A DNA stretch of 45,288 nucleotides, taken from NCBI GenBank assembly GCA_012960755.1, contig DUAT01000013.1, positions 1 to 45,288 on the forward strand. Reading direction: 5' to 3'. A program made the position numbers and the translations under genes. Positions 1 to 45,288 of the stretch are shown here, piece after piece (position 1 is the first letter of the stretch; each line of letters begins with the position of its first letter). Origin of the DNA: Gammaproteobacteria bacterium (lineage in GTDB: Bacteria; Pseudomonadota; Gammaproteobacteria; Pseudomonadales; Azotimanducaceae_A). The notes below the pieces were generated by a model, which worked only from the letters and a program-made list of their open reading frames with translations, was not told where the DNA came from and searched no databases.

Positions 1-698
1 ATCATTGAATTGATTCGAAGTACTTAGCAAATAATATTCGACTGGCAACACTCTTTACCACTATCGATCACGCTGGGGGCAACAGTTATTGGAACTTCCG
101 TGGGTTAGGCCGGGCTTAATTCACTAATTTTTTCCAAGCCGCCCTGTTGCGCCCCAATCCGGTTAACCTGAATGCACGATTCGAGATACTCAGCTTCGAC
201 AACCATTGGCTCATCCATATCCGCGAGCTTAATCCCGAGCCTGCCGGTCGCCACATTGCTGTATTTGGCACTCCAAGTTCGAGCAAACACATTTGCAGCT
301 ATGCACCCATCTTTCAGCGATATTATTGATAGAGTAATTCAGTGGGAAGCAAGACTCGTGGACTGAAGGTACTACGAATTATCTTAATCTTTAAATTGGC
401 GAACGAGTACGGTTCACATCTTTGGCTCTTGAGTTATTGGCACCTTGCGGGGCGACTTTGGAATCTGCCAAATTGGGCGATGTTAAGGTTGAGACAGTCG
501 GGGCGGATCTATGCCACACGATCTTACATAACGACTCTCATCAACATAACTACCTGCCTTTAGCGGTGAAACTCCCCTTCAACCAGGTACAAACTACACC
601 AGTTTCATCCACCTGACTGCTTATTCTAGCAAAGCAACCAACCGGCTAAAGATAACCAGTTTTACACTATCCAGTGCCAAATTTAATCAATCTCATGA
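1..698. other. Leading non-coding stretch, no confident gene
   Basis: I find no convincing gene here. Two short open stretches look faintly protein-like: one on the minus strand around 105-320, ending in a segment with LADMDEPMVVEAEYLES, and one on the plus strand around 395-616. Neither has a ribosome binding site, a family motif I recognise, or a plausible full length. They could be eroded gene ends. The right end becomes AT-rich as it enters the promoter region of the glucose operon. Confidence 0.5.
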
Positions 699-713
699 TG
701 TAGTAAAATTACA
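699..713. promoter_or_regulatory. HexR operator box 1
   Basis: The 15-base palindrome TGTAGTAAAATTACA matches the HexR consensus as I know it from gammaproteobacteria (TGTARTWWWAYTACA) at every position. It lies about 80 bases upstream of edd, and the last gene of that operon encodes a HexR-type regulator. In the family, KDPG releases HexR from such sites. Autoregulation of the operon is the natural inference. Confidence 0.85.
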
Positions 714-750
714 TAATTTGATTAAATATTCAATAGAATTTACTTATTTA

Positions 751-765
751 TGTAATTTTGTTACA
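751..765. promoter_or_regulatory. HexR operator box 2
   Basis: The palindrome TGTAATTTTGTTACA has intact TGTAA/TTACA half-sites and differs from the HexR consensus at one central position. It starts 52 bases after box 1, about five helical turns, so both dimers would sit on the same DNA face. It ends 26 bases before the edd start codon, so it probably overlaps the promoter or early transcript. Confidence 0.75.
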
Positions 766-791
766 ATTTTATTTTTTTATGAAGACATCTC

Positions 792-2618
792 GTGACTCAA
801 ATCAATCTCCAGATCAGAGCAGTAACCGAAAACATAACCAAGCGAAGCAAGCCCCTGCGAACGGCGTACCTCAAGCAGATAGAGCAAGACAGGGACAATC
901 AACCTAATCGCAGTCAATTGAGCTGCGGTAATCTGGCACATGGTGTTGCTTCCTGCGCACCCGAAGACAAGCAGCAGCTCAGGATCATGGAATCAGGGAA
1001 TATGGCTATCATAACCGCCTATAACGATATGCTGTCCTCTCATCAGCCCTACCAAGATTATCCTGAACAGCTGAAACTGGCATTGCGTGAGATGGGCTGT
1101 ACCGGCCAGGTTGCGGGCGGCGTCCCTGCCATGTGTGATGGTGTTACTCAAGGTCAAACCGGCATGGAATTAAGCCTGCTGAGCCGAGATCTTATTGCAC
1201 AATGTACTGCTGTTTCGCTGTCCCATCAGATGTTCGATGGCGTTCTAGCGTTAGGGGTCTGTGACAAGATCGTACCTGGGCTTCTAATAGGCTGCCTGGC
1301 CTTTGGTTACCTGCCAACCATATTTGTTCCCGCCGGCCCAATGAAATCAGGCCTAGCAAACAAGGAGAAACAGCGCACTCGAGAGCGTTTTGCGCGTGGC
1401 GAGATCGACCGAGATGCTCTACTTCAAGCAGAACTGGCGTCATACCACAGCCCCGGCACCTGTACCTTCTATGGTACGGCTAACAGCAATCAGGTGATCC
1501 TGGAAGCACTCGGCATGCAACTACCAGGAAGCTCCTTTATCAATCCTGATAATCCCCTGCGTGCAAAACTTACCGCTGAAGCTGGCTACCAACTGGCCAG
1601 AATTTCTGCCCAGGGCAGTAACTATCGACCTATCGGCAGAGTCATTGATGAGCGAGCCATCGTCAATGCAATTGTCGCACTGCTCGCAACTGGTGGATCC
1701 ACTAACCACACCATTCACCTCATCGCAATTGCCCGGGCTGCCGGATTGCTGCTCACTTGGAACGACATCGCAGATTTATCGCGGGCAGTGCCGCTACTGT
1801 GCCGCGTTTATCCAAATGGTCAAGCCGATATTAATCACTTCCATGCAGCCGGCGGTACCGGCACGCTCTTCCGCGGGTTACTCGACGCGGGCTTGATGCA
1901 CGGTGAAGCGATGACCATTTGGGGCCAGGATTTCAACAACTTCAGCCAAGAACCTGGTCTGCAAAATAATAAACTGGTTTGGCGGGATTCAGCGTCAACC
2001 TCGCACGACCAGGATGTATTAACTACCGTGGCACAGCCTTTTGCCAGCGAAGGCGGATTGAGGCTGTTAACTGGAAACCTCGGTAAGGGCATCATAAAAG
2101 TAGCTGCTGTTGCTGAGAAACATCTAGTAGTAGAAGCGCCGGCTCTGATTATCGACAATCAGGATGACCTGGAACCGCTGTTTCAATCGGGCACTCTAGA
2201 CAGGGACATTGTGGTCGTGGTCAGATTTCAGGGACCCAAGGCCAATGGTATGCCTGAACTTCATAAGCTCACGCCCCTGCTAAGTTCCATACAGGACAGA
2301 GGTTTTCAGGTTGCACTGGTGACCGATGGCCGGATGTCTGGTGCCTCTGGCAAGGTTCCTGCAGTAGTCCATCTGGTGCCGGAGGCGGAACACGGCGGCA
2401 GCCTTGCTAAACTCCGTAATGGTGACAGCCTAAGAGTCGATGCCATCAACGGTAAAATCGAATTTCTCGGTGATTTGGAGGAATTAAACAAGCGTCAACC
2501 CTGTACACAAACCAATCCGGATATAGTTGGCTGCGGTCGGGAGTTGTTTTCGATGAATCGAGCCAGCATCAGCTCAGCCGATCAGGGCGCATCGTACCTA
2601 TTTGCGAGCACTGGATAA
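792..2618 (+). CDS. edd: Phosphogluconate dehydratase
   Basis: Converts 6-phosphogluconate to 2-keto-3-deoxy-6-phosphogluconate (KDPG), the first committed Entner-Doudoroff step, in the cytoplasm. The 608-residue product matches Edd (E. coli about 603) along its whole length. Candidate iron-sulfur cysteines are C115 in AMCDGVTQG, C157 in GVCDKIVPG and C224 in PGTCTFYGTAN. The blocks LLATGGSTNHT and VTDGRMSGASGK are also typical of the IlvD/Edd family. The start is GTG at 792. An ATG at 779 is out of frame, and the reading from 792 gives the expected family N-terminus. It is the first gene of the operon, preceded by two HexR boxes, and its TAA shares one base with the ATG of glk. Confidence 0.98.
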   Translation: MTQINLQIRAVTENITKRSKPLRTAYLKQIEQDRDNQPNRSQLSCGNLAHGVASCAPEDKQQLRIMESGNMAIITAYNDMLSSHQPYQDYPEQLKLALREMGCTGQVAGGVPAMCDGVTQGQTGMELSLLSRDLIAQCTAVSLSHQMFDGVLALGVCDKIVPGLLIGCLAFGYLPTIFVPAGPMKSGLANKEKQRTRERFARGEIDRDALLQAELASYHSPGTCTFYGTANSNQVILEALGMQLPGSSFINPDNPLRAKLTAEAGYQLARISAQGSNYRPIGRVIDERAIVNAIVALLATGGSTNHTIHLIAIARAAGLLLTWNDIADLSRAVPLLCRVYPNGQADINHFHAAGGTGTLFRGLLDAGLMHGEAMTIWGQDFNNFSQEPGLQNNKLVWRDSASTSHDQDVLTTVAQPFASEGGLRLLTGNLGKGIIKVAAVAEKHLVVEAPALIIDNQDDLEPLFQSGTLDRDIVVVVRFQGPKANGMPELHKLTPLLSSIQDRGFQVALVTDGRMSGASGKVPAVVHLVPEAEHGGSLAKLRNGDSLRVDAINGKIEFLGDLEELNKRQPCTQTNPDIVGCGRELFSMNRASISSADQGASYLFASTG

Positions 2619-3613
2619 TGAAACCTTCCTGGAATCTGGTCGCTGACATCGGTGGAACCAATGCTCGCTTTGCGGTCTTAATGGCTGGAAAGACCGAAAA
2701 CCTGTCCGAGTTCCAATATACAGTTCAACAGCAGCCAGTGTTTTTATCGTTAATCGAAACCTTGATGGAACGTATAATCTCGACAACGGGCTGGCACCAT
2801 CCTCCCGCTAATGCCTGTTTCGCAGTTGCCTGTCCTGCCAATTTAGACCCCGTGTCTATAACCAATTGCCCCTGGCATTTTACAAGGCATGAGCTGCAGT
2901 CTGCTTTGAAGTGTGAGCGCGTTACCATCATCAATGATTTTGCTGCCATGGCTCACGGCGTTCATGAAATAACTGAAACTGATGTAATTCAAATCGGGGG
3001 TGGCAAAGCGCAACAGGACAAACCAGTCGCTGTTCTGGGAGCGGGAACGGGCCTGGGGATGGCTGCCCTCATTCCCAATTCGTGCAACTACCAGATAATT
3101 GAAACTGAGGGAGGCCATGCCGACTTTGCACCCCTGGGTGACCTGCAAGTGCGCATAGAAAAATACCTGCAGAAGGAATTCGGCCGGGTCAGCCTGGAAA
3201 GACTATTATCAGGCCCAGGTCTAATCAACATCTATCAGGCCCTAGTTGAAGGCAGAGACGACAAGCTGCGCTTTACAGAACCTGCACAAATCGTAAATGC
3301 TGCGCTGAATGGTAAAGACAGGAAAGCACTGCAGGTGCTTGATCTGTTCTCCGCGATCATGGGTGCAACCGCGGGTAATCTGGCGCTCACCTACGGTGCA
3401 CAAGGTGGTGTCTATATAGCCGGGGGCGTCATTCCCAGGTTTGAACAACTGTTCGTTGCCAGTCATTTCAGACAACAATTCGAAGACAAGGGTCGATTCC
3501 GAAATTATCTCGGTAACATCCCGACCTTTCTGGTGACAAAAAATAACCTGGGGCTTTTTGGCGCGTCAATGAGCCTCCATAAAAAAGGTAACAAGCAATG
3601 CAAGACCTGTTAA
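2618..3613 (+). CDS. glk: Glucokinase (Glk family)
   Basis: Phosphorylates glucose to glucose-6-phosphate with ATP in the cytoplasm. It is 331 residues long and belongs to the E. coli Glk-type family rather than the ROK repressor/kinase family. The N-terminal phosphate-binding motif DIGGTNARFA lies at residues 10-19. The catalytic Asp is D107 in INDFAAMAHG, the GAGTGLG loop is at 141-147, and EGGHADFAP is near 164. Its start codon overlaps the edd stop (TAATG), so translation is probably coupled. Its last 16 bases overlap eda. It supplies substrate for zwf when free glucose is available, for example from beta-glucan breakdown by the neighbouring locus. Confidence 0.96.
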   Translation: MKPSWNLVADIGGTNARFAVLMAGKTENLSEFQYTVQQQPVFLSLIETLMERIISTTGWHHPPANACFAVACPANLDPVSITNCPWHFTRHELQSALKCERVTIINDFAAMAHGVHEITETDVIQIGGGKAQQDKPVAVLGAGTGLGMAALIPNSCNYQIIETEGGHADFAPLGDLQVRIEKYLQKEFGRVSLERLLSGPGLINIYQALVEGRDDKLRFTEPAQIVNAALNGKDRKALQVLDLFSAIMGATAGNLALTYGAQGGVYIAGGVIPRFEQLFVASHFRQQFEDKGRFRNYLGNIPTFLVTKNNLGLFGASMSLHKKGNKQCKTC

Positions 3614-4248
3614 CCCGTAACCCCATTATCCCGGTGGTTACTCTGCACCGTGAGGAAGATGCTGTGCCACTGGCTCAATGTCTGATTTCAGCGGGTTTCA
3701 AAACCATCGAAATAACCCTGAGGACTGACTGTGCCCCTACCGGGATCGAGCTTATACGTAACCAATTCCCGGATCTGATAATCGGTGCTGGAACCATCTG
3801 CAGTACTCGCCAGATCAGCCAGGCTGAAGCGCTGGGATGCGATTTCATGGTATCTCCGGGGATAACGCCAGATCTCTTGAAATGCGCTACGAAATCACCC
3901 TTGCCTCTCCTTCCCGGCATCTCATCAGCCAGCGAAATCATGCTCGGATTACAGCTGGGTTATAAGACCTTCAAGTTCTTTCCTGCAGAATCCCTGGGCG
4001 GCATTCGAACTCTCAAGGCGCTGTTCGGGCCGTTTCGTGAGGTTCGATTCTGTGCAACCGGCGGCATCACCCTGAATAATATGGGCGATTACCTCAATCT
4101 GCCCAATGTGCTATCAATCGGCGGGTCCTGGATGGTGAACCCGTCACTGATAAAGCAGCAAAAGTGGTCTGATATTGAGCAACTGTTGAAAATCGCTCTT
4201 GGCGCCGCTTCTTCTCTGATCAATCACCAGCCTACGAGAGCATATTAA
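3598..4248 (+). CDS. eda: KDPG aldolase
   Basis: Cleaves KDPG to pyruvate and glyceraldehyde-3-phosphate, the second Entner-Doudoroff step. At 216 residues it has normal family length. The Schiff-base lysine is K126 in FKFFPAE, and the general acid/base Glu is E38 in IEITLRT. The phosphate-binding end is seen in GAGTICS and CATGGIT. The start ATG lies inside the end of glk (16-base overlap), which fits translational coupling. Its TAA overlaps the zwf ATG by one base. Confidence 0.97.
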   Translation: MQDLLTRNPIIPVVTLHREEDAVPLAQCLISAGFKTIEITLRTDCAPTGIELIRNQFPDLIIGAGTICSTRQISQAEALGCDFMVSPGITPDLLKCATKSPLPLLPGISSASEIMLGLQLGYKTFKFFPAESLGGIRTLKALFGPFREVRFCATGGITLNNMGDYLNLPNVLSIGGSWMVNPSLIKQQKWSDIEQLLKIALGAASSLINHQPTRAY

Positions 4249-5705
4249 TGAGCGCACAAATTGATCTTGTTATTTTTGGCGCCAGAGGAGACCTTGCTAA
4301 CCGTAAACTGTTTCCCGCTTTGTTCTGGCTAGACCATGCTGGCCTGTTAGCCGACAGTGTTCAGATTGCCGCAGTGGCCAGAGACGATCTCGATACTAAT
4401 GGATTTATCGAGCAGACCCGGCAAACCTTACAACCCATCCTGGAAAAAGCGTCGTCTAGCGATGCAACCTGGCACAGATTCAGCCAACGACTAGACTACA
4501 TCAATGTTGATTTTTCGGAACAGTCGCAGTTTTCCGCGCTGGCAAACTGGATAAATCCGGACCGAACCATTATCTATTACCTGGCCACACCGCCGAACCT
4601 GTTTGGCTCGATCAGCCAGAATCTGGATAAAGCAGGCTGCCTTAACGAACATGCCAGAATCGTTCTTGAAAAACCCATCGGCCACAATCAGCAAAGCTCG
4701 AAATCAGTTAACAACAATGTTGCCCAGTTTTTTTCAGAAAGTAACATTTACCGAATTGATCATTACCTGGGCAAGGAGACCGTGCAAAACCTGCTTGCGC
4801 TGCGTTTCGCCAATCGCATGATTAATTCTCAGTGGGATAACAGCTGTATCGATCATATCCAGATCACTGCTGCAGAAACCATTGGCATAGAAGGGCGATG
4901 GGGTTACTACGACCAGGTTGGTCAGCTCAGGGACATGGTTCAGAACCATCTTCTGCAACTGTTGTGTATGGTCGCAATGGAACCACCAAACTCTCTTCAA
5001 GCTGATGAAATCCGAGCTGAAAAAGTAAAAATTCTGCGTGCCCTGAGCCCGATAAATGCATCAAACATAACCGAACAGGCGGTGCGTGGACAATATTCTG
5101 CCGGCTGGATAGCCGGTACCCCAGTGGTAGGTTATACAGAAGAAGAAGACTGTAGCAATACCACCAGCAATACTGAAACCTATGTGGCACTAAAGGCATT
5201 TATTGACAACTGGCGCTGGGCTGGTGTGCCCTTTTATCTGAGAACGGGGAAACGTCTTGAGGAAAAAGTAACCCAGGTTGTTATTACTTATAAAAACCAC
5301 CCTCACGCTATATTCCCGGATCATAAAAATGACGCAAACAATCGGCTGGTCATCAGATTGCAGCCCAATGAAGGAATCCAGCTTGAAATGGTATCCAAGA
5401 AGCAGAGCCTAAAGGATCGGCTTAGCTTGGAAAAACGAACGCTTAATCTCGATTTCTTCGACTCCACCGGTGACACAAGAATACCGGATGCTTACGAGCG
5501 CCTGCTCCTGGAGGTTATAAAAGGGGATCAATGGTTGTTTGTCAGCCGAGAAGAAATTGACGCCTCCTGGAAATGGTGTGATGACCTTATCGAGGCCTGG
5601 AAAGACAGAGCACTAGAAACTAAGCCTTATGCAGCGGGGTCTTCGGGTCCATCCAAAGCTGAAATCCTTATCGAGAAAGACCAGCGTAGCTGGTACGAAA
5701 ATTAG
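4248..5705 (+). CDS. zwf: Glucose-6-phosphate 1-dehydrogenase
   Basis: Oxidises glucose-6-phosphate to 6-phosphoglucono-1,5-lactone with NAD(P)+. The 485-residue length is normal for bacterial Zwf. The coenzyme fold begins with FGARGDLANRKL (residues 10-21), EKPIG is at 141-145, and the substrate and catalytic signature RIDHYLGKE is at 169-177. GDLANRKL departs slightly from the commoner GDL(T/A)xRKL, and EKPIG replaces the usual EKPFG. Neither looks damaging. The start is joined to the eda stop (TAATG). The lactone it makes is the substrate of the next gene, pgl. Confidence 0.97.
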   Translation: MSAQIDLVIFGARGDLANRKLFPALFWLDHAGLLADSVQIAAVARDDLDTNGFIEQTRQTLQPILEKASSSDATWHRFSQRLDYINVDFSEQSQFSALANWINPDRTIIYYLATPPNLFGSISQNLDKAGCLNEHARIVLEKPIGHNQQSSKSVNNNVAQFFSESNIYRIDHYLGKETVQNLLALRFANRMINSQWDNSCIDHIQITAAETIGIEGRWGYYDQVGQLRDMVQNHLLQLLCMVAMEPPNSLQADEIRAEKVKILRALSPINASNITEQAVRGQYSAGWIAGTPVVGYTEEEDCSNTTSNTETYVALKAFIDNWRWAGVPFYLRTGKRLEEKVTQVVITYKNHPHAIFPDHKNDANNRLVIRLQPNEGIQLEMVSKKQSLKDRLSLEKRTLNLDFFDSTGDTRIPDAYERLLLEVIKGDQWLFVSREEIDASWKWCDDLIEAWKDRALETKPYAAGSSGPSKAEILIEKDQRSWYEN

Positions 5706-5707
5706 CG

Positions 5708-6397
5708 ATGCAGTTCAACACATTTCCAAGCCCAACGCCTCTACACGCAGCATTAACCCACAAAATAACTGGCCTGCTTAAGCAGGCTATCGCCATCCAG
5801 GGCCAGGCCAGCCTTGTTGTCCCAGGGGGCAGCACACCCGTCGCCCTGTTTAACCGACTATCGATAGTTCCATTACCCTGGTCAAAAGTTACCGTCACCC
5901 TAAGCGATGAACGTTGGGTTGAAGACTCGCATACCGACAGTAATGCAAAACTGGTAAAAGACAACCTGCTCATCAACCTGGCCAGAAAGGCGTCCTTCCT
6001 GCCACTGAAACAAAGTGGTGCCACTGTCAGTGCAGCAGCCCAGGCAGCAAACAAGCAACTTTCCCAACAGCCCACCTTCGACGTAACCTTGCTGGGAATG
6101 GGAGACGATGGCCATATCGCCTCACTATTTCCAGGCTCGCAAGCCTTACAGTCAGGACTCGACTTAGCCAGCCAGGAAGCGAGCATCGCTGTCACACCGC
6201 TACTCAGCAATCACGCAAGAATCAGCTTGACCCTGGCTCGACTGTTAAACAGTCACCAGTTGATACTGTTTTTCAGAGGCAATACAAAACACGCTGTATT
6301 CAAGCGGGCTAGTCAAGACGGCGACATGCTTAGCCTGCCTGTTGCCGCGATCATCAAGCAGGACCGCACCCCCCTGACAATATACTGGGCACCCTGA
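5708..6397 (+). CDS. pgl: 6-phosphogluconolactonase
   Basis: Hydrolyses 6-phosphogluconolactone to 6-phosphogluconate, closing the route from Zwf to Edd. The product is a 229-residue DevB/SOL-type enzyme. Family blocks are VPGGSTP near residues 38-44, LSDERWV near 65-71, and LGMGDDGHIASLFPGS at 129-144. The start follows the zwf stop after two bases. A putative start for hexR lies about 40 bases downstream, so the gene sits inside a single transcription unit. Confidence 0.95.
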   Translation: MQFNTFPSPTPLHAALTHKITGLLKQAIAIQGQASLVVPGGSTPVALFNRLSIVPLPWSKVTVTLSDERWVEDSHTDSNAKLVKDNLLINLARKASFLPLKQSGATVSAAAQAANKQLSQQPTFDVTLLGMGDDGHIASLFPGSQALQSGLDLASQEASIAVTPLLSNHARISLTLARLLNSHQLILFFRGNTKHAVFKRASQDGDMLSLPVAAIIKQDRTPLTIYWAP

Positions 6398-6438
6398 ACG
6401 TAAAGAGTCTTGTGCAATCAGAAAAGGAACGTCAATCC

Positions 6439-7302
6439 ATGCATTCTCACAACCTCATTAATGTCATAAGGGAAGGTTTGAACGACTTGAACAAGTCAGA
6501 ACACAAGGTTGCCAGCGCTATCCTCGATGATCCGGACCGTGTAACCCGGGCCAGCATTGCCACACTGGCAAGATGGGCGAATGTCAGCGAGCCCAGCGTA
6601 AACCGCTTCTGCAAACGATTTGCCACAGCTGGATTCCCCGATTTCAAACTCAAACTGGCACAGTCCCTGGTCAGTGGCCTGCGTTTTATGAATAAAGAGG
6701 TGCAAGCCAGCGACGATGTAACGATCTACACCCCAAAAATTTTCGATTGCGCTATCAATGATCTGGTCAGAATGAGGGACCAGATTGATGCCGCTCAGAT
6801 AGAAGAAGTAGTCACTCTGCTTACCGAAACCAAACAGATCCATTTTTTTGGCCTGGGGGCATCGGCTTCGGTCGCCAAAGACGCGGAAAACAAATTCTTC
6901 CGCTTCGATATACCGGTGAGCTGTCAGGATGATATATTGATGCAGCGTATGCTTGCCTCAGCTGGAGACGCTGACGATACCTTCTTTATTATTTCTCATA
7001 CAGGCCGTACCAAAGAATTGGTTGCTGTTGCCGACATAGCCAGAAACAATGGTTCAGCAGTCATTGGACTGACCCCTTCAAACTCGCCTTTGGCACAGGT
7101 CTGCAGCATCACACTCAATGCTGACGTCCCAGAGAACACCGACGAATATATGCCCATGACTTCTCGGATTGTCCATCTGGTTATACTCGATGTCCTGGCA
7201 ACGGGTGTGACCTTAAAACTAGGACCAAAATTGCTAACCCATCTGGGCAAAATAAAGCACAGTCTGAAAGAAACTCGATTTAAGGCACCTGGCGATGAAT
7301 GA
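6439..7302 (+). CDS. hexR: HexR-type transcriptional regulator (RpiR family)
   Basis: KDPG-responsive regulator of central carbon metabolism genes. It has an N-terminal RpiR helix-turn-helix (about residues 1-75, with RWANVSEPSVNRFCKRF as recognition region) and a C-terminal SIS sugar-phosphate domain (about 115-260). Sequence blocks such as HFFGLGASA, RTKELV and YMPMTSRI match Pseudomonas-type HexR closely. I chose ATG 6439 (287 residues) because the product then begins like HexR and AAGGA lies upstream. An in-frame GTG at 6412 is an alternative. It is the last gene of the Entner-Doudoroff operon, and two matching palindromes upstream of edd indicate that it controls its own operon. Confidence 0.95.
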   Translation: MHSHNLINVIREGLNDLNKSEHKVASAILDDPDRVTRASIATLARWANVSEPSVNRFCKRFATAGFPDFKLKLAQSLVSGLRFMNKEVQASDDVTIYTPKIFDCAINDLVRMRDQIDAAQIEEVVTLLTETKQIHFFGLGASASVAKDAENKFFRFDIPVSCQDDILMQRMLASAGDADDTFFIISHTGRTKELVAVADIARNNGSAVIGLTPSNSPLAQVCSITLNADVPENTDEYMPMTSRIVHLVILDVLATGVTLKLGPKLLTHLGKIKHSLKETRFKAPGDE

Positions 7303-7361
7303 AAAAAGACGCCGCAGCAAGCAGAAAATTAGATTCTCCTATGCGGTTAAAAATACCAGAT

Positions 7362-9761
7362 TCAAAGTTCAATACTGATTTCGGCGATGGACAGGTCGAA
7401 CAAGCCATCTGTCAATAATAAAAACGGCGTGCTGATTTTGGTCACATCGAGACCATCACCGGACAAACCTTTAAGCGGTATTCTAATTGTCTGCCAGTCT
7501 TCAAGCGGTAGATTAGCCATAATACCGGTGATATCGATTTCTACACCTTCGGGATAACCACTATCCAGCCGCATTTTGACCAGTCGTTGCGGCTTCTGAT
7601 GGAGGCATGCAGAAAAAACCAGTGACGCGCTCTCACTAAAATAAACGGAGCAGTCCAGCGGTTCATTGGTAGCAAAAAAGACCTGCCCAGGGCCTCCGGA
7701 CCAGCTTATCCTGCGCGAATCTTCCTGCCGTTGCCAGTCTACAATACGCACCGCTACAACGCCGTCTCTTGACCTAAAGGATCTCTGATTGACAGGCACT
7801 CGCCAGTCCTGTTCATCCCCTGCGAAGATCTGAAATGGTGCTACTGGTCCCAAGCTAAAAATAGGTAAGCCTTTGCCATGACGCAGGTCATGCGTTGGAT
7901 CTACTTCAGACAGATCGTCTGATAGCGGGCAATTGTCATTTAGACTCAGTCCATAGCCATAGGGGAAAAGGGGTTCGTAATCGCTATCACCTATATTAAG
8001 TGGGGACTGATAGGGTTCTGCGGGCCATGAAAATGGTAACTTACCCTGAAAATCAAACTGCCCTTCGGAAAAAATCAGATCACTGACACCCCCAGCTTCA
8101 GTACCTGGAAGCCAGGCGACAACGAATCCATCAGAACAATTCAATTCTGGGTTTACCCACAAGGGTCGGCCGGTTAGGAAAATGCTAATGACTGGTCGCC
8201 CCATTGACTTGAGCTGCTTCAGGATTTCCAGTGCTTCAGTATCATTTGACGAATAGCTAAGATGAATGCGGTCACCATGACCTTCAGCATAAGGGCGCTC
8301 TCCAAAGGCCATTATAATGGCATCGAAATCAGCAGTATCTATATCGTCATCTAATGATTGACGACAGGTTAACTGCCCTCCTTTAGCCTCCAAATGTGCG
8401 CGAAACGCTTCAGCCAACGATTGGCCATGAGGAAAATCAGCATTTTCCGTGTTGTCTCCCTGCCATGTGAGGGACCATCCACCGCACTGCATCGGAATAT
8501 TGTCACCCCCAGCACCGAGCAATAGATACCGTCCCGTACCTGACAGCGGCAGACTACCGGCCTTGTTTTTCAGCAAGACCATAGATTTACGTACTGCTTC
8601 TCGTGCCAGATTTCGGTGTGCATCGCAACCCAGTATTTCGTTGCGATTAGAATATTCGTTGCTAGAGGGTTTGCAATCGAAGCGAATCCCGGCACGTAAC
8701 TTTACCCGCAGGATCCGTCTGACAGCATCATCAAGTCTATCCATGGAAATGAGACCTTGCTTGACGTGTTCAACCGTATCGTGCCATAGCTGGCGCCAGC
8801 CTTCGGGTGCCATCAACATATCAATGCCGGAGTTAACAGCGATCACTCCATACTCATTCGACGCCACCGGTAATTGACCATGACCATTCCAATCACTGAT
8901 CACGAAGCCATCAAAGCCCATTTTAGATTTAAGTACAACTTCGAGCAGATAATGATGGCCATGAAGTTTCAAGCCATTCCAGCTACTGAAAGATGCCATG
9001 ACGATCTGCGCCCCTGCCCTCAGAGCATCAACATAAGGCTTCCCATGCAAAGCAAATAAAGTCGCTTCGTCGCATTCAGTGTTGCCTTGATCGATCCCGC
9101 CAGCGGTTCCGCCATCGCCAAGGAAGTGTTTAGCGGTCGCAAGCACTTTGCCGTCGGCTAGAAACCCCGAAGTCCCCGGCAACCCCTGGTAACCTTCAAT
9201 ATTAGGCGCTGCATATTTCGCTACTAAATCCGGGTCTTCAGAATAACTCTCATAGGTTCTCCCCCACCGATCGTCTCGGGCAACGGCAAGCGTTGGCGCA
9301 AAGCTCCACTTAATGCCACTGATTGCTAATTCTACCGCTGACGCCTCTGCTATGCGCCTGACAAGCTCGAGGTCTCGAGTCGCTCCAATACCTATATTGT
9401 GCGGGAACAAAGTCGCCCCGTAGAGATTATTATGACCGTGCACTGCATCCACGCCCCAAATAATCGGGATCGGGGAAGCGCCTTTAACAGAGGCATGATG
9501 GTACCGATCAGCAAGACTGACCCAATCTAGAAGACTGGCATATTGGTCTTCATTGGGAGGAGCGCCACCGCCACTTAAAACCGACCCGATAAAATACTCT
9601 GCTGCCTCATCGGGTGTAATATATCTGATGTCTGCCTGTATGATCTGACCGACTTTTTGCTCGAGGCTCATAACAGAAAGAATCTGCTTCACCTCCCGTT
9701 CTATGCCTTCAGAATTACCAATTGAAACTTTAGTATCCGGCCAGATTTCCAAGGAATTCAT
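7362..9761 (-). CDS. GH3 beta-glucosidase / exo-beta-glucanase (ExoP-like)
   Basis: Removes glucose from the ends of beta-glucans or oligosaccharides. The 799-residue protein has the GH3 N-terminal barrel (about 30-360) with KHFLGDGG (211-218) and nucleophile D290 in GFVISDWNG. The GH3 C-terminal domain carries the likely acid/base E493 in YAEGHGD. A C-terminal galactose-binding-like domain (about 640-799) is of the kind seen in ExoP-type glucan glucosidases. No signal peptide is visible at the N-terminus, unlike most ExoP homologues, so it probably works in the cytoplasm on imported laminarin oligosaccharides. It stands convergent to hexR, and its own promoter is covered by a LacI-type operator, with the lacI-like gene directly upstream. 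Substrate specificity (beta-1,3 versus beta-1,4) is inferred from neighbours. Confidence 0.93.
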   Translation of the reverse strand: MNSLEIWPDTKVSIGNSEGIEREVKQILSVMSLEQKVGQIIQADIRYITPDEAAEYFIGSVLSGGGAPPNEDQYASLLDWVSLADRYHHASVKGASPIPIIWGVDAVHGHNNLYGATLFPHNIGIGATRDLELVRRIAEASAVELAISGIKWSFAPTLAVARDDRWGRTYESYSEDPDLVAKYAAPNIEGYQGLPGTSGFLADGKVLATAKHFLGDGGTAGGIDQGNTECDEATLFALHGKPYVDALRAGAQIVMASFSSWNGLKLHGHHYLLEVVLKSKMGFDGFVISDWNGHGQLPVASNEYGVIAVNSGIDMLMAPEGWRQLWHDTVEHVKQGLISMDRLDDAVRRILRVKLRAGIRFDCKPSSNEYSNRNEILGCDAHRNLAREAVRKSMVLLKNKAGSLPLSGTGRYLLLGAGGDNIPMQCGGWSLTWQGDNTENADFPHGQSLAEAFRAHLEAKGGQLTCRQSLDDDIDTADFDAIIMAFGERPYAEGHGDRIHLSYSSNDTEALEILKQLKSMGRPVISIFLTGRPLWVNPELNCSDGFVVAWLPGTEAGGVSDLIFSEGQFDFQGKLPFSWPAEPYQSPLNIGDSDYEPLFPYGYGLSLNDNCPLSDDLSEVDPTHDLRHGKGLPIFSLGPVAPFQIFAGDEQDWRVPVNQRSFRSRDGVVAVRIVDWQRQEDSRRISWSGGPGQVFFATNEPLDCSVYFSESASLVFSACLHQKPQRLVKMRLDSGYPEGVEIDITGIMANLPLEDWQTIRIPLKGLSGDGLDVTKISTPFLLLTDGLFDLSIAEISIEL

Positions 9762-9952
9762 TAATGAAGTTCTCCTCTTTCCAAACTTACCTGCCTGGGA
9801 TTGAACCCGTATCAGGTGTGCACCTTAGCTATCGAAAGCCTGAAAAGATCTTGTGCTAAATTAACGCCTGTCGGTTAAAAAAATAGCCGCTGCCACTCTA
9901 GCTCTATGAACTTCCAGACCTAGCTAGCCACGGAGTGTTCAAGCGTGAGACA

Positions 9953-9982
9953 AATATAACTGCAATATGACAGCGTTGTCAA
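9953..9982 (-). promoter_or_regulatory. Sigma70-like promoter of the GH3 gene
   Basis: On the minus strand, TTGACA (9982-9977) is followed after 18 bases by TATATT (9958-9953). The -35 box matches consensus exactly and the -10 at five of six positions. It lies about 200 bases upstream of the GH3 start and overlaps the LacI-type palindrome, so a bound repressor would block polymerase. Confidence 0.7.
9968..9981. promoter_or_regulatory. LacI-family operator at GH3 promoter
   Basis: TGACAGCGTTGTCA is a near-perfect palindrome around a central CG, the usual form of LacI/PurR-family operators. The same element, with one or two changes, occurs twice in front of the LytTR gene at 14.6 kb. It overlaps the -35 box of the GH3 promoter. 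The adjacent LacI-type gene is the obvious candidate to bind it. Confidence 0.75.
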
Positions 9983-10090
9983 TTTATTTTGATCCAAAAA
10001 AATACAAAGATAACTTCGGGTTGATACTGGCCTTGGCAACTAGGAAATTTGGCGATCCACTTTCCAGCAGATCTGTTATTTAAGGCTGAT

Positions 10091-11128
10091 TTATCGAGGA
10101 CCGGACGAGCTTCTGATAACCATTTCACAACTAAACGGAGCTGGCGACAATTGGCGATGTCGACTCTGCAATTCAACAATCAAAAGATTTGTGAGCGTTC
10201 TGGACATTTCCACGATGGGTTGCCTCACCGTAGTCAGGGGAGGCCATATCTGGGTTGCAATCGGCGTATCATCAAATCCAACCACTGATAGTTCACTGGG
10301 GATTTTCAAGCCTTTTTCATGGGCTTCAAAGATCACACCCGCCGCCATATCATCGTTACTGGCAATAATCGCAGAGGGTCGATTCACCAGTTCCATTAGA
10401 TTTTTTCCGCAATCCTTTCCAGACTCGAAACTGAAATAGCCTTGCCGGACCATCTTCTCGGAAAACCTAATCTTGTTTTCTTCGAGTGCCCTGCAGTAGC
10501 CTTGGAATCGATTATTCGTGGCACTATGGTCTGGATGCCCTTTAATAAAGCCTATACTCTTGTGGCCTTGCGATATCAGGATTTGGGTAAGAGACGCACT
10601 TGCCTCTTCATCATTGCAGGCAATGCTCAGTCTGTCTTCTCTGAGCTCGGTGGGTGAGATCAGTGCACAGGGGATCTTCATTTCTGCCAATAAAGAGGTG
10701 ACCGTGGAATAATCACAAATGGGGGCGGTTAACACCATCCCATCTAACCGGGTCTGTAGCACAAACTGCCGAATGTCATCTGCAAGAGACTCATTGGGTA
10801 ACTTCAAGGGACGAAGGAGCAAAGTGTACCCGCCCATTTCACATGCTTCCAGGGCACCATTTAAAACGTCCTTCATGTAACTGAACTCGCGTGGGTTCTC
10901 ATAAACCAAACCAATGACATACGAACGTTTACCCGACAACCCTCGCGCAGCGGCATTCGGCCTATAGGCCAATGCGTGAATAGCACTCTCCACTTTTTCT
11001 CGAGTGCTCCTCTGAACATTCGGTTCCTTGTTAACAACTCGGGAAACTGTTTTGATTGAAACGCCGGCAAGTTCAGCGACGTCAAAAATATTAGCTCTGC
11101 TTTTATCGGACCGTATCCCCGGCGCCAT
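10091..11128 (-). CDS. LacI-family transcriptional repressor
   Basis: Sugar-responsive DNA-binding regulator of 345 residues. The N-terminal LacI helix-turn-helix reads NIFDVAELAGVSIKTVSRVVN (about 13-33), followed by the hinge YRPNAAARGL. The rest is a periplasmic-binding-protein-like effector domain (SFIKGHPD-like and FDDTPIATQIWPPLTTVRQP blocks). GGAG upstream of ATG 11128 supports the start. It lies between the GH3 and GH17 genes on the same strand. Matching palindromes in front of the GH3 and LytTR genes suggest that it represses the beta-glucan locus until a glucan-derived sugar is present. The effector is not known from sequence. Confidence 0.95.
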   Translation of the reverse strand: MAPGIRSDKSRANIFDVAELAGVSIKTVSRVVNKEPNVQRSTREKVESAIHALAYRPNAAARGLSGKRSYVIGLVYENPREFSYMKDVLNGALEACEMGGYTLLLRPLKLPNESLADDIRQFVLQTRLDGMVLTAPICDYSTVTSLLAEMKIPCALISPTELREDRLSIACNDEEASASLTQILISQGHKSIGFIKGHPDHSATNNRFQGYCRALEENKIRFSEKMVRQGYFSFESGKDCGKNLMELVNRPSAIIASNDDMAAGVIFEAHEKGLKIPSELSVVGFDDTPIATQIWPPLTTVRQPIVEMSRTLTNLLIVELQSRHRQLSPAPFSCEMVIRSSSGPR

Positions 11129-11157
11129 TTGCTGCTACTCCTTATCTGAGATATTTA

Positions 11158-11388
11158 CTAGGAAACCTGATTATAGCTCAATAAAACCCTATATTTAGGC
11201 CGCGCCTCGTCTACCCCGAAGTACCACTCGAATCTACTCAGCCCGGCTTTGGGTAATCGGATAATGATAGATAATACAGATAGCCTTTGCGAAACAGTCA
11301 TCGGTACAACTGCATCGAAGATTCTCATAAGGTAGAGAGCATTTTCAATGCTAGGTACTAGCCAGGCCGATATCAAAATCAATCGCAT
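11158..11388 (-). CDS. Small membrane-type protein, second half of a possible split gene
   Basis: I do not recognise this 76-residue product. It begins with a hydrophobic segment (LILISAWLVPSIENALYLM) and ends in a polar tail with RLPKAGLSRFEWYFG. Its ATG shares a base with the stop of the upstream ORF (TAATG). Either two small proteins are translationally coupled, or one 2-TM protein has been broken by a single-base frameshift. It lies between lacI-like and GH17 genes in the same direction, so it may belong to the glucan operon. Confidence 0.4.
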   Translation of the reverse strand: MRLILISAWLVPSIENALYLMRIFDAVVPMTVSQRLSVLSIIIRLPKAGLSRFEWYFGVDEARPKYRVLLSYNQVS

Positions 11389-11645
11389 TAAGTAACTCGC
11401 TCACCGGCGAGAGCCGTTTGCCATGCCAAATTTAACGACCTACCCAATCCAAAAGCTATCAATAGCGTCGAAACCAGTAGTAGCCAGGGGTCTTGCCGGT
11501 CATAGCCGAACCACTTCAGTCCATAACCTACATCAGCCCATAAAGCCCTTCTCTCAGTTATTCTTAAAAACACTGGTGATGTCCTCGAAAGAGCCGGAAC
11601 GCTGCCAGTATTAAACCGAAACATAGTTCTAGCGTATTCCAGCAC
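11388..11645 (-). CDS. Small membrane-type protein, first half of a possible split gene
   Basis: An unrecognised ORF of 85 residues from GTG 11645, or 78 from ATG 11624. A polar N-terminus (FRFNTGSVPALSRTSPVF) is followed by one hydrophobic segment (WLLLVSTLLIAFGLG). It begins 18 bases after the GH17 stop and runs into the next ORF through TAATG. The composition looks protein-like rather than random. I cannot say whether it is functional or a decayed gene. Confidence 0.4.
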   Translation of the reverse strand: MLEYARTMFRFNTGSVPALSRTSPVFLRITERRALWADVGYGLKWFGYDRQDPWLLLVSTLLIAFGLGRSLNLAWQTALAGERVT

Positions 11646-11662
11646 AAATCAGGTTTCTGATA

Positions 11663-13498
11663 TTAATCCTGGGTATAATAAATATTCTTCAGATCGATAT
11701 GCTGCTGGCTCTTTCGGGCATCGCTCCAAAGATATAAAACCGAGGTCACATCAGTTAAGTCAGCTCCACGATTCAGCTCGACCACCGGCACCGAATGGCG
11801 AGTCCATTGTTTGCTCAATACATTGTTACTGTGGGCACCAAATGAAACAAAATTATTAGTCTGTGTCCCAGCCAAAAAAACACCGGTCTGGAAGCCAATA
11901 TTGAAAGTAGCAGAAGCATCTCCTCGTATATCAAAATGAAGATGCCCGGAGCTGAAATTGGACAGGTTTTCGCCTGTACCACCCTGAATCTCGATTCCAC
12001 CGCCCCACCACTTACCAGTTCCAGTGGCGACCTCAATGATACCCAGAGCGCTCATTTCAATCCTACTGGTCCCTTCCCAGGCGTTGAGTTTCAGCTCGTT
12101 ACTCGGGTAGGTCACACTGTTATGCTCGGCAGGCAGCATCGAATCATGGAGCACAACATAAGAGTTCGCGGTAACAGCCCGCCCAGTAACAGACTCTCTA
12201 TTAACAGTTTTAATCTTCCGGTTAGCCATTTCACGCTTCAAAGGCGGCCTCAGCACATCAAGCATCAAGGCGTGTTCATGGCCATTGTAACTCTTGATAA
12301 TCGGATCTCCATTTCTGGTTAAACCATCAAAAAGACCCTGGTCAACCTCGTCCCATAATGCGTACTTGGCTTCATTGTTGATAGAAAAGAGGCCAAAGTG
12401 GTTTTCGGAGTGTGAAGCATCATCCTCATTCTTCCATTGCTCATCAAAGGCCTCAAAATAAAAACAGGTAATACCAGCCGAATTGGTCCAATCGCGGATG
12501 TACTGGTAATACAGTTTTTCTTTCAATTCGTCAGCCGCCCTCGAGCCACTGGCACCATAAACCCCGCCTGAGTGTGAGGACCAACCTGTTTCACCTAAAT
12601 GTACCGGCTTATCAAGACCCAGGCTCTGAACATAGTCAACCGTACTCTGATATTGCGACATCGCGGATTGCGCCGCGCGTAGCATTGAAGCTTTTATCAC
12701 CTCACGTTCAGTTAGATTTTCCTCTTCTCTTAGAACACCCCAATCATCAGGATTGTAATAGGATTCATGAAACGGATAGGTATGCAGGGATACAAAATCA
12801 ACCGCTTCAATCAGCGCTACCAAATCCTTCGTCTGGTAGTGTTTCGCTCCCCCACCCCATGATTCATAATTATCCGAACTGGTAATCCAGAGATCTGCCG
12901 GCAACTTACCGGATTGTTTTAGCTTCTGCAGATAATTGACCCATTTAAGAATAATGGCTGGGGTAACGAAATACTGCACGGCCCACTGCACCATTGCTTC
13001 ATTTCCGACTGCGATAGCTTTAACAATGTCAGCGTATTCGTTAGCCAGGGTCACCGCTGCCTCGATCTCCGATGAATTGTTTCTACTATGACCCCTGTGA
13101 TGATTAACTTTGCTGGTCCAGGCGTTTTCAGATTCAATCCAGGCACCGAGCATGACATACATCTCAAAATCCGGGTCTTGACGCTTTAAATCCCGTATTG
13201 CTGCAAGCAGTCTTGCGGCCTGAGGATACGCAGACGTGTTATAAGTCCGTATAATTTTGATACCCATAGCAGACAATATTTTCATATCGTCTGCCAATTC
13301 CATTTTGGTTGGCACCATGTCTCTGCTTTTTCCACGATACCCACCGTAGGAGAACCCCGGATAATCAGGGTTGCCGAACAGTTCAGCAGCAGATGGCGCT
13401 GGCATCGTCTCGGATCGGGAAGATTGACTTAGATCATGACAAGCGACTAGTAAACTGATCAAGCTACTGAGGATAAAGAATTTGTGCACCCTAAGCAT
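11663..13498 (-). CDS. GH17 beta-1,3-glucanase lipoprotein
   Basis: Endo- or exo-acting beta-1,3-glucan hydrolase anchored as a lipoprotein. I use ATG 13498 (611 residues), because it gives a compact lipoprotein signal ending in the lipobox LLVAC (C20) and has GAAGG just upstream. A TTG at 13537 would add 13 residues. The GH17 barrel spans about residues 40-420 with acid/base E167 in AIAVGNEAMV and nucleophile E303 in HLGETGWSS. A C-terminal part of about 190 residues looks like a beta-sandwich carbohydrate-binding module. GH17 enzymes typically degrade laminarin backbones, which fits the neighbouring GH3, GH16 and TonB receptor. Confidence 0.9.
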   Translation of the reverse strand: MLRVHKFFILSSLISLLVACHDLSQSSRSETMPAPSAAELFGNPDYPGFSYGGYRGKSRDMVPTKMELADDMKILSAMGIKIIRTYNTSAYPQAARLLAAIRDLKRQDPDFEMYVMLGAWIESENAWTSKVNHHRGHSRNNSSEIEAAVTLANEYADIVKAIAVGNEAMVQWAVQYFVTPAIILKWVNYLQKLKQSGKLPADLWITSSDNYESWGGGAKHYQTKDLVALIEAVDFVSLHTYPFHESYYNPDDWGVLREEENLTEREVIKASMLRAAQSAMSQYQSTVDYVQSLGLDKPVHLGETGWSSHSGGVYGASGSRAADELKEKLYYQYIRDWTNSAGITCFYFEAFDEQWKNEDDASHSENHFGLFSINNEAKYALWDEVDQGLFDGLTRNGDPIIKSYNGHEHALMLDVLRPPLKREMANRKIKTVNRESVTGRAVTANSYVVLHDSMLPAEHNSVTYPSNELKLNAWEGTSRIEMSALGIIEVATGTGKWWGGGIEIQGGTGENLSNFSSGHLHFDIRGDASATFNIGFQTGVFLAGTQTNNFVSFGAHSNNVLSKQWTRHSVPVVELNRGADLTDVTSVLYLWSDARKSQQHIDLKNIYYTQD

Positions 13499-13672
13499 CG
13501 CCTTCAAAACACCTCTTAAAATGAATTTAAGTAACAATATCGCAGTCCATATAGTCGTTAACCGGTCGCAAAGTAGTGCACCCGGTTATTTATAACATCT
13601 GCCTTTTACAGGGCAGCAACGCCCGTGAGATCAGTCTCAAGGAGACAAAGCCAGGTACAATGCTAACCTCGC

Positions 13673-14521
13673 TTATTCAAACAATCCTCGAACAGAATCG
13701 CGATAATTGCGGCTGACTTTGAGTGATTTCCCTACTGACAATTTCAGCATTCCGGCACCCTTGGGCAACGCGGTTAAACTAACAATTTTTTCAACATTGA
13801 CAATGGTAGATCGGTGAATTCGAGCAAATATTGTATCATCTAACTTGCCCATCAACTCTCTCAGGGTACTTCGTATTACCAAAGTCTCACCTTTTGCATG
13901 AACACACATATAATCGCCAGCAGCATCAACCCATTCAATATCATCAAATGGTACCCACTTGACAACACCAGAATCTCTTACTAGTAACTTGTGCCTGTTC
14001 CTATTCTCGCGAGACTCAAGGTGGGTGCCCATAAATCGGGCGGGTTCAAGAGGCCCGACTCTATGGTCTGTCGCAGCTTTCCCAACGACACTAAAACGCC
14101 TCTGCACGCAGGATTTCTTCTGCATGGTTCTATTGATGGTTTGATTTAAGCTCTGATCATCCAGAGGCTTTAAGTTGTAATCGAATGCAAGCAGCTCTTC
14201 CGTCTTTCCTATACAGGAAGCTGCCTCGGTAACAAACACGATTCTTGGCATTTTCTTAGCCTGCAAACTGGCAGCCACATTAATTGCGCTCAAGCCTGGA
14301 ATTTGAATATCCAGGAAAACCAGGTCAGGCCGGTAGTCCAAACAAGCTTGCAGCGCCTCACGGCCTTCTGTGCAATTTGCCACTACCTCCAAATGTTCTA
14401 CATCGCTCAGCATTCGGTTCAGTCGTACTGCCGTTCTATTCCCACTACATCCTACGACCACAGAAAGCATTGACTCCGCATTTATCTCGCTAGGGGTATT
14501 GAATATAAAGTTACTTGACAT
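13673..14521 (-). CDS. LytTR response regulator with degraded receiver pocket
   Basis: A 282-residue protein with an N-terminal CheY-like receiver (about 18-135) and a C-terminal LytTR DNA-binding domain (about 178-282; typical blocks VDAAGDYMCVHAKGE and FARIHRSTIVNV). In the receiver, the phospho-acceptor position D71 (LVFLDIQIPG), T99 and K118 are present. The usual acidic pair after the first strand is replaced by VGCSG (23-27), so Mg-dependent phosphorylation may be lost. No histidine kinase lies nearby. It sits 174 bases upstream of the GH17 gene on the same strand, and its promoter carries two LacI-type boxes. It may be a second-tier regulator of the locus, perhaps of the divergent TonB receptor (inference). 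Confidence 0.92.
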   Translation of the reverse strand: MSSNFIFNTPSEINAESMLSVVVGCSGNRTAVRLNRMLSDVEHLEVVANCTEGREALQACLDYRPDLVFLDIQIPGLSAINVAASLQAKKMPRIVFVTEAASCIGKTEELLAFDYNLKPLDDQSLNQTINRTMQKKSCVQRRFSVVGKAATDHRVGPLEPARFMGTHLESRENRNRHKLLVRDSGVVKWVPFDDIEWVDAAGDYMCVHAKGETLVIRSTLRELMGKLDDTIFARIHRSTIVNVEKIVSLTALPKGAGMLKLSVGKSLKVSRNYRDSVRGLFE

Positions 14522-14578
14522 GTTTAACCCACCCGATCCTTATCCTAAAAGTAATCGCCGCCTTGCACAAAATAGAAA

Positions 14579-14592
14579 TGGCAACGCTGTCA
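14579..14592. promoter_or_regulatory. Second LacI-family operator at LytTR promoter
   Basis: TGGCAACGCTGTCA differs at two positions from the perfect palindrome that starts 34 bases away. It lies just downstream of the -10 box. Paired boxes would allow tight repression of the LytTR gene. Confidence 0.6.
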
Positions 14593-14598
14593 TCTTCT

Positions 14599-14627
14599 GT
14601 TTTATGCTTACATGACAACGTTGTCAA
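14599..14627 (-). promoter_or_regulatory. Sigma70-like promoter of the LytTR gene
   Basis: On the minus strand, TTGACA (14627-14622) is followed after 17 bases by TAAAAC (14604-14599), a perfect -35 with a weaker -10. The layout copies the GH3 promoter, with a LacI-type palindrome overlapping the -35 box. Confidence 0.6.
14613..14626. promoter_or_regulatory. LacI-family operator, perfect palindrome
   Basis: TGACAACGTTGTCA is a perfect 14-base palindrome with a central CG. It overlaps the -35 box of the LytTR gene promoter and is the best match among three related sites in the window. Confidence 0.8.
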
Positions 14628-15180
14628 CCTCTTTTTGCGCATATCCCTTTTCACGACTCTATTGCAAGTCAACAATCCTGATGTTTATCCAGGTTCTTCC
14701 GAATTTTGTTGAGCTGGCCAACGGCTTATCCCTAGCTTGAAGCCTGAACCAACAAATCAGCCATGGCGTGGTTAGCAGACCAAATACCAGAAGAATCAAC
14801 TAACCTGGCGTGAGTACTTGCGTCCTGGCATACCCACAAATCTCACATCAATATAGAAACTAACCCGGCAAAGCCCCTTACCTTCTTTAACTAAATCAGG
14901 GTCAATTAAATCAGGGGCTCGATGACTAACCTGCCAGACCACGTTACCCGGCAGGACTATAAAAAGACGAAACTCAGTATATTTTCGTTAAAAGGGCTAG
15001 AATTAATGATAATTACCTGTAAGGCGTCCCTGTTATCGCATATTTGACCTGTTAGTCTCAAAAACAATGAGTTTCAAAATTTGAGGCGTTAGCATCTCTT
15101 AGTGAAGATGTCTATCCAAAGACATTCAAACAAAGTGAATCTCGAAACGGGATAAGTTCGACAGAGGGGGTTAAAACAAC

Positions 15181-18165
15181 ATGGTATTCAAACGAAAAAT
15201 ACTTTGTAGCAGCGTCGCGTTGGCAATTGCCGGAAATGTTACACCAGTCTATGCCGCAGACACCACAGTTGCCGATGGCGCAGTGATGGAAGAAGTGGTT
15301 GTAACGGGTATCAAGGGCAGCCTTCGGCGCTCCATGGATATCAAACGAAATGCCATGGGTGTCGTTGATGCCATCTCAGCTGAAGAGATGGGTAAATTTC
15401 CCGATGCCAACCTCGCTGAATCCCTGCAACGGATTACCGGGGTCTCTATTTCACGAAGCCGAGGAGAAGGTAGCCAGGTTACTGTTCGCGGATTCGGTCC
15501 TGAATATAACCTGGTTACGTTGAATGGACGCCAGATGCCAACCCACAATGGTGCGAGTCGATCTTTTGATTTTGGCGACCTTGCATCCGAGGGCGTTGCT
15601 GGCGTCCAAGTCTATAAAACCGGCCGCGCCGATGTCCCTTCCGGAGGCGTTGGCTCGACCATCAATATCTCAACACCAAAACCATTGATGGCCGAACCGG
15701 CGGCAAGCTTCGCGTTCAAATCGGTAAGCGATACCTCGACTCGCACGGGCCAGGATCAAACACCAGAATTTTCCGGTATTTATATGGATAGCTTCGCTGA
15801 CGGCACTATCGGGATTGCTATTACTGCCACCAACCAAACGCGTCACAACGGTGTCAACGCCGCAAGCGTCGGTGGTTGGTATACTCGGCCAGGGGACGAT
15901 ATTCTTCCTAACGGCTCAACGGGTGCCAAGCTGGCCAATGATGAAAACCAGATCAACCGCCCGCAGACTGCCGGCGAGTCTTATTCTCTGCCGCAATCCA
16001 TGGCCTATAATATAGCCGAATACGAATCCGAGCGACGCAACGGGCAATTGGTTCTCCAGGTCGCACCCACAGACAACATTATCGCAACGCTTGATTACAT
16101 CCGCTCGGAATACACCCTGGAGCGGTCCTACAGTGATCTTTCCGCCTGGTTTTCGAACACGGCTGCGGTATCACAATCCAGCGAATGGACCAATGGCCCT
16201 ATTGCCAGCCCGGTCTACTACAGCGAGGTTGTCAATAACGCTGACTTTGCCATGGGTACCGGTGAAGATGGGCGAATCAATTTTAATGAGTCTATGGGCT
16301 TCAACCTCGAGTGGCAGATCAGCGATAGCCTCACTCTTGCCTTTGACTACCACGATTCAAGCGCTGAAACCGGCGCAAATGGCCCGAACGGAACATCCTC
16401 GCTAATCACTATCGCAACCTTTAATAAAGTCGGCCAATCTATCATCACAGGATCCGAAATACCGATAATGGCGTTAAACCTGAACTCAGGTGGTGAGGAA
16501 AATCGCCCAATGTATGCCAATGATATGATTATTACTGGCAGCGTTTTCAATAATGACGCCGCCTGGATGAATATTGACCAGGCCAAATTCAGTGGCACCT
16601 GGGATTTCATTGAAAGCTCGAGCATAGATTTTGGCGTTCAGGTCAGCAAAGTTGACAACCGCGCAGTCTCCAATTTTATCCAGCTTAACAACTGGGGCGG
16701 CATTACCGATCCCGGCGACCTCGCTGATATTGTGGTGAGATCTACAATTGAAGGGCAATTCGATCAGCTCTCCGGGGGCAATGACCCGCGCTTGCAAACA
16801 GAGTTCTTTACAGCAGATCTTGCAGATCTCCAGGCAGCAGGCGAAGCCGATTATGCAGCCAGTGGTGCTGCCTATGAAGCGACTGGCGATTGCGGAACCG
16901 GTTACTGTGCATCAACCGAATGGCCCAATGACATCAGAACCCTCGAAGAATCGATCGCTGCATACGTTCGGCTCAACTGGAGTGGAGACCTGGGCGACAT
17001 GCCGGCTAACTTTCACGCTGGCATTCGTTACGAAGAAACAGACGTAACATCCGCCGCATTTTCAATCCTCTATGATGGCTCTCGCTGGTCAAAGGCTGGC
17101 AACGAACTCTACATCACGGAAGCAACCGGTTCAGGTGGTGATGCCATCTCTGGCTTTGAAGATTTCAAAGGTCAATATGATCAGGTTCTACCCAGTATCG
17201 ATTTTGATATTGAAGTGATCGAGGATGTCATACTTCGCGCATCTTACAGCGAAACCATCACTCGTCCGAGCTACAATGATATTAAAGGGGGTCTCACAGC
17301 GAGCAGCACCCAATACTACCCGGGCGTCAATGCCCAGGCTTCGGCGGGCAACCCGGGTCTGGTACCCATTCAATCCGCTAACATCGATGTCTCGCTGGAG
17401 TGGTATTACGGCGACAGCAGTTACTTCTCCGTTGGCTATTTTGAAAAAGATGTAGAGAACTTCATTGGCTCTGGTTTAGAAGAAGATACCTTGTTTGAAA
17501 TCCCTAACATTATTGGCGGTGAACTCTGGACCCAGGCCATCTCTGACAGCGGCCTCAACCCGGATAACTACACAGCAGTAGGCCAGTATATTCTGGATAA
17601 TTACCAGGACCACCCTGCTGTCGACGGTGATACCATTCTCGGCGTAGAAGGAGATCCATCAATTGTTTGGACGCTGACACGCCCGATAAATCAGAAGAAG
17701 GCCAAAGTCGATGGTGTCGAGGTTAATCTACAGCATAACTTTGGCGATTCAGGTTATGGGTTTATCGCCAATGCGACCTTCGCCAGTGCTGACGTTGGTT
17801 ACGATAATACAAACTCATTAGAAGGGCAGTTCGTCTTAAACGGCCTCAGTGATTCTGCCAACCTGATCGGCTTCTACGATAAAAATGATTTACAGGTTCG
17901 CCTCGCCTATAACTGGCGGGATAGCTTCCTGGCAGGTGCTGGCCAGGGCCAGGGAACCTACACCAACCCAACCTATGTTAAGGCCTATGGCCAACTTGAT
18001 CTTGGCATCACCTATGATGTAAGTGAAAAACTGACGGTTTATTTCTCTGGACAGAATGTGACTGAGTCCACGGTTCATGTCTATGGGCTGACCGAGGATC
18101 AGGTACTTCAGGCAGTGCAAGGTGGCGCAAGATACGACATTGGGCTTCGTTATAGCTTCAGGTAA
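15181..18165 (+). CDS. TonB-dependent outer-membrane receptor (glycan uptake)
   Basis: Outer-membrane transporter, probably for laminarin oligosaccharides. The 994-residue protein has a signal peptide (cleavage near PVYA-AD, about residue 26) and a TonB-box-like EEVVVTG at about 37-43. The plug domain carries the KFPDANLAESLQRITGVSIS block typical of proteobacterial carbohydrate receptors. A long 22-strand-type barrel follows, with the usual aromatic C-terminus (DIGLRYSFR). The start is supported by AGAGGGGG ten bases upstream. A strong intrinsic terminator follows. Receptors of this class are often found beside tryptophan-halogenase-like, SapC and cupin-8 genes, exactly as here. The substrate is inferred from the GH3, GH16 and GH17 neighbours. 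Confidence 0.95.
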   Translation: MVFKRKILCSSVALAIAGNVTPVYAADTTVADGAVMEEVVVTGIKGSLRRSMDIKRNAMGVVDAISAEEMGKFPDANLAESLQRITGVSISRSRGEGSQVTVRGFGPEYNLVTLNGRQMPTHNGASRSFDFGDLASEGVAGVQVYKTGRADVPSGGVGSTINISTPKPLMAEPAASFAFKSVSDTSTRTGQDQTPEFSGIYMDSFADGTIGIAITATNQTRHNGVNAASVGGWYTRPGDDILPNGSTGAKLANDENQINRPQTAGESYSLPQSMAYNIAEYESERRNGQLVLQVAPTDNIIATLDYIRSEYTLERSYSDLSAWFSNTAAVSQSSEWTNGPIASPVYYSEVVNNADFAMGTGEDGRINFNESMGFNLEWQISDSLTLAFDYHDSSAETGANGPNGTSSLITIATFNKVGQSIITGSEIPIMALNLNSGGEENRPMYANDMIITGSVFNNDAAWMNIDQAKFSGTWDFIESSSIDFGVQVSKVDNRAVSNFIQLNNWGGITDPGDLADIVVRSTIEGQFDQLSGGNDPRLQTEFFTADLADLQAAGEADYAASGAAYEATGDCGTGYCASTEWPNDIRTLEESIAAYVRLNWSGDLGDMPANFHAGIRYEETDVTSAAFSILYDGSRWSKAGNELYITEATGSGGDAISGFEDFKGQYDQVLPSIDFDIEVIEDVILRASYSETITRPSYNDIKGGLTASSTQYYPGVNAQASAGNPGLVPIQSANIDVSLEWYYGDSSYFSVGYFEKDVENFIGSGLEEDTLFEIPNIIGGELWTQAISDSGLNPDNYTAVGQYILDNYQDHPAVDGDTILGVEGDPSIVWTLTRPINQKKAKVDGVEVNLQHNFGDSGYGFIANATFASADVGYDNTNSLEGQFVLNGLSDSANLIGFYDKNDLQVRLAYNWRDSFLAGAGQGQGTYTNPTYVKAYGQLDLGITYDVSEKLTVYFSGQNVTESTVHVYGLTEDQVLQAVQGGARYDIGLRYSFR

Positions 18166-18194
18166 ACGAACAACCATGTGCATCTGCCGAAAGG

Positions 18195-18222
18195 AGCCGC
18201 TTTATATTAGCGGCTTCTTTTT
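18195..18222 (+). terminator. Intrinsic terminator after TonB receptor
   Basis: The 7-bp stem AGCCGCT/AGCGGCT with a 7-base AT loop is followed directly by TCTTTTT. It lies 30 bases after the receptor stop codon and separates it from the halogenase operon. Confidence 0.9.
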
Positions 18223-18365
18223 GTGTCATATAGGTGGATAAGCTTTTACAATAAATCAGCGTTGCGTCTATTAACTCAAGTGTTCTCACGATCAATCTGT
18301 TATGACAGACTCATATCCCAATTGCAGCCCAATCCATCGGACCAGAACAGATCCACCATCAAGTT

Positions 18366-19937
18366 ATGAATGATCCAATCACCAGGATTATTATTGTTGG
18401 CGGCGGTACCGCGGGCTGGCTCACAGCAGGTATTATTGCAGCAGAACACCGCATCTCGAAATCAGCCAATCATCACCCTTTCGAACTGATTCTCATTGAA
18501 TCCCCTGATATCAGCACCATCGGCGTTGGTGAAGGTACCTGGCCTTCCATGAGAAGCACCCTCCAGAAGATGGGTATCAGCGAAACAGACTTGTTAACGA
18601 ACTGTGACGCCAGTTTCAAACAAGGCACTTTTTTTAAAAATTGGGCTACCGGCAAGAGCGACACCTATGCACATCCTTTTACAGCTCCGCATCGATATGC
18701 AGATACAAATCTTGCGCCACATTGGCTTGCTCTGGCTGAACGCCCCTCCTTCTCTGAAGCGGTGTGTCCACAACCCCAACTCTTTTCGAAACAATTAGCA
18801 CCAAAACAGATTACAACACCCGAATACGCTTTTAACGTCAATTATGGGTACCATCTGAATGCAACAAATTTAGCGGCGCTGTTAAAGCGCCACTGCATTA
18901 ACGTACTCGGCGTTGAACACATCCAAGCGACTGTTACAGAAATTAATAGCGCTGAAAACGGCGACATCAAATCCATAACCACAGATCGTGCGGGTACCAT
19001 TGACGGCAGTCTGTTTATTGACTGCACAGGTTCGAAAGCCCTTCTACTCGGCAAGCACTACGGTATTGCCTTACAAGATAAATCCCATATCTTGTTTAAT
19101 AACAGCGCCCTTGCGACCCAGGTCCCTTACCCAACGGATGATGCGCCGATTGAATCCTGCACACTTTCAACCGCTCAAGAAGCGGGGTGGATCTGGGATA
19201 TAGGCCTACCCTCCCGACGCGGTGTCGGTCATGTGTACTCGTCAGAACATATCAGTGAAGAACAGGCAAGTAATGCGCTGATCAATTATATTGAAAGCAT
19301 TACCACCGCCTCAAAATCAAAACAGGTGTCACTGCGAAAGCTAACCTTTGAACCAGGTCATAGAAAGAAATTCTGGCATCGAAACTGTGTCGCCATCGGT
19401 ATGTCAGCGGGATTTATCGAGCCATTAGAGGCATCAGCCCTCGTCCTGGTCGAGCTTTCAGCAAGCATGATCGCTGAACAGCTGCCAGCCACTCGTTCTA
19501 TCATGGATCTTGTAGCGAACCGGTTCAATAAACGGTTTCTGTTCCGCTGGGAACGAATCATTGAATTCCTGAAGCTACACTACGTGTTAAATAAAAAGAC
19601 GACGTTACCATACTGGGCAGACAACCTGGCACCTTCAAGTGTGCCCGACAGCCTGCAGGAATCACTCGCCCTCTGGCGCCACATCAGTCCATGGCACTAT
19701 GATAGTCATCACGTCGACGACTTGTTTCCCTCAGCAAGTTTTCAATATGTTTTATACGGCATGGGATTCGAGACAATTAACAGCCATACAAAGCGAAACA
19801 CTGAAGAGGATGCAGCTAATCTCGCAGCAACCCTGTTTAAAGAAAATCTAGACAAGGCAGCTCAGTTAAAATCGGCACTGCCAACCAACCGCGAGCTAAT
19901 TAATAAAATCAATACTTTCGGCCTCCAGAAGATCTAA
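18366..19937 (+). CDS. Flavin-dependent tryptophan halogenase-like protein (first copy)
   Basis: A 523-residue member of the PrnA/tryptophan halogenase family (FAD-dependent). The N-terminal FAD site is VGGGTAGW (11-18), with IGVGEGTWP near 52-60. The catalytic lysine position is K85 in ASFKQG, the WxWxIP-type motif reads GWIWDIGLP (274-282, with a Gly inserted before Leu-Pro), and GFIEPLEAS is present. Homologues beside TonB receptors are known, and a few (for example BrvH-type) halogenate free indole in vitro, but their natural substrate is unclear. It is the first of four closely spaced genes (halogenase, SapC, cupin-8, halogenase), which suggests one operon. The altered WxWxIP motif hints that this copy may not act as a classical halogenase. 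Confidence 0.9.
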   Translation: MNDPITRIIIVGGGTAGWLTAGIIAAEHRISKSANHHPFELILIESPDISTIGVGEGTWPSMRSTLQKMGISETDLLTNCDASFKQGTFFKNWATGKSDTYAHPFTAPHRYADTNLAPHWLALAERPSFSEAVCPQPQLFSKQLAPKQITTPEYAFNVNYGYHLNATNLAALLKRHCINVLGVEHIQATVTEINSAENGDIKSITTDRAGTIDGSLFIDCTGSKALLLGKHYGIALQDKSHILFNNSALATQVPYPTDDAPIESCTLSTAQEAGWIWDIGLPSRRGVGHVYSSEHISEEQASNALINYIESITTASKSKQVSLRKLTFEPGHRKKFWHRNCVAIGMSAGFIEPLEASALVLVELSASMIAEQLPATRSIMDLVANRFNKRFLFRWERIIEFLKLHYVLNKKTTLPYWADNLAPSSVPDSLQESLALWRHISPWHYDSHHVDDLFPSASFQYVLYGMGFETINSHTKRNTEEDAANLAATLFKENLDKAAQLKSALPTNRELINKINTFGLQKI

Positions 19938-19976
19938 TGAAACACCCATCATCCCAAGGAAAAATGAGCCGACATC

Positions 19977-20696
19977 ATGACTAACTTCCAGATCGTAACT
20001 GCCTCCAAACATAGCGAAATACGCGTTGTGACAGCCTACGATGCCATCTATGGCGACAGTTTAATGTATGTCCCAACCTTCCCTCTGGAATTCAGAGATA
20101 TTCAATCGTGTTACCCGATCTTTTTCCTGAAAGAAGTCGAGACTGGCCAATTTTTTGCCGCTGCACTATGTGGTTTTGAACCCGAAGAGAATCTATTCCT
20201 GAATAACGGTAACTGGGATGCAAGCTATCTACCAATGATGATTCGGCGCCAACCCTTTCTAATCGCCCACCAGACAGTAGACCCGAAGTCGCCTGACCAA
20301 ACCCAACCTGTCATTTCTATCGACAGGGATCATCCCAGAGTCGGTAAGAATGAAGGGCAGCGCCTGTTTTCAGAAGACGGCAGCCCATCTGATTTCCTGC
20401 AGCAGGCAATGCTGTTATTAAAGAAGATTCATCGGGCACACCAGCACAATGAAAATTTTTCAAAGACCCTTTTACAATACGACCTTCTAGAATCACTGAC
20501 TTTGGATATTACCTTTAACAATGGATCTAAAAAGAGCCTGAATGACTTTTACACCATCAATGAAACAAAGCTGTATGAACTGGAAGGCGACGCCCTGGCG
20601 CATCTGAACAAAGAAGGGTATCTACAGCCCATTTTTATGGCCATTGCTTCATTCTCCCGCTTGCGAGCCCTGATTGACAGGAGAGACAAGCCATGA
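19977..20696 (+). CDS. SapC family protein
   Basis: This 239-residue cytoplasmic-looking protein matches the SapC family, named after a Campylobacter S-layer locus protein. Visible hallmarks are the N-terminal YGDSLMYVPTFPLEFRDIQ, YPIFFLKE, and the central IRRQPFLI block. There is no signal peptide, and the biochemical function of the family is not established. SapC genes regularly accompany TonB receptors and tryptophan-halogenase-like genes in marine and plant-associated proteobacteria. It lies between the first halogenase gene and the cupin-8 gene with short gaps. Confidence 0.88.
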   Translation: MTNFQIVTASKHSEIRVVTAYDAIYGDSLMYVPTFPLEFRDIQSCYPIFFLKEVETGQFFAAALCGFEPEENLFLNNGNWDASYLPMMIRRQPFLIAHQTVDPKSPDQTQPVISIDRDHPRVGKNEGQRLFSEDGSPSDFLQQAMLLLKKIHRAHQHNENFSKTLLQYDLLESLTLDITFNNGSKKSLNDFYTINETKLYELEGDALAHLNKEGYLQPIFMAIASFSRLRALIDRRDKP

Positions 20697-20748
20697 TGAT
20701 ACGGGTTCTCAAGGCCAGTGAAACCATATTTAACCTGTTCTCACAGCC

Positions 20749-21747
20749 ATGCTAGAGATAAAGCGCATCCAAGCCAGGGATAGTCGGGGCCTGTCTGAAG
20801 AGGTTCTAAGCAGCCCCGAACCGGTAGTGCTGGAGGGTCTAGTCAGCGACTGGCCCGCTGTATCTGCTGCACGGGCATCAGATCAAGAACTCGCCCACTA
20901 TTTAACAAATTTTGATTGCGGTGAACTCATTACTGCCATGGCCGTGCCTGCAGATGCAGCAGGCCGGATTTTCTATAACCAGGATCTCAGTGGTTTTAAT
21001 TTTCAGTACAAGCGAATGGCTCTAAGCGACGCGATCCATCAAATTCTTGGCTATTTGCCAGTCTCAGACCCGCCAACTCTGTACGTGGGCTCAACCAACA
21101 TTGATCATTGGCTGCCAGGTTTTAGAGACGATAACGACTTGCCCCTGCATCATCTCAATCCGCTTGCCAGCATCTGGCTGGGCAATCAAAGCCGTGTCGC
21201 CGCTCATTTTGATTTCCCTTCCAACCTAGCTTGTGTGGTCGCAGGGCGCCGCCAGATTCAGCTTTTCCCTCCGAGCCAAGTTGAAAATCTGTACATCGGT
21301 CCACTGGATTTTACCCCCGCTGGCCAGCCCATCAGCATGGTCGATTTCAGGCAACCAGATTTAACCCTGCACCCAAAGTTCAGGGAAGCATTATCACAGG
21401 CTCGAACTGCTGATCTGTCCGCGGGGGACGCGCTCTTGATACCCAGTATGTGGTGGCATCACGTCGAGGCCGTAGATGCATTTAACGTCTTGGTCAACTA
21501 CTGGTGGCGCAGTTCCCCAAGCTACCTGGGTGCACCGTTAAACGCACTTCAACATGCAATTCTGACCCTACGGGACCTACCACCCGAACAGCGAGATGCC
21601 TGGCGCCAGCTCTTTGATCATTATATTTTTAACACGGGATCAAACACCGTGGAACATATCCCCATGAAAGCCAGAGGTATCCTTAATCCGATAGAAGAAA
21701 AAAGCGCGAATGGGCTAAAAACTTTTCTTCGAGAGAAACTACAGTAA
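20749..21747 (+). CDS. Cupin-8 / JmjC-like Fe(II)/2-oxoglutarate-type protein
   Basis: A 332-residue protein with a JmjC-like cupin fold, probably an Fe(II)- and 2-oxoglutarate-dependent hydroxylase. The metal triad is visible as H153 and D155 (AHFDFPSN) plus H237 or H238 (SMWWHHVE). GDALLIPSMWWHHV and NVLVNYWWR are typical cupin-8 blocks. Family members hydroxylate proteins or small molecules, but the target here is unknown. It is flanked by SapC and the second halogenase gene in the same direction, so it probably acts in the same process. Confidence 0.88.
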   Translation: MLEIKRIQARDSRGLSEEVLSSPEPVVLEGLVSDWPAVSAARASDQELAHYLTNFDCGELITAMAVPADAAGRIFYNQDLSGFNFQYKRMALSDAIHQILGYLPVSDPPTLYVGSTNIDHWLPGFRDDNDLPLHHLNPLASIWLGNQSRVAAHFDFPSNLACVVAGRRQIQLFPPSQVENLYIGPLDFTPAGQPISMVDFRQPDLTLHPKFREALSQARTADLSAGDALLIPSMWWHHVEAVDAFNVLVNYWWRSSPSYLGAPLNALQHAILTLRDLPPEQRDAWRQLFDHYIFNTGSNTVEHIPMKARGILNPIEEKSANGLKTFLREKLQ

Positions 21748-21769
21748 TGGCAAAAGGACCAAACGCCCT

Positions 21770-23254
21770 ATGAATAATCAAGCAATCAGGAATGTGGTGA
21801 TTGTGGGTGGCGGTACAGCCGGTTGGATGACTGCTGCAGCTCTGACCAAGCTAATCGGCAAAAATCTGCATATCAGCCTCGTGGAATCAGATCAAATCGG
21901 AACCATAGGCGTTGGAGAAGCTACAATACCGACATTTTTTGCCCTGCATCAGCTCCTGCAGATCAACGAAGCTGAATTTCTTGCGGAAGTACATGGAACC
22001 ATCAAACTCGGCATCGCCTTTGAAAACTGGAAACAACTAAACCATCAATACATTCATGCGTTTGGTTATACCGGTCAATCATGCTGGGCTGCGGGTTTCC
22101 AACACTTCTGGCTTAAAGCCAGAACACTTGGTTTAAGCGAAGAATACAGCCGGTATTCACCTGAGCTTATGGCAGCTGTAGCCGGAAAATTCGGTTTACT
22201 CCAACAGAACGGGCTTAACTATGCTTACCATATCGACGCTACTCGGTATGCGCGCTACTTAAGACGGTTAGCAGAAAAATCTGGTGCCCGGCGTATTGAA
22301 GGGAAAATCATCCAGGTGAAACAAACGCAGGACGGTGATATAGCGTCGCTGCACCTGGACAATGGCCAGACCGTGCAGGGTGATTTCTTTATTGACTGTA
22401 GTGGTTTTGCAGGCTTACTCATTGACAAGACCCTGAACACAGGCTTCCAAGAATGGTCTCAATGGTTACCTTGCGACCGGGCAGTTGCAGTTCAGACAAG
22501 ATCGGTTACGCCCCCCATCCCCTACACCCGGTCAATAGCCCAGGCAAGCGGCTGGCAGTGGCGTATTCCATTGCAATCAAGGGTAGGTAATGGCCTGGTA
22601 TACTCCAGTGACTACCTGAGTGACGATCAAGCTACAAGCCTTCTGTTAAAAAACATCCAGGGCGATACGCTGATAGAACCCCGCGTCATTCCCTTTAAAA
22701 CAGGGCAACGCCACTTCCACTGGAAGAAAAATGTCGTTGCTCTGGGCCTGGCCTCAGGTTTTCTCGAACCGCTTGAGTCTACCAGCATTCACCTGATTCA
22801 ACGGGGCATTATACGATTGATGCAAATGTTCCCCTATGGCGGCATCAATCAACCGGACCAGCACGAATTCAATCAGCAGATGAGTGATGAATACGAATTT
22901 ATTCGCGATTTCATCATCATGCACTACCATATCACCGAGCGCACGGATACCGAATTCTGGCGGCGTAACGGGGCCATGTCGATCCCTGATTCACTTCAAC
23001 ATCGATTATCTTTGTTCCAGGAATCCGGTCGCGTTTTTCAAGCTGAAGGGGACGTTTTCGGAGAAAACAGCTGGACTCAAGTCATGCTTGGGCAGGGCCT
23101 CACACCAGCATCGTATCATCCAATCGTCGACATGATGAGCGACCATGAATTGCGGCAATTCATGCGGCACCAGTTGCAGAGAGTCGAACTCGTTATCAAG
23201 CAGTTGCCCGACCACAACGCGTTTATTGCAAAATATTGTCAGGCCCGGCTTTAA
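21770..23254 (+). CDS. Flavin-dependent tryptophan halogenase-like protein (second copy)
   Basis: A 494-residue PrnA-family protein. It has the complete set of motifs: FAD site VGGGTAGW (12-19), GVGEATIP (47-54), catalytic lysine K79 in GTIKLG (same number as in PrnA), WxWxIP as GWQWRIP (261-267), and GFLEPLEST. It is therefore a better candidate for an active halogenase than the first copy. It closes the halogenase-SapC-cupin-halogenase operon, followed by a 16-bp tandem repeat and a bidirectional terminator. The start follows the cupin gene by 22 bases. The natural substrate is unknown. Confidence 0.92.
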   Translation: MNNQAIRNVVIVGGGTAGWMTAAALTKLIGKNLHISLVESDQIGTIGVGEATIPTFFALHQLLQINEAEFLAEVHGTIKLGIAFENWKQLNHQYIHAFGYTGQSCWAAGFQHFWLKARTLGLSEEYSRYSPELMAAVAGKFGLLQQNGLNYAYHIDATRYARYLRRLAEKSGARRIEGKIIQVKQTQDGDIASLHLDNGQTVQGDFFIDCSGFAGLLIDKTLNTGFQEWSQWLPCDRAVAVQTRSVTPPIPYTRSIAQASGWQWRIPLQSRVGNGLVYSSDYLSDDQATSLLLKNIQGDTLIEPRVIPFKTGQRHFHWKKNVVALGLASGFLEPLESTSIHLIQRGIIRLMQMFPYGGINQPDQHEFNQQMSDEYEFIRDFIIMHYHITERTDTEFWRRNGAMSIPDSLQHRLSLFQESGRVFQAEGDVFGENSWTQVMLGQGLTPASYHPIVDMMSDHELRQFMRHQLQRVELVIKQLPDHNAFIAKYCQARL

Positions 23255-23334
23255 ATCAGCTCAGCCTTCCTTCACGAGAACCAGACCGAGCGCTTACCCT
23301 CTTCTCTACCGGAACAGGGACCGCTGGACCTAAA

Positions 23335-23398
23335 GCTTTATATGGAAAATGCTTTATATAAGAAAAGTTTTATATAAGAAAAGCCTTATATAAGAAGC
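23335..23398. repeat. 16-bp tandem repeat, four copies
   Basis: Four successive 16-base units, consensus GCTTTATATAAGAAAA, with one to four changes each. Each unit contains the palindrome TTATATAA or a variant. The array lies between the second halogenase gene and the shared terminator. No spacer sequences separate the units, so this is not a CRISPR array. Confidence 0.85.
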
Positions 23399-23413
23399 AC
23401 CCTAGCATAAACA

Positions 23414-23443
23414 AAAAGCCGCATTCTCTCGAATGCGGCTTTT
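23414..23443. terminator. Bidirectional intrinsic terminator
   Basis: A perfect 13-bp stem (AAAAGCCGCATTC and its complement) encloses a four-base loop TCTC. The A-run on one side and T-run on the other allow termination in both directions. It serves the halogenase operon from the left and the repeat lipoprotein gene from the right. Confidence 0.92.
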
Positions 23444-23467
23444 CGGTTGCCTGAACATAAGCGAACC

Positions 23468-25906
23468 TTATTCCTTAGCCAACTGGAAGGTCCACCAGAC
23501 TCCCGCGCCAGACTCAATAGACACCGTTAAACTAGTGCCATCCAACGTTGTAACCAGGTAGTCAACAGAATCCGGCGTTTCACCTGTAGACGCCAGCTCT
23601 TGACCATTAACCGCTTTCGCCAGTCCTAGATGCGACCCTCTCCCGGAAATAACCAGATGCGATGAACCATCTACATCCTGGTAGGTAAAGCTACCTGCGG
23701 ATGCGCCATCATGAGGCGAGACTGGTACATCACAAGCGTCACTGCCACCCTGCCAGCCTTCAATCCAGGTTTCGCCATCCATAAAGTTCTGGAAAGAGCC
23801 ATCTGCGCCAAAATGAAACACGTCATCAAACAAACAGGATCGCTCAGCAGGCCCGGCACCATTCGCCGTAGTCGAAGACCACCACTCCGCGCTTCCAATA
23901 TTCGGGCCTACGGCCGCAGCACCTTCACCGGCTAGCTTCCAATTCCCGGAAAATGTTGCCTTTGATCGCACTAGACGGAAAGTCCACCATACGCCAGCAC
24001 CTGCTTCCAGGGTGACAATCATATTGTCACCATCTAGTGTCACAACTGTGTAGGTTACAGCGTCGGATGCATCGCCAGGCGCGCCTAGCTCAGAACCGTT
24101 AACCACTTTAGCCAGGCCTAAATGCGCACCTCTACCGATGATGGTCAAGGTACCTGCATCTTCGTCATAATCGAACGCTGCTGCAGCACTGCCATCATGG
24201 GGCCCAACGGGCGCTGCACATGAATCAGCACCACCCTGCCAGCCTTCAACCCAGGTTTCCTCACCCATGTCATTGGCAAACAGGCCATCACTGCCAAAAT
24301 CATAAACATCATCAAACCAACAGCTTCGGCCTGCCGGACCTGCGCCGTTAGCGGCAGTGGATGCCCACCATTCAGCACTCTCTGCAACAGGCCCAACCGA
24401 GGCCGCACCGTCTCCATCAAGCTTCCATTTGCCAGCCAGAGCAGCTTGCTTGACTTTCATCAGTCGAAAGGTCCACCAAACACCAGCACCAGCTTCAACC
24501 GTCAAGGTCATACTGTCACTATCCAGCGTTGTTACATTGTAAGTCACAGAGACCGGCGCACCGGCAGGTGCGGCTAATTCTTCGCCGTTTACAGCTTTTG
24601 CCAAACCCACATGCGAGCCGGTTCCCAATACTGTTAATGTACCTGCAGTTTCGTCATAAACAAACGACCCGGCATTTGAGCCATCGTGCGGACCCACTGG
24701 TGTGCCACAGGCGTCGCTACCACCTTGCCAGGCTTCAACCCAGGTCTCGCCGCCCATAAAGTTCTGGAAAGAGCCGGTCGAAGAGAAGTTGTAAATATCA
24801 TCAAACCAACAACCACGTCCAGCAGGGCCAGCATCATTTGCGGCATTGGAGGCCCACCATTCAGAACTTTCAGGCACAGGCCCAACTGAAGCCGCGCCAT
24901 CACCTGCCAGCTTCCAGTTACCAGCGAGTGGCGAACCAGAAACACGCTTGAGTCGGAACGTCCACCAGACACCCGCCCCCGTCTCCAAGGTCACCGTCAT
25001 ATTGTCACCATCTAACGTGGTTATGTCGTAGATAATTGAACCAGGTGCTTGGCCTGGCGCTGACAATTCTGCTCCATTAGCTGCTTTTGCTAAACCAATA
25101 TGCGCACCCAAGCCAGTGAGTTTCAGCGTGCTGGCTTCGCTATCGTATTGAAAGATCGCATTCTGACTGCCGTCATGAGGTGCCGCAGGCAGGCCACACA
25201 TATCGGCACCGCCTTGCCAGGCCTCCACCCAGGTTTCACCACCCATTACATTGGCAAATGACCCATCGGCATTGAACTGATAAACATCGTCAAACCAGCA
25301 AGCTCGATCTGCCGGCCCGCCACCATTTGCGCTGGTAGACGCCCACCATTCAGCGCTCTCTGCAACAGGGCCTACGGACGCCGCCCCTTCACCATCTAAT
25401 TTCCAGTTACCCACTAAAGGCGAGGTTGGAGTACGAACCAAATTAAAAGTCCACCAGACCCCCGCGCCCGTCTCCAGGGTAACGGTCATGTTGTTACCAT
25501 CCAGCGTCGCGACCGTATAAGTAATGTAATCCGGCGCAGCTCCTGGCGCTGACAGCTCTGAACCATTAACCGCTTTGGCTAACCCCAGATGCGAACCTCG
25601 ACCATTAATAACCAGGGTTCCAGCAGATTCGTTATAAGTGTAGGTTCCGAGCGAGCTCCCATCATGGGGTGCAACAGGGACCCCACAGGTATCAGTACCG
25701 CCCTGCCAGCCCTCGACCCAGGTTTCACCACCCATGATGTTCTGGAAGGAACCATCTTCACCAAAATAGAAAACGTCATCAAACCAGCAGGCACGATCTG
25801 CGGGCCCGCCACCATTTGCTGACGTCGAAGCCCACCATTCAGCGCTCAGGGCCGTCGGCCCGACAGCAGCGGCACCTTCCCCGGCAAGCATCCATTCTCC
25901 AGCCAG
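23468..25906 (-). repeat. Five tandem in-gene repeats of about 487 bp
   Basis: The DNA that encodes the five protein repeats is itself visibly repetitive, with long stretches such as the CCACCATTC and CCAGGTTTC blocks recurring at about 487-base spacing. This points to amplification by unequal recombination, and the copy number may vary between strains. Confidence 0.8.
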
Positions 25907-26425
25907 CGAACTGTCTCCCGTTGAACAACCTTCTATACAATAGGTTACTGCACTGCCATCAGTCGTCTCAGAAGCGCTGACACCCGTCTCACCACTGGTA
26001 TCCTCGTACGCGACCGAAAAGGTCACCAGTCCCTCAGGATCCGCCTCTGTCATGTTGTAAATCGCATACCAATCACCGATTTTCCCGCCAATTTCATCTG
26101 CGGGCATGCCATTAAACATGATATCGGGCTTCATGAGCGCCTCGCTCGCCTCTATATCGATCCTAACGGCTTGGCCCAACTTAACAGTGCCGATTGGCTT
26201 GGGATCTTTATCTCTAGACATCTTAATCGTGACGCTAATCAATGTGGGCGGCACACCATCCGTTCCGGGATCCACTAGATCGTTCTTGGTGATAACCTTG
26301 CCACCACCGCCACCACAGGCAGTGAGCATCAACAAGCCGACCAGAGCAAGCGTTCCACCAAAATGATTACATTTAAAAAACCGGGATTTCCAGTCCACAG
26401 AACTACTCATTAATTGCTGTTGCAT
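23468..26425 (-). CDS. Lipoprotein with five tandem ~162-residue repeats, putative glycan-binding
   Basis: A 985-residue predicted lipoprotein (lipobox LTAC, C37, followed by a Gly run). After a linker, an Ig-like region (about 60-165) precedes five tandem repeats covering about residues 174-985. Each repeat contains GxGAAxVGP, SAEWW, a CWFDD block, METWVEGWQGG-like and PHDGS segments, GLAKxVNG, and ends with GAGVWWTF. Two cysteines per repeat (for example C213 and C247) could form a disulfide. Many exposed tryptophans suit a sugar-binding beta-sandwich. Similar repeat segments occur in surface glycan-binding proteins and laminarinases of marine bacteria, so laminarin capture at the cell surface is likely but unproven. 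The gene stands alone on the minus strand next to GH16. Confidence 0.85.
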   Translation of the reverse strand: MQQQLMSSSVDWKSRFFKCNHFGGTLALVGLLMLTACGGGGGKVITKNDLVDPGTDGVPPTLISVTIKMSRDKDPKPIGTVKLGQAVRIDIEASEALMKPDIMFNGMPADEIGGKIGDWYAIYNMTEADPEGLVTFSVAYEDTSGETGVSASETTDGSAVTYCIEGCSTGDSSLAGEWMLAGEGAAAVGPTALSAEWWASTSANGGGPADRACWFDDVFYFGEDGSFQNIMGGETWVEGWQGGTDTCGVPVAPHDGSSLGTYTYNESAGTLVINGRGSHLGLAKAVNGSELSAPGAAPDYITYTVATLDGNNMTVTLETGAGVWWTFNLVRTPTSPLVGNWKLDGEGAASVGPVAESAEWWASTSANGGGPADRACWFDDVYQFNADGSFANVMGGETWVEAWQGGADMCGLPAAPHDGSQNAIFQYDSEASTLKLTGLGAHIGLAKAANGAELSAPGQAPGSIIYDITTLDGDNMTVTLETGAGVWWTFRLKRVSGSPLAGNWKLAGDGAASVGPVPESSEWWASNAANDAGPAGRGCWFDDIYNFSSTGSFQNFMGGETWVEAWQGGSDACGTPVGPHDGSNAGSFVYDETAGTLTVLGTGSHVGLAKAVNGEELAAPAGAPVSVTYNVTTLDSDSMTLTVEAGAGVWWTFRLMKVKQAALAGKWKLDGDGAASVGPVAESAEWWASTAANGAGPAGRSCWFDDVYDFGSDGLFANDMGEETWVEGWQGGADSCAAPVGPHDGSAAAAFDYDEDAGTLTIIGRGAHLGLAKVVNGSELGAPGDASDAVTYTVVTLDGDNMIVTLEAGAGVWWTFRLVRSKATFSGNWKLAGEGAAAVGPNIGSAEWWSSTTANGAGPAERSCLFDDVFHFGADGSFQNFMDGETWIEGWQGGSDACDVPVSPHDGASAGSFTYQDVDGSSHLVISGRGSHLGLAKAVNGQELASTGETPDSVDYLVTTLDGTSLTVSIESGAGVWWTFQLAKE

Positions 26426-27051
26426 AACTTCCCCTAGGTGAGTTTTACGGGTCTGCTCTATTATCCAAATAGATTTTTACTGCGATAGTTTCTGCGTCTT
26501 GGGGCTTGACCTCCAGCCTAAAACGGTGAACAGGGAGATATATGCGGTAAGACGGAAAACTATTGCCGGGAATTTAATCATTTGCTTCTAAATCGACTGA
26601 TATGACTAAGTTTACGGACTAATTAGGTGTTAAGAGAACTATTTTATAATTTCATTTATGGCTACCGGAGAAGATTTCCGGTCGGTCAAAGGCGCTGTTG
26701 TAAAGAAAAAAGGGCGCGCTCGAGAAAGCGGCCACAGCAGTGATAAAGCGCACATCATAATGGGTCTCTGCACATCCTGTCCCAACGATTTACCAGCCAG
26801 TCATACCACTGCACATCATTGTCTTGCGTTTACCTTGCCTGTCAAAGCTAAACTAACTTCAAACAGACTTTGCAACCTACGACGCCGATCCCATCGAATG
26901 AACTTAACAGGCTCCCGCCACCTTCAAAGCGCCCTATAGGCCATTCAAGTAGACCATTCAAGCGTAACCGCCCGGGCATCAAAATGCCCCAATAAAGTAG
27001 AGGATCGATGTCTTTTACTATCGCTCGAGCAAGACCTCGAGGCGCATCATT
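26426..27051. other. Intergenic region between repeat lipoprotein and GH16 genes
   Basis: About 625 bases. It should hold the promoter of the repeat lipoprotein near its right-hand start. A short hairpin (GGGCAT/ATGCCC with loop CAAA) lies near 26975 but lacks a T-run on either strand that would make it a clear terminator. A plus-strand ORF around 26658-26939 has no ribosome binding site or family resemblance, and I do not call it. Confidence 0.5.
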
Positions 27052-29097
27052 TCAGTCTTTGGCAAACACCCGCACGTAATCTACCATCATAAATTGCGGA
27101 AATTGCGTCGCAGCAGTTGGGTACCCCGGCCAGTTACCACCCACTGCAACGTTAAATATCAGAAAGAATTTCTTCCTGAATGCCGCCAAATCCGCGGCGT
27201 CGGTTATATCGAACTTCAGGAAGGATTCGCCATCGACCAACCACTCCAGCTGGGTCTCTGACCAGAGTAAGCTAAACACATGGTAACGATTATGGTAGGT
27301 CTCGTCATCTGTGAGCTTATTCCCTGCACCTCCGAGAGGATATTGAGCTCCATTGCCATTACTGCTCCAATGGACTGTGCCATAAATTCGATCGTCCTCA
27401 TGACCAAGCAATTCCATAATGTCAATTTCACCGCTGCTCGGCCATCCCACCTCGGAGAAGTTTTCACCCAGCATCCAGAGCGCCGGCCACAGGCCCTGCC
27501 CGGTCGGCAGCGCTGCTCGAATATCGACACGGCCATAAACAAACTCGAATTTATCCTGAGTGGTCAACCTGGCCGAAGTATAGTTTTTAGCGCCATAATT
27601 CTCTTCTCTTGCCTCAATAACGAGTAACCCTTCACGCAGGTAGGCGTTACGGGATCGATAATACTGCCATTCATTATTTCCCCAGCCACCATCACCCGTT
27701 TCATAATTCCAATCAGTGGTGTCGATCTCTGACCCCTCAAACTCATCTTGCCAGACCAATGAATAACCCGGATAACTCTCGTTACCCTGAAAGCCCGGCT
27801 GGGGATTTGGATTAAGCCAATCAGTTCCAGGCGGCTGCAGACCTGATCCCTCATCAGGTCCGTCTGGGTTGGCTACCCAGCGAACCTGATCAAGCAGAAA
27901 GACCGTGTCAGTATACTGGCTTGCCCAAATCACAATACCCGTGTCAATCGTCCCTAAATCTAAACCCTGAGCTACCAAATCATTGACGGCAACCGAAAAG
28001 CTGACCCACTCACCACTACTCGCGACCCCCAATTCATAATTATCTGAAGTACAAGGATAGACGCAGTCAATCTTCATATTCATAGCAGGGTCACCTGAGT
28101 CAATTCTGACATCAAATTCGATGGTGCCGCCTGCATAAGCGCTTAGATCCTCAGGTGATGCGGTTTTTATATATAAACCAGCCACCTTCCCAGCAGAAGA
28201 ATGAGCCACCTGGAGAACATTACCTCGCTGCGCATCTGCGACAATTGACCAACCGATATTGGGACAGCTCTCGCCGCCATCATTTTCGCAGGTGTTGTAA
28301 TTGATCCCCTCATCATAAGCACCGATACCCAGATCCCAAGTATCTGCAACTTCGCCATCTGATAAAACGAGTAAGGATTGGGGTGATTCTACCGCTGCAG
28401 TAACCGTAACGGTCCGGGTCACCGATACACTATTACCACCACTGTCGGTCACCTCATAGGAAACCAGGTAACTGCCCGTACTGCTGGTGTTGATATCACC
28501 AAGACCAGAGATCACCACACTGCTGCTGAGATCACCATCCTCCTGATCAACTGCCGAAACACCCGCATCAAGATAGTCCTCGCCCACAGTCAGGCTCACA
28601 GTCACGGCGCCTAAAACTGCTAGCACCGGCGGCTGATCATCAAGACTATCAACAATTCCATCACCATCTGTATCAGTAATGGTATTGAAGTAACTTTTAA
28701 TCTCTGCACTGGAAGTTAGCGTTGCCGCGCTGCCGAGACTGCCCTGAACAAGGGGTTCTCCCTGGAAGCCAAACAAATGTCGAATAATCAGGAGTCCATC
28801 GGTCAAAGGCAATAAGGCAGCATCGCTATCGATGTCCAGATAGTTATCATTCTGCGCCAGGTGGGTTGCAATCTGATCTGCCTCAGTACGGCGAGCGTCA
28901 ACAGCTAAAGCCCCTCTGGTCAGTGCGTCTCCAGAGAACCCAAACAGATACCGCATAACGAGCAACCCATCCGTCAGCGGCTCTAGATGGCCATCATCAT
29001 CAACATCCAGCGTAAAAGCCGCCATAACCGGACTAAAAGAGAGCATTGATAGGTTAAAAACCAGAGCAAGGAGCATCTGGCGAAGTCGGTACTGCAT
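27052..29097 (-). CDS. GH16 endo-beta-1,3-glucanase (laminarinase), multidomain, secreted
   Basis: Secreted endo-glucanase of 681 residues. The signal peptide (about 1-26) is followed by two dockerin/EF-hand-like calcium repeats (FTLDVDDDGHLEPLTDGLL at about 28-46 and LDIDSDAALLPLTDGLL at about 87-103). A third calcium-like DTDGDGIVD lies near 142, then a DUF5011/Ig-like domain (about 157-233) and a CBM-like beta-sandwich (about 240-410). The C-terminal GH16 domain (about 445-681) has catalytic E557, D559 and E562 in SGEIDIMELLG. The GHxxDxxxGTVHW-like stretch and WPALWML are typical of GH16 laminarinases. It is the probable first-attack enzyme of the locus. Confidence 0.93.
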   Translation of the reverse strand: MQYRLRQMLLALVFNLSMLSFSPVMAAFTLDVDDDGHLEPLTDGLLVMRYLFGFSGDALTRGALAVDARRTEADQIATHLAQNDNYLDIDSDAALLPLTDGLLIIRHLFGFQGEPLVQGSLGSAATLTSSAEIKSYFNTITDTDGDGIVDSLDDQPPVLAVLGAVTVSLTVGEDYLDAGVSAVDQEDGDLSSSVVISGLGDINTSSTGSYLVSYEVTDSGGNSVSVTRTVTVTAAVESPQSLLVLSDGEVADTWDLGIGAYDEGINYNTCENDGGESCPNIGWSIVADAQRGNVLQVAHSSAGKVAGLYIKTASPEDLSAYAGGTIEFDVRIDSGDPAMNMKIDCVYPCTSDNYELGVASSGEWVSFSVAVNDLVAQGLDLGTIDTGIVIWASQYTDTVFLLDQVRWVANPDGPDEGSGLQPPGTDWLNPNPQPGFQGNESYPGYSLVWQDEFEGSEIDTTDWNYETGDGGWGNNEWQYYRSRNAYLREGLLVIEAREENYGAKNYTSARLTTQDKFEFVYGRVDIRAALPTGQGLWPALWMLGENFSEVGWPSSGEIDIMELLGHEDDRIYGTVHWSSNGNGAQYPLGGAGNKLTDDETYHNRYHVFSLLWSETQLEWLVDGESFLKFDITDAADLAAFRKKFFLIFNVAVGGNWPGYPTAATQFPQFMMVDYVRVFAKD

Positions 29098-29634
29098 AAT
29101 TATACCTTAACGATTCTGTGCTGAGTCACGTAGCCAATCTATCGTATTATCCCCAACTTCGCTGTTATTACTCGCTTAATACGACAGAATGTTACGATCC
29201 TGCGACCAAAGCGACGCTATGGACCTGCGCCTTGAACGTCGTCAGCGAACCTGGGGCCACTGACATTTAATTCTAAGAGACACTTTTCTGCATAGGGTAC
29301 CCCCTCTATCCTGCTAGTCGCAGGTTTTGCACCCTGCGCTTATTCCACTGTAGGTCTAGAACCAATCCTGATTTTCATTTGATTCCCTGGTAATCGTTTA
29401 TTTGCCCGACAGCAACAGATTGAATTTTATTTCGCCCAAGAAGGCGAATCAACCGGATTTTCGGAGTAACGGTCAAGTACCATAGTTGCAGATTTTCATT
29501 CAAGTTTAGGACACCGTGACGTTGTCTTCCCATTGAGGGTCAATGGCTGATTTTGACCGGAAGGCGTCGCTGTTTACTTCAAATCGAACACTAACTATGA
29601 TAATAGTTATATTCCTAATTTGCTTACTCCTAAC
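29098..29634. other. Divergent intergenic region between GH16 and BVMO genes
   Basis: About 540 bases separating the glucan locus from the oxidative region. It must hold the promoters for the GH16 gene (leftward) and the monooxygenase gene (rightward). I found no LacI-type palindrome like those at 9.97 and 14.6 kb, and no coding signal. Confidence 0.5.
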
Positions 29635-31458
29635 ATGCAAGATGTAATCAGCTTAATGCTCGGTGATATTGACTTTGATCCCGATGCCCTAAGGGCCAAA
29701 TATCTCGAAGAACGAGACAACCGCGTACGAGACGACTCAAATGACCAGTACGTTGAAGTGAAAGGCGATTTTTCCAGCTATGTCGACGATCCCTATGAGA
29801 AAGCTGTTGACAGAGCACCCCTTAATGACACTGTTGAAGTCGTCATCATCGGCGGCGGCTTTGGCGGTTTATTGCTAGGTGGCAGACTCCGTGAAGCAGG
29901 TTTTCAAGATATACGTATCATCGAAAAAGGCGGCGACTTCGGCGGGACCTGGTACTGGAATCGATATCCGGGCGCCATGTGTGATGTGGAGTCCTACTGC
30001 TATCTTCCGATGCTGGAGGAACTGAACTACATGCCCAAAGACAAGTATTCAGGTGCGCCAGAAATCATGCAGCACACGCAGAATATCGCCAGACATTACG
30101 GACTCTATGAAAACGCATGCCTGTCTACCAAGGTAACCGAACTCAGCTGGGATGAGAAAGAACAATTCTGGATCGTGACCACAGATCGCGGCGATCGGAT
30201 TTGTGCTCGCTTCGTGGCGATGGCTAACGGGCCGCTCAATAGACCAAAGCTACCTGGGATTCCTGGTATCAGTGATTTCAAAGGTCATACATTTCATACT
30301 AGCCGTTGGGATTATGAGTACACCGGCGGTGATTCCGGCGGTAACCTAACGAAACTCAAGGATAAACGAGTCGGGATCATCGGTACTGGCGCCACAGCTG
30401 TGCAGTGCATCCCACATCTAGGAGAGTGCTCGGGCGAACTCAAAGTTTTCCAACGGACCCCATCGTCTGTGGATGTCCGCAACAATCGCCCCACGGATGC
30501 CGGTTGGGCTGCTTCTCTGGAGAGCGGTTGGCAATACGAGAGGATGGACAACTTCAATGTTCTGGTCAGTGGTGGCGACCAGGATGAAGACCTAGTTGCC
30601 GACGGGTGGACCGACATCTTCCGAAACCTGACCGGTATAGCCGCCAAGCAAGCATCACGAAAGCTTGGCCGTCGGCTCACCGGCAAAGAAAAAGGCCTGC
30701 TCATGGTAATGGCCGATTACAAAAAGATGAACGGCGTAAGGGAACGTGTCGACGCCATTGTTAAAGATAAGAAAACGGCCGAGGCGCTAAAACCCTGGTA
30801 CCGTCAGTTTTGTAAGAGACCCTGTTTCCATGATGAGTATTTGCCCACGTTCAATCGAAAAAATGTTCATTTAATAGACACTAAAGGCAAGGGTGTTGAG
30901 CGAATTACAGAGAAGGGAGTGGTGGTCGACGGGATCGAACACGAACTCGATTGTCTTATATTTGCGACGGGCTTTGAAGTAGGCACGAGTTATACACGAC
31001 GAGCGGGGTATGACGTAATCGGTCGCGACAGCCAGAAGCTCAGTGACAAATGGTCAAACGGGCTCAAGACCTTGCACGGATTCACCAGCCACGGCTACCC
31101 CAACTGCTTCTTTCTTGGCTTCACTCAAGCCGCGGTGACCGTTAATGCCCCGCACGCGTTGAAAGAGCAGGCAATACAAATCGCTGCCATCATGACGGAA
31201 GCCCGCAATCGAGGTGCAAAAACCATCGAGGCGAGTGCCGAGGGTGAGCAGGGTTGGTTGGACGAGATCAAGCGCACCGCAAAGTATGGCGAGCGCTTTC
31301 GTGCTGAGTGCACGCCTGGCTATTACAACAATGAAGGTGAGTTAGATAACCCCCACGGCTTGCTCACCGGCGGCTATGGGGGCGGACCGATTAAGTTTTT
31401 CCGCATTCTCGAGCAATGGCGGGCGTCTGGTACCTTTGACGGAATCGAGTTCAGGTGA
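29635..31458 (+). CDS. Baeyer-Villiger-type flavin monooxygenase
   Basis: Likely FAD- and NADPH-dependent enzyme that inserts oxygen next to a ketone to give an ester or lactone. With ATG 29635 the product is 607 residues (a TTG five codons earlier is possible). The FAD Rossmann motif is GGGFGG (73-78), followed by GGTWYWNRYPGAMCDVES, a hallmark of this class. The BVMO fingerprint FKGHTFHTSRWD is at 215-226, and the NADPH site GTGATA at 250-255. The N-terminal extension of about 65 residues resembles the phenylacetone/cyclopentadecanone monooxygenase branch. The substrate cannot be read from sequence. The CuMMO operon and SDR nearby suggest a ketone derived from hydrocarbon oxidation. Confidence 0.93.
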   Translation: MQDVISLMLGDIDFDPDALRAKYLEERDNRVRDDSNDQYVEVKGDFSSYVDDPYEKAVDRAPLNDTVEVVIIGGGFGGLLLGGRLREAGFQDIRIIEKGGDFGGTWYWNRYPGAMCDVESYCYLPMLEELNYMPKDKYSGAPEIMQHTQNIARHYGLYENACLSTKVTELSWDEKEQFWIVTTDRGDRICARFVAMANGPLNRPKLPGIPGISDFKGHTFHTSRWDYEYTGGDSGGNLTKLKDKRVGIIGTGATAVQCIPHLGECSGELKVFQRTPSSVDVRNNRPTDAGWAASLESGWQYERMDNFNVLVSGGDQDEDLVADGWTDIFRNLTGIAAKQASRKLGRRLTGKEKGLLMVMADYKKMNGVRERVDAIVKDKKTAEALKPWYRQFCKRPCFHDEYLPTFNRKNVHLIDTKGKGVERITEKGVVVDGIEHELDCLIFATGFEVGTSYTRRAGYDVIGRDSQKLSDKWSNGLKTLHGFTSHGYPNCFFLGFTQAAVTVNAPHALKEQAIQIAAIMTEARNRGAKTIEASAEGEQGWLDEIKRTAKYGERFRAECTPGYYNNEGELDNPHGLLTGGYGGGPIKFFRILEQWRASGTFDGIEFR

Positions 31459-31887
31459 TGTCCAGCACACTTAAGTTAGTCGTGCTGGTAGGCGGCTGAA
31501 AAGACGTCAGTCATGATGCGTTGATGGCAAGAAGGCAAGACGGGCGCAAACCTGTGTAGCGAACGCCCTGACCAGAGGGCAGGCTATCGAAATCAATGGA
31601 TCTGATCTATGAAGCCTGTTCCGACCAAAAATCTATGCTCAATTCAGTAAGGCAAATCGCTACAGGAATAGCCAGCCAGGCACCACTGGCAGTCTATGAC
31701 TGCAAGAGAATCATTAACGATGCGAGCGACCACAACACAGCGGATAGCCTTGACTAGATCACCATCTGCAATGCCCGCATGCTACAACTGGATAATTCAG
31801 GAAGCGATATCTCCCGGCGCTGGAAAGCGCCCTGGCGATCGCCGCACTCCTGCCAAGTGGGCGCACCACATAACAACCAATATTCTG
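31459..31887. other. Intergenic stretch before the hydratase remnant
   Basis: About 430 bases with no family-recognisable coding sequence on either strand. It may be decayed DNA, since it ends at a gene remnant that has kept a good ribosome binding site. Confidence 0.4.
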
Positions 31888-31902
31888 TGGAGGAAATATG
31901 AC

Positions 31903-32073
31903 ATGACAGCTGATCTGATTGAAACCAGTGACCGTGGTGTTTGCAGTATGAGCTTGAATCGTCCCGAAGTCGGCGGCGCAAAGAGAGGCAACGAGCGCTT
32001 CACGCTGGGGCAAAAAATTCCAGCGTTCATCATCAAGTTGGCCAACCTGCCAACCTGCCAACCTGGAGGATAA
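31903..32073 (+). pseudogene. Remnant of enoyl-CoA hydratase/isomerase gene start
   Basis: A strong ribosome binding site (GGAGGAA near 31888) precedes ATG 31903, whose first residues MTADLIETSDRGVCSMSLNR match the opening strand of crotonase-family enzymes (xVETxxRGVxxxxLNRPEV). After PEV the resemblance stops abruptly, and the frame continues through unrelated sequence and three 8-base repeats to a stop 57 codons from the start. A normal member is about 250-270 residues, so nearly the whole gene has been deleted. The retained start region lies directly upstream of the SDR gene. Confidence 0.7.
32041..32064. repeat. 8-bp tandem repeat GCCAACCT x3
   Basis: Three perfect head-to-tail copies of GCCAACCT abut the GGAGGA ribosome binding site of the SDR gene. 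The number of copies is open to slippage, but it would not change the distance between the ribosome binding site and the SDR start codon. Confidence 0.9.
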
Positions 32074-32077
32074 CCCA

Positions 32078-32923
32078 ATGAAAGACCTTAAGGGTAAGGT
32101 GGCGTTCGTCACAGGTGGCGCCAGCGGCATAGGCCTTGCGATGACACGGTCGTTTTCGGTCGCGGGCATGAAGGTCGCGATCACCGACATCGAACAAGCG
32201 GCACTCGATCGAGTAAAGGAAGCGTATATCGGATCAGAAGCCGAAGTGATCTACCTGAAAGTCGATGTGACCGACCGCGACGCAATGGAGCGGGCAGCCC
32301 GAGAAACCGAGGCCGCCTTTGGTAATGTGCACGTGGTCTGCAACAACGCCGGCGTTGCCGTCACAGGGCGAGTCCACAAAATGGATTACAAGGACTGGGA
32401 CTGGGTGATGGGTGTGAATCTGAATGGTGTTATCAACGGCGTGCAAACGTTCGTCAACCGCATCATGGCACACGGCGAAGGCGGCCACTTCGTGAACACA
32501 GCCTCGATGGCAGGGCAGATGCCGATTCCGAGTGGCAGCATCTACACCACCAGCAAATACGCTGTTGTCGGCATGTCGGAAGTGATGCGCAGAGATCTAG
32601 CCCGATACAACATCGGTGTATCAGTGCTGTGTCCGGGCGGAGTAACCACCAACGTCATACACTCAGGCCGCAATCGTCCGGCGAATATGCAACGCGACAA
32701 GGACAATTCGAAGTTGCGGACTATGGGCGGCTTGCAGGAGGCCGTCATGTCGGACATGCTCGATGCGTCTGTCATCGGTGACATGGTCGTAGCGGCAATT
32801 CGGGGGGACGACGCGTACATCTTCAGCCACCCTGGCCTGAAGTCGGTCGTCGACTTGCGCACCCAGGAGATCAACGAGTCATTTGCACGTTGGTCGCAAT
32901 ATAGAAAAGACCATGGGATCTAA
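32078..32923 (+). CDS. Short-chain dehydrogenase/reductase (SDR)
   Basis: Classical SDR of 281 residues, probably an NAD(P)-dependent alcohol dehydrogenase. The coenzyme motif TGGASGIG is at 12-19, NNAG at 89-92, catalytic S143, Y156 and K160 (YTTSK). D37 after the second strand (ITDIE) favours NAD over NADP. The start is secured by GGAGGA seven bases upstream. The C-terminal extension (GVTTNVIHSGRNRP onward) resembles SDRs found in steroid, terpene and alcohol degradation clusters. Its position between the BVMO and the CuMMO operon suggests oxidation of a secondary alcohol to a ketone (inference). Confidence 0.93.
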   Translation: MKDLKGKVAFVTGGASGIGLAMTRSFSVAGMKVAITDIEQAALDRVKEAYIGSEAEVIYLKVDVTDRDAMERAARETEAAFGNVHVVCNNAGVAVTGRVHKMDYKDWDWVMGVNLNGVINGVQTFVNRIMAHGEGGHFVNTASMAGQMPIPSGSIYTTSKYAVVGMSEVMRRDLARYNIGVSVLCPGGVTTNVIHSGRNRPANMQRDKDNSKLRTMGGLQEAVMSDMLDASVIGDMVVAAIRGDDAYIFSHPGLKSVVDLRTQEINESFARWSQYRKDHGI

Positions 32924-33441
32924 GCTAACGGCAGAAGGCAATGTCTGACATGTGTGTGACATCAACCCAAACAGAATCACCTAACCTTGTCTGCTAATAG
33001 CCACTTTTGCTAATTTAAACTGAAACGGAGGAATTGCAAAAAGTAAATGAAATTACCCGCTTGATTTCTATTCAGATAACGTGATGTGTGTACCTTATCT
33101 TAAATAAGATGTACACATAGTCGATCATCACTTGAATGAAGTTGCCACAAAAATGTGATTCCAGGTCATGAAGGTGGATCGATAGTTCCAAGTTTCAGGA
33201 TCTTGTTGCTTTAGTTTTGTAATACGCGTGGGTGGGACTGCATCGTGTACCTGCGGGTACTTTTGTAATCTTCAGAAAATGCTCTTTATAACGCCCGCCC
33301 ACCAAATCACGAGTGCTGTAAGCGAGCCTCTACTACGGGAAGTACGATGAGCGTGAGCTCTCTACATGTGCTAACTTGGCTGCTGCAGATACACAAGATG
33401 CAGACACAATGCATCATTTTGCTGTACGGGACACAACAACT
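32924..33441. other. Intergenic region upstream of MFS gene
   Basis: About 520 bases, AT-richer than the genes around it. The only structure that I can support is the large inverted repeat at 33087-33117. No coding sequence was recognised. Confidence 0.5.
33087..33117. promoter_or_regulatory. 31-bp inverted repeat, likely operator
   Basis: Outer arms TGTGTAC and GTACACA are perfect complements. Inside them CTTAT and ATAAG also pair, leaving the centre CTTAA and a 2-base offset. Two nested dyads of this size suggest a binding site for a dimeric regulator, for example of TetR or GntR type. It lies about 325 bases upstream of the MFS start. No regulator gene is nearby. Confidence 0.55.
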
Positions 33442-34860
33442 ATGAATAGTAAAGTCTTATCTCTGGCCGGCACCCCTGCGGCGAGTCCCCTTGGTTACTT
33501 CAGTTGGACATTTGGTCAGGGTGCACGTGACCCGTATTACATCATGGTCATTATCTACGTGTTCTATCCTTATTTTAGTAATACAGTGGTCGGTGATCCG
33601 GTAAAAGGTCAGGCCCTGATTGGTTACATTACGGCAGCAGCAGGCTTTGTACTGGCCTTGACCGCCCCTTTTTTGGGCGCAATTGCGGACAAGGATGGTC
33701 GCCGCAAACCCTGGGTGGTGGGCACGGTGCTGGTGATGACGATGGGCGCCTTTAGCCTGTGGTTTATCAAACCAGAAGGTCAGGGTTTGAGTCTTGGCGT
33801 GTCGCTGGCAATTTTGTTTGCCATCAAAATCTGCTTCACTATCTCAGAGGTATTCCACAACGCCATGTTGCCCTCTATCGCACCGATGAACCGGGTTGGT
33901 GTGATCTCCGGTCTGGCCTTTTCGTTAGGTAATGTCGGTGGGTTAATACTGATGTTATTTGTGCTAGTCGCATTTTCACTGCCCGGCACCCAGCCCTGGG
34001 CGTTTTTACCAGAAGTCCCATTGTTTGGCATTGACCAGGCAAGCCATGAACATAACCGTATCGTCGGCCCGATTGCAGGTGCATGGATGTTGGTGATGAC
34101 CCTGCCGATCTTGTTATTTACGCCCGATGGCAAAGCTTCACACTCGCCCATGTGGCAATTGGCCAAAGAAGGTGTGCTGGACGTATTCCAAACACTGAAA
34201 CATGTAAGACACTACGCCAATATTGCACGCTACCTGCTTGCCCGGATGTTCTTTATTGACGGCATGGTGGGCGTGCTTACATTTGGCGGCATCTATGCAT
34301 CTGGCACCTTTGGCTGGGACACCACCACACTGCTTATTTTTGGCTTGTGCACTAGCGCGTCGGCCATGTTCGGCGCGTACATGGGTGGGCGCCTTGACGA
34401 CCGCATTGGTTCCATTCTTGCACTGCAGATTGCCATTGGCACCAGCGCCCTTGTGTTGCTAACACTCGTATCAGTGCAGCCAGACACCATTTTGTATGTG
34501 ATTGAAGTGGGCTCTGAGCCCGTGTGGGACGCGCCTTACTTTGCATCATTACCTGAACTCTTTTACTTTGCGACAAATCAGGTATTCGCCATGTTTTTTG
34601 TGACCGGGTTGTCAGCATCCAGAACCCTGATGGCACGCATTTCCCCGCCAGAAATGGTAACCCAATTCTTCGGACTGTTTGCTTTGTCATCGACTGTCAC
34701 CGCATTTTTAGCGCCTTTGTTGGTCGCCACCGTCACCGACCTCTTTGAATCACAGCGCATTGGTTTTGCCTCGCTGGCTTCACTGATGATTATCGGCGCC
34801 GTGATGTTATTAAAGGTGAAGGAGGAGCAGGCGACGGTCGTGGGCACGGGGGAGTCTTGA
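33442..34860 (+). CDS. MFS transporter, UMF1/Atg22-like
   Basis: Integral membrane protein of about 472 residues with around 12 hydrophobic segments. The first loop GAIADKDGRRKPWVVG (after helix 2) is the MFS signature, and MGGRLDDRIGS marks the matching loop in the second half. The N-terminal block YFSWTFGQGARDPYY followed by an open helix resembles the UMF1/Atg22-like subfamily often annotated as 'MFS transporter' in degradation clusters. The start is uncertain: ATG 33442 or 33409, both in frame, neither with a good ribosome binding site. The substrate is unknown, though uptake of an organic acid or hydrocarbon-derived compound is possible. Confidence 0.85.
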   Translation: MNSKVLSLAGTPAASPLGYFSWTFGQGARDPYYIMVIIYVFYPYFSNTVVGDPVKGQALIGYITAAAGFVLALTAPFLGAIADKDGRRKPWVVGTVLVMTMGAFSLWFIKPEGQGLSLGVSLAILFAIKICFTISEVFHNAMLPSIAPMNRVGVISGLAFSLGNVGGLILMLFVLVAFSLPGTQPWAFLPEVPLFGIDQASHEHNRIVGPIAGAWMLVMTLPILLFTPDGKASHSPMWQLAKEGVLDVFQTLKHVRHYANIARYLLARMFFIDGMVGVLTFGGIYASGTFGWDTTTLLIFGLCTSASAMFGAYMGGRLDDRIGSILALQIAIGTSALVLLTLVSVQPDTILYVIEVGSEPVWDAPYFASLPELFYFATNQVFAMFFVTGLSASRTLMARISPPEMVTQFFGLFALSSTVTAFLAPLLVATVTDLFESQRIGFASLASLMIIGAVMLLKVKEEQATVVGTGES

Positions 34861-35271
34861 TGCATTCCATTTTATTCGCTTAGTCAGCCGCTATACAGAT
34901 TGTCCTAGCAGCGCTAGATTAAGTCAGGTCAAAGTCAGCAATCAAGCGGATGAATTTGTCAGTTACATGATAATCGGAGAGACATGAAGCGTCAGGTCGG
35001 CACCGTGAAGGGGACAGGAACAGGCAGCCCCGCTTGACTAAAGGGCCTCGGAATTCACTCACAATGACTTGCGCCAGCGGCACACACTTTATTCCCGAAC
35101 CTGTCACATCCAATTCCAGTGAAGACGACCCGAAGGCGGGGGCTTGGGGACAACAACACGCGCCAAAAACTTGATCAGCCTATGCACGGTTGTTGAATCA
35201 ACAACCTTGACTAACGACTGGCTAAGGATTGCTGTTACTGCACAAATTCGGGCCTGCCGCAGATTAGGTCA
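34861..35271. other. Convergent intergenic region between MFS and hydrolase genes
   Basis: About 410 bases between two genes that converge. I found no clear hairpin with a T-run and no credible gene. A short minus-strand ORF near 34919-35113 has no recognisable features and is not called. Confidence 0.5.
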
Positions 35272-36180
35272 CTAATGCCTTGACGCCTCAACGACTTCAC
35301 TGAAGAAGCCAATCAGGTCAACTGCGCGACCTGGCCAGTAAGAATGATTACCGGGCAGTTCACAGAAAACGGTCGGGGCTTGAGCGGCGCAGCCGGTATA
35401 TTCCCTGCAGCCTCTGTTGTTAGTAACGGCGGTCGTTTTGGAACACTGGTTGCAGTCTGCCCACCAGGCTGCTACCAGCTCGCCAAAGCCCGGAAAGTGA
35501 CTATCATTCTGATTGTGCATCAGCATCACAGCAGTCGGGTCCGGGCAGGCGAAGGCTGTCATATCAAGCCCCTGCATGCCCATCGCGCTTGGCCCTATGG
35601 CGCGCGGATATAGCCGCTGGTCTGACATAACAGCGAGTGCATTGGACACCGTTCCGCCATCAGAGTGACCAGTATAAAAAACGAGGGATGGTTCGATGCA
35701 CCATTGCTTAGTTACCGCATCGGGTATCCTCCCGAGCGATGCCAGGTTACTGATACTGAGCCCTATGCTATCGACATGGACAACAACAAACCCCCGCTCG
35801 GTCGCGGCACGGGTCAAACCCGTGAATCGTTCTGACATCATCTCGCTAAAACCCGACGGTGCCCAGACAACAAGTAAAGCATGACCAAAGTCGCTGCGAT
35901 AATTGCCGGGTGTCGTCACAGTGTAGGAAATCAAATCAGGGCTTTTTAGTGGCGCGTGATCTGCCACCCGGCCGATCGATGGGGCACAGACGGTAAGGTA
36001 GCTGTCTGGGTATTCAAAATCTACTGGTGATATCGACGCACTGTCATATAGATAAGATTCATTGATAAAAAGTACAAGCCCGGCCAGTCCGACGAAAAAC
36101 GACAGGTAAACTTTTGTCAACAACTTGAGACCGGAAAAATATTGACTGGCCCCGGAAATCAAACCACGGCTAGTGGCCAT
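35272..36180 (-). CDS. Membrane-anchored alpha/beta hydrolase (PHB depolymerase/esterase-like)
   Basis: Last gene of the CuMMO operon. Using ATG 36180 (302 residues, 11-base overlap with the cupredoxin gene), an N-terminal hydrophobic anchor (about 22-40) precedes an exported alpha/beta-hydrolase domain. The catalytic triad is visible: S173 in the elbow GHSDGG, D226 in NQNDSHFP and H279 in PGNHSYWPG. Six or more cysteines in the C-terminal third suggest disulfides. The closest families that I recognise are LpqC/PHB depolymerase and feruloyl-esterase-type enzymes. A periplasmic esterase next to an oxygenase operon could hydrolyse an ester product, for example from the nearby BVMO, but the BVMO lacks a signal peptide and would be cytoplasmic, so this link is tentative. 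Confidence 0.8.
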   Translation of the reverse strand: MATSRGLISGASQYFSGLKLLTKVYLSFFVGLAGLVLFINESYLYDSASISPVDFEYPDSYLTVCAPSIGRVADHAPLKSPDLISYTVTTPGNYRSDFGHALLVVWAPSGFSEMMSERFTGLTRAATERGFVVVHVDSIGLSISNLASLGRIPDAVTKQWCIEPSLVFYTGHSDGGTVSNALAVMSDQRLYPRAIGPSAMGMQGLDMTAFACPDPTAVMLMHNQNDSHFPGFGELVAAWWADCNQCSKTTAVTNNRGCREYTGCAAQAPTVFCELPGNHSYWPGRAVDLIGFFSEVVEASRH

Positions 36181-36868
36181 GACGTTTCTGTGACCAAACT
36201 GCCAACACCAGTGCAATTGCCATGCCTGCAGACAGGATCAATATCAAAAATGCTGGATTTTGGCGAACCGCATCTTTGCGGAAGGTCGCCGTTATGCCGG
36301 GGATACTCCACAAGTCGCCACTTCCAGTCCCCACAATGAGCTGGCCTTTCATGCCCTTTTCCATATGCTGGGCAACATCACAGTGCACCAGGTAGGTTCG
36401 ATCGTCTCCAGGCACAATAAATGTGCCTTCCAGGCTCTGACCACCAGCAACCTCAATATGGAACATTCCTTGATCGTACAAATACCTGGGCAAGCCGTGG
36501 ACCATCCATTGATGACGTATCTCATCATTGTTTCTAAACACAACGGTGATCCTACTGCAGGGCTCCACCCGCCACTCATGCTGACTCATTCCGAACACAT
36601 TAGCCGCGTAGGGCGTGGCGAACTCGACACCCGCTTCAACCAGAAACCGGTGTTCACGGCTGATATCACTACAGTCGTCCGGCAGGGTTTCCGAGTTCGC
36701 ATTCATCACCATGCCTGCCATCTGATTCTGATGCCTGCCGTGATGATTTGCATGCTCAACCGCTGCAGATTCAGGTTCACCATTACTGGTTTGTGCATCC
36801 ATTGAGACAGCAAGATTCAACAGCACCAGCATCATGCCAAACGATTTAATCGCGGCCAGGTTCTGCAT
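36170..36868 (-). CDS. Membrane-anchored cupredoxin with His/Met-rich stretch
   Basis: A 232-residue protein with a signal peptide (about 1-25), a metal-rich segment at 39-55 (four His and three Met within 17 residues), a single cupredoxin domain (about 80-182) and a C-terminal helix (about 205-224) that would hold it in the inner membrane facing the periplasm. Type 1 copper ligands are visible: H119 (IRHQWMVHG), C163, H168 and M173 in the HCDVAQHMEKGM motif. The start codon directly follows the multicopper oxidase stop (TGAATG). It probably passes electrons or copper between the multicopper oxidase and the monooxygenase. The exact role is unknown. Confidence 0.85.
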   Translation of the reverse strand: MQNLAAIKSFGMMLVLLNLAVSMDAQTSNGEPESAAVEHANHHGRHQNQMAGMVMNANSETLPDDCSDISREHRFLVEAGVEFATPYAANVFGMSQHEWRVEPCSRITVVFRNNDEIRHQWMVHGLPRYLYDQGMFHIEVAGGQSLEGTFIVPGDDRTYLVHCDVAQHMEKGMKGQLIVGTGSGDLWSIPGITATFRKDAVRQNPAFLILILSAGMAIALVLAVWSQKRHGH

Positions 36869-38560
36869 TCAAGAACGCCATCTGTTTATCATTGTCATGC
36901 CTATATTGAGAATTAAACCCAATACAAGTCCGCACAGGCCAGCCACAACAGCAAGACGGGCCTGTGCTGTGAAAGATCGCTCGACATCTGCGAATCGATG
37001 CTCGGGATCGTAACTCTGCCAGACCGGGATTTTTTTCCGGTAGTAGTCAGCGTCAAAATAAACCCCGAGATCAACACCCCGGGTATCAGGCCAGCCGTTG
37101 GCGAGCAGGAAACTTTCGTAGACAATTGCACTGACATTGCCGCCCGGACCAATTCCAGCTGTGGTGACGCCCTTCGGGTAGTGGTCATGCAACGGCCAGA
37201 TACCATCGCCATAGCTGTGCAAACCATCATTGGTCGTGTCCAGCTGCAGATCGAGGCGCTGGGCAGGTGCAAGCGACACGACATCACGGGTAATTCGTGC
37301 CTGTTCATTGTGTGCAACACCATCGTAATGGGTAATCGTGACCTTGTGGCCGTGAGTATGCAGCGCAACCGCCGCGCTACCACCATTCAGCACGCGAAGT
37401 TTTATCCGTTCATCAGGCTTGGTAACGATGAGCGATTCGCGCAAGGTATAAGGAAAAGACCGGCCATTCAGGGTGAAATAGTCCGCATCCGCACCTGGAT
37501 TGGACTGCCGATGCAGCGCCTTGGTTACGGTTCGAGGGTCATTACTCTTCTGCACCTGCTCTGACAGGCCTTTGTGAAGATTCTGGTAATGAAGATCGTA
37601 TTCCCTGTGGTAACTTTGCCTGCTCGTTTTCGAGCGGTATCTCACCAGACCCGCACCAGTGTTAAAGGTCTGGACCCAGTTGTTCGGCCTGTTTTCCTCA
37701 ATCACAAACATGCCCTGCAGGCCCATGGTGACATGCACCTGTGGTTGCACGTGACAATGATAGAACATCGTCCCTGTCTGTCTCGGCTGCATATTATAGG
37801 TCCGCGCCGAGCCCGGCATGACAGGTATTTCACTGGTGGCAGGCACACCATCGTTGCCTTCACCGTCTGCGTCCAGAAATGGATGATCGACGCCATGAAA
37901 GTGCAATGTGTGGGGCATGTAATGAGAATTCTCAAGCGTTATGGAAACCGTATCACCCTGTTCGACTCTAATCACGGGTGACGGTAGCCGCAGCCCGTCA
38001 TAGGCGATATTTGAAATGAAGTTTTCCGTCGACATACCGGATGATTTCGGTGCAAATACCCACAGTCCCGGATTGATTCCAGGGGCGATTTCGAACTGGG
38101 TAGTGAGCGCTTCCTGGTCTGGTGAAGTCCCGTTCAACTCGATGACTTCAAGCCGAATATGAATCTCATCCGGATCGCCATCACCATCGAGGTCACGGCC
38201 CTTGGTAACGGCATCGGCAGCCAGGCGCGTCCGCATTAGCAGGTCACTGGAAACCTGATTGGTACCCTTGACGAAAGCAGCAACTGCATAGGGGTTATCG
38301 GCAGCGCAAAGTGGCGAAGCATCAATTTCAATCCCAGCGATGATTTGCGCCGGGCGCCAGCCCTTAAGATCGGGCGCACAGAATTCCGGCGCTTCAGCGG
38401 GCGACGTAACACGGGATTTGTCAGGGGGACTATAAGTCGTTGTACCGAGCCAATCGGCATAAAACAATCGCCAGCTTCCTGGATACCAATCGGCGGGCAA
38501 AAGTAACAGTATCAGCAGCACCAACCCCACTATCGCCAGCCATTGCGAGCGGATGTTCAA
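36869..38560 (-). CDS. Membrane-bound multicopper oxidase with type 1 site in the first domain
   Basis: A 563-residue copper oxidase with hydrophobic helices at both ends (about 7-22 and 535-555). Four His-X-His motifs for a trinuclear copper centre are visible: HFH (220-222), HCH (268-270), HTH (401-403) and HDH (458-460). H217, C269, H276 and M279 would supply a type 1 copper, so it sits in the first cupredoxin domain. The last domain has HDH and lacks the cysteine, unlike three-domain laccases. A calcium-like DLDGDGDPDE occurs near 123. Start is TTG with GAGGAG eight bases upstream, overlapping the end of the preceding gene. It may return electrons to oxygen, oxidise Cu(I), or act as a copper chaperone for the monooxygenase. 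Confidence 0.85.
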   Translation of the reverse strand: MNIRSQWLAIVGLVLLILLLLPADWYPGSWRLFYADWLGTTTYSPPDKSRVTSPAEAPEFCAPDLKGWRPAQIIAGIEIDASPLCAADNPYAVAAFVKGTNQVSSDLLMRTRLAADAVTKGRDLDGDGDPDEIHIRLEVIELNGTSPDQEALTTQFEIAPGINPGLWVFAPKSSGMSTENFISNIAYDGLRLPSPVIRVEQGDTVSITLENSHYMPHTLHFHGVDHPFLDADGEGNDGVPATSEIPVMPGSARTYNMQPRQTGTMFYHCHVQPQVHVTMGLQGMFVIEENRPNNWVQTFNTGAGLVRYRSKTSRQSYHREYDLHYQNLHKGLSEQVQKSNDPRTVTKALHRQSNPGADADYFTLNGRSFPYTLRESLIVTKPDERIKLRVLNGGSAAVALHTHGHKVTITHYDGVAHNEQARITRDVVSLAPAQRLDLQLDTTNDGLHSYGDGIWPLHDHYPKGVTTAGIGPGGNVSAIVYESFLLANGWPDTRGVDLGVYFDADYYRKKIPVWQSYDPEHRFADVERSFTAQARLAVVAGLCGLVLGLILNIGMTMINRWRS

Positions 38561-38565
38561 ATCAG

Positions 38566-39213
38566 CTACTCCTCAAAGGCAAAGAAACGATTGCGACCGG
38601 TCATATATATCACGATTCCGCAGAAGCCGAACAACAGGACGTAATACAGTAGATAACGAGTATAATTTAGCTCACCAACGCGAAACGGGAATATCGCCTG
38701 ATAACGCTCTCCCGCTTCCGGGTGTAATGCTGTGACGATACCGATGTAACCTCCGCCAGTGGTGAACCGATATCGGGTAGTTAAAACTCCATTAGAGTAA
38801 TATTGGGGCCCTGCATAGTGGATGGTTGACTGGCTGATCGCATCCTGGTCACCAAGGTCGTCCGCGGTGACATTGAGTCCCAGATTATTGATATCTCGAA
38901 CAATACGAAAGTCGACCTGCATGTCTCTTAGTTCATCACTGATAAAGTCCAGGACAAATACACTGTTGCCAACAACCGGGATATCTTCACAAAATTCCTG
39001 GGTTGCGCGTTGCTGAGGTATATATCCAGTGAAGTGTGCCTTGTAACGATCAATTCTTATGATGCAGACATCATCCTCGATCGCAACCCCGCCATGGCCG
39101 TAAGATGGTGGGCACGCCATAGCCAGCAATAGAGCGATTAATACTTCAGTAGTTCTGGCCACGACATTTTCTCTCGATAGCCTGGTAAGTCGAATCAATA
39201 AACGTCTCTTCAA
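38566..39213 (-). CDS. Membrane-anchored periplasmic protein in the pmoD position
   Basis: A protein of up to 215 residues with an N-terminal signal (VLIALLLAMACPPSYG) whose mature part would begin HGG. A periplasmic domain and one C-terminal helix (about 186-205) follow. Two cysteines occur in the domain (DDVCIIRI, EFCEDIP). It occupies the place of pmoD/amoD, which in methane and ammonia oxidisers encodes a membrane-anchored copper-binding protein, but I see no clear CxxxM-type PmoD signature. I call it by position and topology only. The start is either TTG 39213, overlapping the pmoB stop (TTGA), or GTG 39162, which has GAGAGAAAA upstream and gives a cleaner signal peptide. Confidence 0.7.
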   Translation of the reverse strand: MKRRLLIRLTRLSRENVVARTTEVLIALLLAMACPPSYGHGGVAIEDDVCIIRIDRYKAHFTGYIPQQRATQEFCEDIPVVGNSVFVLDFISDELRDMQVDFRIVRDINNLGLNVTADDLGDQDAISQSTIHYAGPQYYSNGVLTTRYRFTTGGGYIGIVTALHPEAGERYQAIFPFRVGELNYTRYLLYYVLLFGFCGIVIYMTGRNRFFAFEE

Positions 39214-40487
39214 AAAAAGCTCGGTACGATCGCACCGCCCAATTCCTGAAAGTACTGATTACCAACCTCGTCCTGGTAGAACAACAGACCGGCAAAGCGA
39301 CTATCTGGTGCATGTATTAATCCGGTCATACGCTGAGTTTCCCAAAGAGAATCCGACGCGATCAATTCAACGACTACCGACTGGCCGGGCTCTATGACTG
39401 GGACGGAAACTTCAAGCCCCTTTTCGGCCACCATTTCTTCGCCGGGATAGACCGGCATCGTTTTCGTTGCCAGGGGGTTCATAAACCTGATATTAGCCGT
39501 ACTGAATTCAGTCAACACAAGCGGCGAGCTTCCGTTGTTAGTCATCCGCGCTTCCATTGACAGGCTTCTGCCGCCCAGTTGATATGATGCGCTGCTCAAT
39601 TCGACATTGAGGGGCCCCACTGGAATATCCGTTCCCTGAACTGAGACCTTGCCGGTCTGTAGAGGGATGGTCAGTGGGTATCGTATTTCAGTATAAAGAT
39701 AACCGGTCAGAATCAAGGTAAGGGTAACGGTAAAAAAACCTGCAGTCACTACGAAGTCCCGCCGCGTAATGATGTCGTTGGGATTACCTCCGGATTCCAT
39801 CGCCGCTTTTGTTTTTACGAATCTTGGAACAAACAGTTCCCGGCGAATCAGCCAGTAAACCAGATAAGCCAGGCCGAGTAGCATCCAGATCGCATGCCAG
39901 ATCTTTACGGTCGTCATACCGTATGACTCGAGATCGATAACATTGCCCTGCATTGTTTTAATCTCATTGACGAATGCGCCAGAGCCTTCATTATCCTGCA
40001 CCTGAACCCAGGTTCCAGCACCGACCAGGGGGCCTACATCCCTGACATTGAGCAATGGGTGCAGATGATAGCGGCCAGCTATCCGCGCCCGGAGCTCAAT
40101 TTCAAACGAGTACAGCTTGCCCTTAACAAGAGAAGTGGACCGAATCATCGGTACACCGTTAATAGATGATCGCAGTCGTATAAAGGTCGGCCCCGGTACG
40201 CCGACATTCAAATAGACGGCATCTTCCACGCCGGGTAGGTGGTCCGGCCAATATTCAGAAGGCGTAAACTTACCGGTAATGGTCACGAGATCCCCCACCC
40301 TGACATCTGTCTGGTGAACCTGCGTATCAAACCAATGCACTGTTCTCATGCGCATGCTGGCAAGCTGGGCTCGTTCACCATGGGCTTCGACATCGGAACC
40401 AAAGGCCAGCCAAAGCACACCGATCATGGCGCCATTTATGACAAAGCTCACGGCACGGTTCATAGCAAAAGTCATAACAGCTCGCAT
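39210..40487 (-). CDS. pmoB: Copper membrane monooxygenase subunit B (PmoB/AmoB family)
   Basis: Copper-bearing periplasmic subunit of a CuMMO. From ATG 40487 the protein has 425 residues (M. capsulatus PmoB 414). The signal peptide ends VEA, so the mature protein would begin with H36 (HGERAQ), as in PmoB. Ligands of the known copper site are conserved: H36, H141 and H143 (GRYHLHP), matching H33, H137 and H139. H51 (TVHWFD) matches H48, while the partner H72 is replaced by Thr in KFTPSE. Two transmembrane helices separate the two cupredoxin-like domains, and LRFMNP/GLLFYQDEVG end-blocks agree with PmoB. The frame stays open up to 40619, but that stretch overlaps pmoA and is not PmoB-like. Confidence 0.92.
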   Translation of the reverse strand: MRAVMTFAMNRAVSFVINGAMIGVLWLAFGSDVEAHGERAQLASMRMRTVHWFDTQVHQTDVRVGDLVTITGKFTPSEYWPDHLPGVEDAVYLNVGVPGPTFIRLRSSINGVPMIRSTSLVKGKLYSFEIELRARIAGRYHLHPLLNVRDVGPLVGAGTWVQVQDNEGSGAFVNEIKTMQGNVIDLESYGMTTVKIWHAIWMLLGLAYLVYWLIRRELFVPRFVKTKAAMESGGNPNDIITRRDFVVTAGFFTVTLTLILTGYLYTEIRYPLTIPLQTGKVSVQGTDIPVGPLNVELSSASYQLGGRSLSMEARMTNNGSSPLVLTEFSTANIRFMNPLATKTMPVYPGEEMVAEKGLEVSVPVIEPGQSVVVELIASDSLWETQRMTGLIHAPDSRFAGLLFYQDEVGNQYFQELGGAIVPSFF

Positions 40488-40524
40488 GGGAAAACGGCCT
40501 GGCCATTTGAACCGATTGGTCCGC

Positions 40525-41259
40525 TCATACAAGTCGCCGGACGAATACCGATGCTCGATCGATCGCCAACCCCAACAATAGAAAGATGCCAAATACCAGG
40601 CTGCCGACGAATCCGGCAAATACGGCTGTCAAGGGCGTTACCGTGCCGCCAAAAGTTCTCAATGTGGATTCTTCTATGATCCTCACATATTCAGGCGTTG
40701 TCGTTCGGATGTATTGAAACCCCATGAGATCGGCAACAGAGTGCAGCGTACCCGCATATTCGACAGGAACCTTATAGGCTGCAATGATCGGCCAATTCAA
40801 GGGGTAAACAAGCATGCCCACCATATAGGCACCAAAAACCGAGGTCAGTAACAGGCTTCGAGTCATCAGCAAAGTAGCGTCGAGCAGAATGCCCAGGCCA
40901 ATATAAGTGGACGGAAAAGTAAACGAGAATGGGAAATTTGCGAACTCGACAAAATTGTAATAGCGGCTCAACCAGGAAAATAGCGCCAACATGAACGTAA
41001 TGGTGGTTCCGATCACAGGAAGCCTGAACCGGGTCCAGGTCGTATAGGTAAAAGCCCCCATCAGCATCAGCAGAGAGACAGGCGCGACCAGGGGCCACCA
41101 GCGCCGATCTCGCCAGTCAATCCAGTAGTCCCAGTCTCCAGCCGTCAAGGAGAAATGCAGCATGACTGAAAGGCCAAGAAAGCTGAACAGGACGAAAATC
41201 ACCACGGCATCCAGACGCAGGTAATACTTGTTTAGTTCTCGGGAAATATCTGTATTCAT
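40525..41259 (-). CDS. pmoA: Copper membrane monooxygenase subunit A (PmoA/AmoA family)
   Basis: Integral membrane subunit of 244 residues (M. capsulatus PmoA 247). Hallmark blocks are GDWDYWIDWRDRRWW near residue 36, the helix with WLSRYYNFVEFANFPFSFTFPS, YPLNWPIIAAYKVPVEY, and near the C-terminus QYIRTTTPEYVRIIEESTLRTFG, all aligned with PmoA. Several exchanges relative to methanotroph sequences (for example FANFPFSF where methanotrophs have YFPINF) suggest a divergent branch. An AAGAGA ribosome binding site supports ATG 41259. Its stop is followed 36 bases later by the pmoB start. Subunit A is the usual phylogenetic marker, so a tree would decide the likely substrate class. Confidence 0.94.
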   Translation of the reverse strand: MNTDISRELNKYYLRLDAVVIFVLFSFLGLSVMLHFSLTAGDWDYWIDWRDRRWWPLVAPVSLLMLMGAFTYTTWTRFRLPVIGTTITFMLALFSWLSRYYNFVEFANFPFSFTFPSTYIGLGILLDATLLMTRSLLLTSVFGAYMVGMLVYPLNWPIIAAYKVPVEYAGTLHSVADLMGFQYIRTTTPEYVRIIEESTLRTFGGTVTPLTAVFAGFVGSLVFGIFLLLGLAIDRASVFVRRLV

Positions 41260-41350
41260 AATGTCTCTTTCGACATCAATTACTAAATCAGGCTAGTCAC
41301 AAGCAAACCGGACATCGCGATCCTGGCACCCTTGTCACACAAGAACCGAT

Positions 41351-42172
41351 TCAGACCGCCTTGGCAGCGTTGTTTCTTACATTTTCTTCAGCCACGATCG
41401 GAATCAGTTTCGCCATCCGTTCGACCACCTGTACCACCAACGGAACCAGGGCAAAAAAGGCCCACCCCAGCAACACGAAACCGTAATGTATCGGTGCGGC
41501 AAACAACTCTTCGGCATAGAAAAAAGTATGGCCCCATTCATTAAACCCATAGTTCGGCATGATCATGAAAACGCCGGTCACCACGATTACAAACGGTACC
41601 GAGATTCGATTCATATACATGGGCAAGCGGGTATGCGCCCAGGCGAATGTAGCCACCAGCAAACAGGTCAGAAGGGGAACTGAAAAATAGAAGAGTAAAA
41701 TATGAGTCGGTGTGAAATCTGTATCTCTGATGGTAACCTGATGCCAGGCCGCATCTGCTTCGACCGTCATGAAGGCTAGAGGCGCCGCCCAGACAGCAAT
41801 CACTGCAAACATGGTCAATAACACGAAATAACGATCAAGCTCCACTTTAGGTGTAATGACAGCAGCGTCTTTCTCTCTGGTCAGCCAGATATAGAGCGTT
41901 GATACCACGCCGATCAGGGCTACGAAAGCCAATTCGCCATAAAGTATTGGCATCCAGATCTGTTGGAACTCAGGCTCATAAAAATCGAGCCCGACGGAAA
42001 AAGCCAGGGTTTCAAGCACCGAACGGGAAATCAGCACCAGGGCAACCAGCACCAGAGCGATTAAACCCAGTAGTCTTTTAGGCTCAAGAATCCACGCCAG
42101 AATTTCGCTGTGGAAAGGTCTTTGAATGACATTACCTTCCAGACGAATATCATCACCAGTCATATCACTCAT
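41351..42172 (-). CDS. pmoC: Copper membrane monooxygenase subunit C (PmoC/AmoC family)
   Basis: First gene of the CuMMO operon. I choose ATG 42172 (273 residues), because AAAAGGA lies six bases upstream. The TTG two codons earlier is less likely. Copper-site residues of PmoC are intact: D140, H144 and H157 in the block DAAWHQVTIRDTDFTPTH, and the second-site residues N211, H215 and H229 in NEWGHTFFYAEELFAAPIH. These are the best conserved regions of the family, and their spacing matches M. capsulatus PmoC exactly. About six hydrophobic helices are visible. PmoC is now widely regarded as a likely location of the active site. Confidence 0.95.
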   Translation of the reverse strand: MSDMTGDDIRLEGNVIQRPFHSEILAWILEPKRLLGLIALVLVALVLISRSVLETLAFSVGLDFYEPEFQQIWMPILYGELAFVALIGVVSTLYIWLTREKDAAVITPKVELDRYFVLLTMFAVIAVWAAPLAFMTVEADAAWHQVTIRDTDFTPTHILLFYFSVPLLTCLLVATFAWAHTRLPMYMNRISVPFVIVVTGVFMIMPNYGFNEWGHTFFYAEELFAAPIHYGFVLLGWAFFALVPLVVQVVERMAKLIPIVAEENVRNNAAKAV

Positions 42173-42864
42173 ATTCAATCCTTTTTTGGCCCTGGACTAT
42201 TATTGGTTGAACGGCCATCAGTTAGCTCACAAATCAACTGATAGATTTGCCACTTGCCTCCAAATATAAGCTAAACCAGACGTCTTTTCCATCCCCAGGC
42301 GTCTTTTCAATACAAGGCATAATGTGCAGCCGCCAGTGGCCATTGAATGGTCGTGACCAGCTCACTGAACCATCCCGGCAACACTGTCTGCTGGCGGAGT
42401 TGATCACGAAAACGAAACATAAGCTTCAGCCGATAATCGCAGAATAGGAACGGATACCCACAGGCATAAAGAACAGGTCTAACAGCTCACCGCAGGTACC
42501 ACTGGGCTCACCTGTGGCAACGCATTCACCAGCACTTCTTTACTATCGATGGGATCCCACAAGTGGTTGAACTGAACGGCAACCCGGGCGATGTTTATTT
42601 TACGAATATGACCGTACTGCATGCCCTGGCTCAATATAAACACTAGGAGCCGAGGCATAGCAACGCGACAACATTAAGTGTAGCGTTCAAAGTAACTCCA
42701 TAGCGTGACTTTTATCTACGTGATCTTTATCTACGTGACCTTTATCTACGTGACCTTTATCAAAAAGCACATCCCGCAACGCGCTGTTCGTGTGTATTAT
42801 TGTTTACTACGACTCGGCTTGACCAACCAAAATCGAACCTCAACATGTAACAGGATTATAGACC
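42173..42864. other. Divergent regulatory region between pmoC and amidase genes
   Basis: About 690 bases that should carry the promoters of the CuMMO operon (leftward) and the amidase gene (rightward). A 15-bp tandem repeat lies near the amidase side. GCGTCTTTTC-like direct repeats occur near 42281-42310. No gene was recognised. Confidence 0.55.
42708..42767. repeat. 15-bp tandem repeat, three full copies plus a partial one
   Basis: Three units of consensus ACCTTTATCTACGTG (with one or two changes) are followed by a partial fourth. The array ends about 100 bases upstream of the amidase start. Repeats of this length next to a promoter often are regulator binding sites, and the ATCTACGTG core is strictly kept. 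Confidence 0.85.
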
Positions 42865-44577
42865 ATGGCATTATCTGACGAGAAACTTCTCACTCTGCCC
42901 ATCACCCATCTTGTTGCAGCACAAATCCGCGGCGAGGTGAGCGCATTGCAGATTGTCGAATGTTACCTGCGGCGCGCAAGGCAGATCCACGCGGCCACCA
43001 ACTGCTTTACCTGCTGGGTCCCCGAAGCGCTTGATGAAGCAAAGCGCTGCGATCAATACCTGTTTGAATCGGGTGGCAAGACACTGGGCCGTCTTCACGG
43101 TATCCCCTGCACCATCAAGGATCACTACGCCATGAAAGGTCTGCCGGTGACCATGGGTCTTAAGACCTTGCGGGAACGAATGCAACAATCCGGTGGGTCA
43201 CGCCATGATGCCGTTGCCGTTCTGGCCCTGCGAGATGCAGGGGCAATTCCCATTGCCAAGACTAATATGACCCAACAGGGTGAAACATGGGGGGGCGGTA
43301 ATCCGGCTTATGGCGATACCCTAAACCCCTGGAACACGCTCAGGACAACGGGCGGTTCGAGCTCCGGTGAAGGTGCCTCGGTTGGCAGCAGCGCCTCGGT
43401 TTTTGGCATCGGCTCCGATGTCGGCGGGTCTGTACGCTGTCCAGCTGCCTTCTGTGGGGTAGCGGGTCTAAAACCGACGGCACAAAGGTTTTCCTTTGCC
43501 TGGGACGATGGCCGAACGATCTTAAACCACCCGGGTGACTATGGCATTCTCGCAACCGGTGGGCCGCTTGCCAAAAATGTTTCGGACCTCGCCGAGGTCC
43601 TTAAGGCTTGCTGGGCAGACGGCAGTCCGATGCTGAACATCGACACCCGCATGCCGCCTATCCCATTCAATGAGGAAATCCTGGCCGCAACCAGGCCACT
43701 AACGATTGGTTATCACGTGACTGGAGGTTATACCCATCCAAACCCCTGCCCAACAACCGTTCGCGCTACAGAGCGAGTAGTCGACGCATTACGAGCCGCC
43801 GGGCACCATCTTGTGCCGTTTGATCCGTCATCGGTGATCCCCTTCAGTGATCTGCATCCTGTGCTGCTTGCCCAGCATGGAGTGGGAATTCGAGCTGAAG
43901 CTACGCCACCGGCAAAACCGAAAAAAGAACGCACCGGTAATTACAGCAGCACGAGCACCGATGCTACAATTGATACCATCCATCCGGACCTTGCCGCCAT
44001 GTCGGCAACCGCGCAAAGCCCTGGAAGCCTCCTGCCGGTAGCGACCAGCATCACCGAATACCATGCCATCATTGCCGCCCGGGATCGACAACGGGATACA
44101 TTGAACAGGAACTGGAAGCAACTCGGGCTCGACCTGCTGATCTGTCCGGCATGGGCATTCCCTGCACCACCGGTTGAACAAGTGCGGAATCTTTCACCCG
44201 CTGTTTGGACCACAGCGGTTTGGAACTACTTCGATATGCCTGCGGGCGTCGTCCCGGCAGGCAGAGTCACAGGCAAAGATCTGGAAGAACTGTGGGACAT
44301 TCCGCTCGATTCACCACTGATTGATGCAGACTTAGTAAAGGCTTGCCATCGATCCCGCGAAGGCTCAGAAGGCATGCCCGTTGCAGTGCAGGTGATCGGC
44401 CAGCCCTGGCGTGAAGAACTTGTTCTGCGCGGCATGCTTGAGATAGAACGAACAATCATGCAATCGAATGATGGACTCGGATCAGGTCATTCCAGCTTGA
44501 ATCCGGTGCCTCGGCGCTCACCTGAAATGGGTGACCAACCCGTTTGGATTGATAAAACGCAGGAAGATCACAAATAA
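42865..44577 (+). CDS. Amidase-signature enzyme (FAAH-like)
   Basis: Hydrolyses an amide bond, substrate unknown. The 570-residue protein shows the amidase signature. The Ser-cisSer-Lys triad is K85 (CTIKDHYAM), S165 (GGSSSGEG) and S189 (SDVGGSVRCPAAFCG), with the same 24-residue spacing between the two serines as in fatty acid amide hydrolase. The SSSGEGA segment follows the FAAH form rather than that of GatA, and no GatB or GatC gene is near, so a role in tRNA amidation is excluded. It starts 690 bases from pmoC in the opposite direction. No signal peptide is seen. It may deal with fatty or aryl amides, and any link to the CuMMO operon is open. Confidence 0.92.
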   Translation: MALSDEKLLTLPITHLVAAQIRGEVSALQIVECYLRRARQIHAATNCFTCWVPEALDEAKRCDQYLFESGGKTLGRLHGIPCTIKDHYAMKGLPVTMGLKTLRERMQQSGGSRHDAVAVLALRDAGAIPIAKTNMTQQGETWGGGNPAYGDTLNPWNTLRTTGGSSSGEGASVGSSASVFGIGSDVGGSVRCPAAFCGVAGLKPTAQRFSFAWDDGRTILNHPGDYGILATGGPLAKNVSDLAEVLKACWADGSPMLNIDTRMPPIPFNEEILAATRPLTIGYHVTGGYTHPNPCPTTVRATERVVDALRAAGHHLVPFDPSSVIPFSDLHPVLLAQHGVGIRAEATPPAKPKKERTGNYSSTSTDATIDTIHPDLAAMSATAQSPGSLLPVATSITEYHAIIAARDRQRDTLNRNWKQLGLDLLICPAWAFPAPPVEQVRNLSPAVWTTAVWNYFDMPAGVVPAGRVTGKDLEELWDIPLDSPLIDADLVKACHRSREGSEGMPVAVQVIGQPWREELVLRGMLEIERTIMQSNDGLGSGHSSLNPVPRRSPEMGDQPVWIDKTQEDHK

Positions 44578-44578
44578 G

Positions 44579-44960
44579 AAAATCAAAACACGGGTTCTGA
44601 TCGGGTTGATGTCAACAGTGCCAGTAACCGTGCCAGTCCATTCCCAGCAGACCTCGGCTGTAGTTCAAACAATCATCCACCCGATTGCCCGTAATGTCGG
44701 CTTTATCCAGGACAATGGTGACAATACCGGCCTGTTCACTGGTGACAACAGTGTATTTCTGATGGTCAATCAGCAGGCTCCGGCAATAGACAGGATTGTT
44801 TCCACATTGCGAAGTGTATCCAATGATACCGATACGATTTCTGGTGAATACACATCTGCATCCGGATCATACCTTCGGCAATAAAAACTTTCGCAAGTCG
44901 AGCACAATGATTATTGGCCAGCAATCCGTCATTGGCGACCTACGGCCGAGCGCTATTTAG
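44579..44960 (+). pseudogene. Frameshifted, truncated metallo-beta-lactamase-fold hydrolase
   Basis: The first part reads as a signal peptide followed by NVGFIQDNGDNTGLFTGDNS, the opening strands of MBL-fold hydrolases, up to about 44829. The frame then shifts by one base, and IRFLVNTHLHPDHTFGNKNF follows in the next frame, carrying the zinc-binding HxHxDH motif. That frame stops at 44960 after only about 30 more residues, and a minus-strand gene begins at once. A normal member has about 300 residues. The gene is therefore broken twice, unless the first break is a sequencing error. Confidence 0.8.
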
Positions 44961-44984
44961 CCCAGATCCAATAACGATGATGCT

Positions 44985-45288
44985 CTAGCGCAGCTGCGGA
45001 ACCGTCAGCCTGCCCTTGAGTGCGTCATCCAATGCCTTCTGAGCGAGCTGCAGACCTGCTTCAAACCGGCCAAAGATGAAATTTGTATTCACATTTGTAG
45101 CAAACCCTTTTTGGATGCCTTCGCCAATCTCAAAGTCTTCATCGAACACACTTCTCACAACATCGTAGTTTGCTTGCCAATATTTCTGCGCTTTTTCAGT
45201 TAACGCGGGTTCAGGTATTAACATCACGCTTTTAAAAACGCAGCTGTCTGGACCCGTTGGAATAACCGTGTGGATGTAAACATGGTCG
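44985..45288 (-). CDS. Rieske ring-hydroxylating oxygenase alpha subunit, C-terminal end (partial)
   Basis: The reading frame is open from the right edge of the window. It encodes about 100 C-terminal residues, beginning with DHVYIHTVIPTGPDSCVFK, then LIPEPALTEKAQKYWQANYD, VFDEDFEIGEGIQKGF and NFIFGRFEAGLQLAQKALDDAL. This is the usual tail of Rieske non-heme iron oxygenase alpha chains. The Rieske cluster and iron-binding residues would lie beyond the window. These enzymes hydroxylate aromatic or related ring compounds, and the substrate cannot be inferred from this piece. Confidence 0.85.
   Translation of the reverse strand, partial: DHVYIHTVIPTGPDSCVFKSVMLIPEPALTEKAQKYWQANYDVVRSVFDEDFEIGEGIQKGFATNVNTNFIFGRFEAGLQLAQKALDDALKGRLTVPQLR

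What the first reader, a model, noticed from the sequence alone, without database searches (positions are those of the whole stretch)
39210..42172. Divergent copper membrane monooxygenase (PmoCAB-type) in a polysaccharide-degrading bacterium
Seen: three genes in pmoC-pmoA-pmoB order with the PmoB site (H36, H141, H143), the PmoC site (D140, H144, H157) and the second PmoC site (N211, H215, H229) all conserved. Known: CuMMOs oxidise methane, ammonia or C2-C4 hydrocarbons, and non-methanotrophic relatives exist in a few marine gammaproteobacteria. Inferred: with a beta-glucan locus and no methanol dehydrogenase or C1 genes in view, this is probably a short-chain alkane/alkene monooxygenase. A laminarin degrader that also oxidises gaseous hydrocarbons would be an unusual combination.
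Basis: partly seen in the sequence, partly recalled or inferred. Interest (0 to 1): 0.9.

Follow-up and report, generated by a model that had tools for sequence, protein, structure and literature searches.

The report
Acquired hydrocarbon-type copper membrane monooxygenase cassette
A marine bacterium equipped to eat algal sugars also carries, in one compact gene block missing from its close relatives, a copper enzyme of the kind that oxidises small hydrocarbons rather than methane or ammonia, probably picked up from other bacteria.

Summary
In detail: window 39210-42172 (minus strand) encodes intact PmoC, PmoA and PmoB with all nine copper ligands named. The cluster is longer than described: a PmoD homolog, a multicopper oxidase, a membrane cupredoxin and an alpha/beta-hydrolase follow (35272-39213). 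A PmoA tree puts it in a hydrocarbon-type clade with Polaromonas, Hydrogenophaga and Solimonas; grouping with methane pMMO or the one AOB row is rejected. Its nearest relatives are a marine Porticoccaceae-type subclade. A congener has the flanking genes joined, with this 7.9-kb block missing; 0 of 15 congeners have PmoA and 0 of 120 sampled family members PmoB (positive control 8 of 8). Best reading: a horizontally acquired hydrocarbon monooxygenase in a beta-glucan degrader. The C2-C4 substrate is not established. A paper known from a citation and recall links a Porticoccaceae pmo clade to methylated cycloalkanes; 9 of 9 subclade genomes searched carry a cyclohexanecarboxylate-CoA-ligase-like gene, all below the curated cut-off. 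Clade-wide, the adjacent PmoD has an HGG motif and Cx9HxnC instead of the CuA motif.

The parts
   Evidence: AmoC PF04896 219.8 bits; six Cu ligands
40525..41259 (-). pmoA-like, CuMMO subunit A
   Evidence: AMO PF02461 230.9 bits; trees
39210..40487 (-). pmoB-like, CuMMO subunit B; the longest ORF starts at 40619 but the likely start is the ATG at 40487
   Evidence: PF04744 381 bits; H36, H141, H143
38566..39213 (-). PmoD homolog: hydrophobic leader, HGG motif, Cx9HxnC, C-terminal helix; overlaps the pmoB stop by 4 bp
   Evidence: 6cpd PmoD E 4.6e-13 by sequence; model pLDDT 86, Foldseek to 6cpd E 3.5e-13, TMt 0.87; motif
36869..38560 (-). multicopper oxidase (best PDB match a two-domain laccase)
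   Evidence: PF07732 5e-24 and PF07731 2e-19; 2zwn E 1.4e-32
36170..36868 (-). cupredoxin with a C-terminal hydrophobic stretch; H119, C163, H168 (15 of 15 rows) and M173 (14 of 15)
   Evidence: PF07731 5.7e-06; alignment. Reading these as a type-1 copper site and a membrane anchor is by eye
35272..36216 (-). alpha/beta-hydrolase-like protein (GHSDGG) with an N-terminal hydrophobic stretch, last gene of the block; true start probably downstream of 36216
   Evidence: weak NCBIfam match to PHA-depolymerase type, 30.4 bits against cut-off 150, no Pfam match; 51% homolog at the same place in L015; structure model too weak to use
34882..42776 (.). 7.9-kb block absent from congener G001, where 13 bp lie between the aligned flanks
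   Evidence: blastn against G001:C7, sequences at the junctions
42704..42761 (.). 15-bp tandem array (3.9 copies) 15 bp inside the right junction
29620..31458 (+). Baeyer-Villiger monooxygenase (cyclic-ketone type by best matches); neighbour, not part of the acquired block
   Evidence: 5mq6 E 4.8e-128; PtlE-like NCBIfam 811 bits, cut-off 1100; relatives in 15 of 15 congeners
32078..32923 (+). short-chain dehydrogenase; neighbour
   Evidence: PF00106 2.3e-50
33376..34860 (+). MFS/ATG22-like transporter, left flank of the block
   Evidence: PF11700 2.4e-36; 92% in G001
42865..44577 (+). amidase, right flank of the block
   Evidence: PF01425 3.2e-85; 96% in G001

Best explanation
This is a complete hydrocarbon-type copper membrane monooxygenase (pHMO) gene cluster, pmoCAB-pmoD-MCO-cupredoxin-hydrolase, acquired as a unit by a marine, beta-glucan-degrading gammaproteobacterium. 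Shown: gene identity, ligands, tree position, and absence from the relatives searched. Inferred: PmoCAB hydroxylates a small hydrophobic hydrocarbon at the PmoC copper site. The PmoD homolog, multicopper oxidase and cupredoxin load or protect copper in the periplasm. The alcohol product goes to quinoprotein or SDR alcohol dehydrogenases, and then through acid/CoA steps, or through ketone, BVMO and ester or lactone hydrolysis. My preferred substrates are cyclic or branched C5-C8 hydrocarbons such as methylcycloalkanes (about 0.4), then C2-C4 alkanes or alkenes (about 0.25).
For: Pfam and ligands. PmoA tree: window + L015 100/99, 16-row marine clade 100/100, 39-row hydrocarbon-type clade 100/100, apart from M. 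capsulatus-like, 20Z-like and AOB rows (anchors). Concatenated tree agrees; grouping window + L015 with methane pMMO rejected (AU p 0.00017), and with the single AOB row (p 4e-50). Missing block in G001 and absence elsewhere: positive control 8 of 8. Same 7-gene order as L015. Comamonadaceae-type loci sit beside PQQ-ADH, aldehyde dehydrogenase and acyl-CoA synthetase. Cyclohexanecarboxylate-CoA-ligase-like gene (622-695 bits, cut-off 792) in 9 of 9 marine-clade genomes searched (of 15 loci) against 1 of 4 other carriers and 0 of 1 for G001. Cyclic-ketone-type BVMO next door.
Against: No activity data. The window's assembly is not held, so downstream genes in the same cell are unknown. The AmoB equivalog cut-off is passed (443 against 336), but it is also passed by 7 of 7 other hydrocarbon-type PmoB tested (447-547 bits), so it does not discriminate. 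The ligase is below its cut-off in 14 of 14 genomes and only 251 bits in G001, so the host may lack that route. The BVMO is inherited in the genus without CuMMO, so its neighbourhood is not evidence of a joint pathway. Insertion in the window is not distinguished from deletion in G001. Composition gives no sign of recent transfer. The trees warn of long branches meeting, and the AOB outgroup is one long row.
Confidence: 0.75

Rival explanations
1. The enzyme is a gaseous C2-C4 alkane or alkene monooxygenase, like the group X pHMOs and Haliea ETY strains.
For: It shares the 39-row clade with Polaromonas and relatives, genera that I know from citations and recall as alkane-utilising (Rochman 2020, title seen). 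Haliea ETY strains grow on ethylene and have pmoA-like genes (PMC4036023 passages).
Against: The window lies in a separate subclade on a long stem (1.08) whose members are Porticoccaceae-type. No Haliea, group X or actinobacterial reference sequence was knowingly in my trees.
Confidence: 0.25
2. It is a methane or ammonia monooxygenase with an unusual sequence.
For: PDB relatives are pMMO and AMO with similar scores; the AmoB NCBIfam cut-off is passed.
Against: Both trees; AU tests against grouping with methane rows and with the one AOB row; five of six pMMO/AMO equivalog cut-offs are missed; the AmoB pass is shared by 7 of 7 other hydrocarbon-type PmoB.
Confidence: 0.06
3. It oxidises a non-hydrocarbon such as a ketone or terpenoid, feeding the host's expanded BVMO pathways; PMO3 of Methylacidiphilum is an acetone monooxygenase.
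For: PMC8630023 passages; 4-15 matches (some of them fragments) per congener to the BVMO query; PtlE-like BVMO beside the block.
Against: No sequence link to PMO3 was tested; BVMOs occur in congeners without CuMMO.
Confidence: 0.13
4. The block is an assembly or binning artefact (chimeric contig).
For: The window's own assembly is not available to check.
Against: It sits inside backbone that matches G001 in order on both sides. The 90% PmoA cluster is listed on 13 contigs, the longest 116,580 bases.
Confidence: 0.03

Closest known systems
CuMMO of L015 (Gammaproteobacteria bacterium UWMA-0258)
   Same: PmoA 84%, PmoB 75%, PmoC 73%; same seven-gene order to the hydrolase
   Different: Different flanks (cyclohexanecarboxylate-CoA-ligase-like, AraC, MMPL-type, DUF1329); no zwf match in that genome
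Porticoccaceae-type marine CuMMOs (L001-L014; probably the pmo clade of Ca. Reddybacter, recalled)
   Same: One clade with L015 and the window, 100/100. Over L001-L015: PmoD in 14 of 15 loci, MCO in 12 of 15, cupredoxin in 11 of 15
   Different: PmoA 62-65% identical; of the 15 loci the hydrolase gene was found only in L015 (several contigs end early); zwf found in 0 of 6 genomes searched
CuMMOs of Polaromonas, Rhodoferax, Hydrogenophaga, Solimonas (alkane use from citations and recall)
   Same: Same 39-row clade; same HGG/Cx9H PmoD
   Different: PmoA about 51%; PQQ-ADH, aldehyde dehydrogenase and acyl-CoA synthetase beside most Comamonadaceae loci; no MCO found there (L016 ends 1.4 kb after pmoA)
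Methane pMMO (Methylococcus capsulatus, 1yew/3rgb)
   Same: Subunits, gene order, all copper ligands
   Different: PmoA about 43%; outside the clade; pMMO equivalog cut-offs missed
PmoD of Methylocystis Rockwell (6cpd)
   Same: Fold, two conserved Cys, a conserved His
   Different: Lacks the Met of the Cx7MxHxnC CuA motif; has a conserved HGG motif

Membership tests
CuMMO superfamily | Homologs of all three subunits in C-A-B order | tested here: met
CuMMO superfamily | PmoB and PmoC copper ligands | tested here: met
   43 of 43 PmoC rows and 47 of 47 PmoB rows
Methane pMMO | Groups with methanotroph PmoA/B/C | tested here: not met
   (AU p 0.00017); TIGR03078/79/80 cut-offs missed
Methane pMMO | Methanol dehydrogenase and C1 pathway in the genome | not testable with these tools
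   own assembly not held; sister G001 has two PQQ-dehydrogenases over the cut-off of the methanol/ethanol subfamily, 724 and 738 aa
Bacterial AMO | Groups with AOB AMO | tested here: not met
   apart; AU p 4e-50; only one AOB row, on a long branch
Bacterial AMO | AmoA/B/C equivalog cut-offs | tested here: inconclusive
   AmoA 240.5<290 and AmoC 238.3<319 missed, AmoB 443>336 passed; AmoB is passed by 7 of 7 other hydrocarbon-type PmoB too
Bacterial AMO | hao in the genome | not tested
   own assembly not held
Hydrocarbon-type CuMMO (pHMO) | Groups with CuMMOs of alkane-utilising bacteria | tested here: met
   39-row clade 100/100 with Polaromonas etc.; their alkane use is from citations and recall
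Hydrocarbon-type CuMMO (pHMO) | Oxidises C2 or larger hydrocarbons | not testable with these tools
   needs an assay
Porticoccaceae (Ca. Reddybacter) pmo clade | Groups with the published Reddybacter sequences | tested here: inconclusive
   groups with Porticoccaceae-labelled MAGs; the paper is not held and no sequence so labelled was found
PmoD, CuA-forming class | Cx7MxHxnC | tested here: not met
   Met position is K/R/Q/S in 32 of 32 rows; motif from PMC6189053 passages
PmoD family at large | Homology to 6cpd, two conserved Cys, C-terminal helix | tested here: met

The most novel reading that the evidence does not exclude
A transferable seven-gene CuMMO cassette gives polysaccharide-degrading marine bacteria the power to hydroxylate cyclic or branched hydrocarbons. 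It is served by a PmoD of a new copper-site class (N-terminal His from HGG plus Cx9HxnC, no CuA) that works with a multicopper oxidase and a cupredoxin to charge the enzyme.
Probability: 0.3. Interest if true: 0.7.

Novelty: new member of a known kind. Interest (0 to 1): 0.5.

Why it matters
CuMMO hosts outside methanotrophs and nitrifiers are still being mapped. A missing-block site between two close relatives offers a natural with/without pair to test what a CuMMO adds to an algal-sugar degrader. The PmoD variant, found beside pmoB through most of the hydrocarbon-type loci, offers a comparison with the CuA-type PmoD, whose role remained to be determined according to PMC6189053 (passages).

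Tried and rejected
Methane or ammonia oxidation: disfavoured by the trees and AU tests. The AmoB cut-off pass, a result against my reading, was checked on 7 other hydrocarbon-type PmoB: 7 of 7 pass it (and 2 of 7, L021 and L027, also pass TIGR03079), so it does not discriminate. BVMO-SDR as part of the acquired unit: rejected. BVMO relatives at 57-61% occur in at least 10 of 15 congeners; in 8 congeners (G003, G004, G007, G008, G009, G012, G013, G015) a BVMO match lies about 3-11 kb from the same MFS gene, those of G007 and G013 being fragments. G001 keeps an alignable stretch (window 32877-33004, 77%) that starts inside the 3' end of the SDR, which suggests a deletion in G001. Foreign composition: GC within the range of the backbone; codon fit is low only for pmoD and the hydrolase, and a backbone gene (LytTR) is as low. 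Hydrolase structure: mean pLDDT 57 from 3 sequences, not used. A fragment upstream of the amidase that looked to me like a phytanoyl-CoA dioxygenase end gave no Pfam match and is dropped. G001's full-length PQQ enzyme is nearest the glucose type, not methanol, below all cut-offs. L015's two crotonases do not reach the badI cut-off.

Limits: the trees lack actinobacterial HMO, Haliea, SAR324 and archaeal sequences, as far as names tell. Seven rows were dropped before (L022, L023, L046, L047, L059, L060, L064: repeats of genomes or near-identical copies). Before six were excluded (L004, L033, L055, L061, L062, L063), and four had not all three subunits (L048, L053, L056, L057). PF04744 in the family was a sample of 120. 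The 92% identity to G001 counts only blastn blocks above 90%. Taxonomy rests on zwf hits named Porticoccaceae (70-74%; others there are named Pseudomonadales, Gammaproteobacteria, Proteobacteria and Kineobactrum); the family was not proven. No signal-peptide or membrane predictor was run.
Full report
What is there. The minus strand from 42172 down to 39210 encodes PmoC, PmoA and PmoB. Closely spaced genes continue on the same strand: a PmoD homolog (38566-39213; 6cpd E 4.6e-13; model pLDDT 86 and Foldseek match to 6cpd E 3.5e-13), a multicopper oxidase (36869-38560), a cupredoxin (36170-36868) and an alpha/beta-hydrolase-like gene (35272-36216). That they are one transcript is inferred.

Host. 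The window carries GH3, GH17, GH16, a TonB receptor, a LacI regulator and Entner-Doudoroff genes. Its zwf is nearest to MAGs named Porticoccaceae among the named hits (70-74%; two closer clusters without organism name at 87%). The window's own assembly is not held. The nearest held genome, G001, shares 24% of sampled 31-mers and is 92.2% identical over the 13.9 kb of blastn blocks above 90%. The six marine-clade carrier genomes searched (L015, L002, L008, L009, L010, L012) gave no zwf match (0 of 6); of four other carriers, L030 and L028 gave none, L032 and L027 did at 44-45%. So the window's host differs in sugar metabolism from its nearest fellow carriers.

Which CuMMO. In a PmoA tree of 47 rows the window pairs with L015 (100/99) inside a 16-row marine clade (100/100), inside a 39-row clade (100/100) with Polaromonas, Hydrogenophaga, Rhodoferax, Solimonas and Sinimarinibacterium. 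Rows 99% like M. capsulatus and 20Z and 93% like an AMO structure (anchors) fall outside. A concatenated tree of 37 rows agrees. AU tests reject window + L015 with three methane rows (p 0.00017) and with the single AOB row (p 4e-50). Both trees warn of long branches meeting. Five of six NCBIfam pMMO/AMO cut-offs are missed; AmoB is passed (443 against 336), but 7 of 7 other hydrocarbon-type PmoB pass it too.

Acquisition. In G001 the aligned flanks at the MFS and amidase side are 13 bp apart where the window has 34882-42776. PF02461 is absent from 15 of 15 congeners, from 22 of 22 other family members, and present in 2 of 21 other order members searched. PF04744 is absent from 120 of 120 sampled family members, 89 of them at least 90% complete and at most 5% contaminated, and rang in 8 of 8 known carriers. 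Arrival by transfer is the simplest reading, but a loss in G001 of an earlier acquisition is not excluded. No integrase or transposase family was matched among the 28 ORFs scanned. A 15-bp tandem array lies just inside the right junction. The second gap in G001 (29221-32876, BVMO and SDR) looks like a deletion in G001.

Gene-cluster conservation among the 33 genome loci. Marine clade without the window: pmoCAB 15 of 15, PmoD 14 of 15 (the miss is at a contig end), MCO 12 of 15, cupredoxin 11 of 15 (some misses at contig ends), hydrolase 1 of 15. Others: pmoCAB 18 of 18, PmoD 16 of 18, MCO 3 of 18, cupredoxin 2 of 18, hydrolase 3 of 18 (there upstream of pmoC).

PmoD. All 30 readable pmo-linked PmoD rows, some of them near-identical, have HGG directly after the hydrophobic leader, and the Met of the CuA motif is replaced in 32 of 32 rows, giving Cx9HxnC. 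Of the 32, L042 is not pmo-linked and L016 is masked at HGG. A wider alignment of 38, chosen from the 120 listed hits, keeps C50, H60 and C75 invariant and H40 in at least 90%. PMC6189053 (passages) reports that CuA formation is confined to Cx7MxHxnC PmoDs and that Cx9HxnC PmoDs bind copper without it. A mature N-terminal His is my inference. The stand-alone PmoD-MCO-cupredoxin set in G001 (L042) has GGG in place of HGG, and no PF02461 or PF04744 match was found in G001.

Substrate. [quoted passage not shown] From recall, its abstract names a novel pmo clade. Nine of nine marine-clade genomes searched (of 15 loci) carry a cyclohexanecarboxylate-CoA-ligase-like protein at 622-695 bits (cut-off 792, reached in 0 of 14 genomes, so not members by that model). 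Among other carriers 1 of 4 does (G058), and G001 reaches only 251. In L015 that gene lies upstream of pmoC, one gene away. The window has a cyclic-ketone-type BVMO, an SDR and a hydrolase nearby, but the BVMO belongs to the genus and not to the block. I therefore rank cyclic or branched C5-C8 hydrocarbons first, at only about 0.4.

Papers. Passages only: PMC4036023, PMC12510462, PMC6215863, PMC8941013, PMC9213486, PMC8630023, PMC8371827, PMC6189053, PMC13390413. PMC8371827, in the passages seen, reports laminarin loci and pMMO genes in different North Sea gammaproteobacterial groups. Searches for laminarin with particulate methane monooxygenase and Gammaproteobacteria, CuMMO with alkane (25 of 35 listed), copper membrane monooxygenase with Porticoccaceae, pHMO with short-chain alkane, marine and Gammaproteobacteria and Porticoccaceae with methane monooxygenase and hydrocarbon listed no paper whose title or abstract start describes this combination; the library lacks most subscription journals.

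Verdict. Real, correctly seen, an acquired member of a known enzyme kind in an unusual host, with a longer gene cluster than described and a substrate still open.

Noticed in passing
L042 (G001:C33), about 7713-10773: A PmoD-like gene, multicopper oxidase and cupredoxin stand together with no CuMMO found in that genome, beside genes that by eye look like P450, Rieske oxygenase, SDR and CoA ligase: the copper module is separable from the monooxygenase.
   Followed up: partly
all 15 congeners: Four to fifteen matches per genome (some fragments) to the BVMO query, an expanded Baeyer-Villiger set, in 8 genomes with one copy a few kb from the same MFS gene.
   Followed up: partly
window 18366-23254: Two tryptophan-halogenase-family proteins with SapC and a cupin-8 gene beside a large TonB receptor in the beta-glucan locus.
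   Followed up: no
window 23468-26425: A 985-aa protein with no Pfam match whose DNA aligns to its G001 counterpart in several shifted registers, that is, internal repeats.
   Followed up: no
window 42704-42761: 15-bp tandem repeat directly beside the block's right junction.
   Followed up: partly
L001, L002, L005, L008-L012, L014, L015: An MMPL-type gene in 10 loci and a DUF1329-type gene in four of them (L002, L008, L012, L015) lie near the pmo cluster of the marine clade (clusters; Pfam run on L008 and L015 members only).
   Followed up: partly
G053 and G058, G196, G308 and G402: Genomes with two different PmoA-family genes each.
   Followed up: no
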